This document shows, piece after piece, positions 1 to 64,000 of a DNA stretch of 64,000 nt (the first letter of the stretch is position 1; every line of letters starts with the position of its first letter). Location: positions 124,001 to 188,000 of the forward strand of contig NZ_ATZE01000009.1 in the NCBI RefSeq assembly GCF_000428045.1. The letters are read 5' to 3'. The notes below the pieces were generated by a model. It made no database searches and was not told the DNA's origin. It saw only the letters and a program-made list of their open reading frames with translations. Made by a program: the position numbers and the translations under genes. This DNA is from Sedimenticola selenatireducens DSM 17993. Lineage in GTDB: Bacteria > Pseudomonadota > Gammaproteobacteria > Chromatiales > Chromatiaceae.

Positions 1-380
1 ACGAGACCGTGATTACGGGTGCAGTAGGGAGCGGTGATGCAGAGATATGTGCGCTCCTGTCAGAGGCAGATCTGGTGTTCGGTGCCGCCAAGGCGGGTGT
101 TCAGATATTGAATGATCGGCACCTGGCGTCTGCACTATCGGTACAGGTGTTCTGTGATGTCAATGCGGTGCCGCCTGAAGGTATAGCCGGCCTTGGCGTT
201 ATGGATAATGGTGTTGAATTGGCATCAACGCCGGCAGGTGCTCTGGGCATCGGTGCGCTGGCGGTGGGTAATGTGAAGTATCAGACCCAGCGCGCCTTGT
301 TGCAGCAGATGATTGATACCGATAAGCCGGTCTATCTGGACTTCTCACAGGCACTGGTTGTGGCCCGGAGCAAGGTGTGA
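1..380 (+). CDS. mtdB: NAD(P)-dependent methylene-H4MPT dehydrogenase, C-terminal part
   Basis: This is the 3' end of a gene whose start lies before the window; the frame is open from base 3. The visible 125 residues contain FGAAKAGVQIL and end in DFSQALVVARSKV, as in MtdB/MtdA enzymes. MtdB oxidises methylene-H4MPT to methenyl-H4MPT with NAD(P)+ in the cytoplasm, the step between Fae and Mch, both encoded just downstream. The stop is separated by one base from the ATG of the next gene, so they are probably one operon. MtdB rather than MtdA is inferred from the H4MPT context. Confidence 0.85.
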   Translation, partial: ETVITGAVGSGDAEICALLSEADLVFGAAKAGVQILNDRHLASALSVQVFCDVNAVPPEGIAGLGVMDNGVELASTPAGALGIGALAVGNVKYQTQRALLQQMIDTDKPVYLDFSQALVVARSKV

Positions 381-381
381 G

Positions 382-1491
382 ATGAACCGGGCAGAGTATC
401 TCCTCATTGTGGGTAACAGTGTGCGCTATCTTGCGCAGTCCGCCTCGCGTGGCGGTTATGCGGTGACCGGCGTGGACCTGTTTTCGGATGAGGATACGCA
501 GGCCGCCTGTCACACCGCTGTCAAAACAGTACGGCAGGATGTCGAGGGGCTTGTAGATGTCTGTCTCGGTCAGGACATGGTGGCGAACACCGCCTGGATA
601 TATGGTGCGGGGTTCGAGGCCGAACCAGAGCGGTTGCAGCAGCTGGAATCACTGGGCCGCTGTCTGGGTAACAGTCCGCGGACGCTGATGCTGTTGTCTC
701 AGCCTGCCAGCTTTTTTCCCCTGCTGGATGACCTGGCGATCAGTTACCCGCGGGTGTCATTCAGGCGGCCGCGCAAGCCGTGTGGCTGGTTAAGAAAAGT
801 CGCCGGCAGTTATGGTGGCCTGGGTGTCCGGTATGCCCAGACGGATGCCGCCGATAACCGGGTACATTATTTTCAGCGTCTGATTCCGGGCCCTGTCTGT
901 TCGCTCACTTTTCTTGCCAATGGTAGTGAAATAGAGGTGCTGGGGATTAATAAGTTGCATGCAGTGAATCCCGGTCTGGGTGATTTTCGTTTTTCTGGCG
1001 TGTACTCCAAGTTCAATCCGGGTGATGAGCACAGGCGGCAGATGATTGACATGGCGCGGAAATTGACGGCATCCCTGCAGTTATGCGGTGCGAATGGTAT
1101 CGATTGCGTGTTCGAGGGTGATCAGGTGCTCCTATTGGAGCTGAATGCCCGCCCTCCGGCCACGCTTGAACTCTATGAGCAGGCGCTTCCGGAAGGTGGC
1201 GTGGCGGCGCATATCGCTGCCTGTAACGGCATGCTCAGTGAACCGTCCCTGGAAGGCCAGGCTCAGGGATACCGGGTCTACTATGCGGAACAGGATCAGG
1301 TAATCGGCCGGGTACCCTGGCCGGATTGGTGTAGTGATCGTCCGCCAGCCGGCACCTGTTGCCTGAAGGGGGCACCGGTCTGTGGCTTGCATGCGACGGG
1401 TAACTCCAGCATCGAGGTGGCTGGACTTCTGCAGGAGAGGCTTGAACAGATCCGCTCCCTCGTCGCCTTGTCGAATCAGGAGGCGGCCTGA
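382..1491 (+). CDS. ATP-grasp protein of the H4MPT cluster (Orf5-like)
   Basis: A 369-residue protein beginning MNRAEYLLIVGNSVRYLAQS, a nucleotide-binding N-terminal fold, followed by an ATP-grasp domain with GSYGGLGVRYAQ near residues 135-150 and a metal-binding ELNARPPATLELYEQ near 255-270. ATP-grasp enzymes ligate a carboxylate to an amine or thiol through an acyl phosphate. Relatives (COG2232 type, Orf5 of Methylobacterium) sit beside mch in methylotrophs and are thought to act in H4MPT or methylofuran synthesis, perhaps adding glutamate. The substrate is not known from the sequence. The start at 382 directly follows the mtdB stop; upstream in-frame codons lie inside mtdB. Confidence 0.8.
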   Translation: MNRAEYLLIVGNSVRYLAQSASRGGYAVTGVDLFSDEDTQAACHTAVKTVRQDVEGLVDVCLGQDMVANTAWIYGAGFEAEPERLQQLESLGRCLGNSPRTLMLLSQPASFFPLLDDLAISYPRVSFRRPRKPCGWLRKVAGSYGGLGVRYAQTDAADNRVHYFQRLIPGPVCSLTFLANGSEIEVLGINKLHAVNPGLGDFRFSGVYSKFNPGDEHRRQMIDMARKLTASLQLCGANGIDCVFEGDQVLLLELNARPPATLELYEQALPEGGVAAHIAACNGMLSEPSLEGQAQGYRVYYAEQDQVIGRVPWPDWCSDRPPAGTCCLKGAPVCGLHATGNSSIEVAGLLQERLEQIRSLVALSNQEAA

Positions 1492-1492
1492 T

Positions 1493-2476
1493 ATGGCATT
1501 GCAAAATAACCCCGCTTCGATGAATCGGCATACCCGTAGTCTGGTTGATTCCCTGTTGCTGGATTCAGCGTCGCTCAGACTGTTGCCGCAACAGCTGGAG
1601 AATGGCGTTACGGTTATCGATGCCGGTATTAAATGTCATGGCGGTCTGGAAGCGGGTAGACGGATTGCCGAGATCTGCATGGGTGGGCAGGGACACGTAT
1701 CACTGCAGGCGGCGGGTACGGTGTCGGGCTGGACCTCCAATATTACCGTGCACAGCAACCAGCCGGTGCTGGCCTGTCTGGGGAGTCAATATGCAGGCTG
1801 GAGTCTGTCGCATGGTGAGGGCAAGTCGGCATTTCACGCCCTGGGCTCCGGTCCGGGCCGCATCCTTGCGCGTAAGGAAAAACTCTACGATCACCTGGGC
1901 ATTGAAGATAGCGCGGATTGTGCCACGCTGGTGCTGGAAGTTGATCAACCGCCCCCCCTTGAACTGACCGAACGTATTGCGCTGGATTGCGGTGTATTAC
2001 CGGAGCAACTGCGTCTGATACTGACGCCGACCCGCAGTTTGGCCGGTACTACCCAGGTGGTTGCGCGGGTGCTGGAGGTCGCGCTGCACAAGGCGCATGA
2101 ACTGGGTTTTGAACTGAGGCACATCGTGGATGGACTGGCGACCGCGCCGCTACCACCGCCTGCGCCGGATTTCCTGCAGGCGATGGGCCGAACCAATGAT
2201 GCCATTCTGTTTGCCGGACAGATACATCTGTTTGTTACCGGTGAGGACAGTGCGGCACAGGCCCTTGCGGATGCGCTGCCCAGTAGCACTTCAAGTGACT
2301 ACGGACGACCCTTTGCGGAGATATTCAAATCCTATGAGTACGACTTCTTCAAGATCGATCCGCTGCTGTTCAGCCCGGCACGTATCACCGTAAGCAACCT
2401 TGATTCAGGACGCAGTTTTACCCATGGCGTGATTGATCATGAGCAGTTGCTGGTCTCTTTCGGGGTCTCGCTATGA
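1493..2476 (+). CDS. mch: Methenyl-H4MPT cyclohydrolase
   Basis: A 327-residue protein of normal family length. It has motifs of Mch such as GIKCHGGLEAGRR, CMGGQGHVSL, GSQYAGWSLSH and ALGSGPGRILARKE, with FKSYEYDFFKIDP near the C-terminus. Mch hydrolyses methenyl-H4MPT to formyl-H4MPT, the step after MtdB and before the Fhc complex. The ATG at 1493 overlaps the region of the preceding TGA (ATATG arrangement), and its own TGA overlaps the next ATG (ATGA). Translational coupling through the cluster is therefore likely. The identification is secure. Confidence 0.96.
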   Translation: MALQNNPASMNRHTRSLVDSLLLDSASLRLLPQQLENGVTVIDAGIKCHGGLEAGRRIAEICMGGQGHVSLQAAGTVSGWTSNITVHSNQPVLACLGSQYAGWSLSHGEGKSAFHALGSGPGRILARKEKLYDHLGIEDSADCATLVLEVDQPPPLELTERIALDCGVLPEQLRLILTPTRSLAGTTQVVARVLEVALHKAHELGFELRHIVDGLATAPLPPPAPDFLQAMGRTNDAILFAGQIHLFVTGEDSAAQALADALPSSTSSDYGRPFAEIFKSYEYDFFKIDPLLFSPARITVSNLDSGRSFTHGVIDHEQLLVSFGVSL

Positions 2477-3384
2477 CGCTACAGGTTGCGGTCGTGACGG
2501 ATGATCCGGGCTGGCATGGCAAGCGGCTGCATGAAGCCTTTATGGCGCGGGGAGTAACCTGTCTGTTTAGCTCGCTGACACATGCGCGTATCGAGATGGA
2601 TCAGCAGATCCAGGTAGTGCTTCCCGGTTTTGAGTCGGGTCTGCCGGATGCGGTTTTTGTGCGGGGTATTCCCGGCGGTACATTGCAACAGGTGGTGTTC
2701 CATCTGAATGTACTGCATATCCTGCAAGCGCTGGGTGTACGGGTCTATAACGATGGTCGCGCCATTGAGCGGTCGGTTGACAAGGGTCTGACGACGGCGC
2801 GGTTGTCTCAAAAGGGTATTCCGACACCGGCCACCTGGGTCTGTGCCGAACGGCCGATGGCTGAAGCGATAACCGAACGGGAAACGGCGTGTGGACATCA
2901 ATTGATTTGCAAACCCCTGTTCGGATCACAGGGCAAGGGGATCGTACTGGTTAAAAACCGTGCCGATCTTCCTGATGCCGATGCGATACACCACGTCTGG
3001 TATCTGCAACGATTTATTGAACAGTCGGATGATCTGGCCTGCGACTGGCGGGTGTTTGTCATTTCAGGTGTGGCGGTGGCTGCCATGCGCAGGAGTACTT
3101 CAGGTTGGTTGGCAAATGTAGCGCAAGGCGGTATCTGCCATGCCGCGGTACCGGAAGGGGAACTGAAACACCTGGCGGAACAGGCTGTTGCCTGCGTTGA
3201 TATGGACTATGCCGGGGTGGATTTGATGCGTGATGCACTGGGCAACTGGTGGGTGATTGAAATTAACAGTGTTCCCGCCTGGCGTGGCTTGCAGCGTGTT
3301 ACCTCGGTAAACATCGCCTCCGTGCTGGCAGACGACCTGTTGATGAAGTGTCGCCATTCGCAGGCATGCGAGGCGCTTCAATGA
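2473..3384 (+). CDS. RimK-like ATP-grasp ligase of the H4MPT cluster (Orf7-like)
   Basis: A 303-residue ATP-grasp protein of the RimK/COG0189 type. Visible motifs are KPLFGSQGKGIVL near residues 142-154 (ATP loop), CDWRVFVISGVAVAAMRR near 190-207 and the metal site WWVIEINSVPAW near 256-267. Archaeal MptN, a tetrahydromethanopterin:glutamate ligase, belongs to this family, so a glutamate-adding role in cofactor tailoring is a reasonable inference. In bacteria the substrate could equally be the polyglutamate of methylofuran. The gene overlaps mch by four bases and the next gene by four bases (both ATGA). Confidence 0.82.
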   Translation: MTLQVAVVTDDPGWHGKRLHEAFMARGVTCLFSSLTHARIEMDQQIQVVLPGFESGLPDAVFVRGIPGGTLQQVVFHLNVLHILQALGVRVYNDGRAIERSVDKGLTTARLSQKGIPTPATWVCAERPMAEAITERETACGHQLICKPLFGSQGKGIVLVKNRADLPDADAIHHVWYLQRFIEQSDDLACDWRVFVISGVAVAAMRRSTSGWLANVAQGGICHAAVPEGELKHLAEQAVACVDMDYAGVDLMRDALGNWWVIEINSVPAWRGLQRVTSVNIASVLADDLLMKCRHSQACEALQ

Positions 3385-4304
3385 ACCCGATGACAACAGA
3401 ACTTCTTGCAAAGTGGTACCTGGAGGCCTGTGTATTGGATGTGGCTGCACTGAAGCCAGGAAATGTATCGATTCATTCGGCCGGTCATGGAATGGATGCC
3501 GAGCTGTTTGTACAGAGTGCTCTGGCCAGTGCGGAGATGATTACGGAACCCGGCCAGGTACTCGGAAATCGCATTTATGGTGCGGTAAAGGCCACTCAGG
3601 ATGCGGTTCGGTGTAATACCAATCTGGGCATCATTCTACTCTGCGCACCGATTATTCAGGCGGCTATTGATTATCCTGAAGAGAGATTGGAGACAGCGCT
3701 TCTCAAGGTGTTGTCCGCTGTTCGTGCAGAAGAGACGAATAGAGTGTTCGCGGCAATACGGTTGGCTAATCCGGGTGGGCTCGGTCGGACAGAATCCCAT
3801 GATGTGGCCGGTCCCGCTACCAGTCCCCTGGTGGAAGTGATGGCTCTGGCGGCTGACAGGGATTTGATCGCCCGGCAATATGCCAACGGTTTCCATGAGC
3901 TATCCAGCGTAATTCTGCCTTATCTGATCGACGCTTTCCAACGCCATGCCGATGAAGAGACTGCTGTCACTGATCTGTTTCTTTATCTGCTGGAGAGTTA
4001 TCAGGACAGCCACATTCAACGAAAGCAGGGAACGGCACGAGCGATCGCGGTTTCCCGGTGGGCTGCTGACGTGCATCAAAAATATCTCACTGCTGCTGCT
4101 GACTCGGCACGACATCTGTTGTTGCTCGAAATGGACCGGCAACTCAAACAGCAAGGTATAAATCCTGGTACGACGGCAGACTTCTGTGTTGCTGGCGTAT
4201 TCATCCATCGTTTGCAAAGGCAAACGATAAACAGCGCCGGGGTTGCCCGGAATTATCCGCGGATGATGAGGCCGATTCAGGCCAAAACACCGCTAATACT
4301 ATAA
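3381..4304 (+). CDS. CitG-like triphosphoribosyl-dephospho-CoA synthase homologue
   Basis: A 307-residue protein with the CitG family signatures ALKPGNVSIHSAGHGMD near residues 20-36, NTNLGIILLCAPI near 77-89 and DSHIQRKQGTARA near 209-221. CitG proper joins dephospho-CoA to the ribose of ATP with loss of adenine to make the citrate lyase prosthetic group precursor. No citrate lyase genes are present here. The gene is locked between the RimK-like gene (ATGA overlap) and fae, so it probably performs an analogous ATP-ribosylation, or another reaction, in H4MPT metabolism. That is inference; family membership is clear. Confidence 0.8.
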   Translation: MNPMTTELLAKWYLEACVLDVAALKPGNVSIHSAGHGMDAELFVQSALASAEMITEPGQVLGNRIYGAVKATQDAVRCNTNLGIILLCAPIIQAAIDYPEERLETALLKVLSAVRAEETNRVFAAIRLANPGGLGRTESHDVAGPATSPLVEVMALAADRDLIARQYANGFHELSSVILPYLIDAFQRHADEETAVTDLFLYLLESYQDSHIQRKQGTARAIAVSRWAADVHQKYLTAAADSARHLLLLEMDRQLKQQGINPGTTADFCVAGVFIHRLQRQTINSAGVARNYPRMMRPIQAKTPLIL

Positions 4305-4328
4305 GCCAACAATCTGAGGAGATCCGAT

Positions 4329-4841
4329 ATGGCAGTTATTAACAAGACTATGGTAGGTGAATCACTGGTCGGCGACGGCAATGAAGTGGCACACATCGAT
4401 CTGATCATGGGGCCACGCGGCTCTGCAGCAGAGACGGCTTTCTGTAATGGTCTGGTCAACAATAAAGATGGCTTTACATCACTGCTGGCTGTTGTGGCAC
4501 CGAACCTGCCCTGTAAGCCGCACACGATGATGTTCAATAAGGTGACCATCAAGGGTGCGGCGCAGGCCGTTCAGATGTTTGGGCCGGCACAGCGTGGCGT
4601 GGCCATGGCTGTCGCCGATTGCCTTGAGGATGGCACCATTCCTGCCGATGAGGCGGATGATGTGTTTATCTGCGTGGGGGTGTTTATTCACTGGGAGGCG
4701 GCGGATGACGCCAAGATCCAGGACTACAACTACGAGGCAACCAAGCAGTCAATCAAGCGGGCTGTTGCTGGTACGCCTACTCCTGCAGAGGTGATTGCGG
4801 GTAAGTCGACCAACGAGCATCCGTTTGCTGCACACGCCTAA
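4329..4841 (+). CDS. fae: Formaldehyde-activating enzyme
   Basis: A 170-residue protein, the normal length for Fae. It begins [19 protein letters not shown] and holds the catalytic-type His in [10 protein letters not shown] (residue 22 here). It also has the family stretches [17 protein letters not shown] and [20 protein letters not shown]. Fae condenses formaldehyde with H4MPT to methylene-H4MPT and is usually one of the most abundant proteins in methylotrophs. A strong Shine-Dalgarno (GAGGAG, eight bases before ATG) and an immediately following terminator fit high expression as the last gene of the mtdB-fae run. Confidence 0.97.
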
Positions 4842-4849
4842 GTGATCGT

Positions 4850-4878
4850 TGTGGGGTCCATTGGGCCCCACACTTTTT
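4850..4878 (+). terminator. Rho-independent terminator after fae
   Basis: A ten-base-pair stem (TGTGGGGTCC paired with GGGCCCCACA, one G-T pair), a three-base loop and a following run of five T. It starts nine bases after the fae stop and ends 20 bases before the next gene's ATG. It probably ends most fae transcripts while letting some through. Confidence 0.88.
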
Positions 4879-4898
4879 CTCCTCGTCAGGAGCAGGTT

Positions 4899-6134
4899 AT
4901 GCACTGTTTGGAATGTGGCGAAACAGTATCTCAATTGGATAACGGGCATTTGCTCGAATGCAGCAACCTGACAATCCAGGAGTATGCAATACGTCACCAG
5001 CTGCCACTGGATTTGATTCTGCATAGTGATCAGATTAACCAGCCTGATCATATTGAAAATTATGCCCGCCCTGTTGCCAGACCGACAGAGGCGGCGCGAC
5101 AGGCCCTGTTGGGGCTGCGCTGGGCGGGATTGCTACAGGAAAATGATGGTTTCGTCGATGTGGCTGGTGAAGTACGCCGCCTGGACCTGCTGTTGTGGAC
5201 TCTGAATCATCTGGTTGATTACGGTTTTCAGTTTCATCAGATTTATGAATACCGCTCGGATACACATCGTGTAGTGGCGAAAAATCTTCTCCGGGCACCG
5301 TTGCGAAATCTGGTTCATGACTGGGCAATGCCTGAACCACCACCTGCCTTTTTGGGCGCTCTGGCAGTGTACATGGCCCACCGTGCGGAGTGGCATGCGG
5401 GTTACCTGTTTATGCTCTTCAGCCGACCGATTTATGCCGAGGCCGTTCGTGAACATTTGGCCTGTAATTTTCACATCCATTGTCAGGTGCTGGATGCATC
5501 CGGTGAATCAGATGCAACAGGTGGTTCACTGTTACGCACGCTGACACTGGCTGATGGTGACAAACTGCTTGAGTTGATGAAGGATCGCTTGATGACCATG
5601 CCGACGGCCTGGGAACGTTTTCAGGCCATTACACCACAGGCAAGTGTGACCAAGGAGCTGGTTTTTGATTCCGCCCATTTTATTACTGACCATCCGGCCA
5701 AATGCTCCAACCTGCATGGAGGGCGTTATGTCCTGCAGGTGGAAGTGACCGGGCGTATCGATCCGGTAACCGGATGCGTGGTGGATTATGGCTATCTGAA
5801 ACGTGTGGTAAACCGGCTGATCATCGAACGTTTTGATCATCATCATCTGAACTATGCAGCGGAGGAGTTGGCCTGGCGGTCCAGCACCGAAATGCTATGC
5901 GTCTATATCTGGGAACAGTTGATTGAATATCTCCCCGGATTGAGTGGCATACGTCTGTATGAGACGACTAATTCATGGTGTGACTATCAGGGAAGATCAC
6001 TGGCTGAACAGCAGGTACAGGGTTCCGAATCATTGTTATATCCATTTCGTGCCAAAAGCGATTATACAGAACTTAGACGACGCCTGATTCAGCAACCGGG
6101 CAAACCCAGGATGACGGCATGCTCGGTCAGCTGA
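4899..6134 (+). CDS. Zinc-finger plus degenerate 6-pyruvoyl-tetrahydropterin synthase-like protein
   Basis: A 411-residue protein with three parts. Residues 1-45 form a small finger (C3, C6, H17, C21) followed by a segment resembling MucR/Ros proteins (TIQEYAIRHQLP). The middle is unrecognised. Residues about 250-365 match the PTPS/QueD fold: FDSAHF, C269-SNL-HGG, FDHHHLN and LYETTNSW. PTPS binds zinc through three histidines; here His260 and His273 remain but the third is Gly275. A role in pterin synthesis or as a regulator is inferred from context only. The start is set at ATG 4899 after CAGGAG; an earlier in-frame codon at 4842 would lie before and inside the fae terminator. Confidence 0.75.
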   Translation: MHCLECGETVSQLDNGHLLECSNLTIQEYAIRHQLPLDLILHSDQINQPDHIENYARPVARPTEAARQALLGLRWAGLLQENDGFVDVAGEVRRLDLLLWTLNHLVDYGFQFHQIYEYRSDTHRVVAKNLLRAPLRNLVHDWAMPEPPPAFLGALAVYMAHRAEWHAGYLFMLFSRPIYAEAVREHLACNFHIHCQVLDASGESDATGGSLLRTLTLADGDKLLELMKDRLMTMPTAWERFQAITPQASVTKELVFDSAHFITDHPAKCSNLHGGRYVLQVEVTGRIDPVTGCVVDYGYLKRVVNRLIIERFDHHHLNYAAEELAWRSSTEMLCVYIWEQLIEYLPGLSGIRLYETTNSWCDYQGRSLAEQQVQGSESLLYPFRAKSDYTELRRRLIQQPGKPRMTACSVS

Positions 6135-6810
6135 AATGCCGGATATCCGCCGCGGTCAACGCGCCATTGTGCAGCGCGCTTGCCAATAATACTCCGGCGG
6201 CGCCGGCTGATTGCAGTTTTTCGATATCAGAACGGTTGCGCACTCCACCGGCCATGTACAGGGTCGCGTCAGGCGCGACCGACTGCCAGCAGGTGAGTCG
6301 TTCCATGTCGGGACCCTGCAATGATCCCACGCGGGAGAGGTTCATCAGAATTAGGGTGTCCGGACGGCGTGCACTATCGCGCGTGATACCTGAAGGATCG
6401 CGCAGATTATCGTCGACCGAATCGATAGAGAGAATCGTCTGGTCGACTGGGAACCAACGGTTGAATTGCCAACTTTCAGAGCCGATGACCGGTCGGAATG
6501 CGAGTTGAGATTGCAATGCCTGGATTGCTGCAGGAGAGGAAAAGCCCGCGTCTACCCAGAGAATCAGTTGGGGAAAGGTGTGAGCGATTGTTTGCAGGGT
6601 CAGGAGATTATTGCCCATTCCCTGGATGGCATCCAGGTCTGCCAGGTAAAGCTGCTGCATGCCTAAGTCATCGTAAAGTCTTGCTATCAGCGGCATGACT
6701 TCACCCTGGCGGCATAACGGTGAGTCAACTGGTCGATACCCGGCGCGACGCCCTCGAATGGCGTGAACCGCCTGGCCTTGCAGAAGATCAATGACAGGGA
6801 TGATATTCAA
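6127..6810 (-). CDS. HisA-like (COG1411-type) TIM-barrel protein of the H4MPT cluster
   Basis: A 227-residue protein starting NIIPVIDLLQGQAVHAIRG, the phosphate-binding beginning of HisA/HisF barrels, with LYLADLDAIQG near residues 54-64, VDAGFSS near 87 and AGGVRNRSDIEKL near 188-200. It lacks the rest of a his operon and resembles the HisA-related proteins found in H4MPT gene islands of methylotrophs and archaea. Its reaction is not established. It begins with TTG, the only start near the conserved N-terminus, nine bases from the divergent mfnD ATG. It overlaps the PTPS-like gene end by eight bases. Confidence 0.8.
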   Translation of the reverse strand: MNIIPVIDLLQGQAVHAIRGRRAGYRPVDSPLCRQGEVMPLIARLYDDLGMQQLYLADLDAIQGMGNNLLTLQTIAHTFPQLILWVDAGFSSPAAIQALQSQLAFRPVIGSESWQFNRWFPVDQTILSIDSVDDNLRDPSGITRDSARRPDTLILMNLSRVGSLQGPDMERLTCWQSVAPDATLYMAGGVRNRSDIEKLQSAGAAGVLLASALHNGALTAADIRHFS

Positions 6811-6819
6811 GGAGTTTGT

Positions 6820-7818
6820 ATGCGGATCTTTGTATTTGAATACATAACCGGTGGTGGTTGTGTGAACGAGGAGATGATACCAAGTCTGAAGGCGGAAGGC
6901 GATATGATGCTTAACGCCATTGTCCGTGACCTGACGGAACTGGAATCAATTGATGTGCTGATCAGTCGTGACGTGCGCCTGGATTCGCTCTCCCTGCCAA
7001 CCAACATCCACTGGGTAGAGGATGACTGGTGGAGCGCCTGGCTTACCTGTGTCAATGAAGTCGATGCGGTGTTGCCCATTGCTCCGGAAACCAACGGCGT
7101 CCTGGAGTCACTGTGTCGTGCCGTTGAAGCGTCTGGAAAACTGTTGCTCAATAGCAGTGCCGAGGCGGTGTCTATAGCATCCAGCAAAAAGGCGACCGTG
7201 GACTGTCTGGCCATGCAGGGAGTTCCGGTGATACCCACCTGGCGGTTTGGGGCCCATCCCCGCTTTAATAATCAGCCACTGGTGGTGAAACCTGATCAGG
7301 GCGTGGGTTGTCAGGATATTCACATCATTGCGGATGAAGCAGCACTGATTGAGTATGTAAAAAGTCGTGACCCGATTATTGAGTGGGTGGTACAGCCCTA
7401 CATGGCGGGCCAGTCGATCAGCATGTCGATTATGGTGGGTCACAGTTGTGTCTGTCTGGTCGGCACAAATATTCAGCGGGTGGTGCAGATGAACGACGGC
7501 TTTTACCTGCTGGGGTGTGTTGTCAACGGACTCAAGAGCCACCAGGTGGAACTGCTTGAATTGGCGAAGGGGATCTGCGCGGCGATTCCAGGGCTGTGGG
7601 GCTATGTTGGCGTGGATCTGATTCTTACCGAGCAGGGCCCGGTTGTCCTGGAGATTAACCCCCGGTTAACCACCGCATATGTCGGATTGAGTCAATCGAC
7701 CGGCAGGAATCTGGCGGCGATGATCATGCAACTCGCCGAGTGCCCAGGCGCACTGCCGACGGGATTGATCACCGGTGAGTGTGTACATATCGACCTGGAG
7801 CTGGGCCGTGTCGCCTGA
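6820..7818 (+). CDS. mfnD: ATP-grasp ligase, MfnD-like (tyramine/tyrosine-glutamate ligase)
   Basis: A 332-residue ATP-grasp protein beginning MRIFVFEYITGGG, the characteristic opening of the COG1821 family. It contains VVKPDQGVGCQDIHII near residues 155-170 and the metal site GPVVLEINPRLTTAY near 272-286. Archaeal MfnD joins glutamate to tyramine in methanofuran synthesis; the bacterial analogue methylofuran has been reported to contain tyrosine and a polyglutamate tail, so the bacterial substrate may differ. An AAGGAG ribosome site at 6809-6814 precedes ATG 6820. The gene overlaps the next by eleven bases. Confidence 0.82.
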   Translation: MRIFVFEYITGGGCVNEEMIPSLKAEGDMMLNAIVRDLTELESIDVLISRDVRLDSLSLPTNIHWVEDDWWSAWLTCVNEVDAVLPIAPETNGVLESLCRAVEASGKLLLNSSAEAVSIASSKKATVDCLAMQGVPVIPTWRFGAHPRFNNQPLVVKPDQGVGCQDIHIIADEAALIEYVKSRDPIIEWVVQPYMAGQSISMSIMVGHSCVCLVGTNIQRVVQMNDGFYLLGCVVNGLKSHQVELLELAKGICAAIPGLWGYVGVDLILTEQGPVVLEINPRLTTAYVGLSQSTGRNLAAMIMQLAECPGALPTGLITGECVHIDLELGRVA

Positions 7819-8860
7819 GCGGGGAGTGATTGGCTGGGATGTCGGTGGTGCCCACCTTAAGGTGGCCTGGCAGGATCGGCGCGGTACTTTGCGGCGCGTG
7901 GAGATCCGGGCGACACCCTTGTGGCAAGGATTGGAATCGCTGGATCTGACGATACGGGAGCTGGCGCAGGAGTTGCCGCTACAAATGTGCGAGCACCGTG
8001 TCACCATGACGGCGGAGCTGGTTGACCTGTTTGACGACCGCCGGTCGGGTGTCTGTGAACTGGTTGACTGGCTGAGCGTCAGATTGCCGCCACAGCAGCT
8101 CTTTTTTTTCGCAGGCCAGGAGGGATTTGTTCCCGCCGCTGTGGCCTCTAATTTTTATGAGCAGATTGCCTCAGCCAATTGGCTGGCGACAACCAGCTTT
8201 GCAGCTTCGGTGATTGCCTCTGGTGTGATGATCGATGTCGGGAGTACCACCAGTGACCTGCTGCCATTCGATAAGCACCAGCTACAAAACAGGGGTTTCA
8301 CTGATCGTGAACGTCTTTTGCATGGTGAGATGATCTATGCGGGCATCGTGCGTACGCCGCTGATGGCGATTACCGATCGGGTTCCGTTTAAAGGTGATTG
8401 GTTGACCCTCGCCAATGAACATTTCGCCACTACAGCGGATATCTACCGCATCCTGGGTGATCTGCCGGAACATGCCGACCTCTATCCGGCTGCTGATGGC
8501 AAGGGCCACTCAATAACGGCCAGCATGCGACGATTGTCGCGCATGATCGGAGCGGACCTGGGCGATGGCTCCGATGCTGACTGGTATCGATTGGCGGCTT
8601 TTTTTGCGGATCGTCAACTGGATGCGCTCTCATTGACGTGTCAGCGGCAGTTGAGTCTCGGATTGGCTGATTCCGCGACCCTGATCGGAGCCGGAGTTGG
8701 ACGGTTTCTGGTCCAGCGTGTGGCGGATCGGCTTGGGTGCCCCTATATCGATATTGGACAACTGCTCACGCAGGGGGAATACGGTGCAAAGGCCGCGGAT
8801 TGCGCCCCGGCAGTCGCACTACTGCGTCTGCAGCAATGCCGGAGTGCCGTATGTGCCTGA
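7808..8860 (+). CDS. mfnF: Hydantoinase-like kinase-fold protein, MfnF homologue
   Basis: A 350-residue protein with ASKHA-type motifs: GVIGWDVGGAHLKVAWQD at the N-terminus and IDVGSTTSDLLPF near residues 140-152. It belongs to the COG1548 family of H4MPT-linked proteins. The archaeal member MfnF couples an aminomethylfuran diphosphate to gamma-glutamyltyramine in methanofuran synthesis, so a parallel step for methylofuran is likely. GTG 7808 is chosen because a GGAG lies eight bases upstream; it overlaps mfnD. GTG 7826 is an alternative. The stop overlaps the next gene. Confidence 0.8.
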   Translation: MSPERGVIGWDVGGAHLKVAWQDRRGTLRRVEIRATPLWQGLESLDLTIRELAQELPLQMCEHRVTMTAELVDLFDDRRSGVCELVDWLSVRLPPQQLFFFAGQEGFVPAAVASNFYEQIASANWLATTSFAASVIASGVMIDVGSTTSDLLPFDKHQLQNRGFTDRERLLHGEMIYAGIVRTPLMAITDRVPFKGDWLTLANEHFATTADIYRILGDLPEHADLYPAADGKGHSITASMRRLSRMIGADLGDGSDADWYRLAAFFADRQLDALSLTCQRQLSLGLADSATLIGAGVGRFLVQRVADRLGCPYIDIGQLLTQGEYGAKAADCAPAVALLRLQQCRSAVCA

Positions 8861-10236
8861 GAGTGCGAATACCCTACCAGCCCGATAGCGCCGCGCTGTT
8901 TGCGCGTATTGCCGAGAAATCCTGGGCGGTGTTTCTGGATAGCGGATATCCCCGCACCAGCGCCGGTCGCTACGACATCCTGGCGGCCGACCCTTATCTG
9001 ACCCTGACCACGCGGGCCAATATTACCGAGATACGCGGTGAAGCTAGCATACGCCTGAGTCCGGATGATCCTTTTGCACTCTTGCAAGAAGTGTTGGGTG
9101 CGCATACAGAGAGTGCTGCGGATTTACCCTTTGGCGGTGGCGCAATCGGCTGGTTCTCCTATGATCTGGCATGGCGCATTGAACGGCTGCCGGAACAGCC
9201 GGACAATCGGGATCAAGTTCCCGAAATGGTAATCGGCCTTTATGACTGGGCTGTCGTGGTGGATCATAAACTATGCCGCAGCTGGCTGGTTGCTGAGGGG
9301 AGGGACCAGCGTACCCGTGAGCGCTGGTGGTCGCTGATAAAGCTTTTCTGCACCCCGTCAAGGCCGCGGATAAAACGTCCGTTCCATATTACGGGTCCGA
9401 TCCGAAGCAATATGGATCGCGCCACTTATGTGGCGGCGTTTCAGCGTATTAAGCAGTACATTCTGGATGGCGACTGTTATCAGGTGAATTTTGCGCAACG
9501 CTTTTCAGCGCCGGCGGAAGGTGATGGCTGGAGTGCCTACCAGGAGTTGCGGCGAATGAATCCCGCTCCATTTTCCGCCTATCTCAAAACACCTCATGCA
9601 GAGATACTCGGCTCATCACCCGAACGTTTTTTAAAGCTTAAGGGCAAACAGGTGGAAACCAAGCCGATTAAAGGAACACGACCCCGGGGTGATACGCCGG
9701 AAGGCGACTCCGCCATGGCCAGAGAGTTGGCATCAAGCTCCAAGGATCGCGCCGAAAATCTGATGATAGTGGATCTGCTGCGCAATGACCTGGGCCGGGT
9801 TTGTAATGCCGGAACAGTAAAGGTGCCGGAAATATTTTCTGTTGAGAGTTATGCCACCGTACATCACCTGGTCAGCACGGTAACCGGAGAGCTGAGGGAA
9901 GATCAGGATGCGATTGGATTGCTGCGTGCCTGTTTCCCCGGTGGTTCTATTACAGGCGCACCCAAGATTCGCGCCATGGAGATCATTGCGGAACTGGAGC
10001 CGGATTGCCGCGGGCCCTATTGCGGCTCGATAGCCTATATCGGTTTTGATGGCCGGATGGATAGCAATATCGTGATACGCACCCTGGTCTACAACCAGGG
10101 GGAGATATGCTGCTGGGCGGGCGGCGGTATCGTGCATGATTCCGAAGTCAATGCCGAATACCAGGAGACCTTTGACAAGGCATCTGCCCTGTTGCGTTTA
10201 CTCAAAGAGAGCCAATGGTCCAATGTGGGTAGTTAA
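8851..10236 (+). CDS. pabB: Aminodeoxychorismate synthase component I (PabB-type)
   Basis: A 461-residue chorismate-binding enzyme. Conserved blocks are LGSSPERFLKLKG near 250, ETKPIKGTRPRG, ENLMIVDLLRNDLGR near 305-320, CFPGGSITGAPKIRAMEI near 365-382 and CGSIAYIGFDG. It makes 4-amino-4-deoxychorismate, precursor of p-aminobenzoate. H4MPT carries a p-aminobenzoate-derived arylamine, which explains a pabB here apart from folate genes. ATG 8851 is chosen over ATG 8836 because GGAG sits six bases before it. It overlaps the preceding stop by ten bases and the next start by fourteen. Confidence 0.92.
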   Translation: MCLRVRIPYQPDSAALFARIAEKSWAVFLDSGYPRTSAGRYDILAADPYLTLTTRANITEIRGEASIRLSPDDPFALLQEVLGAHTESAADLPFGGGAIGWFSYDLAWRIERLPEQPDNRDQVPEMVIGLYDWAVVVDHKLCRSWLVAEGRDQRTRERWWSLIKLFCTPSRPRIKRPFHITGPIRSNMDRATYVAAFQRIKQYILDGDCYQVNFAQRFSAPAEGDGWSAYQELRRMNPAPFSAYLKTPHAEILGSSPERFLKLKGKQVETKPIKGTRPRGDTPEGDSAMARELASSSKDRAENLMIVDLLRNDLGRVCNAGTVKVPEIFSVESYATVHHLVSTVTGELREDQDAIGLLRACFPGGSITGAPKIRAMEIIAELEPDCRGPYCGSIAYIGFDGRMDSNIVIRTLVYNQGEICCWAGGGIVHDSEVNAEYQETFDKASALLRLLKESQWSNVGS

Positions 10237-10777
10237 GATCGGCGGCAGTCTGTATGACAGTCCACAACTCGAGGCTTGGCTGCGGGTGATCGCGGCGGGT
10301 GAACACCCGGCCATCCTCGTGCCAGGAGGTGGGCCGTTCGCCGATCAGGTACGTGTGGCGCAACAGCGCTGGCAATTTGATGATGCCACAGCCCACAGCA
10401 TGGCGCTCTGCGCAATGGATCAGTACGGTCTGTTGATGTCAGGCATCGAAGAACGACTGCAAACGGCAGCTGATCCGCAACAGTTGAAACAGATAGTGGC
10501 AGATGGTCACAGTGCCGTCTGGCTGCCTGCCGCGGCAGACCCTGACGTGGAGCCTAGTTGGCGGGTGACTGCTGATAGCCTGGCACTCTGGCTTGCTGCA
10601 AAAGTCGGGGCGGAAGGTGTATTGCTGGTCAAGTCGGCCCCGTTGACAACAGCGGGTTCGGATCTGCTGGATGCGGCGTTCGATGAGTTTCAGCGGCAGT
10701 GGGGCGGCAAGGTCAGGCTGGCGCATCGTGATGGGAGCAGTGACTGGCCGGCTTTGTCGGGTTCCGCCTTCGGCTAA
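10223..10777 (+). CDS. mfnE: Amino-acid-kinase-fold protein, MfnE homologue
   Basis: A 184-residue protein with the amino acid kinase N-terminus MWVVKIGGSLYDSPQL, ILVPGGGPFADQVR near residues 30-43 and TADSLALWLAAKVGAEGVLLVKS near 113-135. Archaeal MfnE phosphorylates an aminomethylfuran phosphate to the diphosphate used by MfnF, whose homologue is two genes upstream; the assignment rests on fold and context. The ATG is inside the end of pabB. The last residues (SGSAFG) and the stop are encoded by a palindromic repeat, so the natural C-terminus may have been altered by that repeat. Confidence 0.78.
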   Translation: MWVVKIGGSLYDSPQLEAWLRVIAAGEHPAILVPGGGPFADQVRVAQQRWQFDDATAHSMALCAMDQYGLLMSGIEERLQTAADPQQLKQIVADGHSAVWLPAAADPDVEPSWRVTADSLALWLAAKVGAEGVLLVKSAPLTTAGSDLLDAAFDEFQRQWGGKVRLAHRDGSSDWPALSGSAFG

Positions 10778-10840
10778 CCCGACCTACTGCGCGGATTGTT
10801 CGCCTCGAATGCAGGTCGGATTGGCGCAGCCTAATCCGAC
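10756..10840. repeat. Pair of REP-like palindromes
   Basis: Two imperfect hairpins. The first (10756-10783) has perfect arms GTCGGGTT and AACCCGAC around CCGCCTTCGGCT. The second (10815-10840) has arms GTCGGATT and AATCCGAC around GGCGCAGCCT. The first type recurs at 43380-43407. The first copy overlaps the 3' end of the mfnE-like gene and supplies its stop. Together they fill the space before the convergent SpeD-like gene and may serve as a transcription end. Confidence 0.8.
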
Positions 10841-10904
10841 AACCATTCTACTTAAAGTTTTACCTCCGCTTGGGACCGCTCAGTTTACTCCGCGGTCCAT
10901 TTTT

Positions 10905-11267
10905 TTACCTGGACGATAGGTCACGCCACTCAATGATCTCCACGCGTAATATGTCTTTGAGCTGTTGAATGCATTTTGTTACCGAAAATGGTTTGCAGGA
11001 GTAGAGGTCCAGGGTGAACAGTTTCTGCTCCCGCCAGGTGTAGAATGAGCAGCCTGACTCAGCCCAGGCCTGAAAGCCGCCGATGCCATGATGCAACTCA
11101 CTGACTTGGTCAGGGGAGAAGATCAGCAGCTCGGCTATCGGCGTCATGCCCAGTGTCTCTGTCATGATCTGGAGTACCTGCCTGACCGTCTGTTCGGTGA
11201 TCTCCTCGACACCATAGAGTCCTTCGATAATGGCGCGCTGGCGATAGATCTCGGGACAGATGGTCAC
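10905..11267 (-). CDS. SpeD-like (AdoMet decarboxylase-fold) small protein
   Basis: A 120-residue protein whose middle and end resemble bacterial S-adenosylmethionine decarboxylase. ELHHGIGGFQAWAES leads to E70-S71, the place of the serine that becomes the pyruvoyl group, then YTWRE instead of HTWPE, and LDLYSCKPFS with the proton-donor-type Cys91. The histidine after the serine and the processing histidine are replaced by Gly72 and Tyr76. It is therefore doubtful as a normal AdoMet decarboxylase. It starts with GTG overlapping the mfnB stop by one base and ends the fhc operon, so a C1-cofactor role is inferred. No polyamine genes are nearby. Confidence 0.65.
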   Translation of the reverse strand: MTICPEIYRQRAIIEGLYGVEEITEQTVRQVLQIMTETLGMTPIAELLIFSPDQVSELHHGIGGFQAWAESGCSFYTWREQKLFTLDLYSCKPFSVTKCIQQLKDILRVEIIEWRDLSSR

Positions 11268-11983
11268 TAACGAGTGGCCCGGTGGGGCATAAGGGGGGTC
11301 GCGGCGTCATGGCGTAACGGCAGGGCATCCCTGGCCCGCAGCATGGCCTCATGGTCTACTCGGCTGGTTCGACCGGCGACGCAGAGTGCACTGCGAAATC
11401 CCAGATAGTCGGCATTCAACGGCAGCAGGGAAGGGATGTCGTCAAGCGTCAGGCGACCAGCCAGTCCGCAGACCAGCCCGAGCAGTTGTGCCTGATCGAC
11501 AAAGCGGCCCAGACGGTCCAGGGTCCAGAGATCGGTCAGGCGTCCATTTTGTTTTTCCGCGGTATCGATCATGACCCCATGAAAGCCTTGTGTGGAGAGT
11601 AGCGGAAGCAGGGGTGTGGGATCAAAGCGGTCGGCAAAGCAGACAGCGATCAACTGATTGTGTCGGCACTCCTCCTCCAGTGCCCTGATGCAGGAGGCTG
11701 CTGTTGGTTCATCGAACAGGCCGAGTTTGATGTAGTCAACGCCACAGTCTGCGGTGTTCCTGACCGCGGCCTGGATGCGCTTTGGATCGGGAGGAAGATC
11801 GCCCAGGGTCGCACTGACAGGCCGCTCGCCATTGACATAGTCAACGATGGCTGCGATCCGGTCGAGGTCGAGTGCGCCCAGGGCGCCCCGGGACGGATCT
11901 TTGCAATCAATAATGTCGGCGCCGGTGTGCAGGGCAATAGCCGCCTCTTCAACCGAGCAGATGCTGGCCAGCAGACCGGTCAT
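11267..11983 (-). CDS. mfnB: 4-(hydroxymethyl)-2-furancarboxaldehyde phosphate synthase, MfnB-like
   Basis: A 238-residue TIM-barrel protein of the COG1891/MfnB family. It shows GADIIDCKDPSRGALGAL with the Schiff-base-type Lys28, SATLGDLPPDP near 62-72, DYIKLGLF near 85-92, and GFHGVMIDTAEKQNGRL near 136-152. MfnB converts two glyceraldehyde-3-phosphate molecules to the phosphorylated furan that becomes methanofuran or methylofuran. Start 11983 gives an ATGA overlap with the previous gene and an AGAGG eight bases upstream. ATG 11989 would have that site only two bases away. Confidence 0.9.
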   Translation of the reverse strand: MTGLLASICSVEEAAIALHTGADIIDCKDPSRGALGALDLDRIAAIVDYVNGERPVSATLGDLPPDPKRIQAAVRNTADCGVDYIKLGLFDEPTAASCIRALEEECRHNQLIAVCFADRFDPTPLLPLLSTQGFHGVMIDTAEKQNGRLTDLWTLDRLGRFVDQAQLLGLVCGLAGRLTLDDIPSLLPLNADYLGFRSALCVAGRTSRVDHEAMLRARDALPLRHDAATPLMPHRATR

Positions 11984-12552
11984 GCACATTGCCTCTTGCG
12001 ATAGTCGTGGACCTTTCGCATCAACCAGTCCCAGGCCTCCTGTTCTTCAATTCCCGCGGTCTTGTCGATGGCGATTTGCAGATAAGCGATCTCGCTTGCC
12101 AGTTTTTCTGGCGTAAGCAGATGAAGCCGGCTGACCAGTATGGCCAGCTCCAGCACGGCCGCCTGTGCACGGTTATAACCGCTGAATGGACGATGATTGA
12201 CCTGGTGAATGCGCTCGCATGAGAGCTCGGGCCGCTGGGTATCCTCTTTGACCTGCTGAACGCGGATCTCTTCATGACTAAGGGCGTCACGCAGGCGCAG
12301 TCCCTCGATCTTTTCACACGCTAGCAGGGGCCAGTCATAGTGCTGGGTCAGGCAACCGGCATAGATCCGCACATCGTCGGTGGTGTTGATACTGGCGGCG
12401 CCATCCCGCAGCAGGTTATCCAGTGTCCGCGAGGGACGAAAGGGTGCAATCAACCAGCTGTTGCACCGCTGCCGAATGCCCATGGGCGCCATATGCGGTG
12501 ATCCATCAGGATTACGGGTGATCAGGATAACTTCATGAATACGTTCACTCAT
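11980..12552 (-). CDS. DUF447-family protein of the H4MPT cluster
   Basis: A 190-residue protein beginning MSERIHEVILITRNPDGSPH, with a split-barrel flavin-binding look (HMAPMGIR, TLDNLLRDGAASINTTDD). It matches the DUF447 family, which occurs in methanogens and H4MPT-using bacteria. No reaction is established. It lies seven bases after fhcA, where fhcD and fhcC often follow in other methylotrophs, and overlaps mfnB by four bases. The start is chosen for GAGG five bases upstream; an upstream in-frame ATG lies inside fhcA. Confidence 0.78.
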   Translation of the reverse strand: MSERIHEVILITRNPDGSPHMAPMGIRQRCNSWLIAPFRPSRTLDNLLRDGAASINTTDDVRIYAGCLTQHYDWPLLACEKIEGLRLRDALSHEEIRVQQVKEDTQRPELSCERIHQVNHRPFSGYNRAQAAVLELAILVSRLHLLTPEKLASEIAYLQIAIDKTAGIEEQEAWDWLMRKVHDYRKRQCA

Positions 12553-12559
12553 AGACGCC

Positions 12560-14194
12560 TCAATGCAGTACCAGTTCACTGCCCAGTGTCTCAAGCAGAT
12601 GCTGTGGATCCAGTTTGTAGTGATCCATTTTCATCAAGTGATAGCGATCAAAATAGTCGCTGATGGATGATTCAATCGCCCTGTCAAAGCCGGGTGCAAC
12701 GGCATGGGTCTTGCCCTGGATGGAGCGTGTCACCTGGCCCTTTTCAACCACTGCTATACCGTTCTTGAACACCAGTTCTGCCTTGCCAAACATGGCGGCC
12801 TTATCGGCCTGTGGCTGGTAAACGGCAATGTCTGCAATGGCCCCAACGGAGAGATGACCCCGGTCACCGAGGCCCAATAGTTTTGCCGGTGCGGCCCGGG
12901 TCATGATGGCGATCTCATTCAGATCATATTCACGATCCAGATGGCGCAACAGGGAGATATCCGCCGAATTCGCATTGATTCGGTCCAGCCACTGGTTTCT
13001 GTAGTCTCGTTCCATGAGTAATCTGAACAGTTCCGGGTAAGCGGTAAAGGGCGCGCCATTGGGATGATCGGTGGTGAAGAAGACCCGCCAGGGATCATCA
13101 ATCAGCAGAAAAAGCTCCAGGCCGATCGCCCACTGCAGGGCATTGACATAGTTTTTCGGACGATAGCGGAACGGCACGATGCCGCCACCGCCATCTTCGC
13201 CTTCCCAAACCACCCATTTTTTCGGATTGGCAATATGTCGTGCATCAAACTGGCGCATTACATCACCGGAAATGGTGACGGTCTGACCAAACAGCACTTG
13301 TCCGATATCCACCGTGATATTGGGATTCGCCATGATGGCATCGGCCAGTGCGCTGGCCCCGGAGGAAAAGCCGGAATCCCCGTTGTCCCCGTAACCATAG
13401 AACTGCACATGAGCCAGGTGCATGGGCAGGCCATCGGCCGCCTTGATGGTATCAAGCGCGGTGTTCACATTGCCGGGAATACCCAGGTTATTGCAGTGAA
13501 CATGCACCGGATGCGGGATGCCCAGTTGCACAACCGCGCGCTGCACCGCGCTCAGGATAGCGCGCGATGTCATGCCGTACATCGGCACCTCGTCATCCAG
13601 GTTCAGTTGTCGCTGGTTGAACTTGAAAGCGGTGGCACCCCCCGCGTTGATCACCTTGACCCCCAGGCACCGGGTGGCGTGCAGGGTCCAGGCAATATAG
13701 TCATTGATACGGGCCTGTTCCGCGCCATCCCGCAGCATACGCAGCAGGAAATCATCATTGCCGACAATGGCCAGACCGGCGGTATCAATGATCGGTATGT
13801 CGGCCAGTTCAGCATGCGCCTGGTGGGCATTGATCGGCAGGACGGCGGGCTCGACGACCGTGGTAAAGCCCATCTCCGCATAGCGGTAGCCGGTGTCACA
13901 AGCCGACCATTTCGCACCGGAGAAGGGGAATTGTGGAAGGCGGGCGCGCTCGGCCAGGTGCTGTTCGGGTAGTAATAAACGGGCGTTGTTGACATTGCCG
14001 CCGGCGATGTGACTGTGAATGTCAATTGCACCGGCCATCAGGATCTTGCCTTCCAGGTCAATGGTCCTATCCGCCTCCGCCACGTTGTCTGGTGCCTCGC
14101 AGATACGTGCATCCCTGATCCAAATGTCACCACATGTCCCGTTGAGCTGATTGACCGGGTCGTGTATTCGAGCGCCTTTAAGTCGTGTCAGCAT
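12560..14194 (-). CDS. fhcA: Formyltransferase/hydrolase complex subunit A
   Basis: A 544-residue amidohydrolase-fold protein, homologous to FwdA/FmdA of formylmethanofuran dehydrogenase. Metal-site motifs are DIHSHIAGG (His60, His62), GVKVINAGG with Lys176 as the likely bridging residue, HVHCNNLG (His227, His229) and FTTDHPNG. In bacteria the Fhc complex moves the formyl group from H4MPT to methylofuran and hydrolyses it to formate; subunit A carries the hydrolase site. It overlaps fhcB by seven bases. Confidence 0.95.
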   Translation of the reverse strand: MLTRLKGARIHDPVNQLNGTCGDIWIRDARICEAPDNVAEADRTIDLEGKILMAGAIDIHSHIAGGNVNNARLLLPEQHLAERARLPQFPFSGAKWSACDTGYRYAEMGFTTVVEPAVLPINAHQAHAELADIPIIDTAGLAIVGNDDFLLRMLRDGAEQARINDYIAWTLHATRCLGVKVINAGGATAFKFNQRQLNLDDEVPMYGMTSRAILSAVQRAVVQLGIPHPVHVHCNNLGIPGNVNTALDTIKAADGLPMHLAHVQFYGYGDNGDSGFSSGASALADAIMANPNITVDIGQVLFGQTVTISGDVMRQFDARHIANPKKWVVWEGEDGGGGIVPFRYRPKNYVNALQWAIGLELFLLIDDPWRVFFTTDHPNGAPFTAYPELFRLLMERDYRNQWLDRINANSADISLLRHLDREYDLNEIAIMTRAAPAKLLGLGDRGHLSVGAIADIAVYQPQADKAAMFGKAELVFKNGIAVVEKGQVTRSIQGKTHAVAPGFDRAIESSISDYFDRYHLMKMDHYKLDPQHLLETLGSELVLH

Positions 14195-15381
14195 GTGCGT
14201 GGTTCCTGTGAAATCAGCTGCTCACAAAGTGTGGCACTGCCGGGCAGCGGGTTGTCTATCAGTCTCTTGAGAGGAACCAGTCTCAGTCCATCGGCACGAT
14301 GCAGATAACCCGAACGGTGTATACCAGGAACACCGACCGGCAAAAAAATGGTGGGTTCTGACTGTGTGAATGACATCGCTGGATGTCCAATAACAATGGT
14401 ATTTTGGGCTACATCGGGTGGGGGTGCACAACTGAGACTACTGATCCAGACCAGCAGATCGGTTTCACCGGATTGCATTAGCCGGTTACCGGCATACCTC
14501 TGCAGATCCTGTTCCGGATAACCCTTTGCATGACAGGTGCGAATACCAAAACCGTTATGCCAGGCGGCACTCAGTTGTGCGGTCATATCGCCTTCCCCCG
14601 CGCCCAGCATCAGCAATGCGCTACGTCGGGTTTCATTGATATCACGCACCAGCCCCACACAGGTGCGGATGATCAGCTCAGCGTTCTTCCCCGGCAGGCG
14701 GCCAATGATAAACACCGGGTAATTCGCACCCGTGATCTGCGTCAGCAGTTCATCGCTCCCGGCGGTATCGGCTTGTACCGGCTTGCCGGCAAGACGTGCA
14801 CGTGTGATTGATAGTAAATCGAGGCAGTCATGGTTGAGTGGATGGATAATCGGTGGTGAGTCGGCATGCAGCCGCTCCGTGCTGTCGAGCAGCTTCTCGT
14901 GCAGTCGCGGGTAGGTCTCTTGCGGGTCATGGCCAATCAATACAACCAGGTCGGCACGATTGCGTACCTCACCCATGCTGCTGACCTGCCAGCCGCCTTG
15001 CTGGTAGATCTGCAGATTGCGGGCAATTGCATCGCCATGCAGATGGTCGATGGCACCGCCAAAGTGATCCGCCATTTTGACTGCAGCCTTGCTGTCCAGC
15101 AGATCGCCAATCAATCCGTGAAACAGGGGTAGTCTGGCTTCTCGCAACATTTTGCCCGCCTGCTGCAACGCCTGCTTCCAGGTGGCCTCTTTCCCATGGA
15201 TGAGGGGTGTTTCCCGGGTCGCCTGGAATGCACTGGTAAATCCCGTGCGGGCCTTCTCGCAAGGTATCTGCTGCGCGGTCAGGGCTTCGTTGTGTACTGG
15301 CAGTGACAGATCGTCACAAACCATGGCACAGAAGGGGCAGCTAACAAACGCCAAAGTGTCCAGCCTGTCGTGTCTGTTCAT
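14188..15381 (-). CDS. fhcB: Formyltransferase/hydrolase complex subunit B
   Basis: A 397-residue FwdB/FmdB-like protein. It opens with VSCPFCAMVCDDLSL (Cys15, Cys18, Cys22) and has GEVRNRADLVVLIGHDP near residues 135-150. Its shape is that of the molybdopterin-enzyme-derived B subunit which, in bacterial Fhc, lacks formate oxidation and is structural. It is 33 bases after the DHPS-like gene and overlaps fhcA. The C and D subunits of the complex are not encoded in this window. Confidence 0.92.
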   Translation of the reverse strand: MNRHDRLDTLAFVSCPFCAMVCDDLSLPVHNEALTAQQIPCEKARTGFTSAFQATRETPLIHGKEATWKQALQQAGKMLREARLPLFHGLIGDLLDSKAAVKMADHFGGAIDHLHGDAIARNLQIYQQGGWQVSSMGEVRNRADLVVLIGHDPQETYPRLHEKLLDSTERLHADSPPIIHPLNHDCLDLLSITRARLAGKPVQADTAGSDELLTQITGANYPVFIIGRLPGKNAELIIRTCVGLVRDINETRRSALLMLGAGEGDMTAQLSAAWHNGFGIRTCHAKGYPEQDLQRYAGNRLMQSGETDLLVWISSLSCAPPPDVAQNTIVIGHPAMSFTQSEPTIFLPVGVPGIHRSGYLHRADGLRLVPLKRLIDNPLPGSATLCEQLISQEPRTC

Positions 15382-15414
15382 AATAGGCAGACGGGAGCAA
15401 AAGCTGGGCCAATC

Positions 15415-16827
15415 TCACTTGGTGCCTTTTTTTGTCAACGGTTTTCGACCCTGCTTGGTACTGCCGGGTTTGGCATATTCCAACAGATTCTCTTCCGTTG
15501 GCGGGGTCGCCACGCCCCAGTCGAGCATCTGGTCCTGGGTATAGCGTTTACCCAGTTGCAGGGCAATCTGGGCACGCGCCAGCTCAACGCCGAGGTAAAA
15601 GGCGTGACTGCCATCCTCTTCCACTCCCAGGTGGGGAAACAGGTCAAACGGATCAACGGCCTGGTGCAGTGCATCCCGATTGTAGATGTGTATGCCTTGA
15701 TGGTTGACCTGTATGCGAAAGTTGCGGTCTTTAACCCGCCTGGCCGCACTGCTGATTTCCGCCGAATCATAGGGAAACGGATTACGTTCATGTCGGTTAC
15801 TGAGCCCGCCATGCAGGCGTTTCGGCAAGGTGCGGTCTGCCCTGGACCGATACATGATGCGCCGTGAGAGGTCGGCCTCGCGTATCGCCGATCTGCAATG
15901 GGGGCTTACTGCGGTGGTCAGCACGGCCCCGATATGCAACTCGGATATGATGCCAAACAGCAGGGCATTGATGCCGCTGGTGTCCGCTTCGGTAAGCTCG
16001 GTCAGATTGCCTACACCCATCATCATGGGCGCGTCGGGGAGACGTCTTCGTGCCTCGTGATAGCGCACAACGGATTCGGTGAATCCAAAGTGGATGGGGT
16101 CGAGTATAGGGTCAATGAAGCAGCTTCTTCCTTTCGAATCGAGCGTCTCCCATGCGCGCTGCAGGCTCTCCAGATCGCCCGCGGTATAGGGGATCAGAAT
16201 GGGTGTGGCAGCCACTTCATCGGCAATCCACAGCGTCTGTTCGGTCAAGCTGAGCAGATAGTCGGCACCTGCCTGGCCACCGGCCAGCAGTTCCTCGTCC
16301 CGGTGGGAGTCTACGCTTACCCTGAATCCTTCCGACTTGAGCAGTCGCACACTCTCCGCCAGATGCGGAAACGGCTGGTCAGGAAGACAGCCCAGATCAA
16401 TGATATCGGCACCATCCTGGCGAAACAGTTCAGCCTGATGGAGTATGGAGGCCGGAGTCAGGTTGGGGGCATCCACGATCTCGGCAAAAATCAATACATC
16501 GTGCTGACTCAAATCGGCCGGTTGGCCTGCCTGTCCCAACCATTCCGGCAGATCGCGCAATTCATCCGGTCCACGCTGAAATGGGGTGCCATAGTGTTCA
16601 CTCAGTCCTTCCAGGTCGCCGCGACAGCGACCAGGGATCACCACCCGGCTGGCGCTTCCGGTATCTGCCAACTGGCGTTTGATCATCTCACCGGTCAACA
16701 GCGCCGCTACCTTGATTTTGAGTGGCCGTACTTCCCAGGTTACGGGGGTTGGTGCCATCGCGTGCAGCACCCGCCTCAGGCTGGCCTCGGCCAGTGACCC
16801 GGTCAGAAAGAGGAGATGTTCTGACAT
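15415..16827 (-). CDS. Dihydropteroate synthase-related protein of the H4MPT pathway
   Basis: A 470-residue protein. The N-terminal 130 residues (MSEHLLFLTGSLAEASLRRVL) form a separate domain. A pterin-binding TIM barrel follows, with ADIIDLGCLPDQPF near 168-181, FRVSVDSHRDEELL near 195-208 and FIDPILDPIHFGFTES near 250-265. The C-terminal part is variable. It fits the long DHPS-related family of methanogens and methylotrophs, thought to join the pterin to ribofuranosylaminobenzene in H4MPT synthesis. The start overlaps the flavoprotein gene by 25 bases with no obvious Shine-Dalgarno, suggesting coupling. Confidence 0.85.
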   Translation of the reverse strand: MSEHLLFLTGSLAEASLRRVLHAMAPTPVTWEVRPLKIKVAALLTGEMIKRQLADTGSASRVVIPGRCRGDLEGLSEHYGTPFQRGPDELRDLPEWLGQAGQPADLSQHDVLIFAEIVDAPNLTPASILHQAELFRQDGADIIDLGCLPDQPFPHLAESVRLLKSEGFRVSVDSHRDEELLAGGQAGADYLLSLTEQTLWIADEVAATPILIPYTAGDLESLQRAWETLDSKGRSCFIDPILDPIHFGFTESVVRYHEARRRLPDAPMMMGVGNLTELTEADTSGINALLFGIISELHIGAVLTTAVSPHCRSAIREADLSRRIMYRSRADRTLPKRLHGGLSNRHERNPFPYDSAEISSAARRVKDRNFRIQVNHQGIHIYNRDALHQAVDPFDLFPHLGVEEDGSHAFYLGVELARAQIALQLGKRYTQDQMLDWGVATPPTEENLLEYAKPGSTKQGRKPLTKKGTK

Positions 16828-17354
16828 GGCGCGGGTAGGTCGAGGGCATCCTCGAGTGACTGTAGACCGGTTACCACCCGGGTATATTCGAAATCCATCA
16901 GCCGGTGAGTGTTTTCCAGGTCGATGCGGCGTGGATAGACCATGACGGTTCCGCCGGGTGCCTCTGTCTCCATTTCCGGCGCCGCATCACAGGCAAATAC
17001 GATGCTGGGTATACGGCATTTGCCGGCCTGGGCATAGACATTGGTAACCAGTGAGTCGGATATGCCGTAAACCATCTTGGCCACGCTGTTGGAAGTGGCT
17101 GGTGCCACAATCAGTTGCTTGTATACCCCTTCATAGAAAAGCCCCACCGGCGATGCACTGGCTGTGTTGTCGTGAAAAATGCGGAAGCGCTGTTTCAGTT
17201 GCTTGACCGGAAGTCCGTAGACCTGGAGTACTTCGGCGGCCGCTTTACTGAGAAACAGATCGACCGCCGGGAGTCGCTCCGCCAGCTGCAGACACTCTTT
17301 AAGATAATGTCCCGAGCCGGTAATGGCCCAGGCCGTGCGGCCGGTATCAGGCAT
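16803..17354 (-). CDS. dmrB: Archaeal-type flavoprotein, dihydromethanopterin reductase DmrB-like
   Basis: A 183-residue flavoprotein with WAITGSGHYLKECL near residues 9-22, LFYEGVYKQLIVAPATSNSVAKMVYG near 74-99 and IPSIVFACDAAPE near 116-128, the FMN-binding pattern of the HFCD/COG1036 family. Family members DmrX and DmrB reduce dihydromethanopterin to H4MPT, the last step of cofactor synthesis. The start is ATG 17354, where the protein fold begins; it overlaps the ptpS-like gene by eight bases. Confidence 0.82.
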   Translation of the reverse strand: MPDTGRTAWAITGSGHYLKECLQLAERLPAVDLFLSKAAAEVLQVYGLPVKQLKQRFRIFHDNTASASPVGLFYEGVYKQLIVAPATSNSVAKMVYGISDSLVTNVYAQAGKCRIPSIVFACDAAPEMETEAPGGTVMVYPRRIDLENTHRLMDFEYTRVVTGLQSLEDALDLPAPCQNISSF

Positions 17355-17844
17355 GGATGATCTCCCGCTGATAGATGCCCCACTGTTGATCGGCCTCTTC
17401 GACGGCGACTTCCAGTGTCTGCAGATTGCCAAGCCCCTGGTGCGCATGCAGGGCGTCGATGAGGCGGTTGCTGATATGGTAAGCAAGCATCTCTGCCGTG
17501 GTATTGGTTATCGGCAGCAGAATGCAGCTTGCGCGGCTCAGGATAAAGCGCTTGTCATAGCTGCGGATTTCCAGCATGTCGTCTTCCCGTTCAGTCAGCG
17601 TAATCTCGTCGCTTTCGGTTGGTATCAACACGCCGTCATGCAATTCCGCGCAGATCCTGGCAGCCAGCTTGTTCAGCAGAACAAAATCGATGACGAAGGC
17701 ATCCCGGGTGTTCTCCCCGCGCGCCTCCAGTTGCAGATGGAAGTTGTGGCCGTGGATGTTTTCGCAGCTCCCATTGAAGGTGATGAAGTGCGCGGCGTTG
17801 AAATGGAGTTCGCCTGGGTGTACGCGCACTGCAAAATGGCTCAT
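17347..17844 (-). CDS. 6-pyruvoyl-tetrahydropterin synthase family protein
   Basis: A 165-residue single-domain PTPS/QueD-type protein with the complete zinc site: FNAAHF (His19) and CENIHGHNF (Cys27, His31, His33). It is the first gene of the sigma-54-linked fhc operon. A role in making the pterin part of H4MPT fits the neighbours. QueD (queuosine) is the alternative, but no queuosine genes are nearby. AGGA nine bases before the ATG is a suitable ribosome site. It contrasts with the degenerate PTPS domain at 4899-6134. Confidence 0.85.
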   Translation of the reverse strand: MSHFAVRVHPGELHFNAAHFITFNGSCENIHGHNFHLQLEARGENTRDAFVIDFVLLNKLAARICAELHDGVLIPTESDEITLTEREDDMLEIRSYDKRFILSRASCILLPITNTTAEMLAYHISNRLIDALHAHQGLGNLQTLEVAVEEADQQWGIYQREIIHA

Positions 17845-17882
17845 GTCCCGGTATCCTGCGTGTTGACTCGTTGCCTGCAGAC

Positions 17883-17898
17883 TGCAAGGCTCGGGCCA
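17883..17898 (-). promoter_or_regulatory. Sigma-54 promoter of the ptpS-fhc operon
   Basis: On the minus strand the sequence reads TGGCCCGAGCCTTGCA, matching TGGCACG-N4-TTGCW with one change and with GG and GC in exact spacing. The predicted start point near 17872 leaves a leader of about 28 bases before the ATG at 17844. It sits between the sigma-54 activator gene and the operon. Confidence 0.72.
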
Positions 17899-17914
17899 AC
17901 CGGGGAGTTGTCGG

Positions 17915-19852
17915 CTAGCGGGGCGGTTTTATATCGTAGCGCTTCATTTTCCGGTACAGAGTGTTACGGCTGATGTTCAATTTCGTGGCAACCCGCGTGA
18001 CATTCCAGTGGGCCGCCTCCAGTTCCCGGATGATGGCATCACGCTCGGCGATATCCAGTGGGTTACTGGGCCGCGCGCGCTGTCTTGGTTCACCGGCATC
18101 GTCTCCACAGTCGCAGAATATCTCTTCTGGCAGGTCGTCCAGTCCGATGCTGTTGTTGTCACAAAGGCCGATGAGTGTGCGCATGATATTGCGCAGCTGT
18201 CGCATATTGCCCGGCCATTCATAGTGCTCCAGTGCATCCAGCGCCTCTTCCGCAATGATGACGGTATCCTGACCCGCTGATTCCAGCTTCATGATATGTT
18301 GAATCAGGGCGCGTCGATCTTCCCGGTCACGCAGGGGTGGCATCTGCAGGCTGATACCGTTCAGCCGGTAGAAAAGATCCTCGCGGAAACTGCCGTCCTC
18401 AATCTGCAGCTGAAGATTCTGGTGGGTTGCGCTGATCAGACGTATATCCACCTTGATAGGGGTTTCGCTACCCAGCGGTATGACTTCCCGCTCCTCCAGC
18501 ACCCGCAGCAGACGCGCCTGCAGATGTAACGGCATGTCGCCGATCTCATCAAGAAACAGCGTGCCACCGTGGGCTTGTGCGATCTTGCCTCGGGAACCCT
18601 CTTTGCTCGCCCCGGTAAATGCACCGGGCCGGTAACCAAACAGTTCGCTCTCGATCAGTGTCTCTGGCAGCGAGGCACAGTTGACCGCCACAAACGGCTT
18701 GCTTGCCCGGCTGCTGGTTTTATGTACCGCGTTGGCGAAGACATCCTTGCCGGTGCCTGTCTCTCCAAGCAGAATGAAGGGGATGTCGAGTTCGAGCAGT
18801 TTTTTCGCCCGTTCGATATTGTGCCGCATGCGATTGTCGCCAAACTCCAGCCCTTCCAGTGTCGGTGCCTCACGAACTGCTTCCGGCACAAAGGCCCGCG
18901 CTGATCGGGCTGGCTGACGTTTAGCGCTTATATCAGGGTTCGGTGGCTGGAAACTCGCGTAGAAGCGTCTACCCTGGCTGGCATCCCGCAGTGGCAGCGG
19001 CACCATGGCCTGATTGTGCGCATTGCCGAGTGCGTTGTTGGTGCGCAGGTTAAACAGTTCTTCAAAGGGGCGGCCGATAATGTCTTTCATGTCGAGTTGG
19101 AACAGGGCACTGCGATTGGCCGCCTGAATGCGACCTGTTTCGTCGAAGGCGATGACCCCTTCACCGAGGGTGCTGATGAACTCCGGACGGCTGTGAAAAC
19201 GCAGGATATAGTTATCGCGCATTTTGCAGAGAAATATCCGGTTCTCAATCAGTTGCGCGGACATGTTGACCAGCACCATGGTGTGCTGTTGCGCCTGCCT
19301 TGATTCACCCGAGGCGTCCAGTACCGCCACCAGTTCGCCGGTGGGATCAAAGATGGGTGCGGCAGAGCAGGTGAGGCGCGTGTTCTTGGTAAAAAAGTGT
19401 TCGTCCTGGTGGATAATCAGCGGGCGCTTTTCCACCAGGCAGGTTCCCATACCATTAGTGCCCTGGGTCTTTTCACTCCAGACCGCGCCCGTTTGCAGGG
19501 CAGTCTTGACCGCGGTGTTGGTGAACATGGGGTCACCCACATAATTAAGGACAACACCGTCGTGGTCGGTCAGCAGGATCGAATGTCCTGACCCGGCGAC
19601 CTGCTGATAGAGATTGGTCATCTCTGAACGGGCAATCTCCACCAGTCGGCGGGATTTTTCCTGTCGTTCCTTGAGGTCGGAGCGGTCGACAAGCACGGGT
19701 TCCGGGCGTCGTTCCGGATCAAGGTCATACTCATCCAGACAGCGTTTCCAGGATTGGACAATGCAATCGGTGACGGGTGTTGCGTTTGTTCCGCATCCAC
19801 GAACGGTTGATGTGACCAGACCACCGTGTGCCTTATTCGTGCTGAATTCCAT
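17915..19852 (-). CDS. Sigma-54-dependent transcriptional activator, AcoR-type
   Basis: A 645-residue regulator. An N-terminal GAF-like sensor (about 60-190, SILLTDHDGVVLNYVGD, EKTQGTNGMGTCL) is followed by a PAS domain (about 215-300, STLGEGVIAFDETG), an AAA+ domain (Walker A GETGTGKDV, the sigma-54 contact loop GAFTGA, LDEIGD) and a C-terminal Fis-type helix-turn-helix (NVTRVATKLNISRNTLYRKM). It has no receiver domain, so it probably senses a small molecule. It lies 70 bases before the ptpS-fhc operon with a sigma-54 promoter between them. Relatives include AcoR and regulators of alcohol metabolism. ATG 19852 is chosen as the family-like start. Confidence 0.88.
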   Translation of the reverse strand: MEFSTNKAHGGLVTSTVRGCGTNATPVTDCIVQSWKRCLDEYDLDPERRPEPVLVDRSDLKERQEKSRRLVEIARSEMTNLYQQVAGSGHSILLTDHDGVVLNYVGDPMFTNTAVKTALQTGAVWSEKTQGTNGMGTCLVEKRPLIIHQDEHFFTKNTRLTCSAAPIFDPTGELVAVLDASGESRQAQQHTMVLVNMSAQLIENRIFLCKMRDNYILRFHSRPEFISTLGEGVIAFDETGRIQAANRSALFQLDMKDIIGRPFEELFNLRTNNALGNAHNQAMVPLPLRDASQGRRFYASFQPPNPDISAKRQPARSARAFVPEAVREAPTLEGLEFGDNRMRHNIERAKKLLELDIPFILLGETGTGKDVFANAVHKTSSRASKPFVAVNCASLPETLIESELFGYRPGAFTGASKEGSRGKIAQAHGGTLFLDEIGDMPLHLQARLLRVLEEREVIPLGSETPIKVDIRLISATHQNLQLQIEDGSFREDLFYRLNGISLQMPPLRDREDRRALIQHIMKLESAGQDTVIIAEEALDALEHYEWPGNMRQLRNIMRTLIGLCDNNSIGLDDLPEEIFCDCGDDAGEPRQRARPSNPLDIAERDAIIRELEAAHWNVTRVATKLNISRNTLYRKMKRYDIKPPR

Positions 19853-20163
19853 CCAATATATCCCGTGGCCGTAGAAAAAGTGGATACTGCACTGCCTGTT
19901 AATTAGCATAGAATGAATGTTCATTGCAAATGCTGTTTGAAGCTGGGTTTAATGCAAAGGGGGCTTTTTCTTTACGCCAGACTAACGATCACCCATATCA
20001 GAGGATGTGCTTTAAATTATGCGCGGGTCATATTGGAATCGGTAAATCTGCCAGCCTATTTCCACTCAAACTACATGGCTAATCACACGGGTGAGACGAC
20101 TTGGTGCTAATGCATTCTGTTCCTACAAGTGCTATTTTGTGATGCTTGAAAACAGGAGTGTTT
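19853..20163. promoter_or_regulatory. Divergent intergenic region upstream of the activator
   Basis: About 311 AT-richer bases between the activator gene (minus) and a membrane-protein gene (plus). It holds the palindrome AATGAA-TG-TTCATT at 19912-19925, about 60 bases upstream of the activator start, a possible operator. No promoter boxes are convincing by eye. Confidence 0.35.
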
Positions 20164-20676
20164 ATGAAGTTTGAGGTCAGTGATCAGGAGAGTAAAAAGG
20201 CCAAGGTGCCCCATGAGATTTTTCTCACCAATCTCGTGGGCAATCACATCCTCTGGTTCATCGCCTCTCTGGGGCTGGTGCGTTCCTACTGGCAGCCGCT
20301 TGCCCTGGTGCCTGTCGTTTCCATTCTCCTGCTGGGCTATACCCTGTGGCGGGCCAGGCGTTCAAAAGCCATCGATTCCTGGTTCGTGATGTGTCATTGG
20401 CAACTCTGTGCGGGGCGCAGCCGCGTCTTTATCCTGACCTTGTCGGTATTTGGTTTTATCGCCTTCCTCGGCTGGGTGGGATTTACCTATTTCGGCATGA
20501 AAGAGGTGGCGGTGATGGCCATGATAGGTGGGGCTGGTGTACTGCCGGTGATGGTCACCGTGCTGGTGTTGATCCTGATGGAATCGGATGCCCTGCACCA
20601 GGCAACCCAGCACAAGCTGCCAAATAAGATGATCGAGCGCTATCCCAATCCCGATATTCGAGTGATCGAGGAGTAG
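20164..20676 (+). CDS. Unknown four-helix membrane protein
   Basis: A 170-residue protein with a polar N-terminus and four hydrophobic segments near residues 26-42, 45-62, 88-110 and 114-138, and a charged C-terminus (ERYPNPDIRVIEE). I do not recognise the family. ATG 20164 is preceded by CAGGAG seven bases upstream; an earlier in-frame ATG lacks this. It is divergent from the sigma-54 activator. It is not obviously part of the C1 system. Confidence 0.7.
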   Translation: MKFEVSDQESKKAKVPHEIFLTNLVGNHILWFIASLGLVRSYWQPLALVPVVSILLLGYTLWRARRSKAIDSWFVMCHWQLCAGRSRVFILTLSVFGFIAFLGWVGFTYFGMKEVAVMAMIGGAGVLPVMVTVLVLILMESDALHQATQHKLPNKMIERYPNPDIRVIEE

Positions 20677-20678
20677 CC

Positions 20679-20750
20679 GTAGGTTGGGGTGAGCTTGCGA
20701 ACCCCAGCGTATTTCCATCCAACCATGATGTGGGTTCGTCCCTCACCCCA
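20679..20750. repeat. Composite palindromic repeat (GTAGGTTGGGGTGAG family)
   Basis: GTAGGTTGGGGTGAGCTTGCGAACCCCA followed, after a spacer, by GGGTTCGTCCCTCACCCCA, an inverted partner. The same family is at 43225-43253 and 63153-63238. The right end overlaps the 3' end of the TauE/SafE-like gene and contains its stop codon. Confidence 0.8.
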
Positions 20751-21432
20751 ATCGAATCGCACTCCACAGGGTGTAGATCCCGAACAGCATGACCGTGATG
20801 CCGGCCACTCGGCGGGCCGTTTGCGAACGGGCCAGTCGCGCGGCGGCGCCAGCCAGCAAGCCGATTGCCAAAAGATTGGGCAGGGTGCCGAGGGCAAAGG
20901 CGAACATCAGTCCCGCTCCCTGCAATGCGCCACCCGATGAGACCGCGTTGATCAGCATGGTATAGACCAGTCCGCACGGTACCCAGCCCCAGAGCATGCC
21001 GATGGCAAAAGCCCGGGTCGGTGAACGTACCGGCATCAACTGGCGACCCATCGGTTCAAGCCGGCGCCATAACACGCCGCCGAGCCGTTCAACCCGGTTC
21101 AGCACCATCCACCAACCGGCCAGATAGAACCCCAGCAGGATCATGAACAGCCCGGCCAGCATCAGCAGTGCCTGTTGTGCCATCTGCATGGGTAGCATGC
21201 CGGCCAGTAACACACCCAGGCCACCCATGATGGCGCCGGCAATGACATAACTGATCAGGCGTCCCAGGTTATAGGCGAGCTGGAACGGGAGCTGTGCTGT
21301 GACCGATCCGCGACTCGTCTCTGGCAGCCCGAGGGTGAGGGCGCTGACAATGCCGCCGCACATGCCGATGCAGTGGACGCCGCCGAGCAGACCGACAATA
21401 AAGGCGCTGAAATAGGGGAGTAGTGATTCCAT
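20743..21432 (-). CDS. Sulfite exporter TauE/SafE-family (COG2836-type) membrane protein
   Basis: A 229-residue membrane protein with about six hydrophobic segments. The N-terminal motif GGVHCIGMCGG (His20, Cys21, Cys25) is typical of the COG2836 group, often linked with copper handling and respiratory oxidase assembly. A second conserved stretch, GMLWGWVPCGLVYTML, lies near 143-158. Substrate is unknown. The last codons (IRLG, stop) lie in a palindromic repeat, so the end of the protein may have been reshaped by it. Confidence 0.82.
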   Translation of the reverse strand: MESLLPYFSAFIVGLLGGVHCIGMCGGIVSALTLGLPETSRGSVTAQLPFQLAYNLGRLISYVIAGAIMGGLGVLLAGMLPMQMAQQALLMLAGLFMILLGFYLAGWWMVLNRVERLGGVLWRRLEPMGRQLMPVRSPTRAFAIGMLWGWVPCGLVYTMLINAVSSGGALQGAGLMFAFALGTLPNLLAIGLLAGAAARLARSQTARRVAGITVMLFGIYTLWSAIRLG

Positions 21433-21507
21433 ACGTGGGTCAGAAGGATACCAGATTCGCAGCGGTTTTTAGCGGTGTTTCTGTCCTGTTAACTTTCGCC
21501 CCGTCCA

Positions 21508-21556
21508 GTAGGAGCGGCGCCCTCGCCGCGAATTTTGCCCGGGGCGGGCCTCCTAC
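21508..21556. repeat. REP-like palindrome GTAGGAG...CTCCTAC
   Basis: Arms GTAGGAG and CTCCTAC enclose GCGGCGCCCTCGCCGCG and a second GC-rich part. The form is close to the GTAGGAGCGGC REP sequences common in pseudomonads and other gammaproteobacteria. It lies between two minus-strand genes. Confidence 0.7.
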
Positions 21557-21595
21557 AGATTAAATCATCTCCGGGTGTGGCGGAATGAAACAAAT

Positions 21596-22816
21596 TCAGA
21601 AATAGGTGCGGAAACGCAGCGTCAGGCTGGTGGGCAAGTGGCCGAACTCGGATCGGGGATCGGCCTGCTGATCCAGCCCCCTGCCGCTGGCATACTGCAG
21701 TGACAATAACAGGTCCGACTCGTTGCTCACCGAGTAGGTGAGATTGATCTGGTGCAGGGTGGAGTTGCCCAGTTGCGCATCGCTCTCGCCGAGTGGACTG
21801 AACAGCAGCAGGTAACTGCCTCGCAACAGCGGCGTGATATCCCGCTCCAGGGTAATGCCGAGCATGCGTCGCCCGAGTTGCGGCTGCAGTCCGTAGGCCA
21901 CCAGCCGTTCGGAGGGCAGTGCCGAGAGTGTGGCCTGATTGGTGGCTCCCAACCCGTGGTCATACCATTCGATCCCGAGGAAGGTGCCTTCCTCGAACTG
22001 GTAGTCGACACCGGCAATCCAGAAAACGGCCGTTTCACCGCTCTGCTCCAGGTGGTAGTGTGCCGCCTCGACGCGCCAGCCCAGCCCGGCCCAGTCACTC
22101 TCGAAGGATGCGCCGACAATCTCGTTGCCGATGATATGGCCGGCCAGCAGCGCGAACTCGGAGCGCTCGCCGATCTGGCTGCGCAGATAGAGTGCACTGC
22201 TGTCCTTGATCCCGTCACTGCCGTTGGGGGAGAAGGCATGCACCGCCGTCAGTGAGGAGAAGGGGGAGGGATACCACTCCAGCACCGCCGCATCGATGCC
22301 CGGCTTGAAGTCGGTATCCAGGTCGGTGGGGGCGAAGGCGCCGAACACATTCAGCGGCTGCCAGAATCGGCCGCTGCCCCAGTCCACCGGTTGACGCCCG
22401 ATTCCCAGGGTCAGATCGTCGAAGCGCAGCTTGTAGGCGGCGCGGTCCAGGGTGTAGCCGATCCGCGTGGTGTGATCGCCGTCGGTTTCATGATGCCAGT
22501 CGCCGGCGAGTTCGCGATAACGGAACAGATCGCTGGAGTGTCGTCCGCCGAGCGCCACGCCGCTGGCGTGCTGGCGGGCGGTTTTCAGATGCAGCGACCA
22601 CTCGCGGTTGCCGCTGGCGCCCTCCAGCATCAGGCGCAGGCTCTGCTGGTCAGTGGTCAGGGTGTCGTTGTCCAGCGGGTTATAACCGGCATCGCCCCGT
22701 TCCGCCCGCGCGGCGCTGCCGAGCAGGGAGAGGCGCCCGGTCAGCTCCACCGCGTGCGTGGCGCTGAGCGGCAGCAACAGCGCCGTCAGCAGGCAAGTGC
22801 TAGGCCATCTGCTCAT
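21596..22816 (-). CDS. Outer-membrane beta-barrel protein of an ABC export operon
   Basis: A 406-residue protein with a signal peptide (MSRWPSTCLLTALLLPLSATHA) and mostly alternating amphipathic strands ending in RFRTYF, with the C-terminal phenylalanine expected for BAM-assembled barrels. The sequence FGIGRQP-like segment (LTLGIGRQPVDWGSGRFWQP) resembles porin-like, DUF1302-type proteins. CAGGAG four bases before ATG 22816 sets the start, inside the end of the ABC ATPase gene (17-base overlap). It is the last gene of the operon and may be the outer-membrane partner. Confidence 0.75.
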   Translation of the reverse strand: MSRWPSTCLLTALLLPLSATHAVELTGRLSLLGSAARAERGDAGYNPLDNDTLTTDQQSLRLMLEGASGNREWSLHLKTARQHASGVALGGRHSSDLFRYRELAGDWHHETDGDHTTRIGYTLDRAAYKLRFDDLTLGIGRQPVDWGSGRFWQPLNVFGAFAPTDLDTDFKPGIDAAVLEWYPSPFSSLTAVHAFSPNGSDGIKDSSALYLRSQIGERSEFALLAGHIIGNEIVGASFESDWAGLGWRVEAAHYHLEQSGETAVFWIAGVDYQFEEGTFLGIEWYDHGLGATNQATLSALPSERLVAYGLQPQLGRRMLGITLERDITPLLRGSYLLLFSPLGESDAQLGNSTLHQINLTYSVSNESDLLLSLQYASGRGLDQQADPRSEFGHLPTSLTLRFRTYF

Positions 22817-23549
22817 GGGACTCCTGCCCGATATGCTTGTCGCTGACAATTTTCCCATCACGCAGGGTGATGATGCGCTCGGCCCGCTCCATCACCCGCC
22901 GGTCGTGGGTGGAAAAGATGAAAGTGGTTTTCTCCTCGTGGGAGAGGCGGTGCATGATATCGAGCAGTGCGGTGGCATTTTCCGAATCGAGATTGGCGGT
23001 CGGTTCATCGGCCAGTACCAGGCGGGGCCCTGCGGCCAGGGCACGGGCCACGGCCACCCGCTGCTGCTGGCCGCCGCTGAGTGCCGCCGGACGGCGCTGC
23101 ATCACTTTTTCCAGCCCCACCAGCTCCAGGTAGTGTTCGGCGCGCTCGCGGCGCTCCCGCACATCACGGCCCTGCAAGACCATCACCAGCTCGACGTTCT
23201 CCAGGGCGCTCAATACCGGCACCAGGTTGTAGGCCTGGAACACAAAGCCGAGCTGAAACAGGCGAAAGTCCGACAGCTCGGCCTCCTTCAGGGTGGTGAT
23301 TGAGGTGCCATTGAGCTGGATGCTGCCATGACTGGGCGCGTCCAGTCCGCCGATGATATTCAGCAGGGTGGTTTTGCCGGAACCGGAGGGACCGACCAGT
23401 GCGGCAAACTCGCCTTCCTGCACGGTCAGGTCGATCTCCTGCAGTGCCCGCACTTCCAGTTCGCCCTGACGATAGATCTTGTCTACGCCTTGCAGAGTCA
23501 GTAGTGCCATAGCTGTTTTCCCGGCGCTGTCGTTGTCAATGGTTGTCAT
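22800..23549 (-). CDS. LolD/MacB-type ABC transporter ATPase
   Basis: A 249-residue ATPase with Walker A GPSGSGKTT, the signature LSGGQQQRVAVARALA, Walker B LVLADEPTANLD and the H-loop STHD. It belongs to the LolD/MacB/FtsE class that works with FtsX-type permeases and extracts lipoproteins or moves substrates across the envelope mechanically. GGAGG lies ten bases before ATG 23549, which overlaps the permease stop as ATGA. An internal ATG at 23510 is an alternative start. Confidence 0.93.
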   Translation of the reverse strand: MTTIDNDSAGKTAMALLTLQGVDKIYRQGELEVRALQEIDLTVQEGEFAALVGPSGSGKTTLLNIIGGLDAPSHGSIQLNGTSITTLKEAELSDFRLFQLGFVFQAYNLVPVLSALENVELVMVLQGRDVRERRERAEHYLELVGLEKVMQRRPAALSGGQQQRVAVARALAAGPRLVLADEPTANLDSENATALLDIMHRLSHEEKTTFIFSTHDRRVMERAERIITLRDGKIVSDKHIGQESHEQMA

Positions 23550-24823
23550 GTGCGCAGTGCCTCCACCGGTGTCACCCGGGACGCCTTGATGGCCGGATAG
23601 ATACCGCTGCCCAGGGTGGCGGCAAAAATCAGCAGGGTGAGTTGAAACACGCGCTCACCGGAGAGTTCGGTATAGATCACCGGGTCCATGAAGGTGCCCA
23701 TCATTTCGGTACTGCCACCCATCAGGGCGGCCATGTCGATGCCGTGGCTGGCAAACCAGAGATGCACCGCGCCGGCCACTATCCAGCCAATGCCCACAGC
23801 CAGCAGGCTGAGCAGCAGGGACTCGCAGAACACCAGCCACAGCAGGTGATAGCGGCTGATGCCGAGCGCCCGCAGCAGGCCGAACTCGCGGGTGCGCTCC
23901 AGCACGCTCATCAGCACAGTATTGAGAATACCGAACACCACCATGATCAGTATCAGCACCAGAAAGATGTAGTTGCCGGCATCGTCGACCATGATGAACT
24001 GCACCAGTTGCGGCATCATCTCGCGCCAGTCCAGTACCACTACCTGGTCGTTTTCAACCGCCGCTTTCAACTCTGCCTTCCACTCCGGCAGGCTGTCCGG
24101 GTCGTCCAGGAACAGGGCGAAACGGGTGATCGGCTGGAGGGCCGGATCGGCCCCTTCACCTTCCAGGAAGCGTCGGGCAAGCTGAATATCACTGAGTATC
24201 AGGTAATCATCCAGCTCATCCACCCTGGAGTCAAAAATGCCCCGCACCCGGCCCAGTTGCGCCTGGGAGTCACCCCCCTGTTTGCCGGCCATCAGCACCA
24301 CCTTGCTGCCGATCTTGGCCTTGAGCTTACCCGCCATGCCGTCGCCGATGAGGATGCCGCGCTGGTCGCCCGGCTCGATCCAGGTGCCGTCCACCAGTTG
24401 CGGCCGCAGCAGGTCGGCGCGCTGATCACCTTGCGGGCTGAGGCCTTCCAGGCCGGCGCCCACCGAGTTGCTGGCGGTGCTGGCCAGGATCTGCAGCGAG
24501 ATCCGCGGCTCTATCCGTCCCGCGACATCGAGACTGCCGATCTTCTCCTGCAGTGTCGTCCCATCGGTCAGGTATTTGTGGTTCGCCGGGGCCTCGATAT
24601 AACCGCGCGGCTGCACCGTCAGATGACCCTCACCCAGCTTGATGGCATTGCGGATCATCGAGTTGTGGGCGCCGTCATTGAGGCCGATCATCAGTACGGC
24701 CAGGGCGAAGCCGATGGCGATGGAGCTGAGGGTGATCAGGGTGCGCCTTCGGTGACGCCAGATATTGCGCCACGACAGCATCACCAGCATGCCGAGCGGC
24801 AGATGGCTGTGTCGCCGGTTCAT
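23546..24823 (-). CDS. FtsX-type ABC permease, second of two
   Basis: A 425-residue MacB/LolC-type permease: an N-terminal helix (residues about 15-35, SWRNIWRHRRRTLITLSSIA), a large periplasmic domain to about 290, then three C-terminal helices (IFLVLILIMVVFGILNTVLM, a LLALLAVGIGWIVAG-like segment and a final one ending near RVTPVEALRT). It overlaps both its neighbours by four bases. With the related permease at 24820-26139 it would form a heterodimer like LolCE. Confidence 0.9.
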   Translation of the reverse strand: MNRRHSHLPLGMLVMLSWRNIWRHRRRTLITLSSIAIGFALAVLMIGLNDGAHNSMIRNAIKLGEGHLTVQPRGYIEAPANHKYLTDGTTLQEKIGSLDVAGRIEPRISLQILASTASNSVGAGLEGLSPQGDQRADLLRPQLVDGTWIEPGDQRGILIGDGMAGKLKAKIGSKVVLMAGKQGGDSQAQLGRVRGIFDSRVDELDDYLILSDIQLARRFLEGEGADPALQPITRFALFLDDPDSLPEWKAELKAAVENDQVVVLDWREMMPQLVQFIMVDDAGNYIFLVLILIMVVFGILNTVLMSVLERTREFGLLRALGISRYHLLWLVFCESLLLSLLAVGIGWIVAGAVHLWFASHGIDMAALMGGSTEMMGTFMDPVIYTELSGERVFQLTLLIFAATLGSGIYPAIKASRVTPVEALRT

Positions 24824-26139
24824 CGCATCACCTCGGCCGGTCTGAGACGTACCGTGCGCCAGGCCGGGAGCAGCGAGGCGAGCAGGGTGATCACCAGCAT
24901 CAGCAGACAGGCCAGCAGCAGGTCCAGCGGTTCCAGGTGGAGTTTCATGTAGGGTTCAAACACGATGCCGCCCCAGTCGTAGCCGTCGGGCAGCATGCCA
25001 CTGAAGTCGATACCGCGTTCACCGAACAGCCCGATCACGCCGATACCCAGCAGTACGCCGGTCAGCGCCGAAACCAGACCCAGGAAAAACGACTCCAGCA
25101 GCACCATCAGCAGCAGCCAGCGCCGTTTCATGCCGATCGCCAGCAGGATGCCGAACTCGTGGGTCCGCTCATGCACCGCCATCAGCATGGTATTGAGCAT
25201 GCCCATTGAGGCCAGGGCGATGACAATGAATCCGACAAAGAAGGTGATGGTCTTGCTGATCTCCAGCATGTCGGCCACCATCGGCGTCAGCTGGCGCCAG
25301 TTGCGCACCACGGGGGTGCCGCCCAGCTCATCCAGCGGCTGCTCGCTGACCAGCTTTTTCAGTTCAGCATCCAGTTCCGCCTGCATCACCCCGAGATCAG
25401 TGGCGTCATCAAGCCGGATCACCAGTTCATGGAAACCATCTGTGAGATACATCAACTGCTGGTAGGCCGCGATCGACATCAGTACACCCATGCGGTCGAA
25501 GTTCGGCTCCAGTGGCTTGAGTATCGCCGCCACCCGGTACAGGGCGTTGCCGATGCTGCCGTCGGCGGCCTGGGTGACCAGCACCAGTTCGCTGCCCGGT
25601 TGCAGCTTCATGTTTTTCGCCAGCTGGGCACCGATCACCAGGTTGTTGCGGGGAAGGCCATCCTGGCTGTCGTCGGCGGGCCCCAGGTCCATCTTACCCT
25701 GGCGTACCTGTTGCAGCATCCGGGTGACCTGCGGTTCACGCGCCGGATCGACCGCCTTGATCAGCACCCCGGTGGAGGTCTCCGCCGTACTGGCCAGGCC
25801 GGAGGCGTAAAGGCGGGGCGCCAGGCTGATTTCGGGGAACACCCCGGCGATTGTGTCCAGGTAGGACCAGGGCAGGGTGGCATACAGGTCCTGATCGTCC
25901 ACATAGGCCTGGCGATGTATCTGCAGATGGCCGATCGAGATCGCCGTGGCCTGGTGTACCATCTGGCGGATCATCCCCTCCATCATCGCGGCGTAGAGGA
26001 TCACCATCACCAGCCCGCCGGCCAGTGCGCCAATGGTCAGGATGCTGCGCACCGGACTGCGCCAGATATTGCGCCAGGCGATGAACAGCAGCATGGGCAG
26101 GCGGCTGGCGTCAGCGTGCAGTTGGTCTGAATGCTTCAT
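24820..26139 (-). CDS. FtsX-type ABC permease, first of two
   Basis: A 439-residue permease with the same plan as its partner: N-terminal WRNIWRSPVRSILTIGALAGG, a periplasmic domain and three C-terminal helices (FFVGFIVIALASMGMLNTML and following), ending LLPAWRTVRLRPAEVMR. It starts nine bases after the LolA-like gene. The pair resembles LolC/LolE in layout but sits with its own LolA-like protein and barrel, so it is probably a paralogous export system, not the housekeeping Lol machine. Confidence 0.9.
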   Translation of the reverse strand: MKHSDQLHADASRLPMLLFIAWRNIWRSPVRSILTIGALAGGLVMVILYAAMMEGMIRQMVHQATAISIGHLQIHRQAYVDDQDLYATLPWSYLDTIAGVFPEISLAPRLYASGLASTAETSTGVLIKAVDPAREPQVTRMLQQVRQGKMDLGPADDSQDGLPRNNLVIGAQLAKNMKLQPGSELVLVTQAADGSIGNALYRVAAILKPLEPNFDRMGVLMSIAAYQQLMYLTDGFHELVIRLDDATDLGVMQAELDAELKKLVSEQPLDELGGTPVVRNWRQLTPMVADMLEISKTITFFVGFIVIALASMGMLNTMLMAVHERTHEFGILLAIGMKRRWLLLMVLLESFFLGLVSALTGVLLGIGVIGLFGERGIDFSGMLPDGYDWGGIVFEPYMKLHLEPLDLLLACLLMLVITLLASLLPAWRTVRLRPAEVMR

Positions 26140-26148
26140 GGTGGCCGT

Positions 26149-26952
26149 CTAGCGGCGTCGCTTGAGGGTCTGCAGGGAGAAGAAGGACGTTTCCAGCGGT
26201 ACACCGAAGGTAATCTCCTGGTAGACGATCACCGTCGATTCTTCCGGCTTGTCTTCCGGTTGCAGACGCATACGCATGGGAATGGTGCGGCCATCGATCA
26301 ATTGTGTCTGATCCATGCTCATGGTGCGAATCAACAGACCCTCTTCGTCATAGTAGAGCGCCTTGTAGGGGGCCAGGGAGGTCTGCTCGATCATCATCAT
26401 CACCTTGCCCCAGACCACGGCGGCATCCGGTTTGGGTATGAAGGTCAACTCATAGATCTGTTGCCCGTCGCGTTCGCCCTCGAAACTGATGCTGGCATCG
26501 TAATCGTCTTCAAAGGTGCTCTCCTTGACCAGGTCATCGTTGGTGAAGTGGCTGCCCATCCAGGAGCCGGACATCATGCTGGAGGGGACCTTGGTGACCC
26601 GGTTGATCTTCGGCAGGTAGTTCCAGATGTTGTCCTCCACTTTCAGGGTGGCGATGCCGCGGTCCTTGACCGGTTCACGGATGATCACCAGCGAGTAATC
26701 CTTCCCCCGTGACCAGGCCTCCATGGTCATGGTGCGCTCGTAGCGCTCGGTCCTGACCGCCATGGACATGGTTGCCTGGGAGGTCTCGCCACGCCATAGC
26801 CGGTCAATGTGCCGGATCAGTTCATCCACCTCGATGGCCGTTGCCGGGGTGGCTGTAAAAATGAATAGCAGTAGTATGAAGGTCCGGAGCAGGCTCCGGT
26901 GCTTCACCGGGTGAATTCGGCCGACCCGATGGTAGTGCATGAGCTTAATCAT
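26149..26952 (-). CDS. LolA-like outer-membrane lipoprotein-sorting protein
   Basis: A 267-residue exported protein: a signal peptide (LLRTFILLLFIFTATPATA) and then the LolA-like fold of the 'outer membrane lipoprotein-sorting protein' family, with IWNYLPKINRVTKVPSSMM near 125-143 and MSGSWMGSHFTNDDL near 145-160. Such proteins ferry a lipid or lipoprotein in the periplasm. First gene of the operon, followed by permeases, ATPase and barrel. An AGAGGTG ribosome site precedes ATG 26952. Confidence 0.85.
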   Translation of the reverse strand: MIKLMHYHRVGRIHPVKHRSLLRTFILLLFIFTATPATAIEVDELIRHIDRLWRGETSQATMSMAVRTERYERTMTMEAWSRGKDYSLVIIREPVKDRGIATLKVEDNIWNYLPKINRVTKVPSSMMSGSWMGSHFTNDDLVKESTFEDDYDASISFEGERDGQQIYELTFIPKPDAAVVWGKVMMMIEQTSLAPYKALYYDEEGLLIRTMSMDQTQLIDGRTIPMRMRLQPEDKPEESTVIVYQEITFGVPLETSFFSLQTLKRRR

Positions 26953-27271
26953 TGTCGCATCACCTCTTTACAAAATGGACGGGGACGTTCATCGCCGGTG
27001 AATTGCGCCTATCCGCGTGGTAAACGGAAGTGTTGCCGCCCCTGATTATCTCCATGCCATCATACTGTCTGTTGATTCCTGAGCATAATAGATGACCGGA
27101 ATTAATCCCGACTAATCAAAATCTGCAGATTTCCAGGCTACACTGCGGCTTTTGATATATTTTATGGCGGTCTACCGGTGACTGTCCGAGCCAAAGCAAT
27201 AACAGCTTGAATGGATAAACCGACCAGCCTGGGCTACTGTTTCATAGGTATTGAAAGGAGAGGGGGAATCA
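26953..27271. promoter_or_regulatory. Divergent intergenic region, LolA-like operon / LpxR-like gene
   Basis: About 319 bases between divergent genes, which must hold promoters for both. AT-rich stretches such as TTTTGATATATTTTATGG occur near 27150-27167, but I cannot place -35/-10 pairs with confidence. No gene or RNA recognised. Confidence 0.3.
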
Positions 27272-28339
27272 GTGAGAAACGTGCCAAAGATGCCTGTTGG
27301 ACTATCCGGGAGCGGGATTGTATTCCGACTGATTTATCTGATGACCCTGGTATTTATCGGTTTGGTGTCATCTGGCGCAGAAGCCGCCACGCCTCTTGAA
27401 AAACTGAAAGATGGCGGTTTCTGGAGTATCCAGTTCGAGAATGATCTCTGGGGCAGTGGTGATGACCGGTTTTACAGTCATGGCACCGAGATCTCCTATC
27501 TCTCCCTGAAGCGTCCTCCGGGCTGGTTGACCCGGCTGGGTCAGGGACTGCCTTTCTTCCACACTGGTGATGTCAGTGCCGTGCAGTATTCCGTCGGTCA
27601 GAAGATCTTCACCCCGCAGGATACCGAGCGCAGTACATTGATCACCGACGACCGGCCATACGCCGGCTGGCTGTACGGTAGTGCCAACCTGATGTCTCGC
27701 TATGTGGATGAACCCAATCTGCAGGTGGGTAACATACTGGGCATCACCGTGGGCATCGTCGGACCCAGTTCCCAGGCAGAAGATATTCAGCGGGGATTTC
27801 ATGACCTGATCGGCGTTGATAAACCCAACGGTTGGGACAATCAGCTCCAGGATGAACTCGGGATTCTGCTGACCTACACCCGCCGCTGGCAATATTTCCA
27901 CCCAGTGGGTGGCGGCCTGGAGTTTGAAACCTCACCCCATCTGGTGGGCACCCTGGGTAATGTCTATACCTATGCCGGTGGTGGCATGATGCTGCGTCTG
28001 GGCAAGGGACTGCGCAACGATATCGCGCCGCCGAATATTCGACCCGGTTTCCCCGGGGTTCCCTACATCCGGCCGTCTGACAAGGCCAACTGGTACTTTT
28101 TTGCCGGGGTCGAGGGGCGTGCCGTGGCCCGAAACATCTTCCTTGATGGCAACACATTCAGGGAAAGCCACAGTGTGAACAAAAAACCTTTGGTGGCCGA
28201 TGTGCAGTTTGGTTTCGCCTATCATATCCAGAATATCCGCTTTGCCATCAGCAATGTCTGGCGCAGCCGGGAGTTCAAGGGACAGGACGATAACGTACAG
28301 TTCGGGGCCATCAATGTATCATTTTTTGTACCGTACTGA
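27272..28339 (+). CDS. LpxR-family lipid A 3'-O-deacylase-like outer-membrane protein
   Basis: A 355-residue protein with a signal sequence (LMTLVFIGLVSSGAEA) and the DUF2219/LpxR pattern: FENDLWGSGDDRFYSHGTEISYLS, FTPQDTERSTLITDDRPYAGWLYGS near 115-140, and a barrel ending NVSFFVPY. LpxR removes the 3'-acyloxyacyl group of lipid A in the outer membrane; the N-D-x-T/S-x2-Y-S-G-like site is here NDLWGSGDDRFYSHG. GTG 27272 is chosen because a GGAGAGGGGG tract precedes it; ATG 27290 is possible. Confidence 0.8.
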   Translation: MRNVPKMPVGLSGSGIVFRLIYLMTLVFIGLVSSGAEAATPLEKLKDGGFWSIQFENDLWGSGDDRFYSHGTEISYLSLKRPPGWLTRLGQGLPFFHTGDVSAVQYSVGQKIFTPQDTERSTLITDDRPYAGWLYGSANLMSRYVDEPNLQVGNILGITVGIVGPSSQAEDIQRGFHDLIGVDKPNGWDNQLQDELGILLTYTRRWQYFHPVGGGLEFETSPHLVGTLGNVYTYAGGGMMLRLGKGLRNDIAPPNIRPGFPGVPYIRPSDKANWYFFAGVEGRAVARNIFLDGNTFRESHSVNKKPLVADVQFGFAYHIQNIRFAISNVWRSREFKGQDDNVQFGAINVSFFVPY

Positions 28340-28389
28340 ATGGGACTCTGTCCGGGCTACCCATTGCAGAGGTGACAGCTTAATCCTTG

Positions 28390-28767
28390 TCAGCTATTCA
28401 ACCAGTTGCAAGCCTCCTGCTCATTGTCAAATACCCGGGCTTGAAAGCCTTTTTTGACTGCCATGGTTTCGCTGAACAGCACGGCCTTGTGACTCTTGGG
28501 GTCCAGGTTAACGTAGGCCATTTTCCACTCCTTCGGAATCCCCAGCTGCTCCAGGGCAGTTACCACCTGGAAGTTTGCAAAAGGTGGATAGGCTCCCGTG
28601 AGGTGGGAGACCAGCATGATCCGGGTGTATCCGGCCTCCCTGCATTTCATGGCCACTCTGTCCACAATAGCCCTGCCGTTTTTGACCGGATCACCTGTGG
28701 TTCTGTCTCCTCTCCCCTCTACTCGAAGATAGCCATCCCTTTCCTGAAAAGTGAGCGAATAAGGCAC
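28390..28767 (-). CDS. Small STAS/SpoIIAA-like protein
   Basis: A 125-residue cytoplasmic protein. Its plan, an N-terminal strand pair, RIMLVSHLTGAYPP near residues 49-62, KMAYVNLDPKSHKAVLFSETMAVKKGF near 81-107 and a C-terminal DNEQEACNWL, resembles STAS/SpoIIAA-like proteins of unknown function. It starts with GTG 28767 after a strong AGGAGGAG. No operon partner is evident. Confidence 0.65.
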   Translation of the reverse strand: MPYSLTFQERDGYLRVEGRGDRTTGDPVKNGRAIVDRVAMKCREAGYTRIMLVSHLTGAYPPFANFQVVTALEQLGIPKEWKMAYVNLDPKSHKAVLFSETMAVKKGFQARVFDNEQEACNWLNS

Positions 28768-28885
28768 GATTCACTCCTCCTGAGTCTATTGCTTTCATGA
28801 TTCTCTATAGTTGAGAATAGCTGAATAATAAACAACAGTCTGGTTGGGTGTTTATCAGGATTACTGGCGGACAGGAGGCGTGACA

Positions 28886-29548
28886 TCACCGGGTGATGAG
28901 GCGAATCAGGTCCTGAGCCATGGCCTCAACTTCGTGTGGCGCACCAAACAAGGCCTGGAATTCACCTGCTGGATTGGTCAGGATAACGCTGGTGGAGTGG
29001 TCCATGAGATAGCCCATGCCGCTCTGTTCAGTATCCACGCGGGCGTACAGTACACCCAGTTGTCCGGTGAGTTTATCCAGCGCCTGCCTGTCTCCGGTAA
29101 CACCGAGAAATGCGCTGTCGAAATAGGGCACATAGCTGGCGAGTACGGTTTGTGTGTCCCGTTCCGGATCGATGGTAATAAAGGCGGTTTTAATTTCTGC
29201 GTTGAGCGATTCCTGTCGCATCCGGTCAGCCAGTCGTGCCAACATGGCCAGCGTGGTTGGACAGATATCGGGACAATGGGTATAGCCAAACGAAAGGAGA
29301 TGCCAGCTGCCCTTGATCGATTCCTGGGAAAACTCGCCACCGTTGTGGTCTGTCAGGCGGAAGGGGGTCAATGGGCGAGGATCAGGGATCAGCGTACCGC
29401 TGATCAGAGGGGTGGATTGAGTACTTTCCAATGGCTCGTTGGCCTGCCTGAGTATTAGGTTGAAACTGACGCCGAAAACAATCATGAATACGGCGACTGG
29501 AATCAACCAGCGTCGTCTGGGTTTGTGGTCTGTTGATTGTTGCATCAT
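28886..29548 (-). CDS. SCO1/SenC-family copper chaperone of cytochrome oxidase
   Basis: A 220-residue membrane-anchored thioredoxin-fold protein: one N-terminal helix (residues about 14-32) and the copper-binding motif THCPDICPTT (Cys92, Cys96) with the partner histidine in MDHSTSVILTNP. SCO proteins deliver copper to the CuA site of subunit II. It follows ctaA by ten bases and belongs to the oxidase assembly set. Confidence 0.93.
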   Translation of the reverse strand: MMQQSTDHKPRRRWLIPVAVFMIVFGVSFNLILRQANEPLESTQSTPLISGTLIPDPRPLTPFRLTDHNGGEFSQESIKGSWHLLSFGYTHCPDICPTTLAMLARLADRMRQESLNAEIKTAFITIDPERDTQTVLASYVPYFDSAFLGVTGDRQALDKLTGQLGVLYARVDTEQSGMGYLMDHSTSVILTNPAGEFQALFGAPHEVEAMAQDLIRLITR

Positions 29549-29558
29549 GGACTCTGCC

Positions 29559-30581
29559 TCATTCCATCCGGTAGGCGCGTTTCAATTGCCAGTTCAGTGT
29601 CAGTAGCGTCAGCAGCAGCAGCACGGCAATTCCATTATGCGCGGCCGCTACCGGTAGTGGTAGATGACTCACTGCATTGGTAATACCCAGCCCCAGTTGC
29701 AATATCAGCAATATACCCACGGCCCAGGCGAGTTGCCGGGTGATAACCGACCTGCCGGTGCGGCAGAGGTAAATGCTGAGGAACAACAGGTAAGCTGCCG
29801 TTATCAACGCACCAATACGGTGAGTCATGTGAATGGCGGTGCGTGCCTCCGCGCTGAGAATCCCGTATTCGTAGTTGATCCCGGTCCCATGCCAGAGGGT
29901 GAACGCCTGGCTGAAATCCATGTTCGGCCACCAGCTGCCGGAGTGGCAGGTGGGGAACTCGGTACAGCCGATGGTGGCATAGTTGGTGCTGGTCCAGCCA
30001 CCCAGGAGGATCTGTAGCAGCAGGACAACCAGGCCGATCCTGGAAAACCACAGCAGCCGGCCGGCGCGGCTGACAACATAACGATTGAGTGTTGGGCTGT
30101 ACAGGCGCAGGGTCAGAGTCCAGAGCAGGGCCGCGACGATAAAACCACCCAGCAGATGAGAGGTGACGATGGCCGGCTTAACCAGTAGAGTGACAGTCCA
30201 CATGCCCAGCACGGCCTGCAGGGCAACGACCAGTACCAGGAGCCAGATCAGTAGATGGGGTTGCCCGGTCAGGTTTCGATTACGGATTGATAACACTGCC
30301 AGAAACAAAGTCGCCAATCCCAACACTCCGGCCAGATAGCGATGTACCATCTCTTTCCAGGCCTTCTCTACCTCAACCGGATGTGCAGGGTAGGCGCTGT
30401 TGGCAGAGGCGATTTGCACTTCACTGGTAGGGGCGATGAGATTGCCGTAACAGCCTGGCCAGTCAGGGCAGCCGAGCCCCGCGTCGGAGAGCCGGACATA
30501 GGCCCCCAGTACGATAACCAGCAGTGCCAGCAGGGTGACGGTCAGGGCAAACCGGGCATGTGTCAGTGAGATATTCTGCAT
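29559..30581 (-). CDS. ctaA: Haem A synthase (CtaA/Cox15)
   Basis: A 340-residue protein with about eight membrane helices. Typical motifs are GAYVRLSDAGLGCPDWPGCYG near residues 27-47, EMVHRYLAGVLG near 77-88 and HMTHRIGA near 240-247, whose histidines bind haem. It converts haem O to haem A for the aa3 oxidase encoded nearby. The start at 30581 is the family N-terminus (MQNISLTHARF); longer in-frame forms extend over the divergent gene start. Confidence 0.92.
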   Translation of the reverse strand: MQNISLTHARFALTVTLLALLVIVLGAYVRLSDAGLGCPDWPGCYGNLIAPTSEVQIASANSAYPAHPVEVEKAWKEMVHRYLAGVLGLATLFLAVLSIRNRNLTGQPHLLIWLLVLVVALQAVLGMWTVTLLVKPAIVTSHLLGGFIVAALLWTLTLRLYSPTLNRYVVSRAGRLLWFSRIGLVVLLLQILLGGWTSTNYATIGCTEFPTCHSGSWWPNMDFSQAFTLWHGTGINYEYGILSAEARTAIHMTHRIGALITAAYLLFLSIYLCRTGRSVITRQLAWAVGILLILQLGLGITNAVSHLPLPVAAAHNGIAVLLLLTLLTLNWQLKRAYRME

Positions 30582-30655
30582 CGCAATGCTTGTTGTCCGG
30601 GGTCTGATAAGGTTATTGATGAGTTGTTTATATAGATCAAAGAGGTGGGATACAA

Positions 30656-32053
30656 GTGCTTGAACCATTGAGTCCGACACAGCAGTATGAAGCGCGGCGC
30701 TGGCTGCAACTGGGGGTGTTGGCACTGGCCATTGCCGGGCTGTTCGCCATTCTGCTGGTGCTCTCCCGTTCTCCCGGTATGGAACGCTTTTTCCCCTGGA
30801 TCGATTTTTTTCGCACCGCACTGGTGGTGCATGTGGATCAGTCGGTGTTGATCTGGTCCCTCGCCATGGCCGGTGTGATCTGGTCCCTGGCCGGTGTGCC
30901 GCAGGGACCAGTCGGGTTGAGGCGTCTCGCGTTGGGACTGACCCTGACAGGTACCCTGGGTATCGCGCTTTCTGCCTTCATTGGTGAGGGTATGCCGCTG
31001 ATGAATAACTATGTCCCGGTTCTGCAGCGGCCGCTGTTCTTTATCAGCCTGGGTCTGGTGGGCATCGGTGTGGCTCTGCGCCTGGCACTGCTGCTGTTGC
31101 GGATTCGACCGGCCGACCTGTCTGCTGATCAGACCGGTCTGGTGAATGTTGTCGCCCTGACCGTCGCGGTGGCCTGTGCCATGGCGATAGGGGTGCTGCT
31201 CTACACCTGGTTGCATCTGCCTGCCGAGCTGGATGGTGTTGCCTACTACGAGTATCTGTTCTGGGGCGCGGGGCATGTGCTGCAGTTTGCCTATACCCAG
31301 ATGCTGCTGCTGGCCTGGCTGCTGTTGCTGGCGGCTGGCGGCGTGCGTATCCCGTTGTCGCCGCGCCTGCTGAATGGTCTGCTGTTGCTGGGGCTGTTGC
31401 CGATACTCTGGACCTTTGTCATCTATCTGAATCACGCGCCGGTATCGGCCGGCATGCGCATCGCCCACACCCGCCTGATGCAGTATGGCGGCGGCATTCC
31501 CGCCATCCCGGTTGGTCTGCTGGTGCTGTATGCGCTGTTCAAAAACCGCCAGGCGGCGGCTCCGGCGCAAAGTCCGTTGCGTCTGGCGCTCTGGTTCTCG
31601 TTGCTGCTGTTTGCCTCCGGCGGTTTGCTGGCCATGCTGATTCGCGGCGTGAATACAGTGATACCGGCCCATTATCACGGCTCCATTGTGGGTGTGACTC
31701 TGGCCCTGATGGGGTTTGCCTACCTGCTGCTGCCGGCCCTGGGTTATGCCAGGGTGGAAGGCCGGCTGGCCACGGCTCAACCGATTGTCTATGGAGTGGG
31801 GCAGATGCTGCATATCGGTGGTCTGGCATTCTCCGGGTTTCTGGGTGTTCAGCGAAAAACCGCGGGTGCCGCGCAAGGGCTGGAGAGTATCCAGGCCAAG
31901 CTGGCCATGGGCGTTGTGGGTATCGGCGGATTGCTGGCAGTTATTGGTGGCATTCTGTTTGTCTGGATCATGTTGCGCGCCTTCTGGGAAGGTCCCGATG
32001 TGCAGACACTGGATGATCAGGCGCCCAGTCCCGGCAGCAGCAGGAGCAGATAA
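30656..32053 (+). CDS. Orphan haem-copper-oxidase subunit I-like protein
   Basis: A 465-residue membrane protein with about twelve helices. His59 (VVHVDQSV), His207 (WGAGHVLQF), and the pair His339/His341 (IPAHYHGSIVG) match the low-spin haem and active-site helices of haem-copper oxidases. The usual adjacent His-His of CuB is not seen; only His260 (YLNHAP) and His271 are near. It looks like a cbb3/NorB-like relative without a partner subunit. It is the only plus-strand gene among the oxidase assembly genes and overlaps cyoE by 37 bases at the 3' ends. GTG start after AGAGGTGGG. Function unknown. Confidence 0.75.
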   Translation: MLEPLSPTQQYEARRWLQLGVLALAIAGLFAILLVLSRSPGMERFFPWIDFFRTALVVHVDQSVLIWSLAMAGVIWSLAGVPQGPVGLRRLALGLTLTGTLGIALSAFIGEGMPLMNNYVPVLQRPLFFISLGLVGIGVALRLALLLLRIRPADLSADQTGLVNVVALTVAVACAMAIGVLLYTWLHLPAELDGVAYYEYLFWGAGHVLQFAYTQMLLLAWLLLLAAGGVRIPLSPRLLNGLLLLGLLPILWTFVIYLNHAPVSAGMRIAHTRLMQYGGGIPAIPVGLLVLYALFKNRQAAAPAQSPLRLALWFSLLLFASGGLLAMLIRGVNTVIPAHYHGSIVGVTLALMGFAYLLLPALGYARVEGRLATAQPIVYGVGQMLHIGGLAFSGFLGVQRKTAGAAQGLESIQAKLAMGVVGIGGLLAVIGGILFVWIMLRAFWEGPDVQTLDDQAPSPGSSRSR

Positions 32054-32940
32054 TGATCTACCAGTAGCAGCACGAACAGCAGGCTCAGATAGACAATGGA
32101 GTAGCCGAACGTCTTCATGGCATGCTGATTGTCATCGCTGCGCCAGAGTACAAAGGCGTGATAAACGAATCCCACCCCCAGTGCAAAGGCGCCCGCCAGA
32201 TAGAGATAGCCACTCATGTGGATCACGAACGGCATCAGTGAAACGGCCAGCAGCATCAGGCTGTAAAGCAGTATCTGTTGTTTGGTGAAGTCGACGCCGT
32301 GGGTCACCGGCAGCATCGGAATACTGGCGCGGGCATACTCCTGTCGGCGGTGGATGGCGAGCGGCCAGAAGTGGGGCGGTGTCCAGATAAATACAATCAG
32401 CAGTAGCAGAAACGCCTCCAGCGGCACGCTGTTGGTAATGGCGCACCAGCCAAGCAGGGGCGGCGCGGCACCGGCCAGGCCACCCCAGACGATATTTTGC
32501 GGGGTGGTCCGCTTCAGGTAGAGTGTGTAGATGAAGGCGTAGCCGATCAGGGCCAGAAAGGTAAGTCCCGCGGTCAGCAGATTTACCTGGGTGGCCAGCA
32601 TCAGCATGGAAATTATCCCCAGCAGCAACGCGAAACCGACTGCGTGGCGCGTATCCATCCGGCCACTGGGGATGGGGCGTCGACTGGTTCGCTCCATCAG
32701 TGCATCGATACGCTGGTCGAGGATGTGATTGATCACCGCGCCGCAGGCGGCTGCCAGCGAAATTCCGGCCAGCCCGAACAGCAGCAGTTTCAGCGGCACC
32801 GCACCGGGGGTTGACAGGAGCATCCCCACCAGGGCGGTAAAGGCGATCAACAGAACCACCTTGGGCTTGGTCATCTCATAATAACGGCGCCAGGTGATGG
32901 TGCCCTGGTTCAGGATTGATAGTTCACCCGTCGTGGCCAT
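32017..32940 (-). CDS. cyoE: Protohaem IX farnesyltransferase (haem O synthase)
   Basis: A 307-residue UbiA-family membrane enzyme with NHILDQRIDALMERTSRRP near 70-88 (the aspartate-rich prenyl diphosphate site), LYLKRTTPQNIVWGGLAGAAPP near 143-164 and FIWTPPHFWPLA. It makes haem O, substrate of the ctaA product. A good CAGGAG precedes ATG 32940, which is within the end of the SCO-like gene (17-base overlap). Confidence 0.95.
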   Translation of the reverse strand: MATTGELSILNQGTITWRRYYEMTKPKVVLLIAFTALVGMLLSTPGAVPLKLLLFGLAGISLAAACGAVINHILDQRIDALMERTSRRPIPSGRMDTRHAVGFALLLGIISMLMLATQVNLLTAGLTFLALIGYAFIYTLYLKRTTPQNIVWGGLAGAAPPLLGWCAITNSVPLEAFLLLLIVFIWTPPHFWPLAIHRRQEYARASIPMLPVTHGVDFTKQQILLYSLMLLAVSLMPFVIHMSGYLYLAGAFALGVGFVYHAFVLWRSDDNQHAMKTFGYSIVYLSLLFVLLLVDHYLLLLLPGLGA

Positions 32941-33556
32941 TGTTTACTCCTGTTGTCCAGTTGCGAGACGCCTTGAGCAGCGTCTCGAGATCTTTAAGGA
33001 TGTCTTTCTTCGGGCTGCTCGCGGTGTAACCCATCATCAGCATGCCATTGGGATCCGCCAGGTAAGTAGCCCTGCCCGGATCGATGCCGGAAACTGAAAA
33101 GAGTCTCTCGAACTCTGTTAGTTGATCCGGGTCCAGGTAAAGGATGTTCAGGTCTTCGGCGTGTGTGTCCGATGTGTCGGTAAAGAGTTCGGCCACGGGC
33201 GCTTCCTGAATCAGCAGCTGCTCAACCCGTATCCGCTCCGCGCCGACTGCTCGCCTTATCTGTCGCAGTGCCTGTAACTGTTGCCGGCAGTCGTCAGCAC
33301 AGACACCGCGATTGCGGGAGATCAGAAGCCAGCGACCGGAGAGGGTACTCCAGTCAAAATTCCGGTTATTGCCATCCTTCAGGTGCAGTGACTGCAATGG
33401 TCTGGGGGGGGATACCAGAGTCCCATTGTTTTTATGTTTGTCCGGCAGCCATTGCGGATTCATGATGTAGAGCCAGCCGGCTGTAGGTGGCAGGCCAAAC
33501 AACAGTATCAGCACCAGAAGTGGTATGTAGGACCGGCCGTTGGTGATGGATTGCAT
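32924..33556 (-). CDS. Membrane-anchored SCO-like protein
   Basis: A 210-residue protein with one N-terminal helix (about residues 10-30) and a thioredoxin-like domain. It keeps a C-x3-C pair (GVCADDC, Cys86 and Cys90), as in SCO proteins, and YLADPNGMLMMGY near the end, but the copper-binding histidine motif is not evident. A cytochrome oxidase assembly role is inferred from its place between SURF1 and cyoE. ATG 33556 follows AAGGAG and overlaps the SURF1 stop (ATGA). Confidence 0.75.
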   Translation of the reverse strand: MQSITNGRSYIPLLVLILLFGLPPTAGWLYIMNPQWLPDKHKNNGTLVSPPRPLQSLHLKDGNNRNFDWSTLSGRWLLISRNRGVCADDCRQQLQALRQIRRAVGAERIRVEQLLIQEAPVAELFTDTSDTHAEDLNILYLDPDQLTEFERLFSVSGIDPGRATYLADPNGMLMMGYTASSPKKDILKDLETLLKASRNWTTGVNNGHDG

Positions 33557-34290
33557 CAGCGGTTCTCCTTTGCTGTTACCAGAGAGGATAGTCGCGTCAG
33601 CGAAAGTCTCAACCAGAGTGCCAGCGATAGCAATCCGAAGGCAAACCACTGTATCGCGTAGCCAAGATGCATCCCCTCGCCAGGTCTGGCGCTGGCCCAG
33701 GCGCGCACAAAGCCGTGCGGGGAGTCAGGTGACTGCAGGATAACAAAGGGAAAGATATCGAGTCCGGACCATGCCCGGTAGTTTTCCAGGGTCAGGAAGG
33801 GCCAGAGGATGGAGTTATGCAGATCAAACTCAAGCTCAATCGCCGGGGGTGAAGGGATGTTGGTTTCGCCGCTCAGGGTGATGGGTCCGGTAGGTGTCTC
33901 GATGGCGGGCGGGTGGTTGTTCACGGCGGCTACCCAGCCCCGGTTCACCAGCAGATGCCGGTTGCTGCCCTGGAGGCGCAGCGGTGTGATGACATGATAA
34001 CCCGGCTTGCCGAGATGCTTGCGATTGGTGATCAACAACTGCCCGGCCGGGACAAATTGGCCGCTGACCGAGAGCGTGCGAAACTCAATCTCTTCTGCCG
34101 TTAGCGGTTGTTCCGACACGATCAGGGGTGGGAGCTTGCGCCGTGTTTCCATGGTGTTGGCAGTGGTGCGTTTCTGCTGGGCGCGATCCAGTTGCCAGAA
34201 ACCGAGCGAGAGAAACAGCGGTAGCAGGATCAACAGCAGAAACAGTGTTGGAATCGGACGCGGTTGAAACTGCAATGTCGAGATCTGCAT
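33556..34290 (-). CDS. SURF1-family cytochrome oxidase assembly protein
   Basis: A 244-residue protein with two helices (about 14-32 and 215-233) bracketing a periplasmic domain. Motifs are LSLGFWQLDRAQQKR near 28-42, GKPGYHVITPLRL near 94-106, LLVNRGWVA near 112-120 and the C-terminal HLGYAIQWFAFG. SURF1 helps haem A insertion in subunit I. It is divergent from the DUF2909 gene. Confidence 0.92.
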   Translation of the reverse strand: MQISTLQFQPRPIPTLFLLLILLPLFLSLGFWQLDRAQQKRTTANTMETRRKLPPLIVSEQPLTAEEIEFRTLSVSGQFVPAGQLLITNRKHLGKPGYHVITPLRLQGSNRHLLVNRGWVAAVNNHPPAIETPTGPITLSGETNIPSPPAIELEFDLHNSILWPFLTLENYRAWSGLDIFPFVILQSPDSPHGFVRAWASARPGEGMHLGYAIQWFAFGLLSLALWLRLSLTRLSSLVTAKENR

Positions 34291-34369
34291 GGCGGTCTAT
34301 AGTATGTGCATGGGCATGCGCTGTTGTTTCTCGCCTCCGGTTAATTCCCATGGGAGAAGGGAGGACGTC

Positions 34370-34585
34370 GTGGATATTTTTATCAAACTGCCGGTCATTC
34401 TGGTTCTCATTTTTATATTGGTCTCACTCTTTCAGGGTATGTACTACCTTGCCAAGGATGATGGAAAAAACGACAAGACCCGGGTGGTCAAGGCGCTGAC
34501 CGTTCGTATTGTGCTCTCTTTCGTGCTCTTTTCACTGTTGATCCTGGGTTATCTGACCGGTCTGTTACAGCCGCACGGAATCTGA
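34370..34585 (+). CDS. Twin-transmembrane DUF2909-type protein
   Basis: A 71-residue protein with two helices (residues about 7-26 and 44-64) and a basic, charged loop (KDDGKNDKTRVVK). It matches the small DUF2909 proteins often beside cytochrome oxidase genes. Starts with GTG 34370 after AAGGGAGG; upstream in-frame codons have no such site. It is convergent with subunit III. Role unknown. Confidence 0.8.
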   Translation: MDIFIKLPVILVLIFILVSLFQGMYYLAKDDGKNDKTRVVKALTVRIVLSFVLFSLLILGYLTGLLQPHGI

Positions 34586-34595
34586 TACCGGGCGA

Positions 34596-35468
34596 TTAAA
34601 ACCAGTAAACGAAAATAAACAGACCGAGCCAGACCACGTCCACAAAATGCCAGTACCAGGCTACGGCCTCGAAGGCGAAGTGATTATGGGTGCTGAAATG
34701 GCCCTTCATACTTCTGCCCAGGATCGCCATAAGCATGATGGCGCCCATGGTGACATGAAAACCGTGGAAGCCGGTCAACATGTAGAAGGTTGAGCCGTAG
34801 ACTCCCGACTGCAGGGTCAGATTCAGCTCGCCGTAGGCATGAATATATTCGTATGCCTGAAAACCCACAAACAGCAGGCCCAGTCCGATGGTGGCCATCA
34901 GTCCCCGTACCAGGGTTTTCTGATTATCCTGTTTTAGACCCCAGTGCGCCCAGGTAATGGTAGCGCCACTGGAGAGCAGCAGAAGGGTGTTGATTGCTGG
35001 TATCCCCCAGGCGCCCATTGCTTTGAAATCACCACCCAGTGCGCCCGGACCATGACTGGGCCAGGCCGGGTCGAACTGGCTGTAGAGGATCTCGCGGGTA
35101 GCACCAAGATAGCCGTCGCCGCCCAACCAGGGGAGCGCAATGTTGCGGATATAGAACAGGGCGCCAAAGAAGGCGAGGAAAAAGAACACCTCCGAGGCAA
35201 TGAACCAGAACATACCCATGCGGAATGAACGATCCACCTGCTGGTTGTAGCGGTCGGCGAGGTTCTCGGATATCACGTCGCGGAACCAACCAAACAACAA
35301 GTAGGCGAAAAGCAGCAGTCCACCCATGACGATAAACTTTCCGACCACGACACCGTTCATCGCCAGGACGGCACCAATCAGCGTGGTCAGCAGCGAGACC
35401 ATGCCGACGATTGGCCAGGGGCTGGGCTCAGGGATGAAGTAAGCGGTGCGTTGCTCTGACGATGACAT
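34596..35468 (-). CDS. ctaE: Cytochrome c oxidase subunit III
   Basis: A 290-residue seven-helix protein with FRMGMFWFIASEVFFFLAFF near residues 80-99, the conserved glutamate region, and GFHGFHVTMGAIML and EAVAWYWHFVDVVWLGLFIFVYW at the end. It supports the proton-pumping stability of the aa3 oxidase. The ATG at 35468 is favoured by AGGA nine bases upstream. Follows ctaG by 30 bases. Confidence 0.95.
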   Translation of the reverse strand: MSSSEQRTAYFIPEPSPWPIVGMVSLLTTLIGAVLAMNGVVVGKFIVMGGLLLFAYLLFGWFRDVISENLADRYNQQVDRSFRMGMFWFIASEVFFFLAFFGALFYIRNIALPWLGGDGYLGATREILYSQFDPAWPSHGPGALGGDFKAMGAWGIPAINTLLLLSSGATITWAHWGLKQDNQKTLVRGLMATIGLGLLFVGFQAYEYIHAYGELNLTLQSGVYGSTFYMLTGFHGFHVTMGAIMLMAILGRSMKGHFSTHNHFAFEAVAWYWHFVDVVWLGLFIFVYWF

Positions 35469-35498
35469 AGGTCTCAATCCTGATGTTGGTGTATGAGG

Positions 35499-36071
35499 CT
35501 AACCCTTCTCTCGTTTGTTTGGTTCAGGCGGTGCGTTTTCCAGTTTCATCAGGCTGTAGGAGAGCGTTAATGAGCGGATCTCCTGCGGAAGCTCGGGAGA
35601 GATCATGAAACGCAACGGCATATCAACAGACTGTCGACCTGCCAGGGTCTGCTGATTGAAGCAGAAGCACTCCAGCTTGTTCAGAAAGGCGGTTGCCTGC
35701 CAGGGTGCCACGCTGGGTATAGCCTGCCCGGTGACCGTTTCGCTACTGCGATTGCGGGCGGCAAAATCAACCTGATACAACTTGCCAGGATGGACCTGCA
35801 GATTGCGCTCGACCGGACTGAAATCCCAAGGCAGATTGGGATGAACCGAGGTGTCGAACTTGATGGTGATCAGTCGTGAATCTTCCTGTTCGGAAGCCGG
35901 GTTGGCGATCTCTCCCGCACTGCGTAGGCTGACGGACTGGATGCCGGTTATCTGGCAAAGCACGTCATAGAGTGGCACCAGGGCAAAGCCGAATCCGAAC
36001 ATGCCCAGCACCAGCAGTGACAGCAGCCAGATGGTGCGGCGCTTGTTTCGGACCCGTACTTCAGAGTTCAT
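35499..36071 (-). CDS. ctaG: Cytochrome c oxidase assembly protein CtaG/Cox11
   Basis: A 190-residue protein with one N-terminal helix and a periplasmic copper-binding domain carrying KLECFCFNQQTL, the conserved CxC motif for CuB delivery to subunit I, and VPLYDVLCQITG near 42-53. ATG 36071 follows GGAGAGGCGG and overlaps the stop of the preceding 46-residue gene by four bases (ATGA). Confidence 0.95.
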   Translation of the reverse strand: MNSEVRVRNKRRTIWLLSLLVLGMFGFGFALVPLYDVLCQITGIQSVSLRSAGEIANPASEQEDSRLITIKFDTSVHPNLPWDFSPVERNLQVHPGKLYQVDFAARNRSSETVTGQAIPSVAPWQATAFLNKLECFCFNQQTLAGRQSVDMPLRFMISPELPQEIRSLTLSYSLMKLENAPPEPNKREKG

Positions 36072-36208
36072 CTTACCGCCTCTCCCAACACCTTGAAGAT
36101 GTTCTGCCAGAAGGGGAATGAGGTGATCAGAACCAGCAGGGCGAAGCCGCCCAGAATCCATGCCAAGCGTCTGTTTTTGTGTCTCAGTTGATCGTTACGT
36201 GGGTTCAT
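36068..36208 (-). CDS. 46-residue oxidase-associated membrane protein
   Basis: A tiny protein, MNPRNDQLRHKNRRLAWILG..., with a basic start and a single helix near residues 16-37. It overlaps the subunit I stop and the ctaG start by four bases each (two ATGA junctions), so it is surely translated in step with them. Similar 'small assembly proteins' occur at this spot in other gammaproteobacterial oxidase operons; its exact job is unknown. Confidence 0.8.
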   Translation of the reverse strand: MNPRNDQLRHKNRRLAWILGGFALLVLITSFPFWQNIFKVLGEAVR

Positions 36209-37815
36209 GAAGTCTGCTCCTGCCGGATCAGCGGTGGCGTTTCCCAGGTATGGAAGGGTGGTGGGGAGGCGACTTCCCACTCCAGGCCCTTGGCGCCCTC
36301 CCAGACCCGGTTGGTGGCCGGTTCGCCGCCGCGTATGGTTTTGATAATGATGTAAAGCAGCAGCAGATGGCTGAAGCCGAAAATCATCGCCCCGACACTG
36401 GAGATGGCATTGAACTCGGTGAACATGACGTTGTAGTCGATGATCCGGCGTGGCATGCCGGCCAGGCCGAGAAAATGTTGCGGGAAGAAGGTGAGATTGA
36501 AGCCGGTCACGTTGATCCAGAAAAATATCTTGCCCAACCGTTCGTCATACATGTGACCGGTCCATTTCGGCAGCCAGTAGAACACGCCGGCAAACAGGCC
36601 GAACACCGCACCCGGCATCAGTACATAGTGGAAGTGGGCCACCACGAACATGCTGTCGTGGTATTGCATGTCTGCCGGCACCACCGCCAGCATCACCCCG
36701 CTGAGTCCGCCGAACGTGAACATCAGGATAATGGCTACCGCAAACAGCATGGGTGTCTCAAAAGTCATGGCGCCACGCCACATGGTGGCGATGAAATTGA
36801 AAATCATCAGGCCGACCGGTATGGAGATGATGATGGTGCCGATCATGAAATAACTGACTGCGCCCAGTGACATGCCAATGGTGTACTGGTGATGCGCCCA
36901 GACCACCATGCCGATGGTGCCGACGGCGATCATGGCACCGACCATGGATTTGTAGCCGAACAGCGGTTTGCGCGCGAAGGTGGGTATGATGTGGGAGAGC
37001 ACTCCGATGGAGGGCAGCAGCAGTACATAGACTTCGGGATGACCGAAGAACCAGAACAGGTGCTGGAACAGCACCGGGTCACCACCACCGGCGGCATCAA
37101 AAAAACTGGTGCCGAAATGGCGATCGAACAGCAACATGGTGACGCCACCGGCGAGTACCGGCACCACCAGGATCAGCAGGAACGCGGTCACCAGCCAGGT
37201 CCAGCAAAAGATCGGCATCTGCATCAGGGTCATGCCGGGAGCGCGCATGTTCAGCAGGGTGACAATAATATTGATGGAGGCCAGTACCGATGAGATGCCC
37301 AGCAGGTGAATGGCGAAGATCAGGAAGTCCATGGACATACCCACCTGCACCGAGAGGGGCGGATAGAGGGTCCAGCCGGTATTGATCTGGCTGCCGCCAC
37401 CGGGGAAGAAGGGGACGACGAACGAGAGTATCAGCATGGTGCCGGCCGCGGGCAGAATCCAGAAGCTGAGATTGTTCATGCGCGGCAACGCCATGTCCGG
37501 TGCGCCGATCATCAGCGGAATCATCCAGTTGGCCAGGCCGGCAGCCGCCGGCATCACGGCACCAAAGATCATCAGCAGGGCGTGGTTGGTCACCAGATTG
37601 TTATACAGGTCGGGGTCCAGCAACTGGATGCCCGGTTGAAACAGTTCGGCTCGGATCAGCATGGCACTGGCGCCGCCCATGAACAGCATGGTCAGGGCGA
37701 ACAACAGGTAGAGGGTGCCGATATCCTTATGATTGGTGCTGAACAGCCAGCGTCGCCATCCGGTCGGGTTGTCGTGATGGTGCGCTTCATCATGCAGGGC
37801 GTTGGTATAGCTCAT
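36205..37815 (-). CDS. ctaD: Cytochrome c oxidase subunit I
   Basis: A 536-residue, twelve-helix catalytic subunit. It shows RWLFSTNHKDIGTLY at the N-terminus, the haem a ligand in TNHALLMIF, the CuB/tyrosine motif FWFFGHPEVYVLLLP, the VWAHHQYTIG pair and VAHFHYVLMPGAVF. It is of the aa3 A type. ATG 37815 has AAGGAG nine bases upstream; the longer TTG form lacks support. Follows ctaC by 14 bases. Confidence 0.97.
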   Translation of the reverse strand: MSYTNALHDEAHHHDNPTGWRRWLFSTNHKDIGTLYLLFALTMLFMGGASAMLIRAELFQPGIQLLDPDLYNNLVTNHALLMIFGAVMPAAAGLANWMIPLMIGAPDMALPRMNNLSFWILPAAGTMLILSFVVPFFPGGGSQINTGWTLYPPLSVQVGMSMDFLIFAIHLLGISSVLASINIIVTLLNMRAPGMTLMQMPIFCWTWLVTAFLLILVVPVLAGGVTMLLFDRHFGTSFFDAAGGGDPVLFQHLFWFFGHPEVYVLLLPSIGVLSHIIPTFARKPLFGYKSMVGAMIAVGTIGMVVWAHHQYTIGMSLGAVSYFMIGTIIISIPVGLMIFNFIATMWRGAMTFETPMLFAVAIILMFTFGGLSGVMLAVVPADMQYHDSMFVVAHFHYVLMPGAVFGLFAGVFYWLPKWTGHMYDERLGKIFFWINVTGFNLTFFPQHFLGLAGMPRRIIDYNVMFTEFNAISSVGAMIFGFSHLLLLYIIIKTIRGGEPATNRVWEGAKGLEWEVASPPPFHTWETPPLIRQEQTS

Positions 37816-37829
37816 GTTCCTCAACTCCT

Positions 37830-38954
37830 TCAGCGGGCCAGGGCGACGTCTGTCGGCTGTACCGTATCCCCGGCCTTGTTGTCCCAGGTGTTACGTTCGT
37901 AAGTGACAATGGCGGCGATTTCAAGATCATTAAGCGACCCCCAGGCCTGCATGGCGGTACCCGGTTTGCCATTGATTACCATGTTGAGATGGCCTTCGAC
38001 CGGACCGTTGACGATGGGTGAACCGTTCAGGGGCGGAAAGGCGGGTGGCAGACCCAGACCGGTCACCTGGTGGCAGGCGGCGCATTTGGTCTCATAGAGC
38101 GCCTTGCCTTTGGTCATCAGTTCGTTCTTGCTCCAGGTTTTTGTCGAGGCCGCCTCGGCCGCCGTCGCCACCTTGATTGCCTGTTGCTCGTTCACCCATT
38201 CCTGGAATTTTTCCGGTGAAACCGATTCCACCACCAGGGGCATGCGTGAGTGCCAGGTGCCGCACAGCTCGGCACACTGGCCGCGAAACACCCCTTCACG
38301 GTTTATTTCAGACCAGGTTTCGGTGACATAGCCGGGAATGGCGTCCTTTTTGAAAGCCAGTTCCGGTACCCAGAAGGCGTGCAGTACATCGGCCGAGGTA
38401 TGCAGAAAGCGGATCTTGGTGTCGGTCGGAAGGACCAGCCGGTTATCCACCTCCCTGAGATAGAGGTCGCCGGCCTTCTCCTCGGGTATGTAACGGCTCT
38501 CCACCTTGATGCCGTGATCGAGATAGTCGAACTCCCACCACCACTGGTGCCCGGTCACCTTGACGTCCATGAGCTTTTCATCCTTCGGCACATCCCAGAC
38601 TTTTTTCAGTACCGTGTCGGCATTACTGGCGATGGTCAGGTCGACTCCCAGCACCAGGGCCGGCACGATGACCCAGGACCAGTTGCCGAACCAGGTGTTG
38701 TGAAAGTTCTGGTCGGCCTGATAGCCACGGCTTTTTCTATGGAAGTAGAGTGAGTAGATGATGAAGGAGAAAACAACAAGCAGCAGGAAGGTCGCAATCC
38801 GCATGGTCAGCATGTGGATGTCGTAGATCTCCTGTGCGACATCCGCGGCCGGGGGAGGGAAGTTAATGCCGTACTCTGCCTGGGTCGATTGGAATCCCGC
38901 CAACCCGGCGGTTAGCAGAAGGAGTCTGCTAACAGTGGTGAATCTCCTGCACAT
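37830..38954 (-). CDS. ctaC: Cytochrome c oxidase subunit II with fused cytochrome c
   Basis: A 374-residue protein: signal peptide (LLLLTAGLAGFQSTQA), two membrane helices (about 50-70 and 93-110), a cupredoxin domain with GHQWWWEFDY and the CuA motif CAELCGTWHSRM (Cys227, Cys231, His235, Met238; His192 upstream), then a C-terminal cytochrome c domain with CAACH (291-295). The haem domain marks a caa3-like arrangement, letting the enzyme carry its own electron donor. ATG 38954 starts the signal peptide; the upstream in-frame codons are less likely. Confidence 0.95.
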   Translation of the reverse strand: MCRRFTTVSRLLLLTAGLAGFQSTQAEYGINFPPPAADVAQEIYDIHMLTMRIATFLLLVVFSFIIYSLYFHRKSRGYQADQNFHNTWFGNWSWVIVPALVLGVDLTIASNADTVLKKVWDVPKDEKLMDVKVTGHQWWWEFDYLDHGIKVESRYIPEEKAGDLYLREVDNRLVLPTDTKIRFLHTSADVLHAFWVPELAFKKDAIPGYVTETWSEINREGVFRGQCAELCGTWHSRMPLVVESVSPEKFQEWVNEQQAIKVATAAEAASTKTWSKNELMTKGKALYETKCAACHQVTGLGLPPAFPPLNGSPIVNGPVEGHLNMVINGKPGTAMQAWGSLNDLEIAAIVTYERNTWDNKAGDTVQPTDVALAR

Positions 38955-39521
38955 AACTACTCTTCCCCTCTTTATCACGTGTGAATGACTGCGGGTCAGA
39001 TATTAAGCTGCATATCCTGTTATTAATTTATGCGTTATGAATCCGTGTAATTGTTGGTTTGAAATAGCCAAGGTTTTCTGAATCAGGAAGCAACCCCGGG
39101 TTCAGGTTCAGTTCTGAAATAGTTGCAGACGCATCTAACCAGGTGGAATCACGGGTTATTGTTGATGCCTGGGTTTATTATTGATACGCCCTCAGTATCC
39201 GGTCTGTATCAGTTGCTGGCAACCCCATGAGATTCAGGGGAACCCGCCGGTTTTTCAACCACAGAGCGTAAATACTTAAAGTCAGTATGGCCCATTCTTC
39301 CCGAAACGCAATGTCTACCCTGGAACGGATGGCATGGAAATATCGCTGGGGAATCGTTTTGGATTGGGATGTTGGCACGGTTGGGTCCGGGTGCCGCAGG
39401 ACTGATTCGCTGTATCTACGATTACCATTCAGTTTCTGGGCTTGAAGATTGATGTTGGGCTGATTATAAGTGGGTCATGGCGCATTAACCGATGCGGTTT
39501 CAGAATCAGCAGGATGTTGAA
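38955..39521. other. Intergenic region upstream of the oxidase operon
   Basis: About 567 bases. The left part must hold the oxidase operon promoter on the minus strand. A minus-strand open frame at 39178-39378 (66 codons, GTG start) has a plausible look (EEWAILTLSIYALWLKNRR) but no ribosome site or recognised family. Nothing else recognised. Confidence 0.3.
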
Positions 39522-40328
39522 ATGACGCTCAATCAGAATACGGCCCTCGATGTGGATCTGCCGGTCAGTCTACCGCAAGTTAATGTTATAACTCTCGATC
39601 ATCCATGGCAGTGGATCGCGGCAGGATGGCGTGATCTCAAGGCGGCACCATGGATCAGTCTTTCATACGGCGCGGTTTTCTTGTCGTCGAGTTATCTGCT
39701 GGTGACGCTGTTAATCTCAATCGGCATGATCTTTTTTATTCCTGTATTGGCAGCCGGGTTTTTTTTGATATCGCCACTGCTTGCCTTCGGATTGTACGAT
39801 GTCAGTCGCTCACTCGCCCTGGGCGACCAGCCGACATTCCTGGGTAGCCTGATGTCCTGGCGGAGAGCGCCTTTCAGTCTTCTGGCCATGGGGCTGATCC
39901 TGATGCTGGCGTTCCTGGTCTGGATGATGCTGGCCAACATGGTGTTCGCCATTTTCTTTTTTGGGATAACTCCCGATTTTGCATCCGCGCTTGATGTGCT
40001 GTTTTTCTCCGGAGACAGCCCCGCCTTCATGGCTGCGGGTATACTCTCAGGCAGTATTATTGCCTTCGCTGTTTTCTGCATCAGCGTGATTTCGGTGCCC
40101 ATGATCATGGACAGGAATGCGGATGTGATGAGTGCAGTGATCACCAGTATCCGCTGTGTTTCAACCAATCCCAGACCGTTGCTGCTGTGGGCGGCGCTGA
40201 TTGTCATGTTTGTGGGACTCGGGCTGGTCACCCTGTTTATCGGCCTGGTTATCTTTATGCCACTGATCGGTCATGCCAGTTGGCACGCCTATCATGATTT
40301 GGTGCAACCGCAGGTTGGGTCTGACTGA
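39522..40328 (+). CDS. DUF2189-type integral membrane protein
   Basis: A 268-residue protein with six hydrophobic segments. It has the family start VNVITLDHPWQWIAAGWRDLKAAPWISLSYG near residues 21-51, ALGDQPTF near 99-106 and the C-terminal MPLIGHASWHAYHDLV. Function is unknown; relatives are often near oxidase genes. ATG 39522 has AGGA seven bases upstream; ATG 39492 has none. Confidence 0.8.
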   Translation: MTLNQNTALDVDLPVSLPQVNVITLDHPWQWIAAGWRDLKAAPWISLSYGAVFLSSSYLLVTLLISIGMIFFIPVLAAGFFLISPLLAFGLYDVSRSLALGDQPTFLGSLMSWRRAPFSLLAMGLILMLAFLVWMMLANMVFAIFFFGITPDFASALDVLFFSGDSPAFMAAGILSGSIIAFAVFCISVISVPMIMDRNADVMSAVITSIRCVSTNPRPLLLWAALIVMFVGLGLVTLFIGLVIFMPLIGHASWHAYHDLVQPQVGSD

Positions 40329-40587
40329 GCGTCAGTCCGCAGCCATACGTTCTCCTGGCGTGTCCCGTTTCTGATCCATCGTCAGTACAATGGCGTCTCC
40401 CCCCCACCCGGAGGCGCGTCTGATATGGCCTGGATGAAGCGGATATCCTATACTACGCGGTTTGCAACTGGCGGATGCTGATTGAGCCGGACAGTAGGGG
40501 CTGGAAAGCCTCTATGGTACGGACCAGTATTCCGCTGGTGAATTGTATTCCCCCCAGGCGTTAAGCGCGGTGACCCAAGGTGTCCAG

Positions 40588-41814
40588 ATGATCAAGATTA
40601 ATGAAAACTACCAGAAGCTACAGGCTTCATATCTCTTTTCGAATATTGCCAAGCGCGTCAACGCATTTCAGCAATCCAATCAGGACAAGAAGCTGATTAA
40701 ACTGGGTATTGGTGATGTGACCCGGGCGCTGCCTGACGCCTGTGTCAAGGCGTTCCACCTGGCCGTTGATGAGATGGCCAATGATGCCACGTTCCATGGC
40801 TACGGTCCGGAGCAGGGTTATGACTTCTTGCGTGAAGCGATTGCCAAAAATGATTTCCAGGCACGCGGTGCACAGGTTGATGCGGATGAGGTGTTCGTCA
40901 GTGACGGGGCCAAATGCGACAGCGGCAATTTCCAGGAGATTTTCTCCACCGATATCACAGTAGCCATCCCGGACCCGGTCTACCCGGTGTACGTGGATAC
41001 CAATGTCATGGCCGGGCGCAGTGGTAGCTGGGATGCTGAACTGGGTCGTTACGAAAATCTGGTCTATTTGGATGGTAACCGGGACAATGGATTCATTCCT
41101 GATCTGCCGGATCGACCGGTAGACCTGATCTATCTCTGTTTCCCCAATAATCCGGCCGGTTCGACCGCAACCAGGGAGCAGTTGAAACAGTGGGTGGATT
41201 ATGCCAAGGCCAATAAGTCGCTGATCCTGTTTGATGCCGCCTACGAGGCGTTTGTGCAGGATGCGGATCTGCCTCGTTCGATTTACGAGGTGGAGGGTGC
41301 CCGGGAAGTGGCAGTTGAGTTCCGCAGTTTCTCCAAGACCGCCGGCTTTACCGGGACCCGCTGCGCCTATACGGTCGTCCCAAAGGAGTGTATGGCCTAT
41401 ACCGAAGCGGGTCAGGCGGTTTCGGTGCATTCGCTGTGGAATCGTCGCCATACCACCAAGTTCAACAGTGTCTCCTACCCGGTGCAGCGTGCCGCCGAGG
41501 CGGTCTATTCTGCGGAGGGCCAGGCGCAGATCAAGGAGCTGATCGCCTACTATCTGAACAATGCGAAATATATCCGTGAAAAGATGGAGGCGTTGGGCTA
41601 TGAGTGCATTGGTGGCGTCAACTCCCCCTATATCTGGATTGACAGCAAATGTGACTCCTGGGAGTTTTTCGATCGCCTGCTGAATGAGGCGGCGGTGGTC
41701 TGCACCCCCGGCGCGGGTTTCGGCAAGTGCGGGGAAGGCTATATACGTATCAGTGCATTCAACAGCTATGAGAATGTCACCGAGGCGATGGAGCGGATCA
41801 GCAAAATCCTCTGA
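40588..41814 (+). CDS. dapL: LL-diaminopimelate aminotransferase
   Basis: A 408-residue fold-type I PLP aminotransferase. It begins [20 protein letters not shown] and holds [23 protein letters not shown] near 184-195 and the PLP lysine in [12 protein letters not shown] (Lys250). DapL turns tetrahydrodipicolinate directly into LL-diaminopimelate, bypassing the acylated DapD/C/E route. Its partner lysA-like gene follows 125 bases on. Start ATG 40588 is where DapL proteins begin. Confidence 0.93.
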
Positions 41815-41939
41815 TTTACCGGACCATATTTAACTTAACCCAGTATATATAGCCCCGTACCATTTCACGATGGGCGGGGTTATTCACCCGACCTGGTGTC
41901 GGCGTGTTATTGACAGCAGCGAGTGATCGGAAACAGACC

Positions 41940-43193
41940 ATGCCCATTTCCAGTGATTTTGAACAGCGCCTCTACCCCCACATCGAAGAAATCGCACGGC
42001 ACTTCGGCACCCCGTTCCATCTCTATGACGAACAGGGCATCCGCGAGACGGGTGAGACGCTGAATCGGCTGTTTGCCGGTATTGAGGGATTCAGGGAGTA
42101 CTATGCGGTCAAGGCGCTGCCCAATCCCCGCATTCTGGAAATCATGCGCTCCCTCGGCTTCGGTTTTGACTGCAGTTCGACCGCGGAACTGCAACTGAGC
42201 CGTGCTGCCGGCGCCCGGGGTGAGGATATTATGTTCACCTCCAATAACACCAGCCAGACCGACTTCAAGGCGGCGGCAGCGGAAGGCGGCTGCGTGTTGA
42301 ATCTGGACGATATCAGTCTGGTGGACAAGGTGCCGGAGATGCCGGAACTGATCTGCTTCCGTTATAACCCGGGTGAGCGGCGTACCGGCAACAGCATTAT
42401 CGGCACCCCGGTGGAGGCCAAGTACGGGGTGTCCCACGATCAACTGCTGGATGCCTACCGCAAGGCCCAGGCGCGCGGCGCAAAGCGTTTTGGCCTGCAC
42501 ACCATGCTGGCCTCCAATGAGCTCAACTACAGCTATATGGTGGAGACCGCCCGGATGCTGCTGGAGAGCGTGGAGTGGATTTCCGGTGAACTGGGCATTC
42601 AGTTTGAATTTGTCAATATCGGTGGTGGTCTGGGTATTCCCTACCGCCCCGAGGATCAGCCCCTGGATATCGCCGCGATGGCACGCGAGATCACCGCGCT
42701 GTTTGACGGTTTCAAGCAACGGCATGGCTATGCGCCGCGCATGTATGTGGAGAGTGGCCGCTATATCACCGGTCCCCATGGAGTGCTGGTGACACAGGCG
42801 ATCAACCGCAAGGAGATCTACCGCACATATATCGGGGTCGACGCCTGCATGTCGGCGTTGATGCGTCCCGGCATGTACGGGGCCTACCACCATATTACCG
42901 TGCCCGGCAGATCGGGCGGGGATGAGGTGGTGGATGTGGCCGGTTCCCTGTGTGAAAACAATGACAAGTTCGCCATCCAGCGCAGCCTGCCGAAGATCAG
43001 TGACGGTGACCTCATCTGCATCCACGACACGGGCGCCCACGGCCACGCCATGGGCTTTAACTACAACGGCAAGGCGCGACCGAAGGAGCTGCTGCTGTGC
43101 TGTGACGGCACGGTCGAACTGATCAGGCGGGAGGAGACCCTGGAGGATCTGTTTGCCACCCTGCGGTTTGAACCGGACAGTTTTAGGCCGTAA
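41940..43193 (+). CDS. lysA: Diaminopimelate decarboxylase-like PLP enzyme
   Basis: A 417-residue fold-type III decarboxylase with the PLP lysine in YYAVKALPNPRIL (Lys58), FDCSSTAELQLSR near 76-88, NIGGGLGIPYRP near 223-234, VESGRYITGPHG near 270-281 and HDTGAHGHAMGFNYNGKARP near 363-382. It probably decarboxylates meso-diaminopimelate to lysine, which fits dapL upstream. The sequence is divergent from typical LysA, so a related decarboxylase is possible. ATG 41940 precedes the conserved start. Confidence 0.82.
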   Translation: MPISSDFEQRLYPHIEEIARHFGTPFHLYDEQGIRETGETLNRLFAGIEGFREYYAVKALPNPRILEIMRSLGFGFDCSSTAELQLSRAAGARGEDIMFTSNNTSQTDFKAAAAEGGCVLNLDDISLVDKVPEMPELICFRYNPGERRTGNSIIGTPVEAKYGVSHDQLLDAYRKAQARGAKRFGLHTMLASNELNYSYMVETARMLLESVEWISGELGIQFEFVNIGGGLGIPYRPEDQPLDIAAMAREITALFDGFKQRHGYAPRMYVESGRYITGPHGVLVTQAINRKEIYRTYIGVDACMSALMRPGMYGAYHHITVPGRSGGDEVVDVAGSLCENNDKFAIQRSLPKISDGDLICIHDTGAHGHAMGFNYNGKARPKELLLCCDGTVELIRREETLEDLFATLRFEPDSFRP

Positions 43194-43534
43194 CAGGTTC
43201 ATAATCGTATCGGGGTTGGCGTCGGTAGGTTGGGGTGAGGAACGAACCCCAACGTCGAACTTTAGCCGCGAGTGAACGCGAATAAACGAAAATAGTGTGC
43301 GACTATTCAGCTATTCCGGTAAACAGGGGATGCAGGGCGTGCTGAGTGCAGCGATGCGCATCCACCGCATCCGGGCTTTGTCGGGTTACGCCTTCGGCTA
43401 ACGCGACCTACAGCTACTTGTGACGCCCAGGCGAGGGGCGTGCCCATCAGTCATCTTAATCCCGATCCCAATATGATCCGCGTGTATTTGTAGGGGCCAA
43501 AGGCCGCATTCAATCTACAGCCAATCGCTAATGT
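43194..43534. repeat. Repeat-rich intergenic region
   Basis: This 341-base stretch has no gene. It holds a GTAGGTTGGGGTGAG-family palindrome at 43225-43253, a REP-like palindrome at 43380-43407 (same type as 10756-10783, one arm mismatch) and a weaker TGTAGGGGCC...CTACA element near 43488-43520. It separates the plus-strand lysA-like gene from the convergent uppP. Confidence 0.7.
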
Positions 43535-44335
43535 TCAAAGCGCAATCCAGATCAACAGGCCACCCAGCAGCAGCCGGTAAATGACGAACGGCAGCATACC
43601 GATCCGCCCGATCAGCTGCAGAAACAGGTGAATGCAGAGGTAGGCGGAGACAAAGGAGAGCAGGGCGCCGAAAAGCATCGCCGACCAGTCGACCGCTGTC
43701 CGGGCAGTAATCAGTTCCAGTGTCACCAAGCTGCCGGACATCAGGATGGTCGGTATCGAGAGCAGAAAGGAGAAGCGTGATGCGGCCTCTCTGGTCAGTC
43801 CCAACATCATGCCGGCGGTCATGGTGATGCCCGATCGGGATGTGCCGGGTATCAGAGCCAGCACCTGAAACAGCCCGATAGTCAGGGCGTCACGCCAGTC
43901 GGTTGAATATTCATCCCGCAACTGGGTGCCTTTCCTGTCATACCAGAACAGCAGCAGGCCGAACAGGATGGTGGTTGCGGCGATCACCCAGATCGATCGC
44001 AGATCGTGTTCAACCAGGGAGATAAACAGCTCGCCGGCAATCATGATGGGCAGGGTTGCCAGGATCAGCAGCCATACCATTTGCGAGTTTTGCGTCTGGG
44101 GTGCCCCCCGGATCAGTGAGCGAAAAAAATCACCAGCCATATCCAGCAGTTCATGCCTGAAGAAGGTGGTAACCGCCAGCAGTGATCCCAGGTGAACCGC
44201 CACATCAAAGGCCAGCCCCTGATCCTGATAGCCGAAAAGCATTGGCGTAAGGATAAGATGGGCGGAACTGGAAATCGGCAAGAACTCGGTCAGTCCCTGA
44301 ACTATGGCGAGTAGGAAAATCTGCAGGCTATCCAT
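43535..44335 (-). CDS. uppP: Undecaprenyl-diphosphatase
   Basis: A 266-residue membrane protein with the BacA/UppP motifs VQGLTEFLPISSSAHLIL near residues 13-30 and LIPGTSRSGITMTAGMM near 160-176. It removes phosphate from undecaprenyl diphosphate so the carrier can be reused for peptidoglycan and polysaccharide synthesis. Length and motifs are normal. It stands alone. Confidence 0.95.
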   Translation of the reverse strand: MDSLQIFLLAIVQGLTEFLPISSSAHLILTPMLFGYQDQGLAFDVAVHLGSLLAVTTFFRHELLDMAGDFFRSLIRGAPQTQNSQMVWLLILATLPIMIAGELFISLVEHDLRSIWVIAATTILFGLLLFWYDRKGTQLRDEYSTDWRDALTIGLFQVLALIPGTSRSGITMTAGMMLGLTREAASRFSFLLSIPTILMSGSLVTLELITARTAVDWSAMLFGALLSFVSAYLCIHLFLQLIGRIGMLPFVIYRLLLGGLLIWIAL

Positions 44336-44652
44336 GTCAATCGGCGGTTATTGGCGGGTGAATTATAAAGGAGTAGTGGAGAGCAGGCTGCCAGAGCTAT
44401 ATTGATGCTTCGTTATGACACTCCGCTGGCTGTCTTGTCCATCTACCGCATCTGTTCCGGATCTCACGCCAATACGTCCTGGGTCGATTCTGCTGGCGTG
44501 CCATCATACCGTTTTGCCCGGTTGTTTTCATGTGACATTTCACTGTTTGTCCGCATGGAGGTACCGCTTGCGCGTCGTGGCCTCATCACCTGGTCGTCAA
44601 CGCGGCGCAAAATGCTATAGACTTATGGAAACAGTGATCCAGGGGAGTTGAA
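44336..44652. promoter_or_regulatory. Intergenic region, uppP / manC
   Basis: About 317 bases between divergent genes. It must contain promoters for both. A TGCTATAGA resembling an extended -10 element lies near 44609-44617, about 36 bases before the manC ATG, without a clear -35. No gene recognised. Confidence 0.3.
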
Positions 44653-46062
44653 ATGATACCGGTGATTCTTTCGGGTGGTTCAGGCACGCGGCTGTGGCCT
44701 CTGTCGCGCAGTCAATATCCCAAGCAATTCCTGCCGTTGGTAACGGACAATACCATGCTCCAGGAGACCCTTATCCGCCTGGATGGTCTGCAGGGGATCG
44801 CCGCACCCATCGTGGTATGTAATGAGGATCATCGCTTTATGGTGGCTGAGCAGTTGCGCGAGATGGGTGTCACGGCCCAGGCCATCTTGCTGGAACCGGT
44901 AGGGCGCAATACCGCGCCTGCGGTGGCACTGGCCGCCCTGGCGGCGGAATCACCGGATGAACTGTTGCTGGTGCTCGCCGCGGATCATGTCATCGTGGAC
45001 ATGCCGGCTTTCCATGCGGCGATCGCCAGGGCGGCTGAGGCGGCGACGGCAGACAGGCTGGTAACCTTTGGTGTGGTGCCGACCGGACCCGAGACCGGTT
45101 ATGGATATATCCGGCGGGGAGAAGCGGGCGCTTGGGATGATATCTATACCGTTGACTCCTTTGTCGAAAAGCCGGATCTGGCAACGGCTCGAGGCTATGT
45201 CAGTTCTTCCGACTATTACTGGAACAGCGGCATGTTCGTGTTCAAGGCCTCACAATATCTGCAAGCACTGGAACGGCATCACCCGGAGATGCTTGCCGCC
45301 TGCAAGCATGCCTATGCGAGCAGCAGGCGGTCGCCTGATTTTGTCCGACTGGACAAGGATGCCTTTACCGCCTGTCCGGCGGATTCCATAGATTACGCCG
45401 TGATGGAGAAGACCGACCGGGCAGTCGTGGTGCCTCTGGATGCCGGGTGGAATGATGTGGGGTCGTGGTCGGCGCTATGGGAAGTGACGACCAAGGATGG
45501 TCAGGGCAATTCACTGAAGGGGGACGTGCTGAGTGTCGATACCCACAACTCCTATATCCAGTCCGAGAACAAACTGGTGGCCGTGGTTGGCCTGGACGAC
45601 ATGGTGGTGGTGGAGACGGATGATGCGGTGATGGTATCGCCCAAGTCCCGGGTGCAGGAAGTGAAGCAGATTGTCGATCTGTTGCGGGTTGCCGGGCGTA
45701 GTGAGAGCGAACTGCATCGCAAGGTGTATCGCCCCTGGGGCTACTACGACTCCATCGATCTGGGGGAACGGCACCAGGCGAAACGGATCGTGGTCAATCC
45801 GGGCGCCAAGCTGTCTTTGCAGATGCACCACCACCGGGCCGAGCACTGGATCGTGGTCAAGGGCACCGCCAGTGTCACCCGGGGTGAAGAGGTGCTGCTG
45901 CTGACCGAAAATCAGTCCACCTATATCCCGATCGGCACCACCCACAGCCTGGAGAATCGGGGGGTCATACCGCTGGAGATGGTGGAGGTCCAGACCGGCA
46001 GTTACCTGGGTGAGGATGATATCGTCCGCTTTGAAGACCTGTATGGCAGGACAGAATCCTAA
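44653..46062 (+). CDS. manC: Mannose-1-phosphate guanylyltransferase / mannose-6-phosphate isomerase
   Basis: A 469-residue bifunctional enzyme of the ManC/AlgA/CpsB type. The N-terminal nucleotidyltransferase has VILSGGSGTRLWPLSRSQYPKQF, and the C-terminal cupin-type isomerase has RPWGYYDSIDLGERHQAKRI and PGAKLSLQMHHHRAEHW. It makes GDP-mannose for surface polysaccharides. ATG 44653 follows GGGGAG. It stands alone and converges on glnD. Confidence 0.93.
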   Translation: MIPVILSGGSGTRLWPLSRSQYPKQFLPLVTDNTMLQETLIRLDGLQGIAAPIVVCNEDHRFMVAEQLREMGVTAQAILLEPVGRNTAPAVALAALAAESPDELLLVLAADHVIVDMPAFHAAIARAAEAATADRLVTFGVVPTGPETGYGYIRRGEAGAWDDIYTVDSFVEKPDLATARGYVSSSDYYWNSGMFVFKASQYLQALERHHPEMLAACKHAYASSRRSPDFVRLDKDAFTACPADSIDYAVMEKTDRAVVVPLDAGWNDVGSWSALWEVTTKDGQGNSLKGDVLSVDTHNSYIQSENKLVAVVGLDDMVVVETDDAVMVSPKSRVQEVKQIVDLLRVAGRSESELHRKVYRPWGYYDSIDLGERHQAKRIVVNPGAKLSLQMHHHRAEHWIVVKGTASVTRGEEVLLLTENQSTYIPIGTTHSLENRGVIPLEMVEVQTGSYLGEDDIVRFEDLYGRTES

Positions 46063-46126
46063 ACTGAATTATACCTGCAACTCCTGTAGCTGACCGGGCA
46101 ACACGCCGGGTGAATTCACGGCGCTG

Positions 46127-48766
46127 TCAGCGCAGGCGCTCCTGTATCTCTTTCTCCAGCGCCTCGAACTGCTCGCGGCTGGCGAGCGGTTTGTCATTTC
46201 TATCAGTGATGAAAAAGGTGTCTTCCGCCTCGGCGCCGATGGTGGCGATCTTGGCGTTGATCAGTTTTATTTTGCATTTTGCGAAGGCATAGCCGACCTG
46301 AGAGAGCAGGCCGGGGCGATCATCGGTCAGCAGTTTCATGATGGTGCGCTGATTGCCGTAGTCCTGCACAAAGTCGATGCGGGTTGGGGTGGAGAAGTGT
46401 TTCAGCCGCCTGGGGATACGGCGGGATACGACGAGATTGGCAGATTCCGGATCGATCAGGGTGTCTCTCAGCAGGTCGCAGATCTCGTCTCTTCTGCCGG
46501 CCTCTTCGACCGGGCTGCCGTCCTGTTCCAGTACCAGGAAACTGTTCAGCGTAAGGTTGGTATGGGTGGTTTCGATACGGGCGCTGACAATGTTCAGGCC
46601 CAGCTGATCGAGCAGGCTGGTGATGATGGCGAACAGGTCATCCCGGTCCGCTGCATAGAGGAAAATCTCGCTACCGCCGCGGGTGCTGGATTTACGTAAC
46701 AGCACTAACGGCAGCTGCTCCGGTGTGCTGGCGAGGATCATCCGGGTCTGCCAGGCGATCTCCTCCCAGGTATGGTAGAGAAAGTAATCGAGACTGAGAG
46801 TCGTCCAGTGTGCAATCGCGCTGTCCGGGTCCAACCCTTCCGATTTCAGCAGATGCAGGGCGCCGGCCTGCTTGTTCTGCACAATCTCATCCCGCTCCTG
46901 GGGGTTCTGCAGGCCGCGCAGCAGCGCCTGTTTGGTGGCGATGTAGAGTTCCCGGAGCAGGGAGTTTTTCCAGCTGTTCCACTTTTTTGGGTCGGTTGCG
47001 CGGATATCCGCCATGGTGAGCAGGTAGAGATAGTCCAGATGCACGGGGTTTTTCACCATCTGGGCAAAATCGCGGATCACGTCCGGATCACTGGTGTCCT
47101 TGCGTTGAGCGGTGATGGACATCAGCAGATGCTTTTCCACCAGCCAGGAGACCAGGCGACTGTCATAGTCGCTCAGGCCGTGCAGTTTGCAGAAGTCCCA
47201 GGCATCCTTGGCACCCAGTTCGGAGTGGTCGCCGCCGCGGCCCTTGGCGATATCGTGGAAGATAGCGGCGATGTAGATCAGTTCGGGTTTCGGCAGTTTC
47301 TCCATGATATCGCTGCAGAGCGGGAATTCGCCACGGTACTGCGGCACCGTCAGACGCCGCAGATTACGCACGACAAACAGGGTGTGCTTGTCCACGGTGA
47401 ATACATGGAACAGGTCGTACTGCATTCTGCCGACGATATTCAGGAAGGCGGGAATGTAGCGGGCCAGAATGCCATAGCGGTTCATGCGCCGCAGTTCGTG
47501 GGTGATGCCGACGGGTTGACGGAGGATCTCCATGAACAGGCTGCGCGCGCGGATGTCGGCGCGGAAATCGTCGTCGATCAAGTGCCGGTGCTTGCGAATC
47601 AGCCGGATGGTGCTCGCCCTGACGCCGTTCAGTTCCGGATGCTGTTCCATGACCAGAAACAGTTCCAGAAGCGCCAGCGGATACTGGGTAAATATGTCCT
47701 TGTGCACCACCTCCAGAAAACCGCTTCTGGACTGGAACCGACGGTTGATCGGCTTCGGCTCATCGAGGTGGCATTTCAGCAGAATCACCTCCTGGAACAG
47801 CTGCAACAGCAGTTCGTTCATCCGCCGCAGACGCAACGCGGTACGATAATACTGCTGCATGAATTTCTCGACTCCCAGCTCCTGTTTATCGTCTTCGTAG
47901 CCGAACTGGGAGGCCAGGGTGCGTTGATAGTCAAACAGAATGCGATCCTCCCGGCGCCCGGTCAGGAGGTGGAGCGCGAAGCGGATGCGCCAGAGATAGT
48001 CCTGGCAGTCCATCAGGTCCAGGTACTCCTCTTCGGTCAGGAAACCGTGCACCACCAGATCGTGCATGGTCTTGGCGCCATAGTGGCGCTTAACCACCCA
48101 ACCAATCATCTGGATATCGCGCAGGCCACCCGGACTCTCCTTGATATTGGGCTCCAGGTTGCTGATGGTCTCCTCATACCGGAGATAGCGCTGTTTCTGC
48201 TCCTCCCACTTGGCGGTAAAAAACCGCTCGCTCGGCCAGATACTGTCCGGACCGGTGGAAGCCTGCATCTGCTGGAACAAGGCCTCCTGCCCGGCCAGCA
48301 GTCGGGCCTCCATGATATTGGTGGCGATGGTAATGTCCTGTTTTGCCTCGCTGACGCACTCGGCAACCGTGCGGACACTGTGGCCCACCTCGAGTCCGAT
48401 ATCCCAGAAGAAGGTCAGCAGTTCGGCCAGGGTTTCGGAATAGCGATCCGGGTTCTGTTCATCCAGTAGAATCATCAGGTCGATGTCGGAACCGGGGTGG
48501 AGTTCCATGCGGCCATAACCACCGACCGCAATCATGGCTGCTTCCGCATTGGCAGGCATTTTCAACTTCCAGGCCTGGAGCAGCAGGTTGTCGATCATCT
48601 GGGCACGCATCGGCACCAATGCGGTAATCGGGTCACCCTGTTCAAAGCGGGTCTTGAGTACCTGATAGACCTGTTTGATGGCGTTACGGAATATCGGAAG
48701 CGGGTTGGTTGCCCCTTCAAGCTGACTGGCAAACTGGCCAGGGTCAAAACTTATTTCGGAGGTCAT
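46127..48766 (-). CDS. glnD: [Protein-PII] uridylyltransferase / uridylyl-removing enzyme
   Basis: An 879-residue nitrogen sensor. The nucleotidyltransferase site is GGYGRMELHPGSDIDLMILLDE near 87-108; the HD hydrolase domain has AAIFHDIAKGRGGDHSELGA; two ACT domains occupy the C-terminal quarter (ending with RPGLLSQVGYAFAKCKIKLINAKI). GlnD adds UMP to PII when glutamine is low and removes it when glutamine is high. It follows map by 15 bases. Confidence 0.96.
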   Translation of the reverse strand: MTSEISFDPGQFASQLEGATNPLPIFRNAIKQVYQVLKTRFEQGDPITALVPMRAQMIDNLLLQAWKLKMPANAEAAMIAVGGYGRMELHPGSDIDLMILLDEQNPDRYSETLAELLTFFWDIGLEVGHSVRTVAECVSEAKQDITIATNIMEARLLAGQEALFQQMQASTGPDSIWPSERFFTAKWEEQKQRYLRYEETISNLEPNIKESPGGLRDIQMIGWVVKRHYGAKTMHDLVVHGFLTEEEYLDLMDCQDYLWRIRFALHLLTGRREDRILFDYQRTLASQFGYEDDKQELGVEKFMQQYYRTALRLRRMNELLLQLFQEVILLKCHLDEPKPINRRFQSRSGFLEVVHKDIFTQYPLALLELFLVMEQHPELNGVRASTIRLIRKHRHLIDDDFRADIRARSLFMEILRQPVGITHELRRMNRYGILARYIPAFLNIVGRMQYDLFHVFTVDKHTLFVVRNLRRLTVPQYRGEFPLCSDIMEKLPKPELIYIAAIFHDIAKGRGGDHSELGAKDAWDFCKLHGLSDYDSRLVSWLVEKHLLMSITAQRKDTSDPDVIRDFAQMVKNPVHLDYLYLLTMADIRATDPKKWNSWKNSLLRELYIATKQALLRGLQNPQERDEIVQNKQAGALHLLKSEGLDPDSAIAHWTTLSLDYFLYHTWEEIAWQTRMILASTPEQLPLVLLRKSSTRGGSEIFLYAADRDDLFAIITSLLDQLGLNIVSARIETTHTNLTLNSFLVLEQDGSPVEEAGRRDEICDLLRDTLIDPESANLVVSRRIPRRLKHFSTPTRIDFVQDYGNQRTIMKLLTDDRPGLLSQVGYAFAKCKIKLINAKIATIGAEAEDTFFITDRNDKPLASREQFEALEKEIQERLR

Positions 48767-48781
48767 TGGCGGGAACCGGAG

Positions 48782-49570
48782 TCAGGCAATGGACTGGGCA
48801 GGCTGTTCCCGCTCCTCGTCTCGCAGGGTGAGTACCTCATAACCCGTTTCGGTTACCAGAATGGTGTGTTCCCATTGGGCGGACAGACTGCGATCCTTGG
48901 TGACCACTGTCCAGCCATCCGGCAGCATCTTGACCTGGCGTTTGCCGGCATTGATCATGGGTTCGATGGTAAAGCACATCCCGGGAAGCAGCTTGATACC
49001 GGTTCCTGGTGATCCATAATGGAGCACCTGGGGGTCCTCATGAAAACCGCGACCGATCCCATGCCCGCAATATTCATGCACCACCGAGTAGTTATGGGAT
49101 TCGGCATATTGCTGGATGATGTGGCCGATATCTCCCAGGTGGGCGCCCGGTTTTACCTGGTTGATGCCGAGCCAGAGTGCCTCGTAGGTCACCTTGGTCA
49201 GTCTCCTGGCAAGAATTGAGGCGTCACCGACCAGGAACATCTTGCTGGTATCGCCATGAAAGCCATCCTTGATGGTGGTGATATCAATATTGATAATATC
49301 ACCGTTCTTAAGCTTTTTGTTCCCTGGTATTCCATGGCAGACCTGATGATTTACCGAGGTGCAGATGGACTTGGGAAAGCCGCGATAGTTGAGCGGGGCG
49401 GGAATGGCGTTCTGTACGTTGATGATATAGTCATGGCACCGCTGATCCAGTTCATCCGTGGTGATACCGGGTTGCACATAAGGAGCAATCATCTCCAGCA
49501 CCTCGGCCGCCAGCCGGCCGGATACCCGCATCTTTTCGATCTCTTCGGGGGTTTTGACGATTACACTCAT
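48782..49570 (-). CDS. map: Methionine aminopeptidase, type I
   Basis: A 262-residue enzyme with the five metal ligands in the expected motifs: NIDITTIKDGFHGDTSKMF, EYCGHGIGRGFHEDPQVLH, CFTIEPMI and the C-terminal QWEHTILVTETG. It removes N-terminal methionine. It is divergent from rpsB, as in many proteobacteria, and co-oriented with glnD. Confidence 0.96.
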   Translation of the reverse strand: MSVIVKTPEEIEKMRVSGRLAAEVLEMIAPYVQPGITTDELDQRCHDYIINVQNAIPAPLNYRGFPKSICTSVNHQVCHGIPGNKKLKNGDIINIDITTIKDGFHGDTSKMFLVGDASILARRLTKVTYEALWLGINQVKPGAHLGDIGHIIQQYAESHNYSVVHEYCGHGIGRGFHEDPQVLHYGSPGTGIKLLPGMCFTIEPMINAGKRQVKMLPDGWTVVTKDRSLSAQWEHTILVTETGYEVLTLRDEEREQPAQSIA

Positions 49571-49763
49571 ACTCGTTGCGTATCCTGTGGTTTCTGAAAG
49601 GCGCTGTTACCTGACTATCGGTTCAATTTTCAGGCTTAATGCTATAAATACCTATTGTAAAGGTTAATTTTGCCACATTCATCTCTGCTTGCCATGGGGT
49701 TGAATTTATTTCCGTGACTGTGATGTCGGAGTGTGTCAGGCGCTGTTTTCCGGCCGATGCCGA

Positions 49764-49792
49764 TTGTCGCACTGCGGCTTCTGTGGTATAAA
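49764..49792 (+). promoter_or_regulatory. Sigma-70 promoter of rpsB-tsf
   Basis: TTGTCG (49764-49769), a 17-base spacer and TATAAA (49787-49792). Predicted start near 49799, giving a leader of about 160 bases before rpsB. The match is good for a strongly expressed ribosomal operon. Confidence 0.7.
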
Positions 49793-49798
49793 ACGCGC

Positions 49799-49958
49799 CC
49801 TTGGTCCGTCAACCGCAACTTGTGGAGGGCCAGGGACGGCAGGATAGCATCCGCCGAACTACTTCACACACGTACCGGCACAGCTGTCGGGGTGCCCGGG
49901 AAACCGGGTCGCCAGTTGGGGTACGTGGAGGACTAACCCGTACAATTCGGAGCAATAC
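49799..49958 (+). ncRNA. rpsB mRNA leader, probable S2 autoregulatory element
   Basis: The leader contains GGGGTGCCCGGGAAACCGGGTCG with a short CCCGG/CCGGG hairpin and GTACGTGGAGGACTAACCC before the ribosome site, resembling the conserved rpsB leader of gammaproteobacteria, through which S2 represses its own synthesis. The identification rests on eye comparison only. Confidence 0.5.
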
Positions 49959-50720
49959 ATGAGCAACATCTCGATGCGTCAGATGCTTGAGGCTGGCGTG
50001 CACTTCGGTCATCAGACCCGCTATTGGAACCCCAAAATGGGGGCCTACATCTTCGGTCATCGCAACAAGATTCATATTATGAATCTTGACAAGACCCTTC
50101 CACTGTACAAAGAAGCCATGAATTTCATGGGTTCGCTGGCTGCAAATGGCGGCAAGATTCTATTTGTCGGTACCAAGCGCGCTGCCAGCGAAACCATCAA
50201 GGAAGAGGCGACACGCTGTGGCATGCCCTATGTGAACCACCGCTGGCTGGGCGGCATGCTGACCAACTTCAAGACCATCAAACAGCGCATCAAGCGCTTG
50301 AAGGATCTTGAAGCGATGTTTGAAGACGGCACCATTGAGCGTTTCAACAAGAAAGAGGCCCTTGGCCTGCGTCGCGAAATGGAAAAGCTTGATCGCAGCC
50401 TGGGCGGCATCAAGGAGATGAACAGCCTGCCGGACGTGCTGTTCGTGATCGATACCGGACACGAGGATATTGCCGTCGCTGAAGCCCGCAAGTTGGGTAT
50501 TCCCGTGGTTGGTGTGGTGGATACCAACAACAACCCCGACAACATTGACTACGTGATCCCGGGCAACGATGACGCCATCCGTGCGATTCAGCTCTATGTG
50601 CAGGGCGCCGCGGCGGCAGTTCTGGAAGGACGTGCCAGTGCGGCCCATCTGGGTGGCAAAGAGGGCAGCGTTGACGAGTTCGTCGAAGTCCCTGAAGAGA
50701 AGGCCAAGGCAGCAGAATAA
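49959..50720 (+). CDS. rpsB: 30S ribosomal protein S2
   Basis: A 253-residue protein beginning [26 protein letters not shown], with [21 protein letters not shown] and [23 protein letters not shown]. Component of the small ribosomal subunit. TCGGAG precedes the ATG. It is followed by a hairpin and then tsf, the usual pair. Confidence 0.98.
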
Positions 50721-50750
50721 CAACTGCCTGCCGGCTTTGTCGGAAAACCA

Positions 50751-50778
50751 GGCGGGCCCTGCTCATCAGGCGCCCGCC
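50751..50778 (+). terminator. Hairpin between rpsB and tsf
   Basis: GGCGGGC-CCTG...CAGG-C-GCCCGCC forms a seven plus four base-pair stem with one bulge, 31 bases after the rpsB stop. No T run follows, so it may be an attenuator or an RNA-stabilising structure that lowers tsf expression. Confidence 0.5.
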
Positions 50779-50944
50779 CACTTTAACTGATAGCGACTAC
50801 TCCGTTAGCTTAACAAAACCGCTGAGGTGCCTATCCGGACACGGCGATGCGCATATCACATCATCCGATTTAGCATTGCACGACTGTTCGGGTTTCAAGC
50901 CGCTATCTACTTACTAGCTTTAAATAAGCGAGGAATTACGAATC

Positions 50945-51832
50945 ATGGCGATTACAGCCTCTCTGGTAAAGGAACTGCGTGAACGGACCGGTTCCGGCAT
51001 GATGGAATGCAAGAAGGCATTGGTCGAGACCAATGGCGATATCGATGCGGCCATCGAAAACATGCGTAAATCAGGACAGGCAAAGGCTGCCAAAAAGGCA
51101 GGGCGCACCGCTGCTGACGGCCTGATAGTCATCCAGATGACCGATAACAACAAAAAGGGTGTCATGGTTGAAGTCAACTGTGAAACCGATTTTGTTGCCA
51201 AGGATGAGAATTTCACCTCTTTTGCCAACGCCGTGGCACAGCGTGCCCTGGCATCGGAAGTGGCCACCGTTGAAGAGCTGCTGAATGCCCCGCTGCACGA
51301 TGGGGAAGAGACCACGGTAAATACCGCTCGTGAAGCACTCATCGTAAAGATTGGCGAGAATATGAATGTTCGCCGGTTTGAGCGCTTCGAGTCCGCCAAT
51401 GGCCGCCTGGCCAGCTACAGCCACGGCTCGCGCATCGGCGTGGTGGTGGATATCGAAGGCGGGGACGATGATTTGGCGAAGGACATTGCCATGCACGTGG
51501 CCGCGAGCAATCCAACCTGCGTCTCCGAGGAGCAGGTGCCCGCTGAACTGGTGGAAAAAGAGCGCGAAATCTTCAAGGTACAGGCGCTGGAAAGCGGCAA
51601 GCCGGAAAATATCGTGGACAAGATCGTTGACGGTCGGGTGCGCAAGTACTTGTCCGAGATCACCCTGTTGGGTCAGGCTTTTATCAAGGACCCGGATACC
51701 ACTGTGGAAAAACTGCTCGCCGGTGTCGGTGCCACCGTCAACGGCTTCAAGCGGTTTGAGGTAGGCGAGGGAATCGAAAAGAAGCAGGAAAACTTCGCCG
51801 ACGAGGTAATGGCGCAGGTCCGCGGTGAATAA
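50945..51832 (+). CDS. tsf: Elongation factor Ts
   Basis: A 295-residue protein with [34 protein letters not shown] at the N-terminus, then [16 protein letters not shown] near 74-89 and HVAASNPTC near 187. EF-Ts exchanges GDP for GTP on EF-Tu. Closed by a strong terminator. Confidence 0.98.
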
Positions 51833-51840
51833 GTGAAGTG

Positions 51841-51873
51841 AAAACAGTCCCGGTCTCCCGGGACTGTTTTTAT
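51841..51873 (+). terminator. Rho-independent terminator after tsf
   Basis: A perfect 13-base-pair stem (AAAACAGTCCCGG with CCGGGACTGTTTT), a four-base loop and a T-rich tail. It separates tsf from pyrH by ending the rpsB-tsf transcript. Confidence 0.92.
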
Positions 51874-51912
51874 CTTTACCTTTCCTTGAACAGAATATTT
51901 TAGAGAATCCGT

Positions 51913-52641
51913 ATGTCTGAGTTGATCTGCCGGCGCATCCTGCTCAAATTGAGTGGTGAAGCGTTAATGGGTGCGGGAGCTTTCGGTATTGACCCTGAAG
52001 TGATTGCCAGGGTGGCTGAAGATATCAAAGGACTTGTTGACTCCGGCATTCAGGTTGGCCTGGTGATTGGCGGCGGGAACATTTTTCGTGGTGAAGGGCT
52101 CGCCAAAGCCGGTATGGACCGGGTTTCCGGTGATCATATGGGTATGCTGGCGACGGTGATGAACGCCCTGGCCATGCAGAATTCACTGTTGAAGCTGGGT
52201 GTTGCTGCCCGTACCATGTCCGCCATCAGCATGGAGCAGGTGTGTGAGACGTACGTACGCAGGAAGGCAGTGGAATACCTGGAAGATGGCGTAGTCGTGC
52301 TGTTTGCCGCCGGTACGGGCAATCCGTACTTTACCACCGATTCGGCTGCCAGTCTGCGGGCAATCGAAATCGATGCCGACCTGATGATCAAGGCAACCAA
52401 GGTCGACGGGGTATATTCGGCCGACCCGATGAAAGATCCCAAGGCCGAATTTTACCCCCGCATCAGCTATGATAAGGCGCTGGCTGATGACCTGAAGGTG
52501 ATGGATGCGACGGCAATCGTATTGTGTCGCGATAACGGTATGCCATTGCGGATAATGAATATCAATACCCCGGGTGCCTTGCTGCGTCTGGTGAAAGGCG
52601 AAGAAATCGGTTCCCTTGTGGAGAGTGGAAATGATCGATGA
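51913..52641 (+). CDS. pyrH: UMP kinase
   Basis: A 242-residue amino-acid-kinase-fold enzyme with [40 protein letters not shown] and [15 protein letters not shown]. It makes UDP. It overlaps frr by eleven bases, the standard arrangement. Confidence 0.97.
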
Positions 52642-53188
52642 CATAAAAAAAGACGCGACTACGCGCATGGGAAAAAGTGTAGATGCACTGGATCATGAAC
52701 TGGCAAAGGTGCGGACGGGCCGGGCACACCCCAGTCTGCTGGACCACCTCACGGTCTCATACTATGGTTCCGATGTACCGCTCAGCCAGGTAGCCAATGT
52801 CACGGTGGATGATGCCCGTACCCTGGCTATCACCCCGTGGGAAAAGAATATGGTGCAAACCATCGAGAAGGCGATCATGAATTCCGATCTCGGTCTGAAT
52901 CCGAATTCCGCCGGAACGGTTATCCGGGTGCCGCTGCCGCCGCTGACCGAAGAGCGCAGAAAAGATCTGATCCGGGTTGTGCGTGGAGAAGCCGAACAGG
53001 CCCGGGTTGCGGTGCGGAATATTCGGCGTGATGCCAACAGTGAACTGAAAAACCTGGTAAAAGAGAAGCTGATCTCTGAGGATGACGAGCGGCGCGGCCA
53101 GGAGATAATTCAGAAACTGACCGACCAGCACATCAAAGAGATTGATGAGCATCTTGCGGTCAAAGAGAAGGATCTGATGTCGATCTGA
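52631..53188 (+). CDS. frr: Ribosome recycling factor
   Basis: A 185-residue protein with [20 protein letters not shown] near 27-46, [25 protein letters not shown] near 69-93 and [13 protein letters not shown]. It splits post-termination ribosomes with EF-G. ATG 52631 lies inside the pyrH end. The upstream in-frame codon at 52616 adds five residues and is not needed. Confidence 0.97.
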
Positions 53189-53259
53189 CCTGATACATCG
53201 GATTGCTGACGGGTATGGCCCGCTCTATATCCAGGGCGCACTATGCCGACGAGGTACCC

Positions 53260-53333
53260 GGGGTCAAAGTCGAATTTGCGATCAGTTCCCGGAATGGAAT
53301 CCGGGGAGGTTGTGCAAATCTGGCTCTGACCCC
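53260..53333. repeat. Degenerate inverted repeat between frr and uppS
   Basis: GGGGTCAAAGTCGAATTTGC (53260-53279) and the reverse of GGGGTCAGAGCCAGATTTGC (53314-53333) match in 16 of 20 positions and face each other across 34 bases. Such GGGGTCAGAG sequences are often found near REP-associated transposase genes; no transposase is present here. Confidence 0.55.
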
Positions 53334-53408
53334 TTAAAGTTAGATAACAGACAATCTACACAATGCAGCAGCGGACAGAGGATTCTGGGTTTAATGGAGG
53401 TTGATGGA

Positions 53409-54152
53409 GTGACCCGGTTGCCACGGCATGTCGCCATAGTAATGGATGGCAACGGCCGGTGGGCAGCGCAGCGAAAGCTGCCGCGCCATGCCGGACATCA
53501 GGCGGGTGTCAAATCGGTCCGTACCAGCGTGGAGCAGTCGGTAAAGCACGGTATCGAGGTGCTTACACTATTCGCCTTCAGCAGCGAAAACTGGAAACGG
53601 CCACAAAAAGAGGTCACCCTGCTGATGGATCTTTTTATGGTGGCCTTACAGCGTGAAGTAAAGCGTTTAAATCGCAACAATGTCCAGCTGCGGGTCATCG
53701 GCGATCGCAGTGCATTTTCCGGGAAACTTCAGCAGCGTATCGCTTCTGCCGAAGCTGATACGGCCGGCAACGATGGCCTGGTGCTGCAAATTGCCGCCAA
53801 TTATGGTGGTCGCTGGGATATCGTTCAGGCGGTCAGGCATCTGGCCAAAAGAGTGGAGTCTGGTGAATTGTCGGCGGATCAGATCACCGAGTCTGCCATA
53901 GCCTCCGCGCTCTCCTTTTCCGATTTGCCCGATCCGGATCTGTTTATCAGGACCGGGGGTGAACAGCGCATCAGCAATTTCATGCTTTGGCAATCCGCTT
54001 ATACCGAACTCTATTTTACCGATGACTACTGGCCGGATTTTGATGCTGGAGCTTTCGATAGCGCACTTCACTATTATGCCGGCCGCCAACGGCGTTTCGG
54101 TATGACCGGGGAGCAGGTGCCAACCCACACATCCCCTGATCCGACAGACTGA
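53409..54152 (+). CDS. uppS: Undecaprenyl diphosphate synthase
   Basis: A cis-prenyltransferase of about 247 residues with [18 protein letters not shown] (catalytic Asp13), [11 protein letters not shown], and [26 protein letters not shown]. It builds the C55 lipid carrier for cell-wall synthesis. GTG 53409 is preferred because GGAGG lies eight bases upstream; ATG 53394 would add five residues without a good site. Confidence 0.93.
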
Positions 54153-54154
54153 TT

Positions 54155-54976
54155 ATGCTACTGCATCGGATTTTAACCGCACTGGTTCTTTTGCCGCTGG
54201 TGATTGGAGGGGTGCTCTACCTGCCGACCACGGGCTTCGCCCTTTTGTTGGCCGCAGTGATTCTCCTGGGGGCGGATGAATGGACGCGGCTGGCTGAGTT
54301 TACGAAATTCCCTGAGCGAATTTTCTATCTGCTGACCATGGCGCTGGCCATGGCAGTACTCTACGTTGTCTTGCCTAACCAGTGGGTGAGTTTGGGATTG
54401 TTTGCGGGCGCCGCCTTCGGCTGGTTTGCGATCAGCTTGATAATTATCCGTTATCGGCCGGAGAAACCGCTTGAGCCAGGCCGACCAGTCAAGCTGCTGA
54501 TCGGTTATTTTGTGCTGTTGCCCACCTGGGCGGCACTGGTCTATCTGCATAACTATGGTCCCCAGGGACCTGCTCTGGTGCTATTCGCCCTGTCGCTCTC
54601 CTGGGTGGCCGATACCGGCGCCTACTTTGCCGGCAGACAGTGGGGAAAGATCAAGCTGTCCCCCCATATCAGCCCGAAAAAGACCCGCGAGGGTGTCTAC
54701 GGTGCCCTGGCTGCAGTAGCGTTGTGGAGCGGGCTGTTGATCTGGTTGCGCCCGGAAACGGGTACCGTATCCCAGGTTGTAACGCTCTGCCTGCTGGTTT
54801 GCCTGGTGTCGGTGGTTGGCGATCTGTTCGAAAGTCTGCTGAAACGACAGGCCGGTATTAAGGACAGCGGTAATCTACTGCCCGGTCATGGGGGTATACT
54901 GGATAGAATTGACAGTCTGACAGCGGTGGCGCCGGTGTTTACCCTGGGACTGTTGTTACTTGGGGGTGGCAGGTGA
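54155..54976 (+). CDS. cdsA: Phosphatidate cytidylyltransferase
   Basis: A 273-residue membrane protein with about eight helices and the family signature [34 protein letters not shown] near residues 224-257, plus [12 protein letters not shown] near 172-183. It makes CDP-diacylglycerol, the branch point of phospholipid synthesis. It starts three bases after uppS and overlaps dxr by four. Confidence 0.96.
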
Positions 54977-56151
54977 TCGGCTTGACAGTATTGGGCTCGA
55001 CCGGCTCTATCGGTATCAGCACGCTGGATGTGGTTGCGCGACACCCGGACCGGTATCGTATCGTTGCCCTGACTGCCAACCGGGATGTGGATGGGCTCTA
55101 CCGGCAGTGCCTGCAGTTTCGGCCGGATTATGCAGTCATGGCGCATCGAGATGCGGCGCTCAGCCTGGAGCAACGGCTCAAGGAGGCGGGATCGTCGATC
55201 AATGTGCTGGCCGGCGTGGAGGGACTGGAACATGTCGCCTCTATTTCCGATGCCCACTATGTCATGGCGGCCATTGTCGGTGCTGCCGGTCTGTTGCCGA
55301 CACTGGCGGCGGCCAGGGCGGGCAAGCGGGTGTTGCTGGCCAATAAAGAGGCGCTGGTAGTGGCTGGTGAGCTGTTCATGCAGGCCGTTGAGCAGGGCGG
55401 GGCGGAAATCCTGCCGATCGACAGCGAGCATAATGCGGTATTTCAGTGCATGCCGGCCGATTTCTCGCACGGGTTGGACCAGGTGGGTGTTTCCCGCATC
55501 CTGTTGACGGCATCCGGAGGGCCTTTTCGCACACTCTCGCTGGATCAGCTTCAGGACGTGACACCGGATCAGGCCTGTGCCCACCCCAACTGGGATATGG
55601 GGCGCAAGATATCGGTGGATTCCGCCACCATGATGAACAAGGGTCTGGAGGTGATTGAGGCCTGCTGGCTGTTCCATACGACGCCGGACCGGATCAAGGT
55701 GGTGTTGCATCCGCAAAGCGTTATTCACTCCATGGTTGCCTATACGGATGGCTCGGTGCTCGCGCAACTGGGCAATCCCGATATGCGTACCCCGATCGCC
55801 CATGCTCTGGCGTGGCCGGAGCGCATCGAATCCGGGGTGGCCCCTCTGGATCTGTTTGATGTGGCTCGACTCGATTTTGAGCCGCCCAGTCTGGAGCGGT
55901 TTGCCTGTCTCCGGCTTGCCTATGAAGCGATCGAGGCGGGCGGCACCAGCCCGGCTATCCTGAATGCGGCCAATGAGATGGCTGTGGATGCTTTTCTTTC
56001 CGGAAAACTGCGATTTACCGATATCCCCGGGGTGATTGGTTCGGTACTCGATACCCTGCCGGGAGAGCATGGTGCCGATCTGGATACCCTGCTTGCGATT
56101 GATGAGTCGGCCCGCCGGCGGGCGGAACAATTGATCCGTAACAGGGTCTGA
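54973..56151 (+). CDS. dxr: 1-deoxy-D-xylulose 5-phosphate reductoisomerase
   Basis: A 392-residue NADPH enzyme with [22 protein letters not shown] at the N-terminus, [12 protein letters not shown] near 122-133, [12 protein letters not shown] near 148-159 and [22 protein letters not shown] near 212-233. It commits to the MEP pathway that feeds isoprenoids, including the uppS substrate. It starts with GTG overlapping the cdsA stop (GTGA). Confidence 0.97.
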
Positions 56152-56161
56152 GCTAATCGCC

Positions 56162-57574
56162 ATGTCTTCATTTCTATTCACAGTTGCATCGTTCGTTGTT
56201 GCCCTCGGAATCCTGATCGCGGTTCACGAGTTCGGGCACTTCTGGGTCGCCAGAAAACTGGGTGTCAAGGTGTTACGGTTTTCCATCGGATTCGGAAAAC
56301 CGTTGCTGACATTCCGTGGGCGGGCGTCATCACCTGACGCGTCGGAAGGTGTTCGACTCTCCGAGGCCGATCTGGGGACCGAGTATGTGGTGGCGGCGAT
56401 ACCCTTGGGCGGCTACGTGAAAATGCTCGATGAGCGTGAGGGGGATGTCCCCCCGCGTTATCTGAACCAGGCCTTCAACAGACAATCAGTTGCGGTTCGT
56501 TCGGCGATTGTTGCGGCCGGGCCACTGTTCAATTTTGCCTTTGCCCTGCTGGCCTTCTGGTTTATCGGTGTGTATGGGGATACCGGTTCTCGCCCCTGGA
56601 TCGGTCAGGTGACCGAGGCGACCATCGCCGCCGAGGCGGGATTCAGCGCCGATGATGAGATTCTTTCCGTGGGTGATACCTTGACCCCCACCTGGGAAGC
56701 CGCCGTTTACACGCTGCTGACGGATGCCACCTCGGGCGATGATGTGGTCGTCAAGGTGCGGGATGTTGCCGGTCTTGAGCAGTTGCGCATATTGCCGGGT
56801 GGTCGTCTGCTGGGATTGGCTGAGGACGGCCGGTTACTGGAGCGTATTGGCCTGTCGCCAAAACGACCGGTGATTGAGCCGGTTATCGGCCAGGTTGTGG
56901 CGGGGGAGGCGGCCGAATCCGCCGGCATTGAAGTCGGTGATCGGGTTATTTCGGTCGACAATCAGGAGGTGAACTCCTGGTCCGAACTGGTCGACTACAT
57001 CCAGAAACACCCGGCATCACTGGTTGAAATGGAGATTTCCCGCGCAGGTGCGGAGCATCGAATCAAGCTCATTGTCGGCCAGATGACACGTGGTGACCAG
57101 ACTGTCGGGCGGATAGGTGCGGGACCCCATGTGCCTGAGGGGCTGTTCGATGACTACCGGGTGGAGGTGCGGTATGGCCCTCTGGATGCGGTGGCCATGG
57201 CCGCAGTCAAGACCGGAGATATGTCACTGTTTATGCTGAAAATGCTCGGCAGGATGTTGACTGGAGAGATCTCTGTCAGAAACCTCAGCGGGCCTATTTC
57301 GATAGCCCAGACCGCAGGTCGGACGGCGAGTTTCGGGCTTACCCAGTTCCTCAAGTTTTTGGCTCTGGTCAGTATCAGTCTGGGCGTGCTTAATCTACTG
57401 CCGGTTCCGATACTGGATGGCGGGCACCTGTTCTACTTCCTGGTAGAGGCGATCAAGGGGAGTCCGGTTTCCGAGGCCGCACAGGCCTTCGGACAGCGAA
57501 TCGGGTTGGCGATTCTGCTGGGCCTGATGACCCTGGCGTTCTATGTGGATATCACGCGCCTGTTCAATTCGTAA
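56162..57574 (+). CDS. rseP: Site-2 intramembrane zinc protease RseP
   Basis: A 470-residue membrane metalloprotease. HEFGHF (His22, Glu23, His26) is in the first helix, two PDZ domains span about 120-330, and the third zinc ligand motif NLLPVPILDGGHLFYFLVEA is near the C-terminus. It cuts the anti-sigma factor RseA in the sigma-E envelope stress response. It lies ten bases after dxr and before bamA. Confidence 0.96.
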   Translation: MSSFLFTVASFVVALGILIAVHEFGHFWVARKLGVKVLRFSIGFGKPLLTFRGRASSPDASEGVRLSEADLGTEYVVAAIPLGGYVKMLDEREGDVPPRYLNQAFNRQSVAVRSAIVAAGPLFNFAFALLAFWFIGVYGDTGSRPWIGQVTEATIAAEAGFSADDEILSVGDTLTPTWEAAVYTLLTDATSGDDVVVKVRDVAGLEQLRILPGGRLLGLAEDGRLLERIGLSPKRPVIEPVIGQVVAGEAAESAGIEVGDRVISVDNQEVNSWSELVDYIQKHPASLVEMEISRAGAEHRIKLIVGQMTRGDQTVGRIGAGPHVPEGLFDDYRVEVRYGPLDAVAMAAVKTGDMSLFMLKMLGRMLTGEISVRNLSGPISIAQTAGRTASFGLTQFLKFLALVSISLGVLNLLPVPILDGGHLFYFLVEAIKGSPVSEAAQAFGQRIGLAILLGLMTLAFYVDITRLFNS

Positions 57575-57591
57575 TTAATTTGGTCTGCCCC

Positions 57592-57620
57592 TTGGGCGTG
57601 GTGGAAAGATTATTTATACT
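57592..57620 (+). promoter_or_regulatory. Sigma-70-like promoter upstream of bamA
   Basis: TTGGGC (57592-57597), a 17-base spacer and TATACT (57615-57620). The following leader of about 145 bases holds no gene. It would give bamA its own transcription besides read-through from rseP. Confidence 0.5.
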
Positions 57621-57771
57621 AGGGCACTTTTCCTGTTCGCGGGTCCTCCAGTTGGATGCGTGTAATTTGTAAAGGTTATTATTATCAGTGCCTTACGATC
57701 ATCTTTTTGGTTTGTCTTAAAGAGATCATATTTCGCGGCCGCCATCTACCCTGGAGTTAACAGGATCAGAA

Positions 57772-60147
57772 ATGGTTAATCCAGATTCCGGTATGATGAG
57801 AGGCTCTGTTGTCATGGACAGACTTAAAATAACAAAATCTTATAAAGACAATATGAATCTGGTTACTCAGTCTCGATTTTTGCTGCTCCTTGTCATCCTG
57901 CTGCTTCCTCAATTGCTTCTTGGTGAAACCTTTGTGGTGAAGGATATTCGGGTTGATGGACTCCAGCGTATCTCACCGGGAACGGTCTTCAACTATTTAC
58001 CGGTAAAGATTGGTCAGCAGATCGAGTCCGATGAGACGGGAGAGATCATCCGTGTGCTCTATAAGACCGGGTTTTTCAAGGATGTAAAGCTGGAGCGGCA
58101 AGGGGATGTGCTGATCGTCTTTGTGACCGAACGCCCCGCGATCGCCAAAATCGAGATTGAAGGAAACAAATCACTTGAGACTGAACCGCTGCTGCTGGCG
58201 CTGAAGGACATTGGTCTCGCGGAAGGCCGGGTGTTCAATCGTTCGGTATTGGATAAGATTGAGCAGGAATTGCAGCGGCAGTATTTCAATCTTGGTAAAT
58301 ATGCCGTCAAGCTTTCATCTACCGTGACGCCGCTTGAACGTAACCGGGTGGCGATCAATATTGATATTTCGGAAGGTGGAACGGCCAGAATCAAGAAAAT
58401 CAACATCATCGGCAACAGTGCCTTTGATGAAGAGGATCTGCTGGATGAGTTCTCCCTGAACACGACAGGCTTCCTTTCCTCCTTTACCAAGGATGACCAG
58501 TACTCCCGGCAGAAGCTCTCGGGCGATCTGGAGAAGCTGCGCTCGTTCTACCTGGACCGCGGCTATATCAATTTCAAGATCACCTCGACACAGGTCTCCA
58601 TTACCCCGGACAAAAAGGATATCTATGTCACGGTCAATATCGAAGAGGGTGATGTATACACCATTAACGATATCCTCCTGACCGGCGATCTGGTATTGCC
58701 CAAGGAAGCCTTTTTTCCCATGATTCATCTGGTTCGGGGCGAAGTGTTCTCCAGAAAACAGGTGATTGGCAGCGCGGAGCGCATCAATACCCTGCTGGGT
58801 AATAACGGCTATGCATTCGCCAATGTAAACAGCATCCCGGATATTGACGAAGAGAAGAAACAGGTGGCTGTCACCTACTTTGTTGATCCCGGAAAGCGGG
58901 TCTATGTCCGCCGTATCAACATGAAGGGCAACAGCGATACCCGTGATGAAGTCTTGCGTCGTGAAATGCGCCAGCTTGAGTCCGCCTGGTACTCGGCAGA
59001 GCAGGTGACCCGTTCACGTGAACGTCTGCAGCGGTTGGGATTTTTCGACGAGGTTAACGTAGAGACTCCCGCCGTACCGGGTTCCACCGATCAGGTGGAT
59101 GTGAATCTCACAGTGGTGGAAAAGCCGATGGGCAATCTGATGGCGGGCATCGGTTTCTCCCAGTCCGACGGTTTTATTTTCAGCACCAGCCTTAACCAAA
59201 GGAACTTTCTGGGAACGGGCAAGCAGGTCTCCCTGGCATTTGATAACAGTGATTCCAGTACCCACTACCGGATCGGTTATGTCAATCCCTACTATACCGT
59301 GGATGGCATCAGCCGCGGGTTTAACCTGAGTTATCAGAAAACCGACTTTGACGAGGTGGATACGGCCAGATACCTGACCGATACAGGCGTGGCCGGCGTG
59401 GTGTTCGGTGTACCAATTACCGAGACAGACCGGGTGAATTTCACCATGGATCTGATACACACCACCTACAAGCCTGCGGATGACGCATCGACTGAAGTAG
59501 TTGCGTTCGAGACCGAGAACGGCGATACCTTCCTCGATTTCAAGCTCGGTACCAGCTGGAGTCGGGATTCCCGTGACTCCTCCCTGATGCCCACCAAAGG
59601 GGGGATGCAGAGCCTGAGCGCGTCAGCCACCATTCCGGGCAGTGATCTGGAGTACTATAAAATTGCCTATCGACATAAACGCTATTTCCCTTTGAACAGC
59701 GCCTTTACCTTGGCACTCAACGGGGATCTCGCCTATGGTGGCGTCTATGGCGACACCTCACAGTTGCCCCTGTGGGAGAACTTCTTTGCCGGCGGCATCA
59801 AGACGGTCAGGGGCTACAAGGATTACAGCTTGGGACCAGTTGATAGCAAAAATGACGCGCTTGGCGGCAACGTCAAGATTGTCGGAAATGCCGAACTGTT
59901 CTTCCCGGCACCCTTCAAGCTGATGGAGAAAACTATCCGGCTGGGGCTGTTTTTTGATGCGGGTAATGTATTTTCCACCAATGGCGGGAACGATATAGAT
60001 CTGGGTGAGCTGAGGTACTCTGCCGGGGCCTCGGCCTTCTGGCTCTCTCCCATGGGTGCGCTGGGCGTGAGCCTGGGTGTTCCACTCAATGAAAAACCGG
60101 GTGATGAGACTGAGATATTCCAGTTCACCTTCGGCACCGCATTTTAA
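57772..60147 (+). CDS. bamA: Outer-membrane protein assembly factor BamA
   Basis: A 791-residue Omp85 protein: signal peptide (RFLLLLVILLLPQLLLG), five POTRA domains (about residues 50-450) and a barrel ending FQFTFGTAF, with the terminal phenylalanine. A conserved barrel-lid segment, GGIKTVRGYKDYSLGP, is near 671-686. It is the core of the machine that inserts outer-membrane barrels. ATG 57772 has AGGA seven bases before it but makes a long N-terminus ahead of the signal peptide; ATG 57853, 27 codons later, is a real alternative. Confidence 0.95.
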   Translation: MVNPDSGMMRGSVVMDRLKITKSYKDNMNLVTQSRFLLLLVILLLPQLLLGETFVVKDIRVDGLQRISPGTVFNYLPVKIGQQIESDETGEIIRVLYKTGFFKDVKLERQGDVLIVFVTERPAIAKIEIEGNKSLETEPLLLALKDIGLAEGRVFNRSVLDKIEQELQRQYFNLGKYAVKLSSTVTPLERNRVAINIDISEGGTARIKKINIIGNSAFDEEDLLDEFSLNTTGFLSSFTKDDQYSRQKLSGDLEKLRSFYLDRGYINFKITSTQVSITPDKKDIYVTVNIEEGDVYTINDILLTGDLVLPKEAFFPMIHLVRGEVFSRKQVIGSAERINTLLGNNGYAFANVNSIPDIDEEKKQVAVTYFVDPGKRVYVRRINMKGNSDTRDEVLRREMRQLESAWYSAEQVTRSRERLQRLGFFDEVNVETPAVPGSTDQVDVNLTVVEKPMGNLMAGIGFSQSDGFIFSTSLNQRNFLGTGKQVSLAFDNSDSSTHYRIGYVNPYYTVDGISRGFNLSYQKTDFDEVDTARYLTDTGVAGVVFGVPITETDRVNFTMDLIHTTYKPADDASTEVVAFETENGDTFLDFKLGTSWSRDSRDSSLMPTKGGMQSLSASATIPGSDLEYYKIAYRHKRYFPLNSAFTLALNGDLAYGGVYGDTSQLPLWENFFAGGIKTVRGYKDYSLGPVDSKNDALGGNVKIVGNAELFFPAPFKLMEKTIRLGLFFDAGNVFSTNGGNDIDLGELRYSAGASAFWLSPMGALGVSLGVPLNEKPGDETEIFQFTFGTAF

Positions 60148-60163
60148 GCATCAGGAGATAAAA

Positions 60164-60682
60164 TTGAAGAAGTCAGCCTTAAGCATTCTTGCGATTTTAC
60201 TGTTCAGTCTGATTTCGGTCGCGAACGCAGCCGATTTTAAGGTCGGCGTAGTTGACCTGAATAAGGTGATGGAGAAATCACCGCAGGCCGAGGCAATCAG
60301 CAATTCGCTGAAAAAAGAGTTTCAGGCGCGGGATCAGGACCTGATTGCCAAGGCGAAACAGCTGAAACAGCTCGAGGACAAGCTGGCCCGCGATGCTGCG
60401 GTGATGAGTGCGGAAGAGGCCAAAAGGCTTGAGAACGACATCCGTTCACGCCGGCGTCAACTGACCACATCCCGGGCGGAATTTCGTGAAGATGCCAATC
60501 TGCGCCGGAATGAAGCGGTCAATCGCCTGTTGCGCAAGGTTGGCGAAGTGGTCAGTCAGATTGGCGAAGAGGAAAAGGTTGACGTAATCCTGACTGACGG
60601 GGTGGCCTATTTCAATAAACGGGTTGATCTTACAACTAAAGTTTTACAACGCCTTGAAGAGCTCCACAAAACGTCCAATTAG
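60164..60682 (+). CDS. skp: Periplasmic chaperone Skp/OmpH
   Basis: A 172-residue protein with a signal peptide (LSILAILLFSLISVANA) followed by DFKVGVVDLNKVMEKSPQA and a long charged coiled coil, the Skp plan. It holds unfolded outer-membrane proteins on their way to BamA. It starts with TTG 60164, six bases after AGGAG; no ATG lies in the right place. Confidence 0.93.
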   Translation: MKKSALSILAILLFSLISVANAADFKVGVVDLNKVMEKSPQAEAISNSLKKEFQARDQDLIAKAKQLKQLEDKLARDAAVMSAEEAKRLENDIRSRRRQLTTSRAEFREDANLRRNEAVNRLLRKVGEVVSQIGEEEKVDVILTDGVAYFNKRVDLTTKVLQRLEELHKTSN

Positions 60683-60691
60683 GGTAGGCCG

Positions 60692-61750
60692 GTGAACGGA
60701 GTGGTGTTTCGCCTGGCAGATCTGGCTGCACATGCAGGGGCCGAGTTACTGGGTGACGGCGAGGTACGCATTACCCATGCCGATACCATACAGGATGCAA
60801 CCAAAGGTGCGATCTGTTTTCTGGCTAACAGCAAATATCGCCACTACTTATCGAAAACAGAAGCATCCGCGGTAATTCTGTCCCGGGAAGATGCGGCATA
60901 CTCCCGGACTGCCGGACTGATCTCCGATAATCCCTATCTCACCTACGCCCGGGTCGCCTCTCTGCTTTATCCCGTGTCGGATTTGGCGGGGGGTGTTCAC
61001 ATATCGGCCGTTATCTCCGCTAGTGCGAATGTTGATCCTGACGCCTGGGTGGGACCCTGCGCCGTCATTGGGGAAAATGTGCAGATTCGGTCGGGTGTCA
61101 GGATTGGTCCGGGTTGCGTGGTCGATGACGATAGCTTCATTGGTGAAAACAGCCGTCTGGTTGCCAATGTAACCATCTGCTCCGGCACGGTAATCGGCAA
61201 AAGGGTGCTGATACACCCCGGGGCGGTCATCGGCAGTGATGGATTTGGCAATGCCAATGACCAAGGTGCATGGGTCAAAGTGCCGCAGATCGGTATTGCC
61301 AGGATTGGCGATGATGTAGAGATTGGCGCCAATACCACGATTGATCGGGGTTCCTTGCGGGATACCGTGATCGCCGATGGCGTCAGATTGGATAACCAGA
61401 TCCAGATTGCCCATAACGTTCGCATTGGCGAACACACGGCAATTGCTGGATGTGCCGGCGTGGCCGGTTCCACCTCGATTGGTAGATACTGTACCTTGGG
61501 CGGGGGGGTCGGTCTCTCAGGCCATCTGGAGATTGGGGATAATGTGCATTTCTCCGGCCAGACGCTGGTTACCCGTTCATTTAAGGAGCCGGGATATTAC
61601 AGCGGGAACCTGCCTGCGGTTCCGAATGGTGAATGGCGAAAAACCATTGCCCGAATCAGGCGCCTGGAAAATGTTATGCAGCGGTTAAGCGCGCTGGAAA
61701 AGCAGGTCTTGGCCGATAAGTCTGAAAACAATAGTGATGATCAGGCTTAG
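60692..61750 (+). CDS. lpxD: UDP-3-O-acylglucosamine N-acyltransferase
   Basis: A 352-residue left-handed beta-helix enzyme: an N-terminal uridine-binding domain, many hexapeptide repeats (I-G-x4 type, residues about 105-310) and the catalytic region QIAHNVRIGEHTAIAG. It adds the second acyl chain in lipid A synthesis. It starts with GTG, ten bases after skp. Confidence 0.95.
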   Translation: MNGVVFRLADLAAHAGAELLGDGEVRITHADTIQDATKGAICFLANSKYRHYLSKTEASAVILSREDAAYSRTAGLISDNPYLTYARVASLLYPVSDLAGGVHISAVISASANVDPDAWVGPCAVIGENVQIRSGVRIGPGCVVDDDSFIGENSRLVANVTICSGTVIGKRVLIHPGAVIGSDGFGNANDQGAWVKVPQIGIARIGDDVEIGANTTIDRGSLRDTVIADGVRLDNQIQIAHNVRIGEHTAIAGCAGVAGSTSIGRYCTLGGGVGLSGHLEIGDNVHFSGQTLVTRSFKEPGYYSGNLPAVPNGEWRKTIARIRRLENVMQRLSALEKQVLADKSENNSDDQA

Positions 61751-61829
61751 GCCGGTCGTCATGAAGTTGATTCGATAACTGTTTTGTCTTGATCGCTGGC
61801 AGTGTTACTGCAGCGGCAGGGGGAGTCAT

Positions 61830-62279
61830 TTGAGTACGATGGATATTAATAAGGTGCTGACCCTGTTGCCGCACCGCTACCCGTTTCTCCTGATAGATCG
61901 GGTGCTTGATTTTGAGAAGGACACCAGGCTGCTGGCGTTGAAAAATGTTACCTATAACGAGCCCTTTTTCAACGGTCATTTTCCCATCCGGCCGGTAATG
62001 CCCGGTGTCCTGATCGTTGAGGCGATGGCACAGGCAACCGGTCTGCTGGCGATGGAATCAAACCCGGAAACGGTAACCGATACCACGGTCTACCTGTTCG
62101 TGGGAATCGACAAGGCGCGTTTCAGGCGTCCCGTGGAACCCGGTGATCAGTTGATGATCGAGGTGAACCAGAATTCAATCAAGCGCGGTATTGGTATATT
62201 CTCATGTACCGCCAAGGTGGATGGTCAGGTCGCCGCTACTGCGGAAATCATGTGTACTGCCCGGGATTTTGCTCCTTGA
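61830..62279 (+). CDS. fabZ: 3-hydroxyacyl-ACP dehydratase FabZ
   Basis: A 149-residue hot-dog-fold enzyme with [14 protein letters not shown] and the active-site pair in [23 protein letters not shown] (His50, Glu64). It dehydrates 3-hydroxyacyl-ACP and competes with lipid A synthesis for the substrate of LpxA/LpxD. It starts with TTG after GGGGGAG; ATG 61839 three codons later is possible. Confidence 0.96.
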
Positions 62280-63046
62280 TTGATCCAAAAGCCGCCATTG
62301 ACCCCTCAGCCGAGCTGGGTGAAGGGGTTTCAGTAGGACCTTTTAGCGTAATAGGTGCCGGTGTCCGTATCGGCAAGGGCACGCGCATTGGGCCTCACGC
62401 CGTGATTAAGGGGCCAACCACTATTGGTGAGGATAATCAAATCTACCAGTTTGCCTCGGTTGGTGAGGACCCTCAGGACAAGAAATATGCAGGTGAGGAG
62501 ACTCGGCTGGAGATTGGCGACCGCAATGTGATCCGTGAATTTACCACCATCAATCGGGGTACCGCGCAGGATGCGGTGGCAACCCGTATCGGTAATGACA
62601 ATCTGTTGATGGCTTATACCCACGTGGCGCATGACTGCCAGTTGGGTGATCACATTATCATGGCCAATGCCGCATCACTCGGCGGGCATGTAGTCATTGG
62701 CGACTGGGCGATTCTGGGCGGTTTTACCATGGCGCATCAGTTTTCCCATATCGGTGCACACAGCTTCTGCGCCATGGGGTCGGTCATTAACAAAGATATC
62801 CCTCCCTATGTCACAGTAAGCGGGCATCCGGCCAGGACCTGCGGTATTAACTCGGAAGGTTTACGCCGGCGGAATTTTGCCAGCCAGACGATTCAACAAA
62901 TCAAACGTGGTTACAAAATCATCTACAAGCAGCAGCACACTATTGAAGCGGCTCTGGAAAGCCTGCGTCTGCTCGAGCAGGACTGTCCGGAAATCAGGCT
63001 CTATATCGACTTTCTGGAGCAGAGTGAGCGCGGCATCGCCCGGTGA
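62276..63046 (+). CDS. lpxA: UDP-N-acetylglucosamine acyltransferase
   Basis: A 256-residue left-handed beta-helix enzyme with hexapeptide repeats and the catalytic His119 in [11 protein letters not shown], then GGFTMAHQF near 155-163 and [16 protein letters not shown]. First step of lipid A synthesis. It starts with TTG at 62276, overlapping the fabZ stop as TTGA, and matches the usual N-terminus ([14 protein letters not shown]). Confidence 0.95.
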
Positions 63047-63152
63047 GCCGGACAGTCTTGAGAATTAACGGCGGGGTTGAATTCGAACTCCTCAGCCAGC
63101 GGTAGACGTGGGGTGATGAGAGGGTTTCATCCCCATTTGCAAAGCACCAACC

Positions 63153-63238
63153 CGTAGGTAGGGGTGAGGAACGAACCCCAACATCATGGCGCACACACAT
63201 GAAATCCCCTTTGGGTTCGCAAGCTCACCCCAACCTAC
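63153..63238. repeat. Composite palindromic repeat between lpxA and lpxB
   Basis: GTAGGTAGGGGTGAGGAACGAACCCCAAC, a 30-base spacer, and the inverted partner GGGTTCGCAAGCTCACCCCAACCTAC. Same family as 20679-20750 and 43225-43253. It fills the 215-base gap that splits the normally tight lpxA-lpxB pair. Confidence 0.85.
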
Positions 63239-63261
63239 GAACTTTGATTAAGTAACCGGCT

Positions 63262-64000
63262 ATGCTGAAAGTTGGAATTGTTGCCAATGAACCGTCTGGC
63301 GACCTGTTGGGCGCCGGGGTGATTCGGGAGATCAAAAAGCGCTATCCGGACGCCCGCTTCGAGGGCGTGGGCGGTCCACTAATGATAAGAGAGGGCTGCC
63401 GAAGCCTGTTCTCCATGGATCGGCTGTCGGTCATGGGGTTGATCGAGGTGCTGAAACATCTCCCTGAGTTGCTGTCGATACGCAAAAAGTTGCTCAGCCA
63501 TTTCCTGCAGGCCCAACCGGATGTGTTCATCGGTATCGATGCGCCGGATTTTAATCTTGGCCTGGAAACGGCCTTGAAAAAGTCGGGAATTCCCACGGTT
63601 CACTATGTCAGTCCGACGGTCTGGGCCTGGCGCCCCGGCCGGGTCAAGAAAATCCGGGCAGCGGTTGACCTGATGCTGAGCATTTTTCCTTTTGAAGCGG
63701 AATTTCTTCAACAACACAAGGTGCCGGTCCAGTATGTCGGACATCCTCTGGCCGATGAAATCCCGCTGCAGAACGATCGACCAGCCGCCCGGGCGGTGCT
63801 GGGCGTGACCGACCGGCCCCATGTGGTTGCCATGCTCCCGGGTAGCCGGGTGGGGGAGATCGAGTCGCTGTCGGCAACCTTTATCCGGGCGGCCCTGCAA
63901 CTCACGGAGCGTTATCCCGATGCCCATTTTCTGGTGCCGCTGATCAATGAGCGCACTCGAGCGGCATTCGAGTCTGTGCTCAATCGTGAGGCGCCGGATC
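63262..64000 (+). CDS. lpxB: Lipid A disaccharide synthase, N-terminal part
   Basis: The first 246 codons of a gene that runs past the window. It begins MLKVGIVANEPSGDLLGAGV and contains GVGGPLMIREGC, FIGIDAPDFNLGLE near 92-105, YVSPTVWAWRPGRVKKI near 117-133, YVGHPLADEI near 163-172 and MLPGSRVGEIESL near 192-204, all LpxB signatures. It joins UDP-diacylglucosamine and lipid X. Starts at ATG 63262, 24 bases after a palindromic repeat. Confidence 0.95.
   Translation, partial: MLKVGIVANEPSGDLLGAGVIREIKKRYPDARFEGVGGPLMIREGCRSLFSMDRLSVMGLIEVLKHLPELLSIRKKLLSHFLQAQPDVFIGIDAPDFNLGLETALKKSGIPTVHYVSPTVWAWRPGRVKKIRAAVDLMLSIFPFEAEFLQQHKVPVQYVGHPLADEIPLQNDRPAARAVLGVTDRPHVVAMLPGSRVGEIESLSATFIRAALQLTERYPDAHFLVPLINERTRAAFESVLNREAPD

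Follow-up and report, generated by a model that had tools for sequence, protein, structure and literature searches.

The methanofuran pathway contains a single amino-acid decarboxylation, in which tyrosine is converted to tyramine by MfnA, a PLP-dependent L-tyrosine decarboxylase. Tyramine-type methylofuran occurs in six of nine strains, and three of these six carry no MfnA homologue, from which tyrosine decarboxylases of an unknown kind have been inferred; the same paper names no further decarboxylation in either the methanofuran or the methylofuran pathway (PMC8141765). The SpeD-like protein described here would have only this proposed reaction in common with MfnA, a PF00282 protein of unrelated fold and cofactor. 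It belongs to the first of three related groups, distinguished as group A (found with one-carbon genes), group B (on chromosomes and plasmids) and group C (on viral contigs).

By sequence, the closest solved structures are the AdoMet decarboxylases of A. aeolicus and T. maritima. These class 1b SpeD enzymes (T. maritima TM0655, PDB 1tlu/1vr7; A. aeolicus, 2iii) share with the SpeD-like protein the fold over its whole length, the Glu-Ser pair, the Cys and the Trp of the HTW motif, whereas identity is about 18% and His68, His64, the N-terminal His, the S55 position and the Pro of HTWPE are all replaced. Additionally, the SpeD-like protein misses the NCBI equivalog TIGR03330 (29.6 bits, where the cut-off is 75.65) and is not linked to speE. 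SpeDA and SpeDC, known derivatives of the same fold that decarboxylate arginine or ornithine, have likewise turned from AdoMet and lost the conserved Pro (PMC10407285, PMC9992855). The SpeDC-type rows also share with the SpeD-like protein a C-K pair after the strand, whereas His68, expected to be kept in SpeDA and SpeDC (PMC10407285) and present as His in all SpeDC-type rows sampled, is Tyr in groups A to C. In the tree, groups A to C stand apart from the SpeDC-type rows, which were recognised by motif and include no characterised protein, and the polyamine gene linkage of SpeDA and SpeDC contrasts with the methylofuran gene linkage of group A.

The fold of PanD, a pyruvoyl aspartate decarboxylase, is unrelated to that of SpeD. 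In PanD, Tyr58 rather than a His is credited with reprotonation and is not needed for activation (PMC3975893). The trypanosomatid AdoMetDC prozyme and ADL (PDB 5tvm; PMC3686867) are SpeD-fold relatives with lost processing and provide a model for a non-enzymatic role; they are eukaryotic class 2 proteins, whereas the SpeD-like protein keeps the processing Ser and the Cys.

The locus and its one-carbon gene neighbourhood

The window, the whole stretch of 64,000 nucleotides analysed, carries the SpeD-like gene as an open frame of 120 codons with a GTG start, whose G is shared with the last base of the TAG stop of MfnB. The surrounding features are as follows.

10905..11267, minus strand: SpeD-like protein of group A, 120 aa (PF02675, alignments, fold)
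11267..11989, minus strand: MfnB (Orf22), (5-formylfuran-3-yl)methyl phosphate synthase (PF04476, 220 bits)
11980..12594, minus strand: DUF447 protein (Pfam match, PF04289/PF20766)
12560..14194, minus strand: FhcA, homologue of formylmethanofuran dehydrogenase subunit A (TIGR03121, 673 bits, above cut-off)
14188..15381, minus strand: FhcB homologue, divergent (TIGR03129, 166 bits, below the cut-off of 327.8)
15415..16827, minus strand: dihydropteroate-synthase-like protein, DUF6513 (PF20123; TIGR00284 below cut-off)
16803..17486, minus strand: flavoprotein resembling dihydromethanopterin reductase, at the head of the operon (about 94 bits to TIGR02700/TIGR02699, below cut-off)
17883..17898, minus strand: predicted sigma-54 type promoter, TGGCCC-N5-TTGCA (10/11 consensus positions)
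17915..19924, minus strand: GAF/sigma-54 activator (PF00158, 226 bits)
10136..10777, plus strand: MfnE-like kinase (Orf21), convergent with the SpeD-like gene (NF040622, 68 bits, below cut-off)
7775..8860, plus strand: MfnF-like protein (Orf9) (TIGR03123 above cut-off; NF040623, 130 bits)
6763..7818, plus strand: MfnD/MyfA-like ATP-grasp ligase of the tyramine--glutamate ligase family (NF040722, 96 bits, below cut-off)

Read along the minus strand, the sigma-54 activator is followed by the flavoprotein, the dihydropteroate-synthase-like protein, FhcB, FhcA, the DUF447 protein, MfnB and the SpeD-like protein, an order that brings tetrahydromethanopterin-type genes into the same operon. The plus strand carries Mch, a MyfB-like ligase, Fae, the MfnD/MyfA-like ligase, MfnF, PabB and MfnE, and FhcD and FhcC are located upstream of the window. 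An earlier note on this DNA had described the SpeD-like gene as the end of an operon with no polyamine genes; it does end the operon, the next gene, MfnE (10136–10777), being convergent, and no polyamine gene was recognised among the searched genes of 313–19924. The DUF447 gene precedes MfnB in every group A operon and is also present in the other cluster type. The FhcB homologue (14188–15381) and FhcC (L186:14514–15326) are strongly diverged from their usual-cluster versions, FhcC being 38% identical, and the FhcA of the SpeD-like operon type falls into a lower-scoring group. A methanethiol oxidase gene, mtoX, lies near the one-carbon cluster (L186:5908–7284), with SCO1-like and MauG-like neighbours recognised by eye, and a second copy is found on contig C1.

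Across the family, order and class samples searched, group A is present in 12 genomes of three families: one family holds the window's own genome together with G003, G095, G149, G162, G042, G110, G181, G096 and G118, and two further families are represented by G340 and G455. MfnB is present in all 12, and the SpeD-like gene sits directly behind it in 10 (the gene order of G095, G149 and G162 being taken from the matching records L003, L005 and L004), so that the one-carbon link of the earlier note is real and narrower than stated there. The records in which this arrangement was read are L003, L004, L005 and L006/L024, where L003–L006 are Sedimenticola and Chromatiales metagenome assemblies, L021, L023 and L026, and L121 and L122 from the two further families, which are gammaproteobacterial. 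In G096 and G118 the SpeD-like gene is away from MfnB, which sits elsewhere in the genome.

In the class sample, 49 of 369 genomes carry MfnB, comprising 3/3 group A genomes and 46/366 others (Fisher p 0.002), and the co-occurrence with fhc genes that the earlier note had proposed as a check is borne out in the order sample, where FhcA exceeds its cut-off in 9/10 group A genomes and 18/200 others (p 2e-8); both tests ignore the relatedness of the genomes. The SpeD-like protein is not a general solution, because most MfnB genomes (46 of the 49 in the class sample) are without it. A phylum sample gave no group A member from beyond the class, and the viral contigs gave none either with a single-protein query or with a group B alignment.

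A GAF/sigma-54 activator lies upstream of the group A operon wherever the contig extends far enough, and in all nine group A loci with an adjoining regulator the best sigma-54 site agrees with the consensus at 9–10 of 11 positions; L006 and L024 have the same sequence and therefore probably represent one genome, so that the nine loci probably stand for eight genomes. The activator also adjoins the SpeD-like gene in G096 and G118; no sigma-54 site was found between regulator and gene in G096.

Fold, active-site residues and the wider branch

The SpeD-like protein matches PF02675 (AdoMet_dc) with 40.4 bits against a curated cut-off of 25, and PF00282, the PLP fold of MfnA, is absent from its Pfam matches. 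AlphaFold models the protein with a pLDDT of 92.7 from 52 alignment rows, and the same elements are obtained, with a pLDDT of 90.2, from 30 rows drawn solely from groups A and C, with no canonical row among them. The best Foldseek matches of both models are the SpeD structures of T. maritima and A. aeolicus (1vr7/1tmi/1tlu/2iii), and superposition on T. maritima SpeD by VIA-align gives Z 14.1 and an rmsd of 2.4 over 109 residues. The predicted structure is clearly that of a SpeD fold, as the earlier note had supposed in naming structure prediction as a check.

The gene is under purifying selection, with pairwise dN/dS of 0.07–0.13 within the window's genus. Nine group A rows retain C4, P5, I7, R9, Q10, R11, H59, H60, G61, E70-S74, Y76, T77, W78, C91 and K92 without exception; because of these fixed residues and the dN/dS values, the frame is not a chance one.

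Some key positions are kept and others are exchanged, those named in the earlier note (E70-S71, C91, Gly72 and Tyr76) being as it had described. E70-S71 and C91 (codons at 11060–11058, 11057–11055 and 10997–10995 of the window) align with T. maritima E62-S63 and C83, phmmer pairing C91 with the Cys of PDB 1tlu and 2iii, and all three are present in 11/11 group A rows. Neither S71 nor C91 varies anywhere in the three groups (25/25 rows), and position 70 is Glu or Asp; S71 thereby fits the conserved internal Ser expected of a pyruvoyl precursor. On the other side, T. maritima H64 and H68 correspond in the alignment to Gly72 and Tyr76 (codon 11042–11040). Position 76 is Tyr in 25/25 rows of groups A to C and His in 31/31 other rows (SpeD, SpeDC-type and related sequences), and position 11, where the SpeD-like protein has Arg11 in place of the second conserved His close to the N-terminus, is Arg in 25/25 and His in 30/31 of the same sets. 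The His following the processing Ser is also missing from the SpeDC-type rows, which makes the second His, H68 to Tyr, the telling loss. The Pro of HTWPE, which every true AdoMetDC keeps (PMC10407285), is position 79 here and reads Arg in 8, Ser in 2 and Lys in 1 of the 11 group A rows, and the T. maritima S55 position is Gly63.

In class 1b SpeD, both processing and catalysis call for His68. Its counterpart in the human enzyme, His243, is required for the second step of pyruvoyl formation, T. maritima S55A still processes, and Glu62 is able to serve as a base (PMC3975893). The exchange at the S55 position would thus not be fatal to processing by itself, and, set against this summary, the kept Glu, the Gly at the S55 position and the change of His to Tyr suggest that self-cleavage would be possible in principle.

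Groups A, B and C share the signature P-x-I-x-R-Q/K-R, S-G, Y-x-W and C-K/R and are mutually only about 27% identical. Profile comparison gives E values of 1e-23 for A with B and 2e-20 for A with C, compared with 6e-9 for A with canonical SpeD, and the maximum-likelihood tree unites the three groups in one branch (100/99), apart from 17 of the 18 canonical rows (100/100); the rows S_L099 and X_L019 are long and their placement is unsure. The sequences thus support a place for the SpeD-like protein in a branch of the superfamily rather than as a lone oddity. The survival of S71 and C91 in three groups at such low mutual identity argues for retained chemistry.

Group B includes a second SpeD-like protein in the window's own genome (C6:48288–48641; records L002 and L027), which carries the same signature at 28% identity, and relatives on plasmids of Halioglobus, Nostoc and Acaryochloris. 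Flavin monooxygenase-like, cupin-like and PhzF-like proteins were noted by eye near C6:48288–48641. Group C comprises 34 loci from a profile scan of viral contigs, and its IMG/VR records are L112–L120 and L205–L238. A saccharopine/lysine-dehydrogenase-like gene follows the group C gene in 12 contigs (18 loci, six contigs being represented twice), and an aldehyde dehydrogenase is close by in 8–9 contigs; these neighbours point to amino-acid chemistry. MfnB did not turn up as a neighbour in any of the group B and C loci that were examined, and a group C query gave no match in the phage collection.

Several further arrangements were observed beside these groups. In L114, of group C, the SpeD-like frame continues from a HAD-like stretch. 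Tandem canonical SpeD and SpeDC-type genes occur on the viral contigs L248, L249, L250, L251, L254, L261 and L267. Another SpeD relative, with E-T-S-H and H-x-W-D-E motifs, lies at L084 612–1809 in a 1.1 Mb genome with MfnB, divergent to a gene judged spermidine-synthase-like by eye.

Candidate function and alternatives

The lost histidines and the adjoining methylofuran genes are the reasons why the SpeD-like protein may be the missing tyramine enzyme, and the best explanation, held tentatively, is a pyruvoyl-dependent decarboxylase making tyramine. In this mechanism, a diverged class 1b SpeD would cleave itself at S71 into a beta chain (1–70) and an alpha chain (71–120) bearing an N-terminal pyruvoyl group. 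E70 would assist the N-to-O acyl shift, and the second step, in SpeD the task of the now lost His68, would fall to Tyr76 or to some other residue. An amino acid would next attach to the pyruvoyl group through its alpha-amino group and lose CO2, with C91 then protonating the intermediate. The substrate would most likely be L-tyrosine and the product tyramine, on which the MfnD-like ligase and MfnF would draw to make methylofuran; the SpeD-like protein would thereby replace the PLP enzyme MfnA. The fold, the residues, the clade, the gene linkage and the selection are observations, and self-cleavage, catalysis and the substrate are inferred. Tyrosine is the leading substrate by elimination; the sequence itself does not favour it over other amino acids.

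In favour of this function count the linkage to MfnB and the co-occurrence with MfnB and FhcA, the invariance of S71 and C91, the purifying selection, the derivatives of the fold that decarboxylate ornithine or arginine, the amino-acid type neighbours in group C, and the tyramine-type strains without MfnA. MfnA over its cut-off was found in none of the 30 genomes searched. The single-contig genome G042 carries the SpeD-like protein, MfnB, MfnD, MfnE and MfnF, and its MfnA matches are at background level only. In the literature searched, mostly abstracts and hit lists, no paper was found that describes a SpeD homologue within a methylofuran operon or a tyrosine decarboxylase that depends on a pyruvoyl group. 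Against the making of tyramine count the loss of H68, the Gly at the S55 position, the genes away from MfnB in G096 and G118, and the many MfnB genomes without the protein. The window's genus also has two PF00282 proteins, PanP (905 bits) and a 496-aa decarboxylase with no assigned substrate, and the latter counts against it as well. Among relatives with the other cluster type, several lack both MfnA and the SpeD-like protein, so presence and absence cannot separate tyramine users from tyrosine users. Two candidate lines of proof were set aside as unusable: anticorrelation with a PLP tyrosine decarboxylase, as many relatives have neither, and the MfnD-like ligase as a sign that tyramine is used, as 28 of 30 one-carbon genomes carry it, whether or not they have the SpeD-like protein.

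Somewhat unlikely, and the strongest of the alternatives, is a relative that does not process at all, its fold having a regulatory or structural role in partnership with another protein, such as MfnB or a different enzyme of methylofuran synthesis. Such a role would accord with the loss of H68, the S55 position and the N-terminal His, with other residues fixed at 76 and 11, with the very strong conservation of further residues including R9, Q10, R11, H59, H60 and W68, and with the fusion of its start codon to the MfnB stop; an AdoMetDC-like protein (PMC3686867) and a fusion domain (PMC10407285) without self-cleavage are both known. However, a dead scaffold does not explain S71 and C91 being invariant in groups A, B and C, nor was MfnB the neighbour in those group B and C loci that were examined. 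Of the two readings offered in the earlier note, a pyruvoyl enzyme acting on a new substrate is favoured by this invariance and by the amino-acid clusters of group C, and a relative with no enzymatic function stays a rival.

It is rather improbable that the pyruvoyl-dependent decarboxylase acts on something other than tyrosine, for example a different amino acid, or a carboxylated intermediate in the synthesis of methylofuran or tetrahydromethanopterin. The residue and linkage evidence is identical to that for tyramine; group C lies beside oxidoreductases of amino-acid type and group A beside one-carbon cofactor genes, those of tetrahydromethanopterin type in its operon included. Against this stand the pathways as described in PMC8141765, with no second decarboxylation, and the neighbour in 10 of 12 genomes, which is the methylofuran gene MfnB.

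A service in methanethiol oxidation or its regulation, instead of methylofuran synthesis, is very improbable. It is brought to mind by G096 and G118, where the SpeD-like gene lies between the sigma-54 regulator and the methanethiol oxidase gene, and by the mtoX gene about 12 kb upstream of the window. However, mtoX is common in relatives without the SpeD-like protein, none was found in G340, which carries it, and the tree places the G096 copy within the MfnB-linked clade, which makes relocation the simpler reading of G096. A strict partnership with methanethiol oxidase was rejected, as the presence of one does not follow that of the other.

That the protein is a true AdoMet decarboxylase serving spermidine synthesis is scarcely credible and was rejected on residues, equivalog cut-off and context: the PF02675 cut-off is exceeded and the best solved structures are AdoMet decarboxylases, but the equivalog is missed, H68 and the Pro of true AdoMetDCs (Arg, Ser or Lys79) are lost, the genome has no clear spermidine synthase (one PF01564 match, 34 bits, cut-off 22.9) and the gene is linked to one-carbon genes.

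Returning to the proposed tyramine-making decarboxylase, a bolder extension, speculative and rather doubtful, would make the branch a new pyruvoyl one in which Tyr replaces the SpeD His in finishing self-processing. Group A would then be the first pyruvoyl-dependent aromatic amino-acid decarboxylase, supplying tyramine for methylofuran, and groups B and C would be related decarboxylases with other amino-acid substrates, those of C being virus-borne.

The source of tyramine in methylotrophs without MfnA has been posed as an open question (PMC8141765), and the SpeD-like protein is a candidate tyramine-making enzyme for one gammaproteobacterial lineage. The domain-match label "S-adenosylmethionine decarboxylase", as given in Acaryochloris and to phrog_3125, need not mean spermidine synthesis, and for group C the phrog_3125 label may be wrong. 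If self-processing is true, the SpeD fold forms a pyruvoyl group without the conserved His, and the substrate range of SpeD-derived enzymes would, if the proposed function is true, extend past polyamine precursors.
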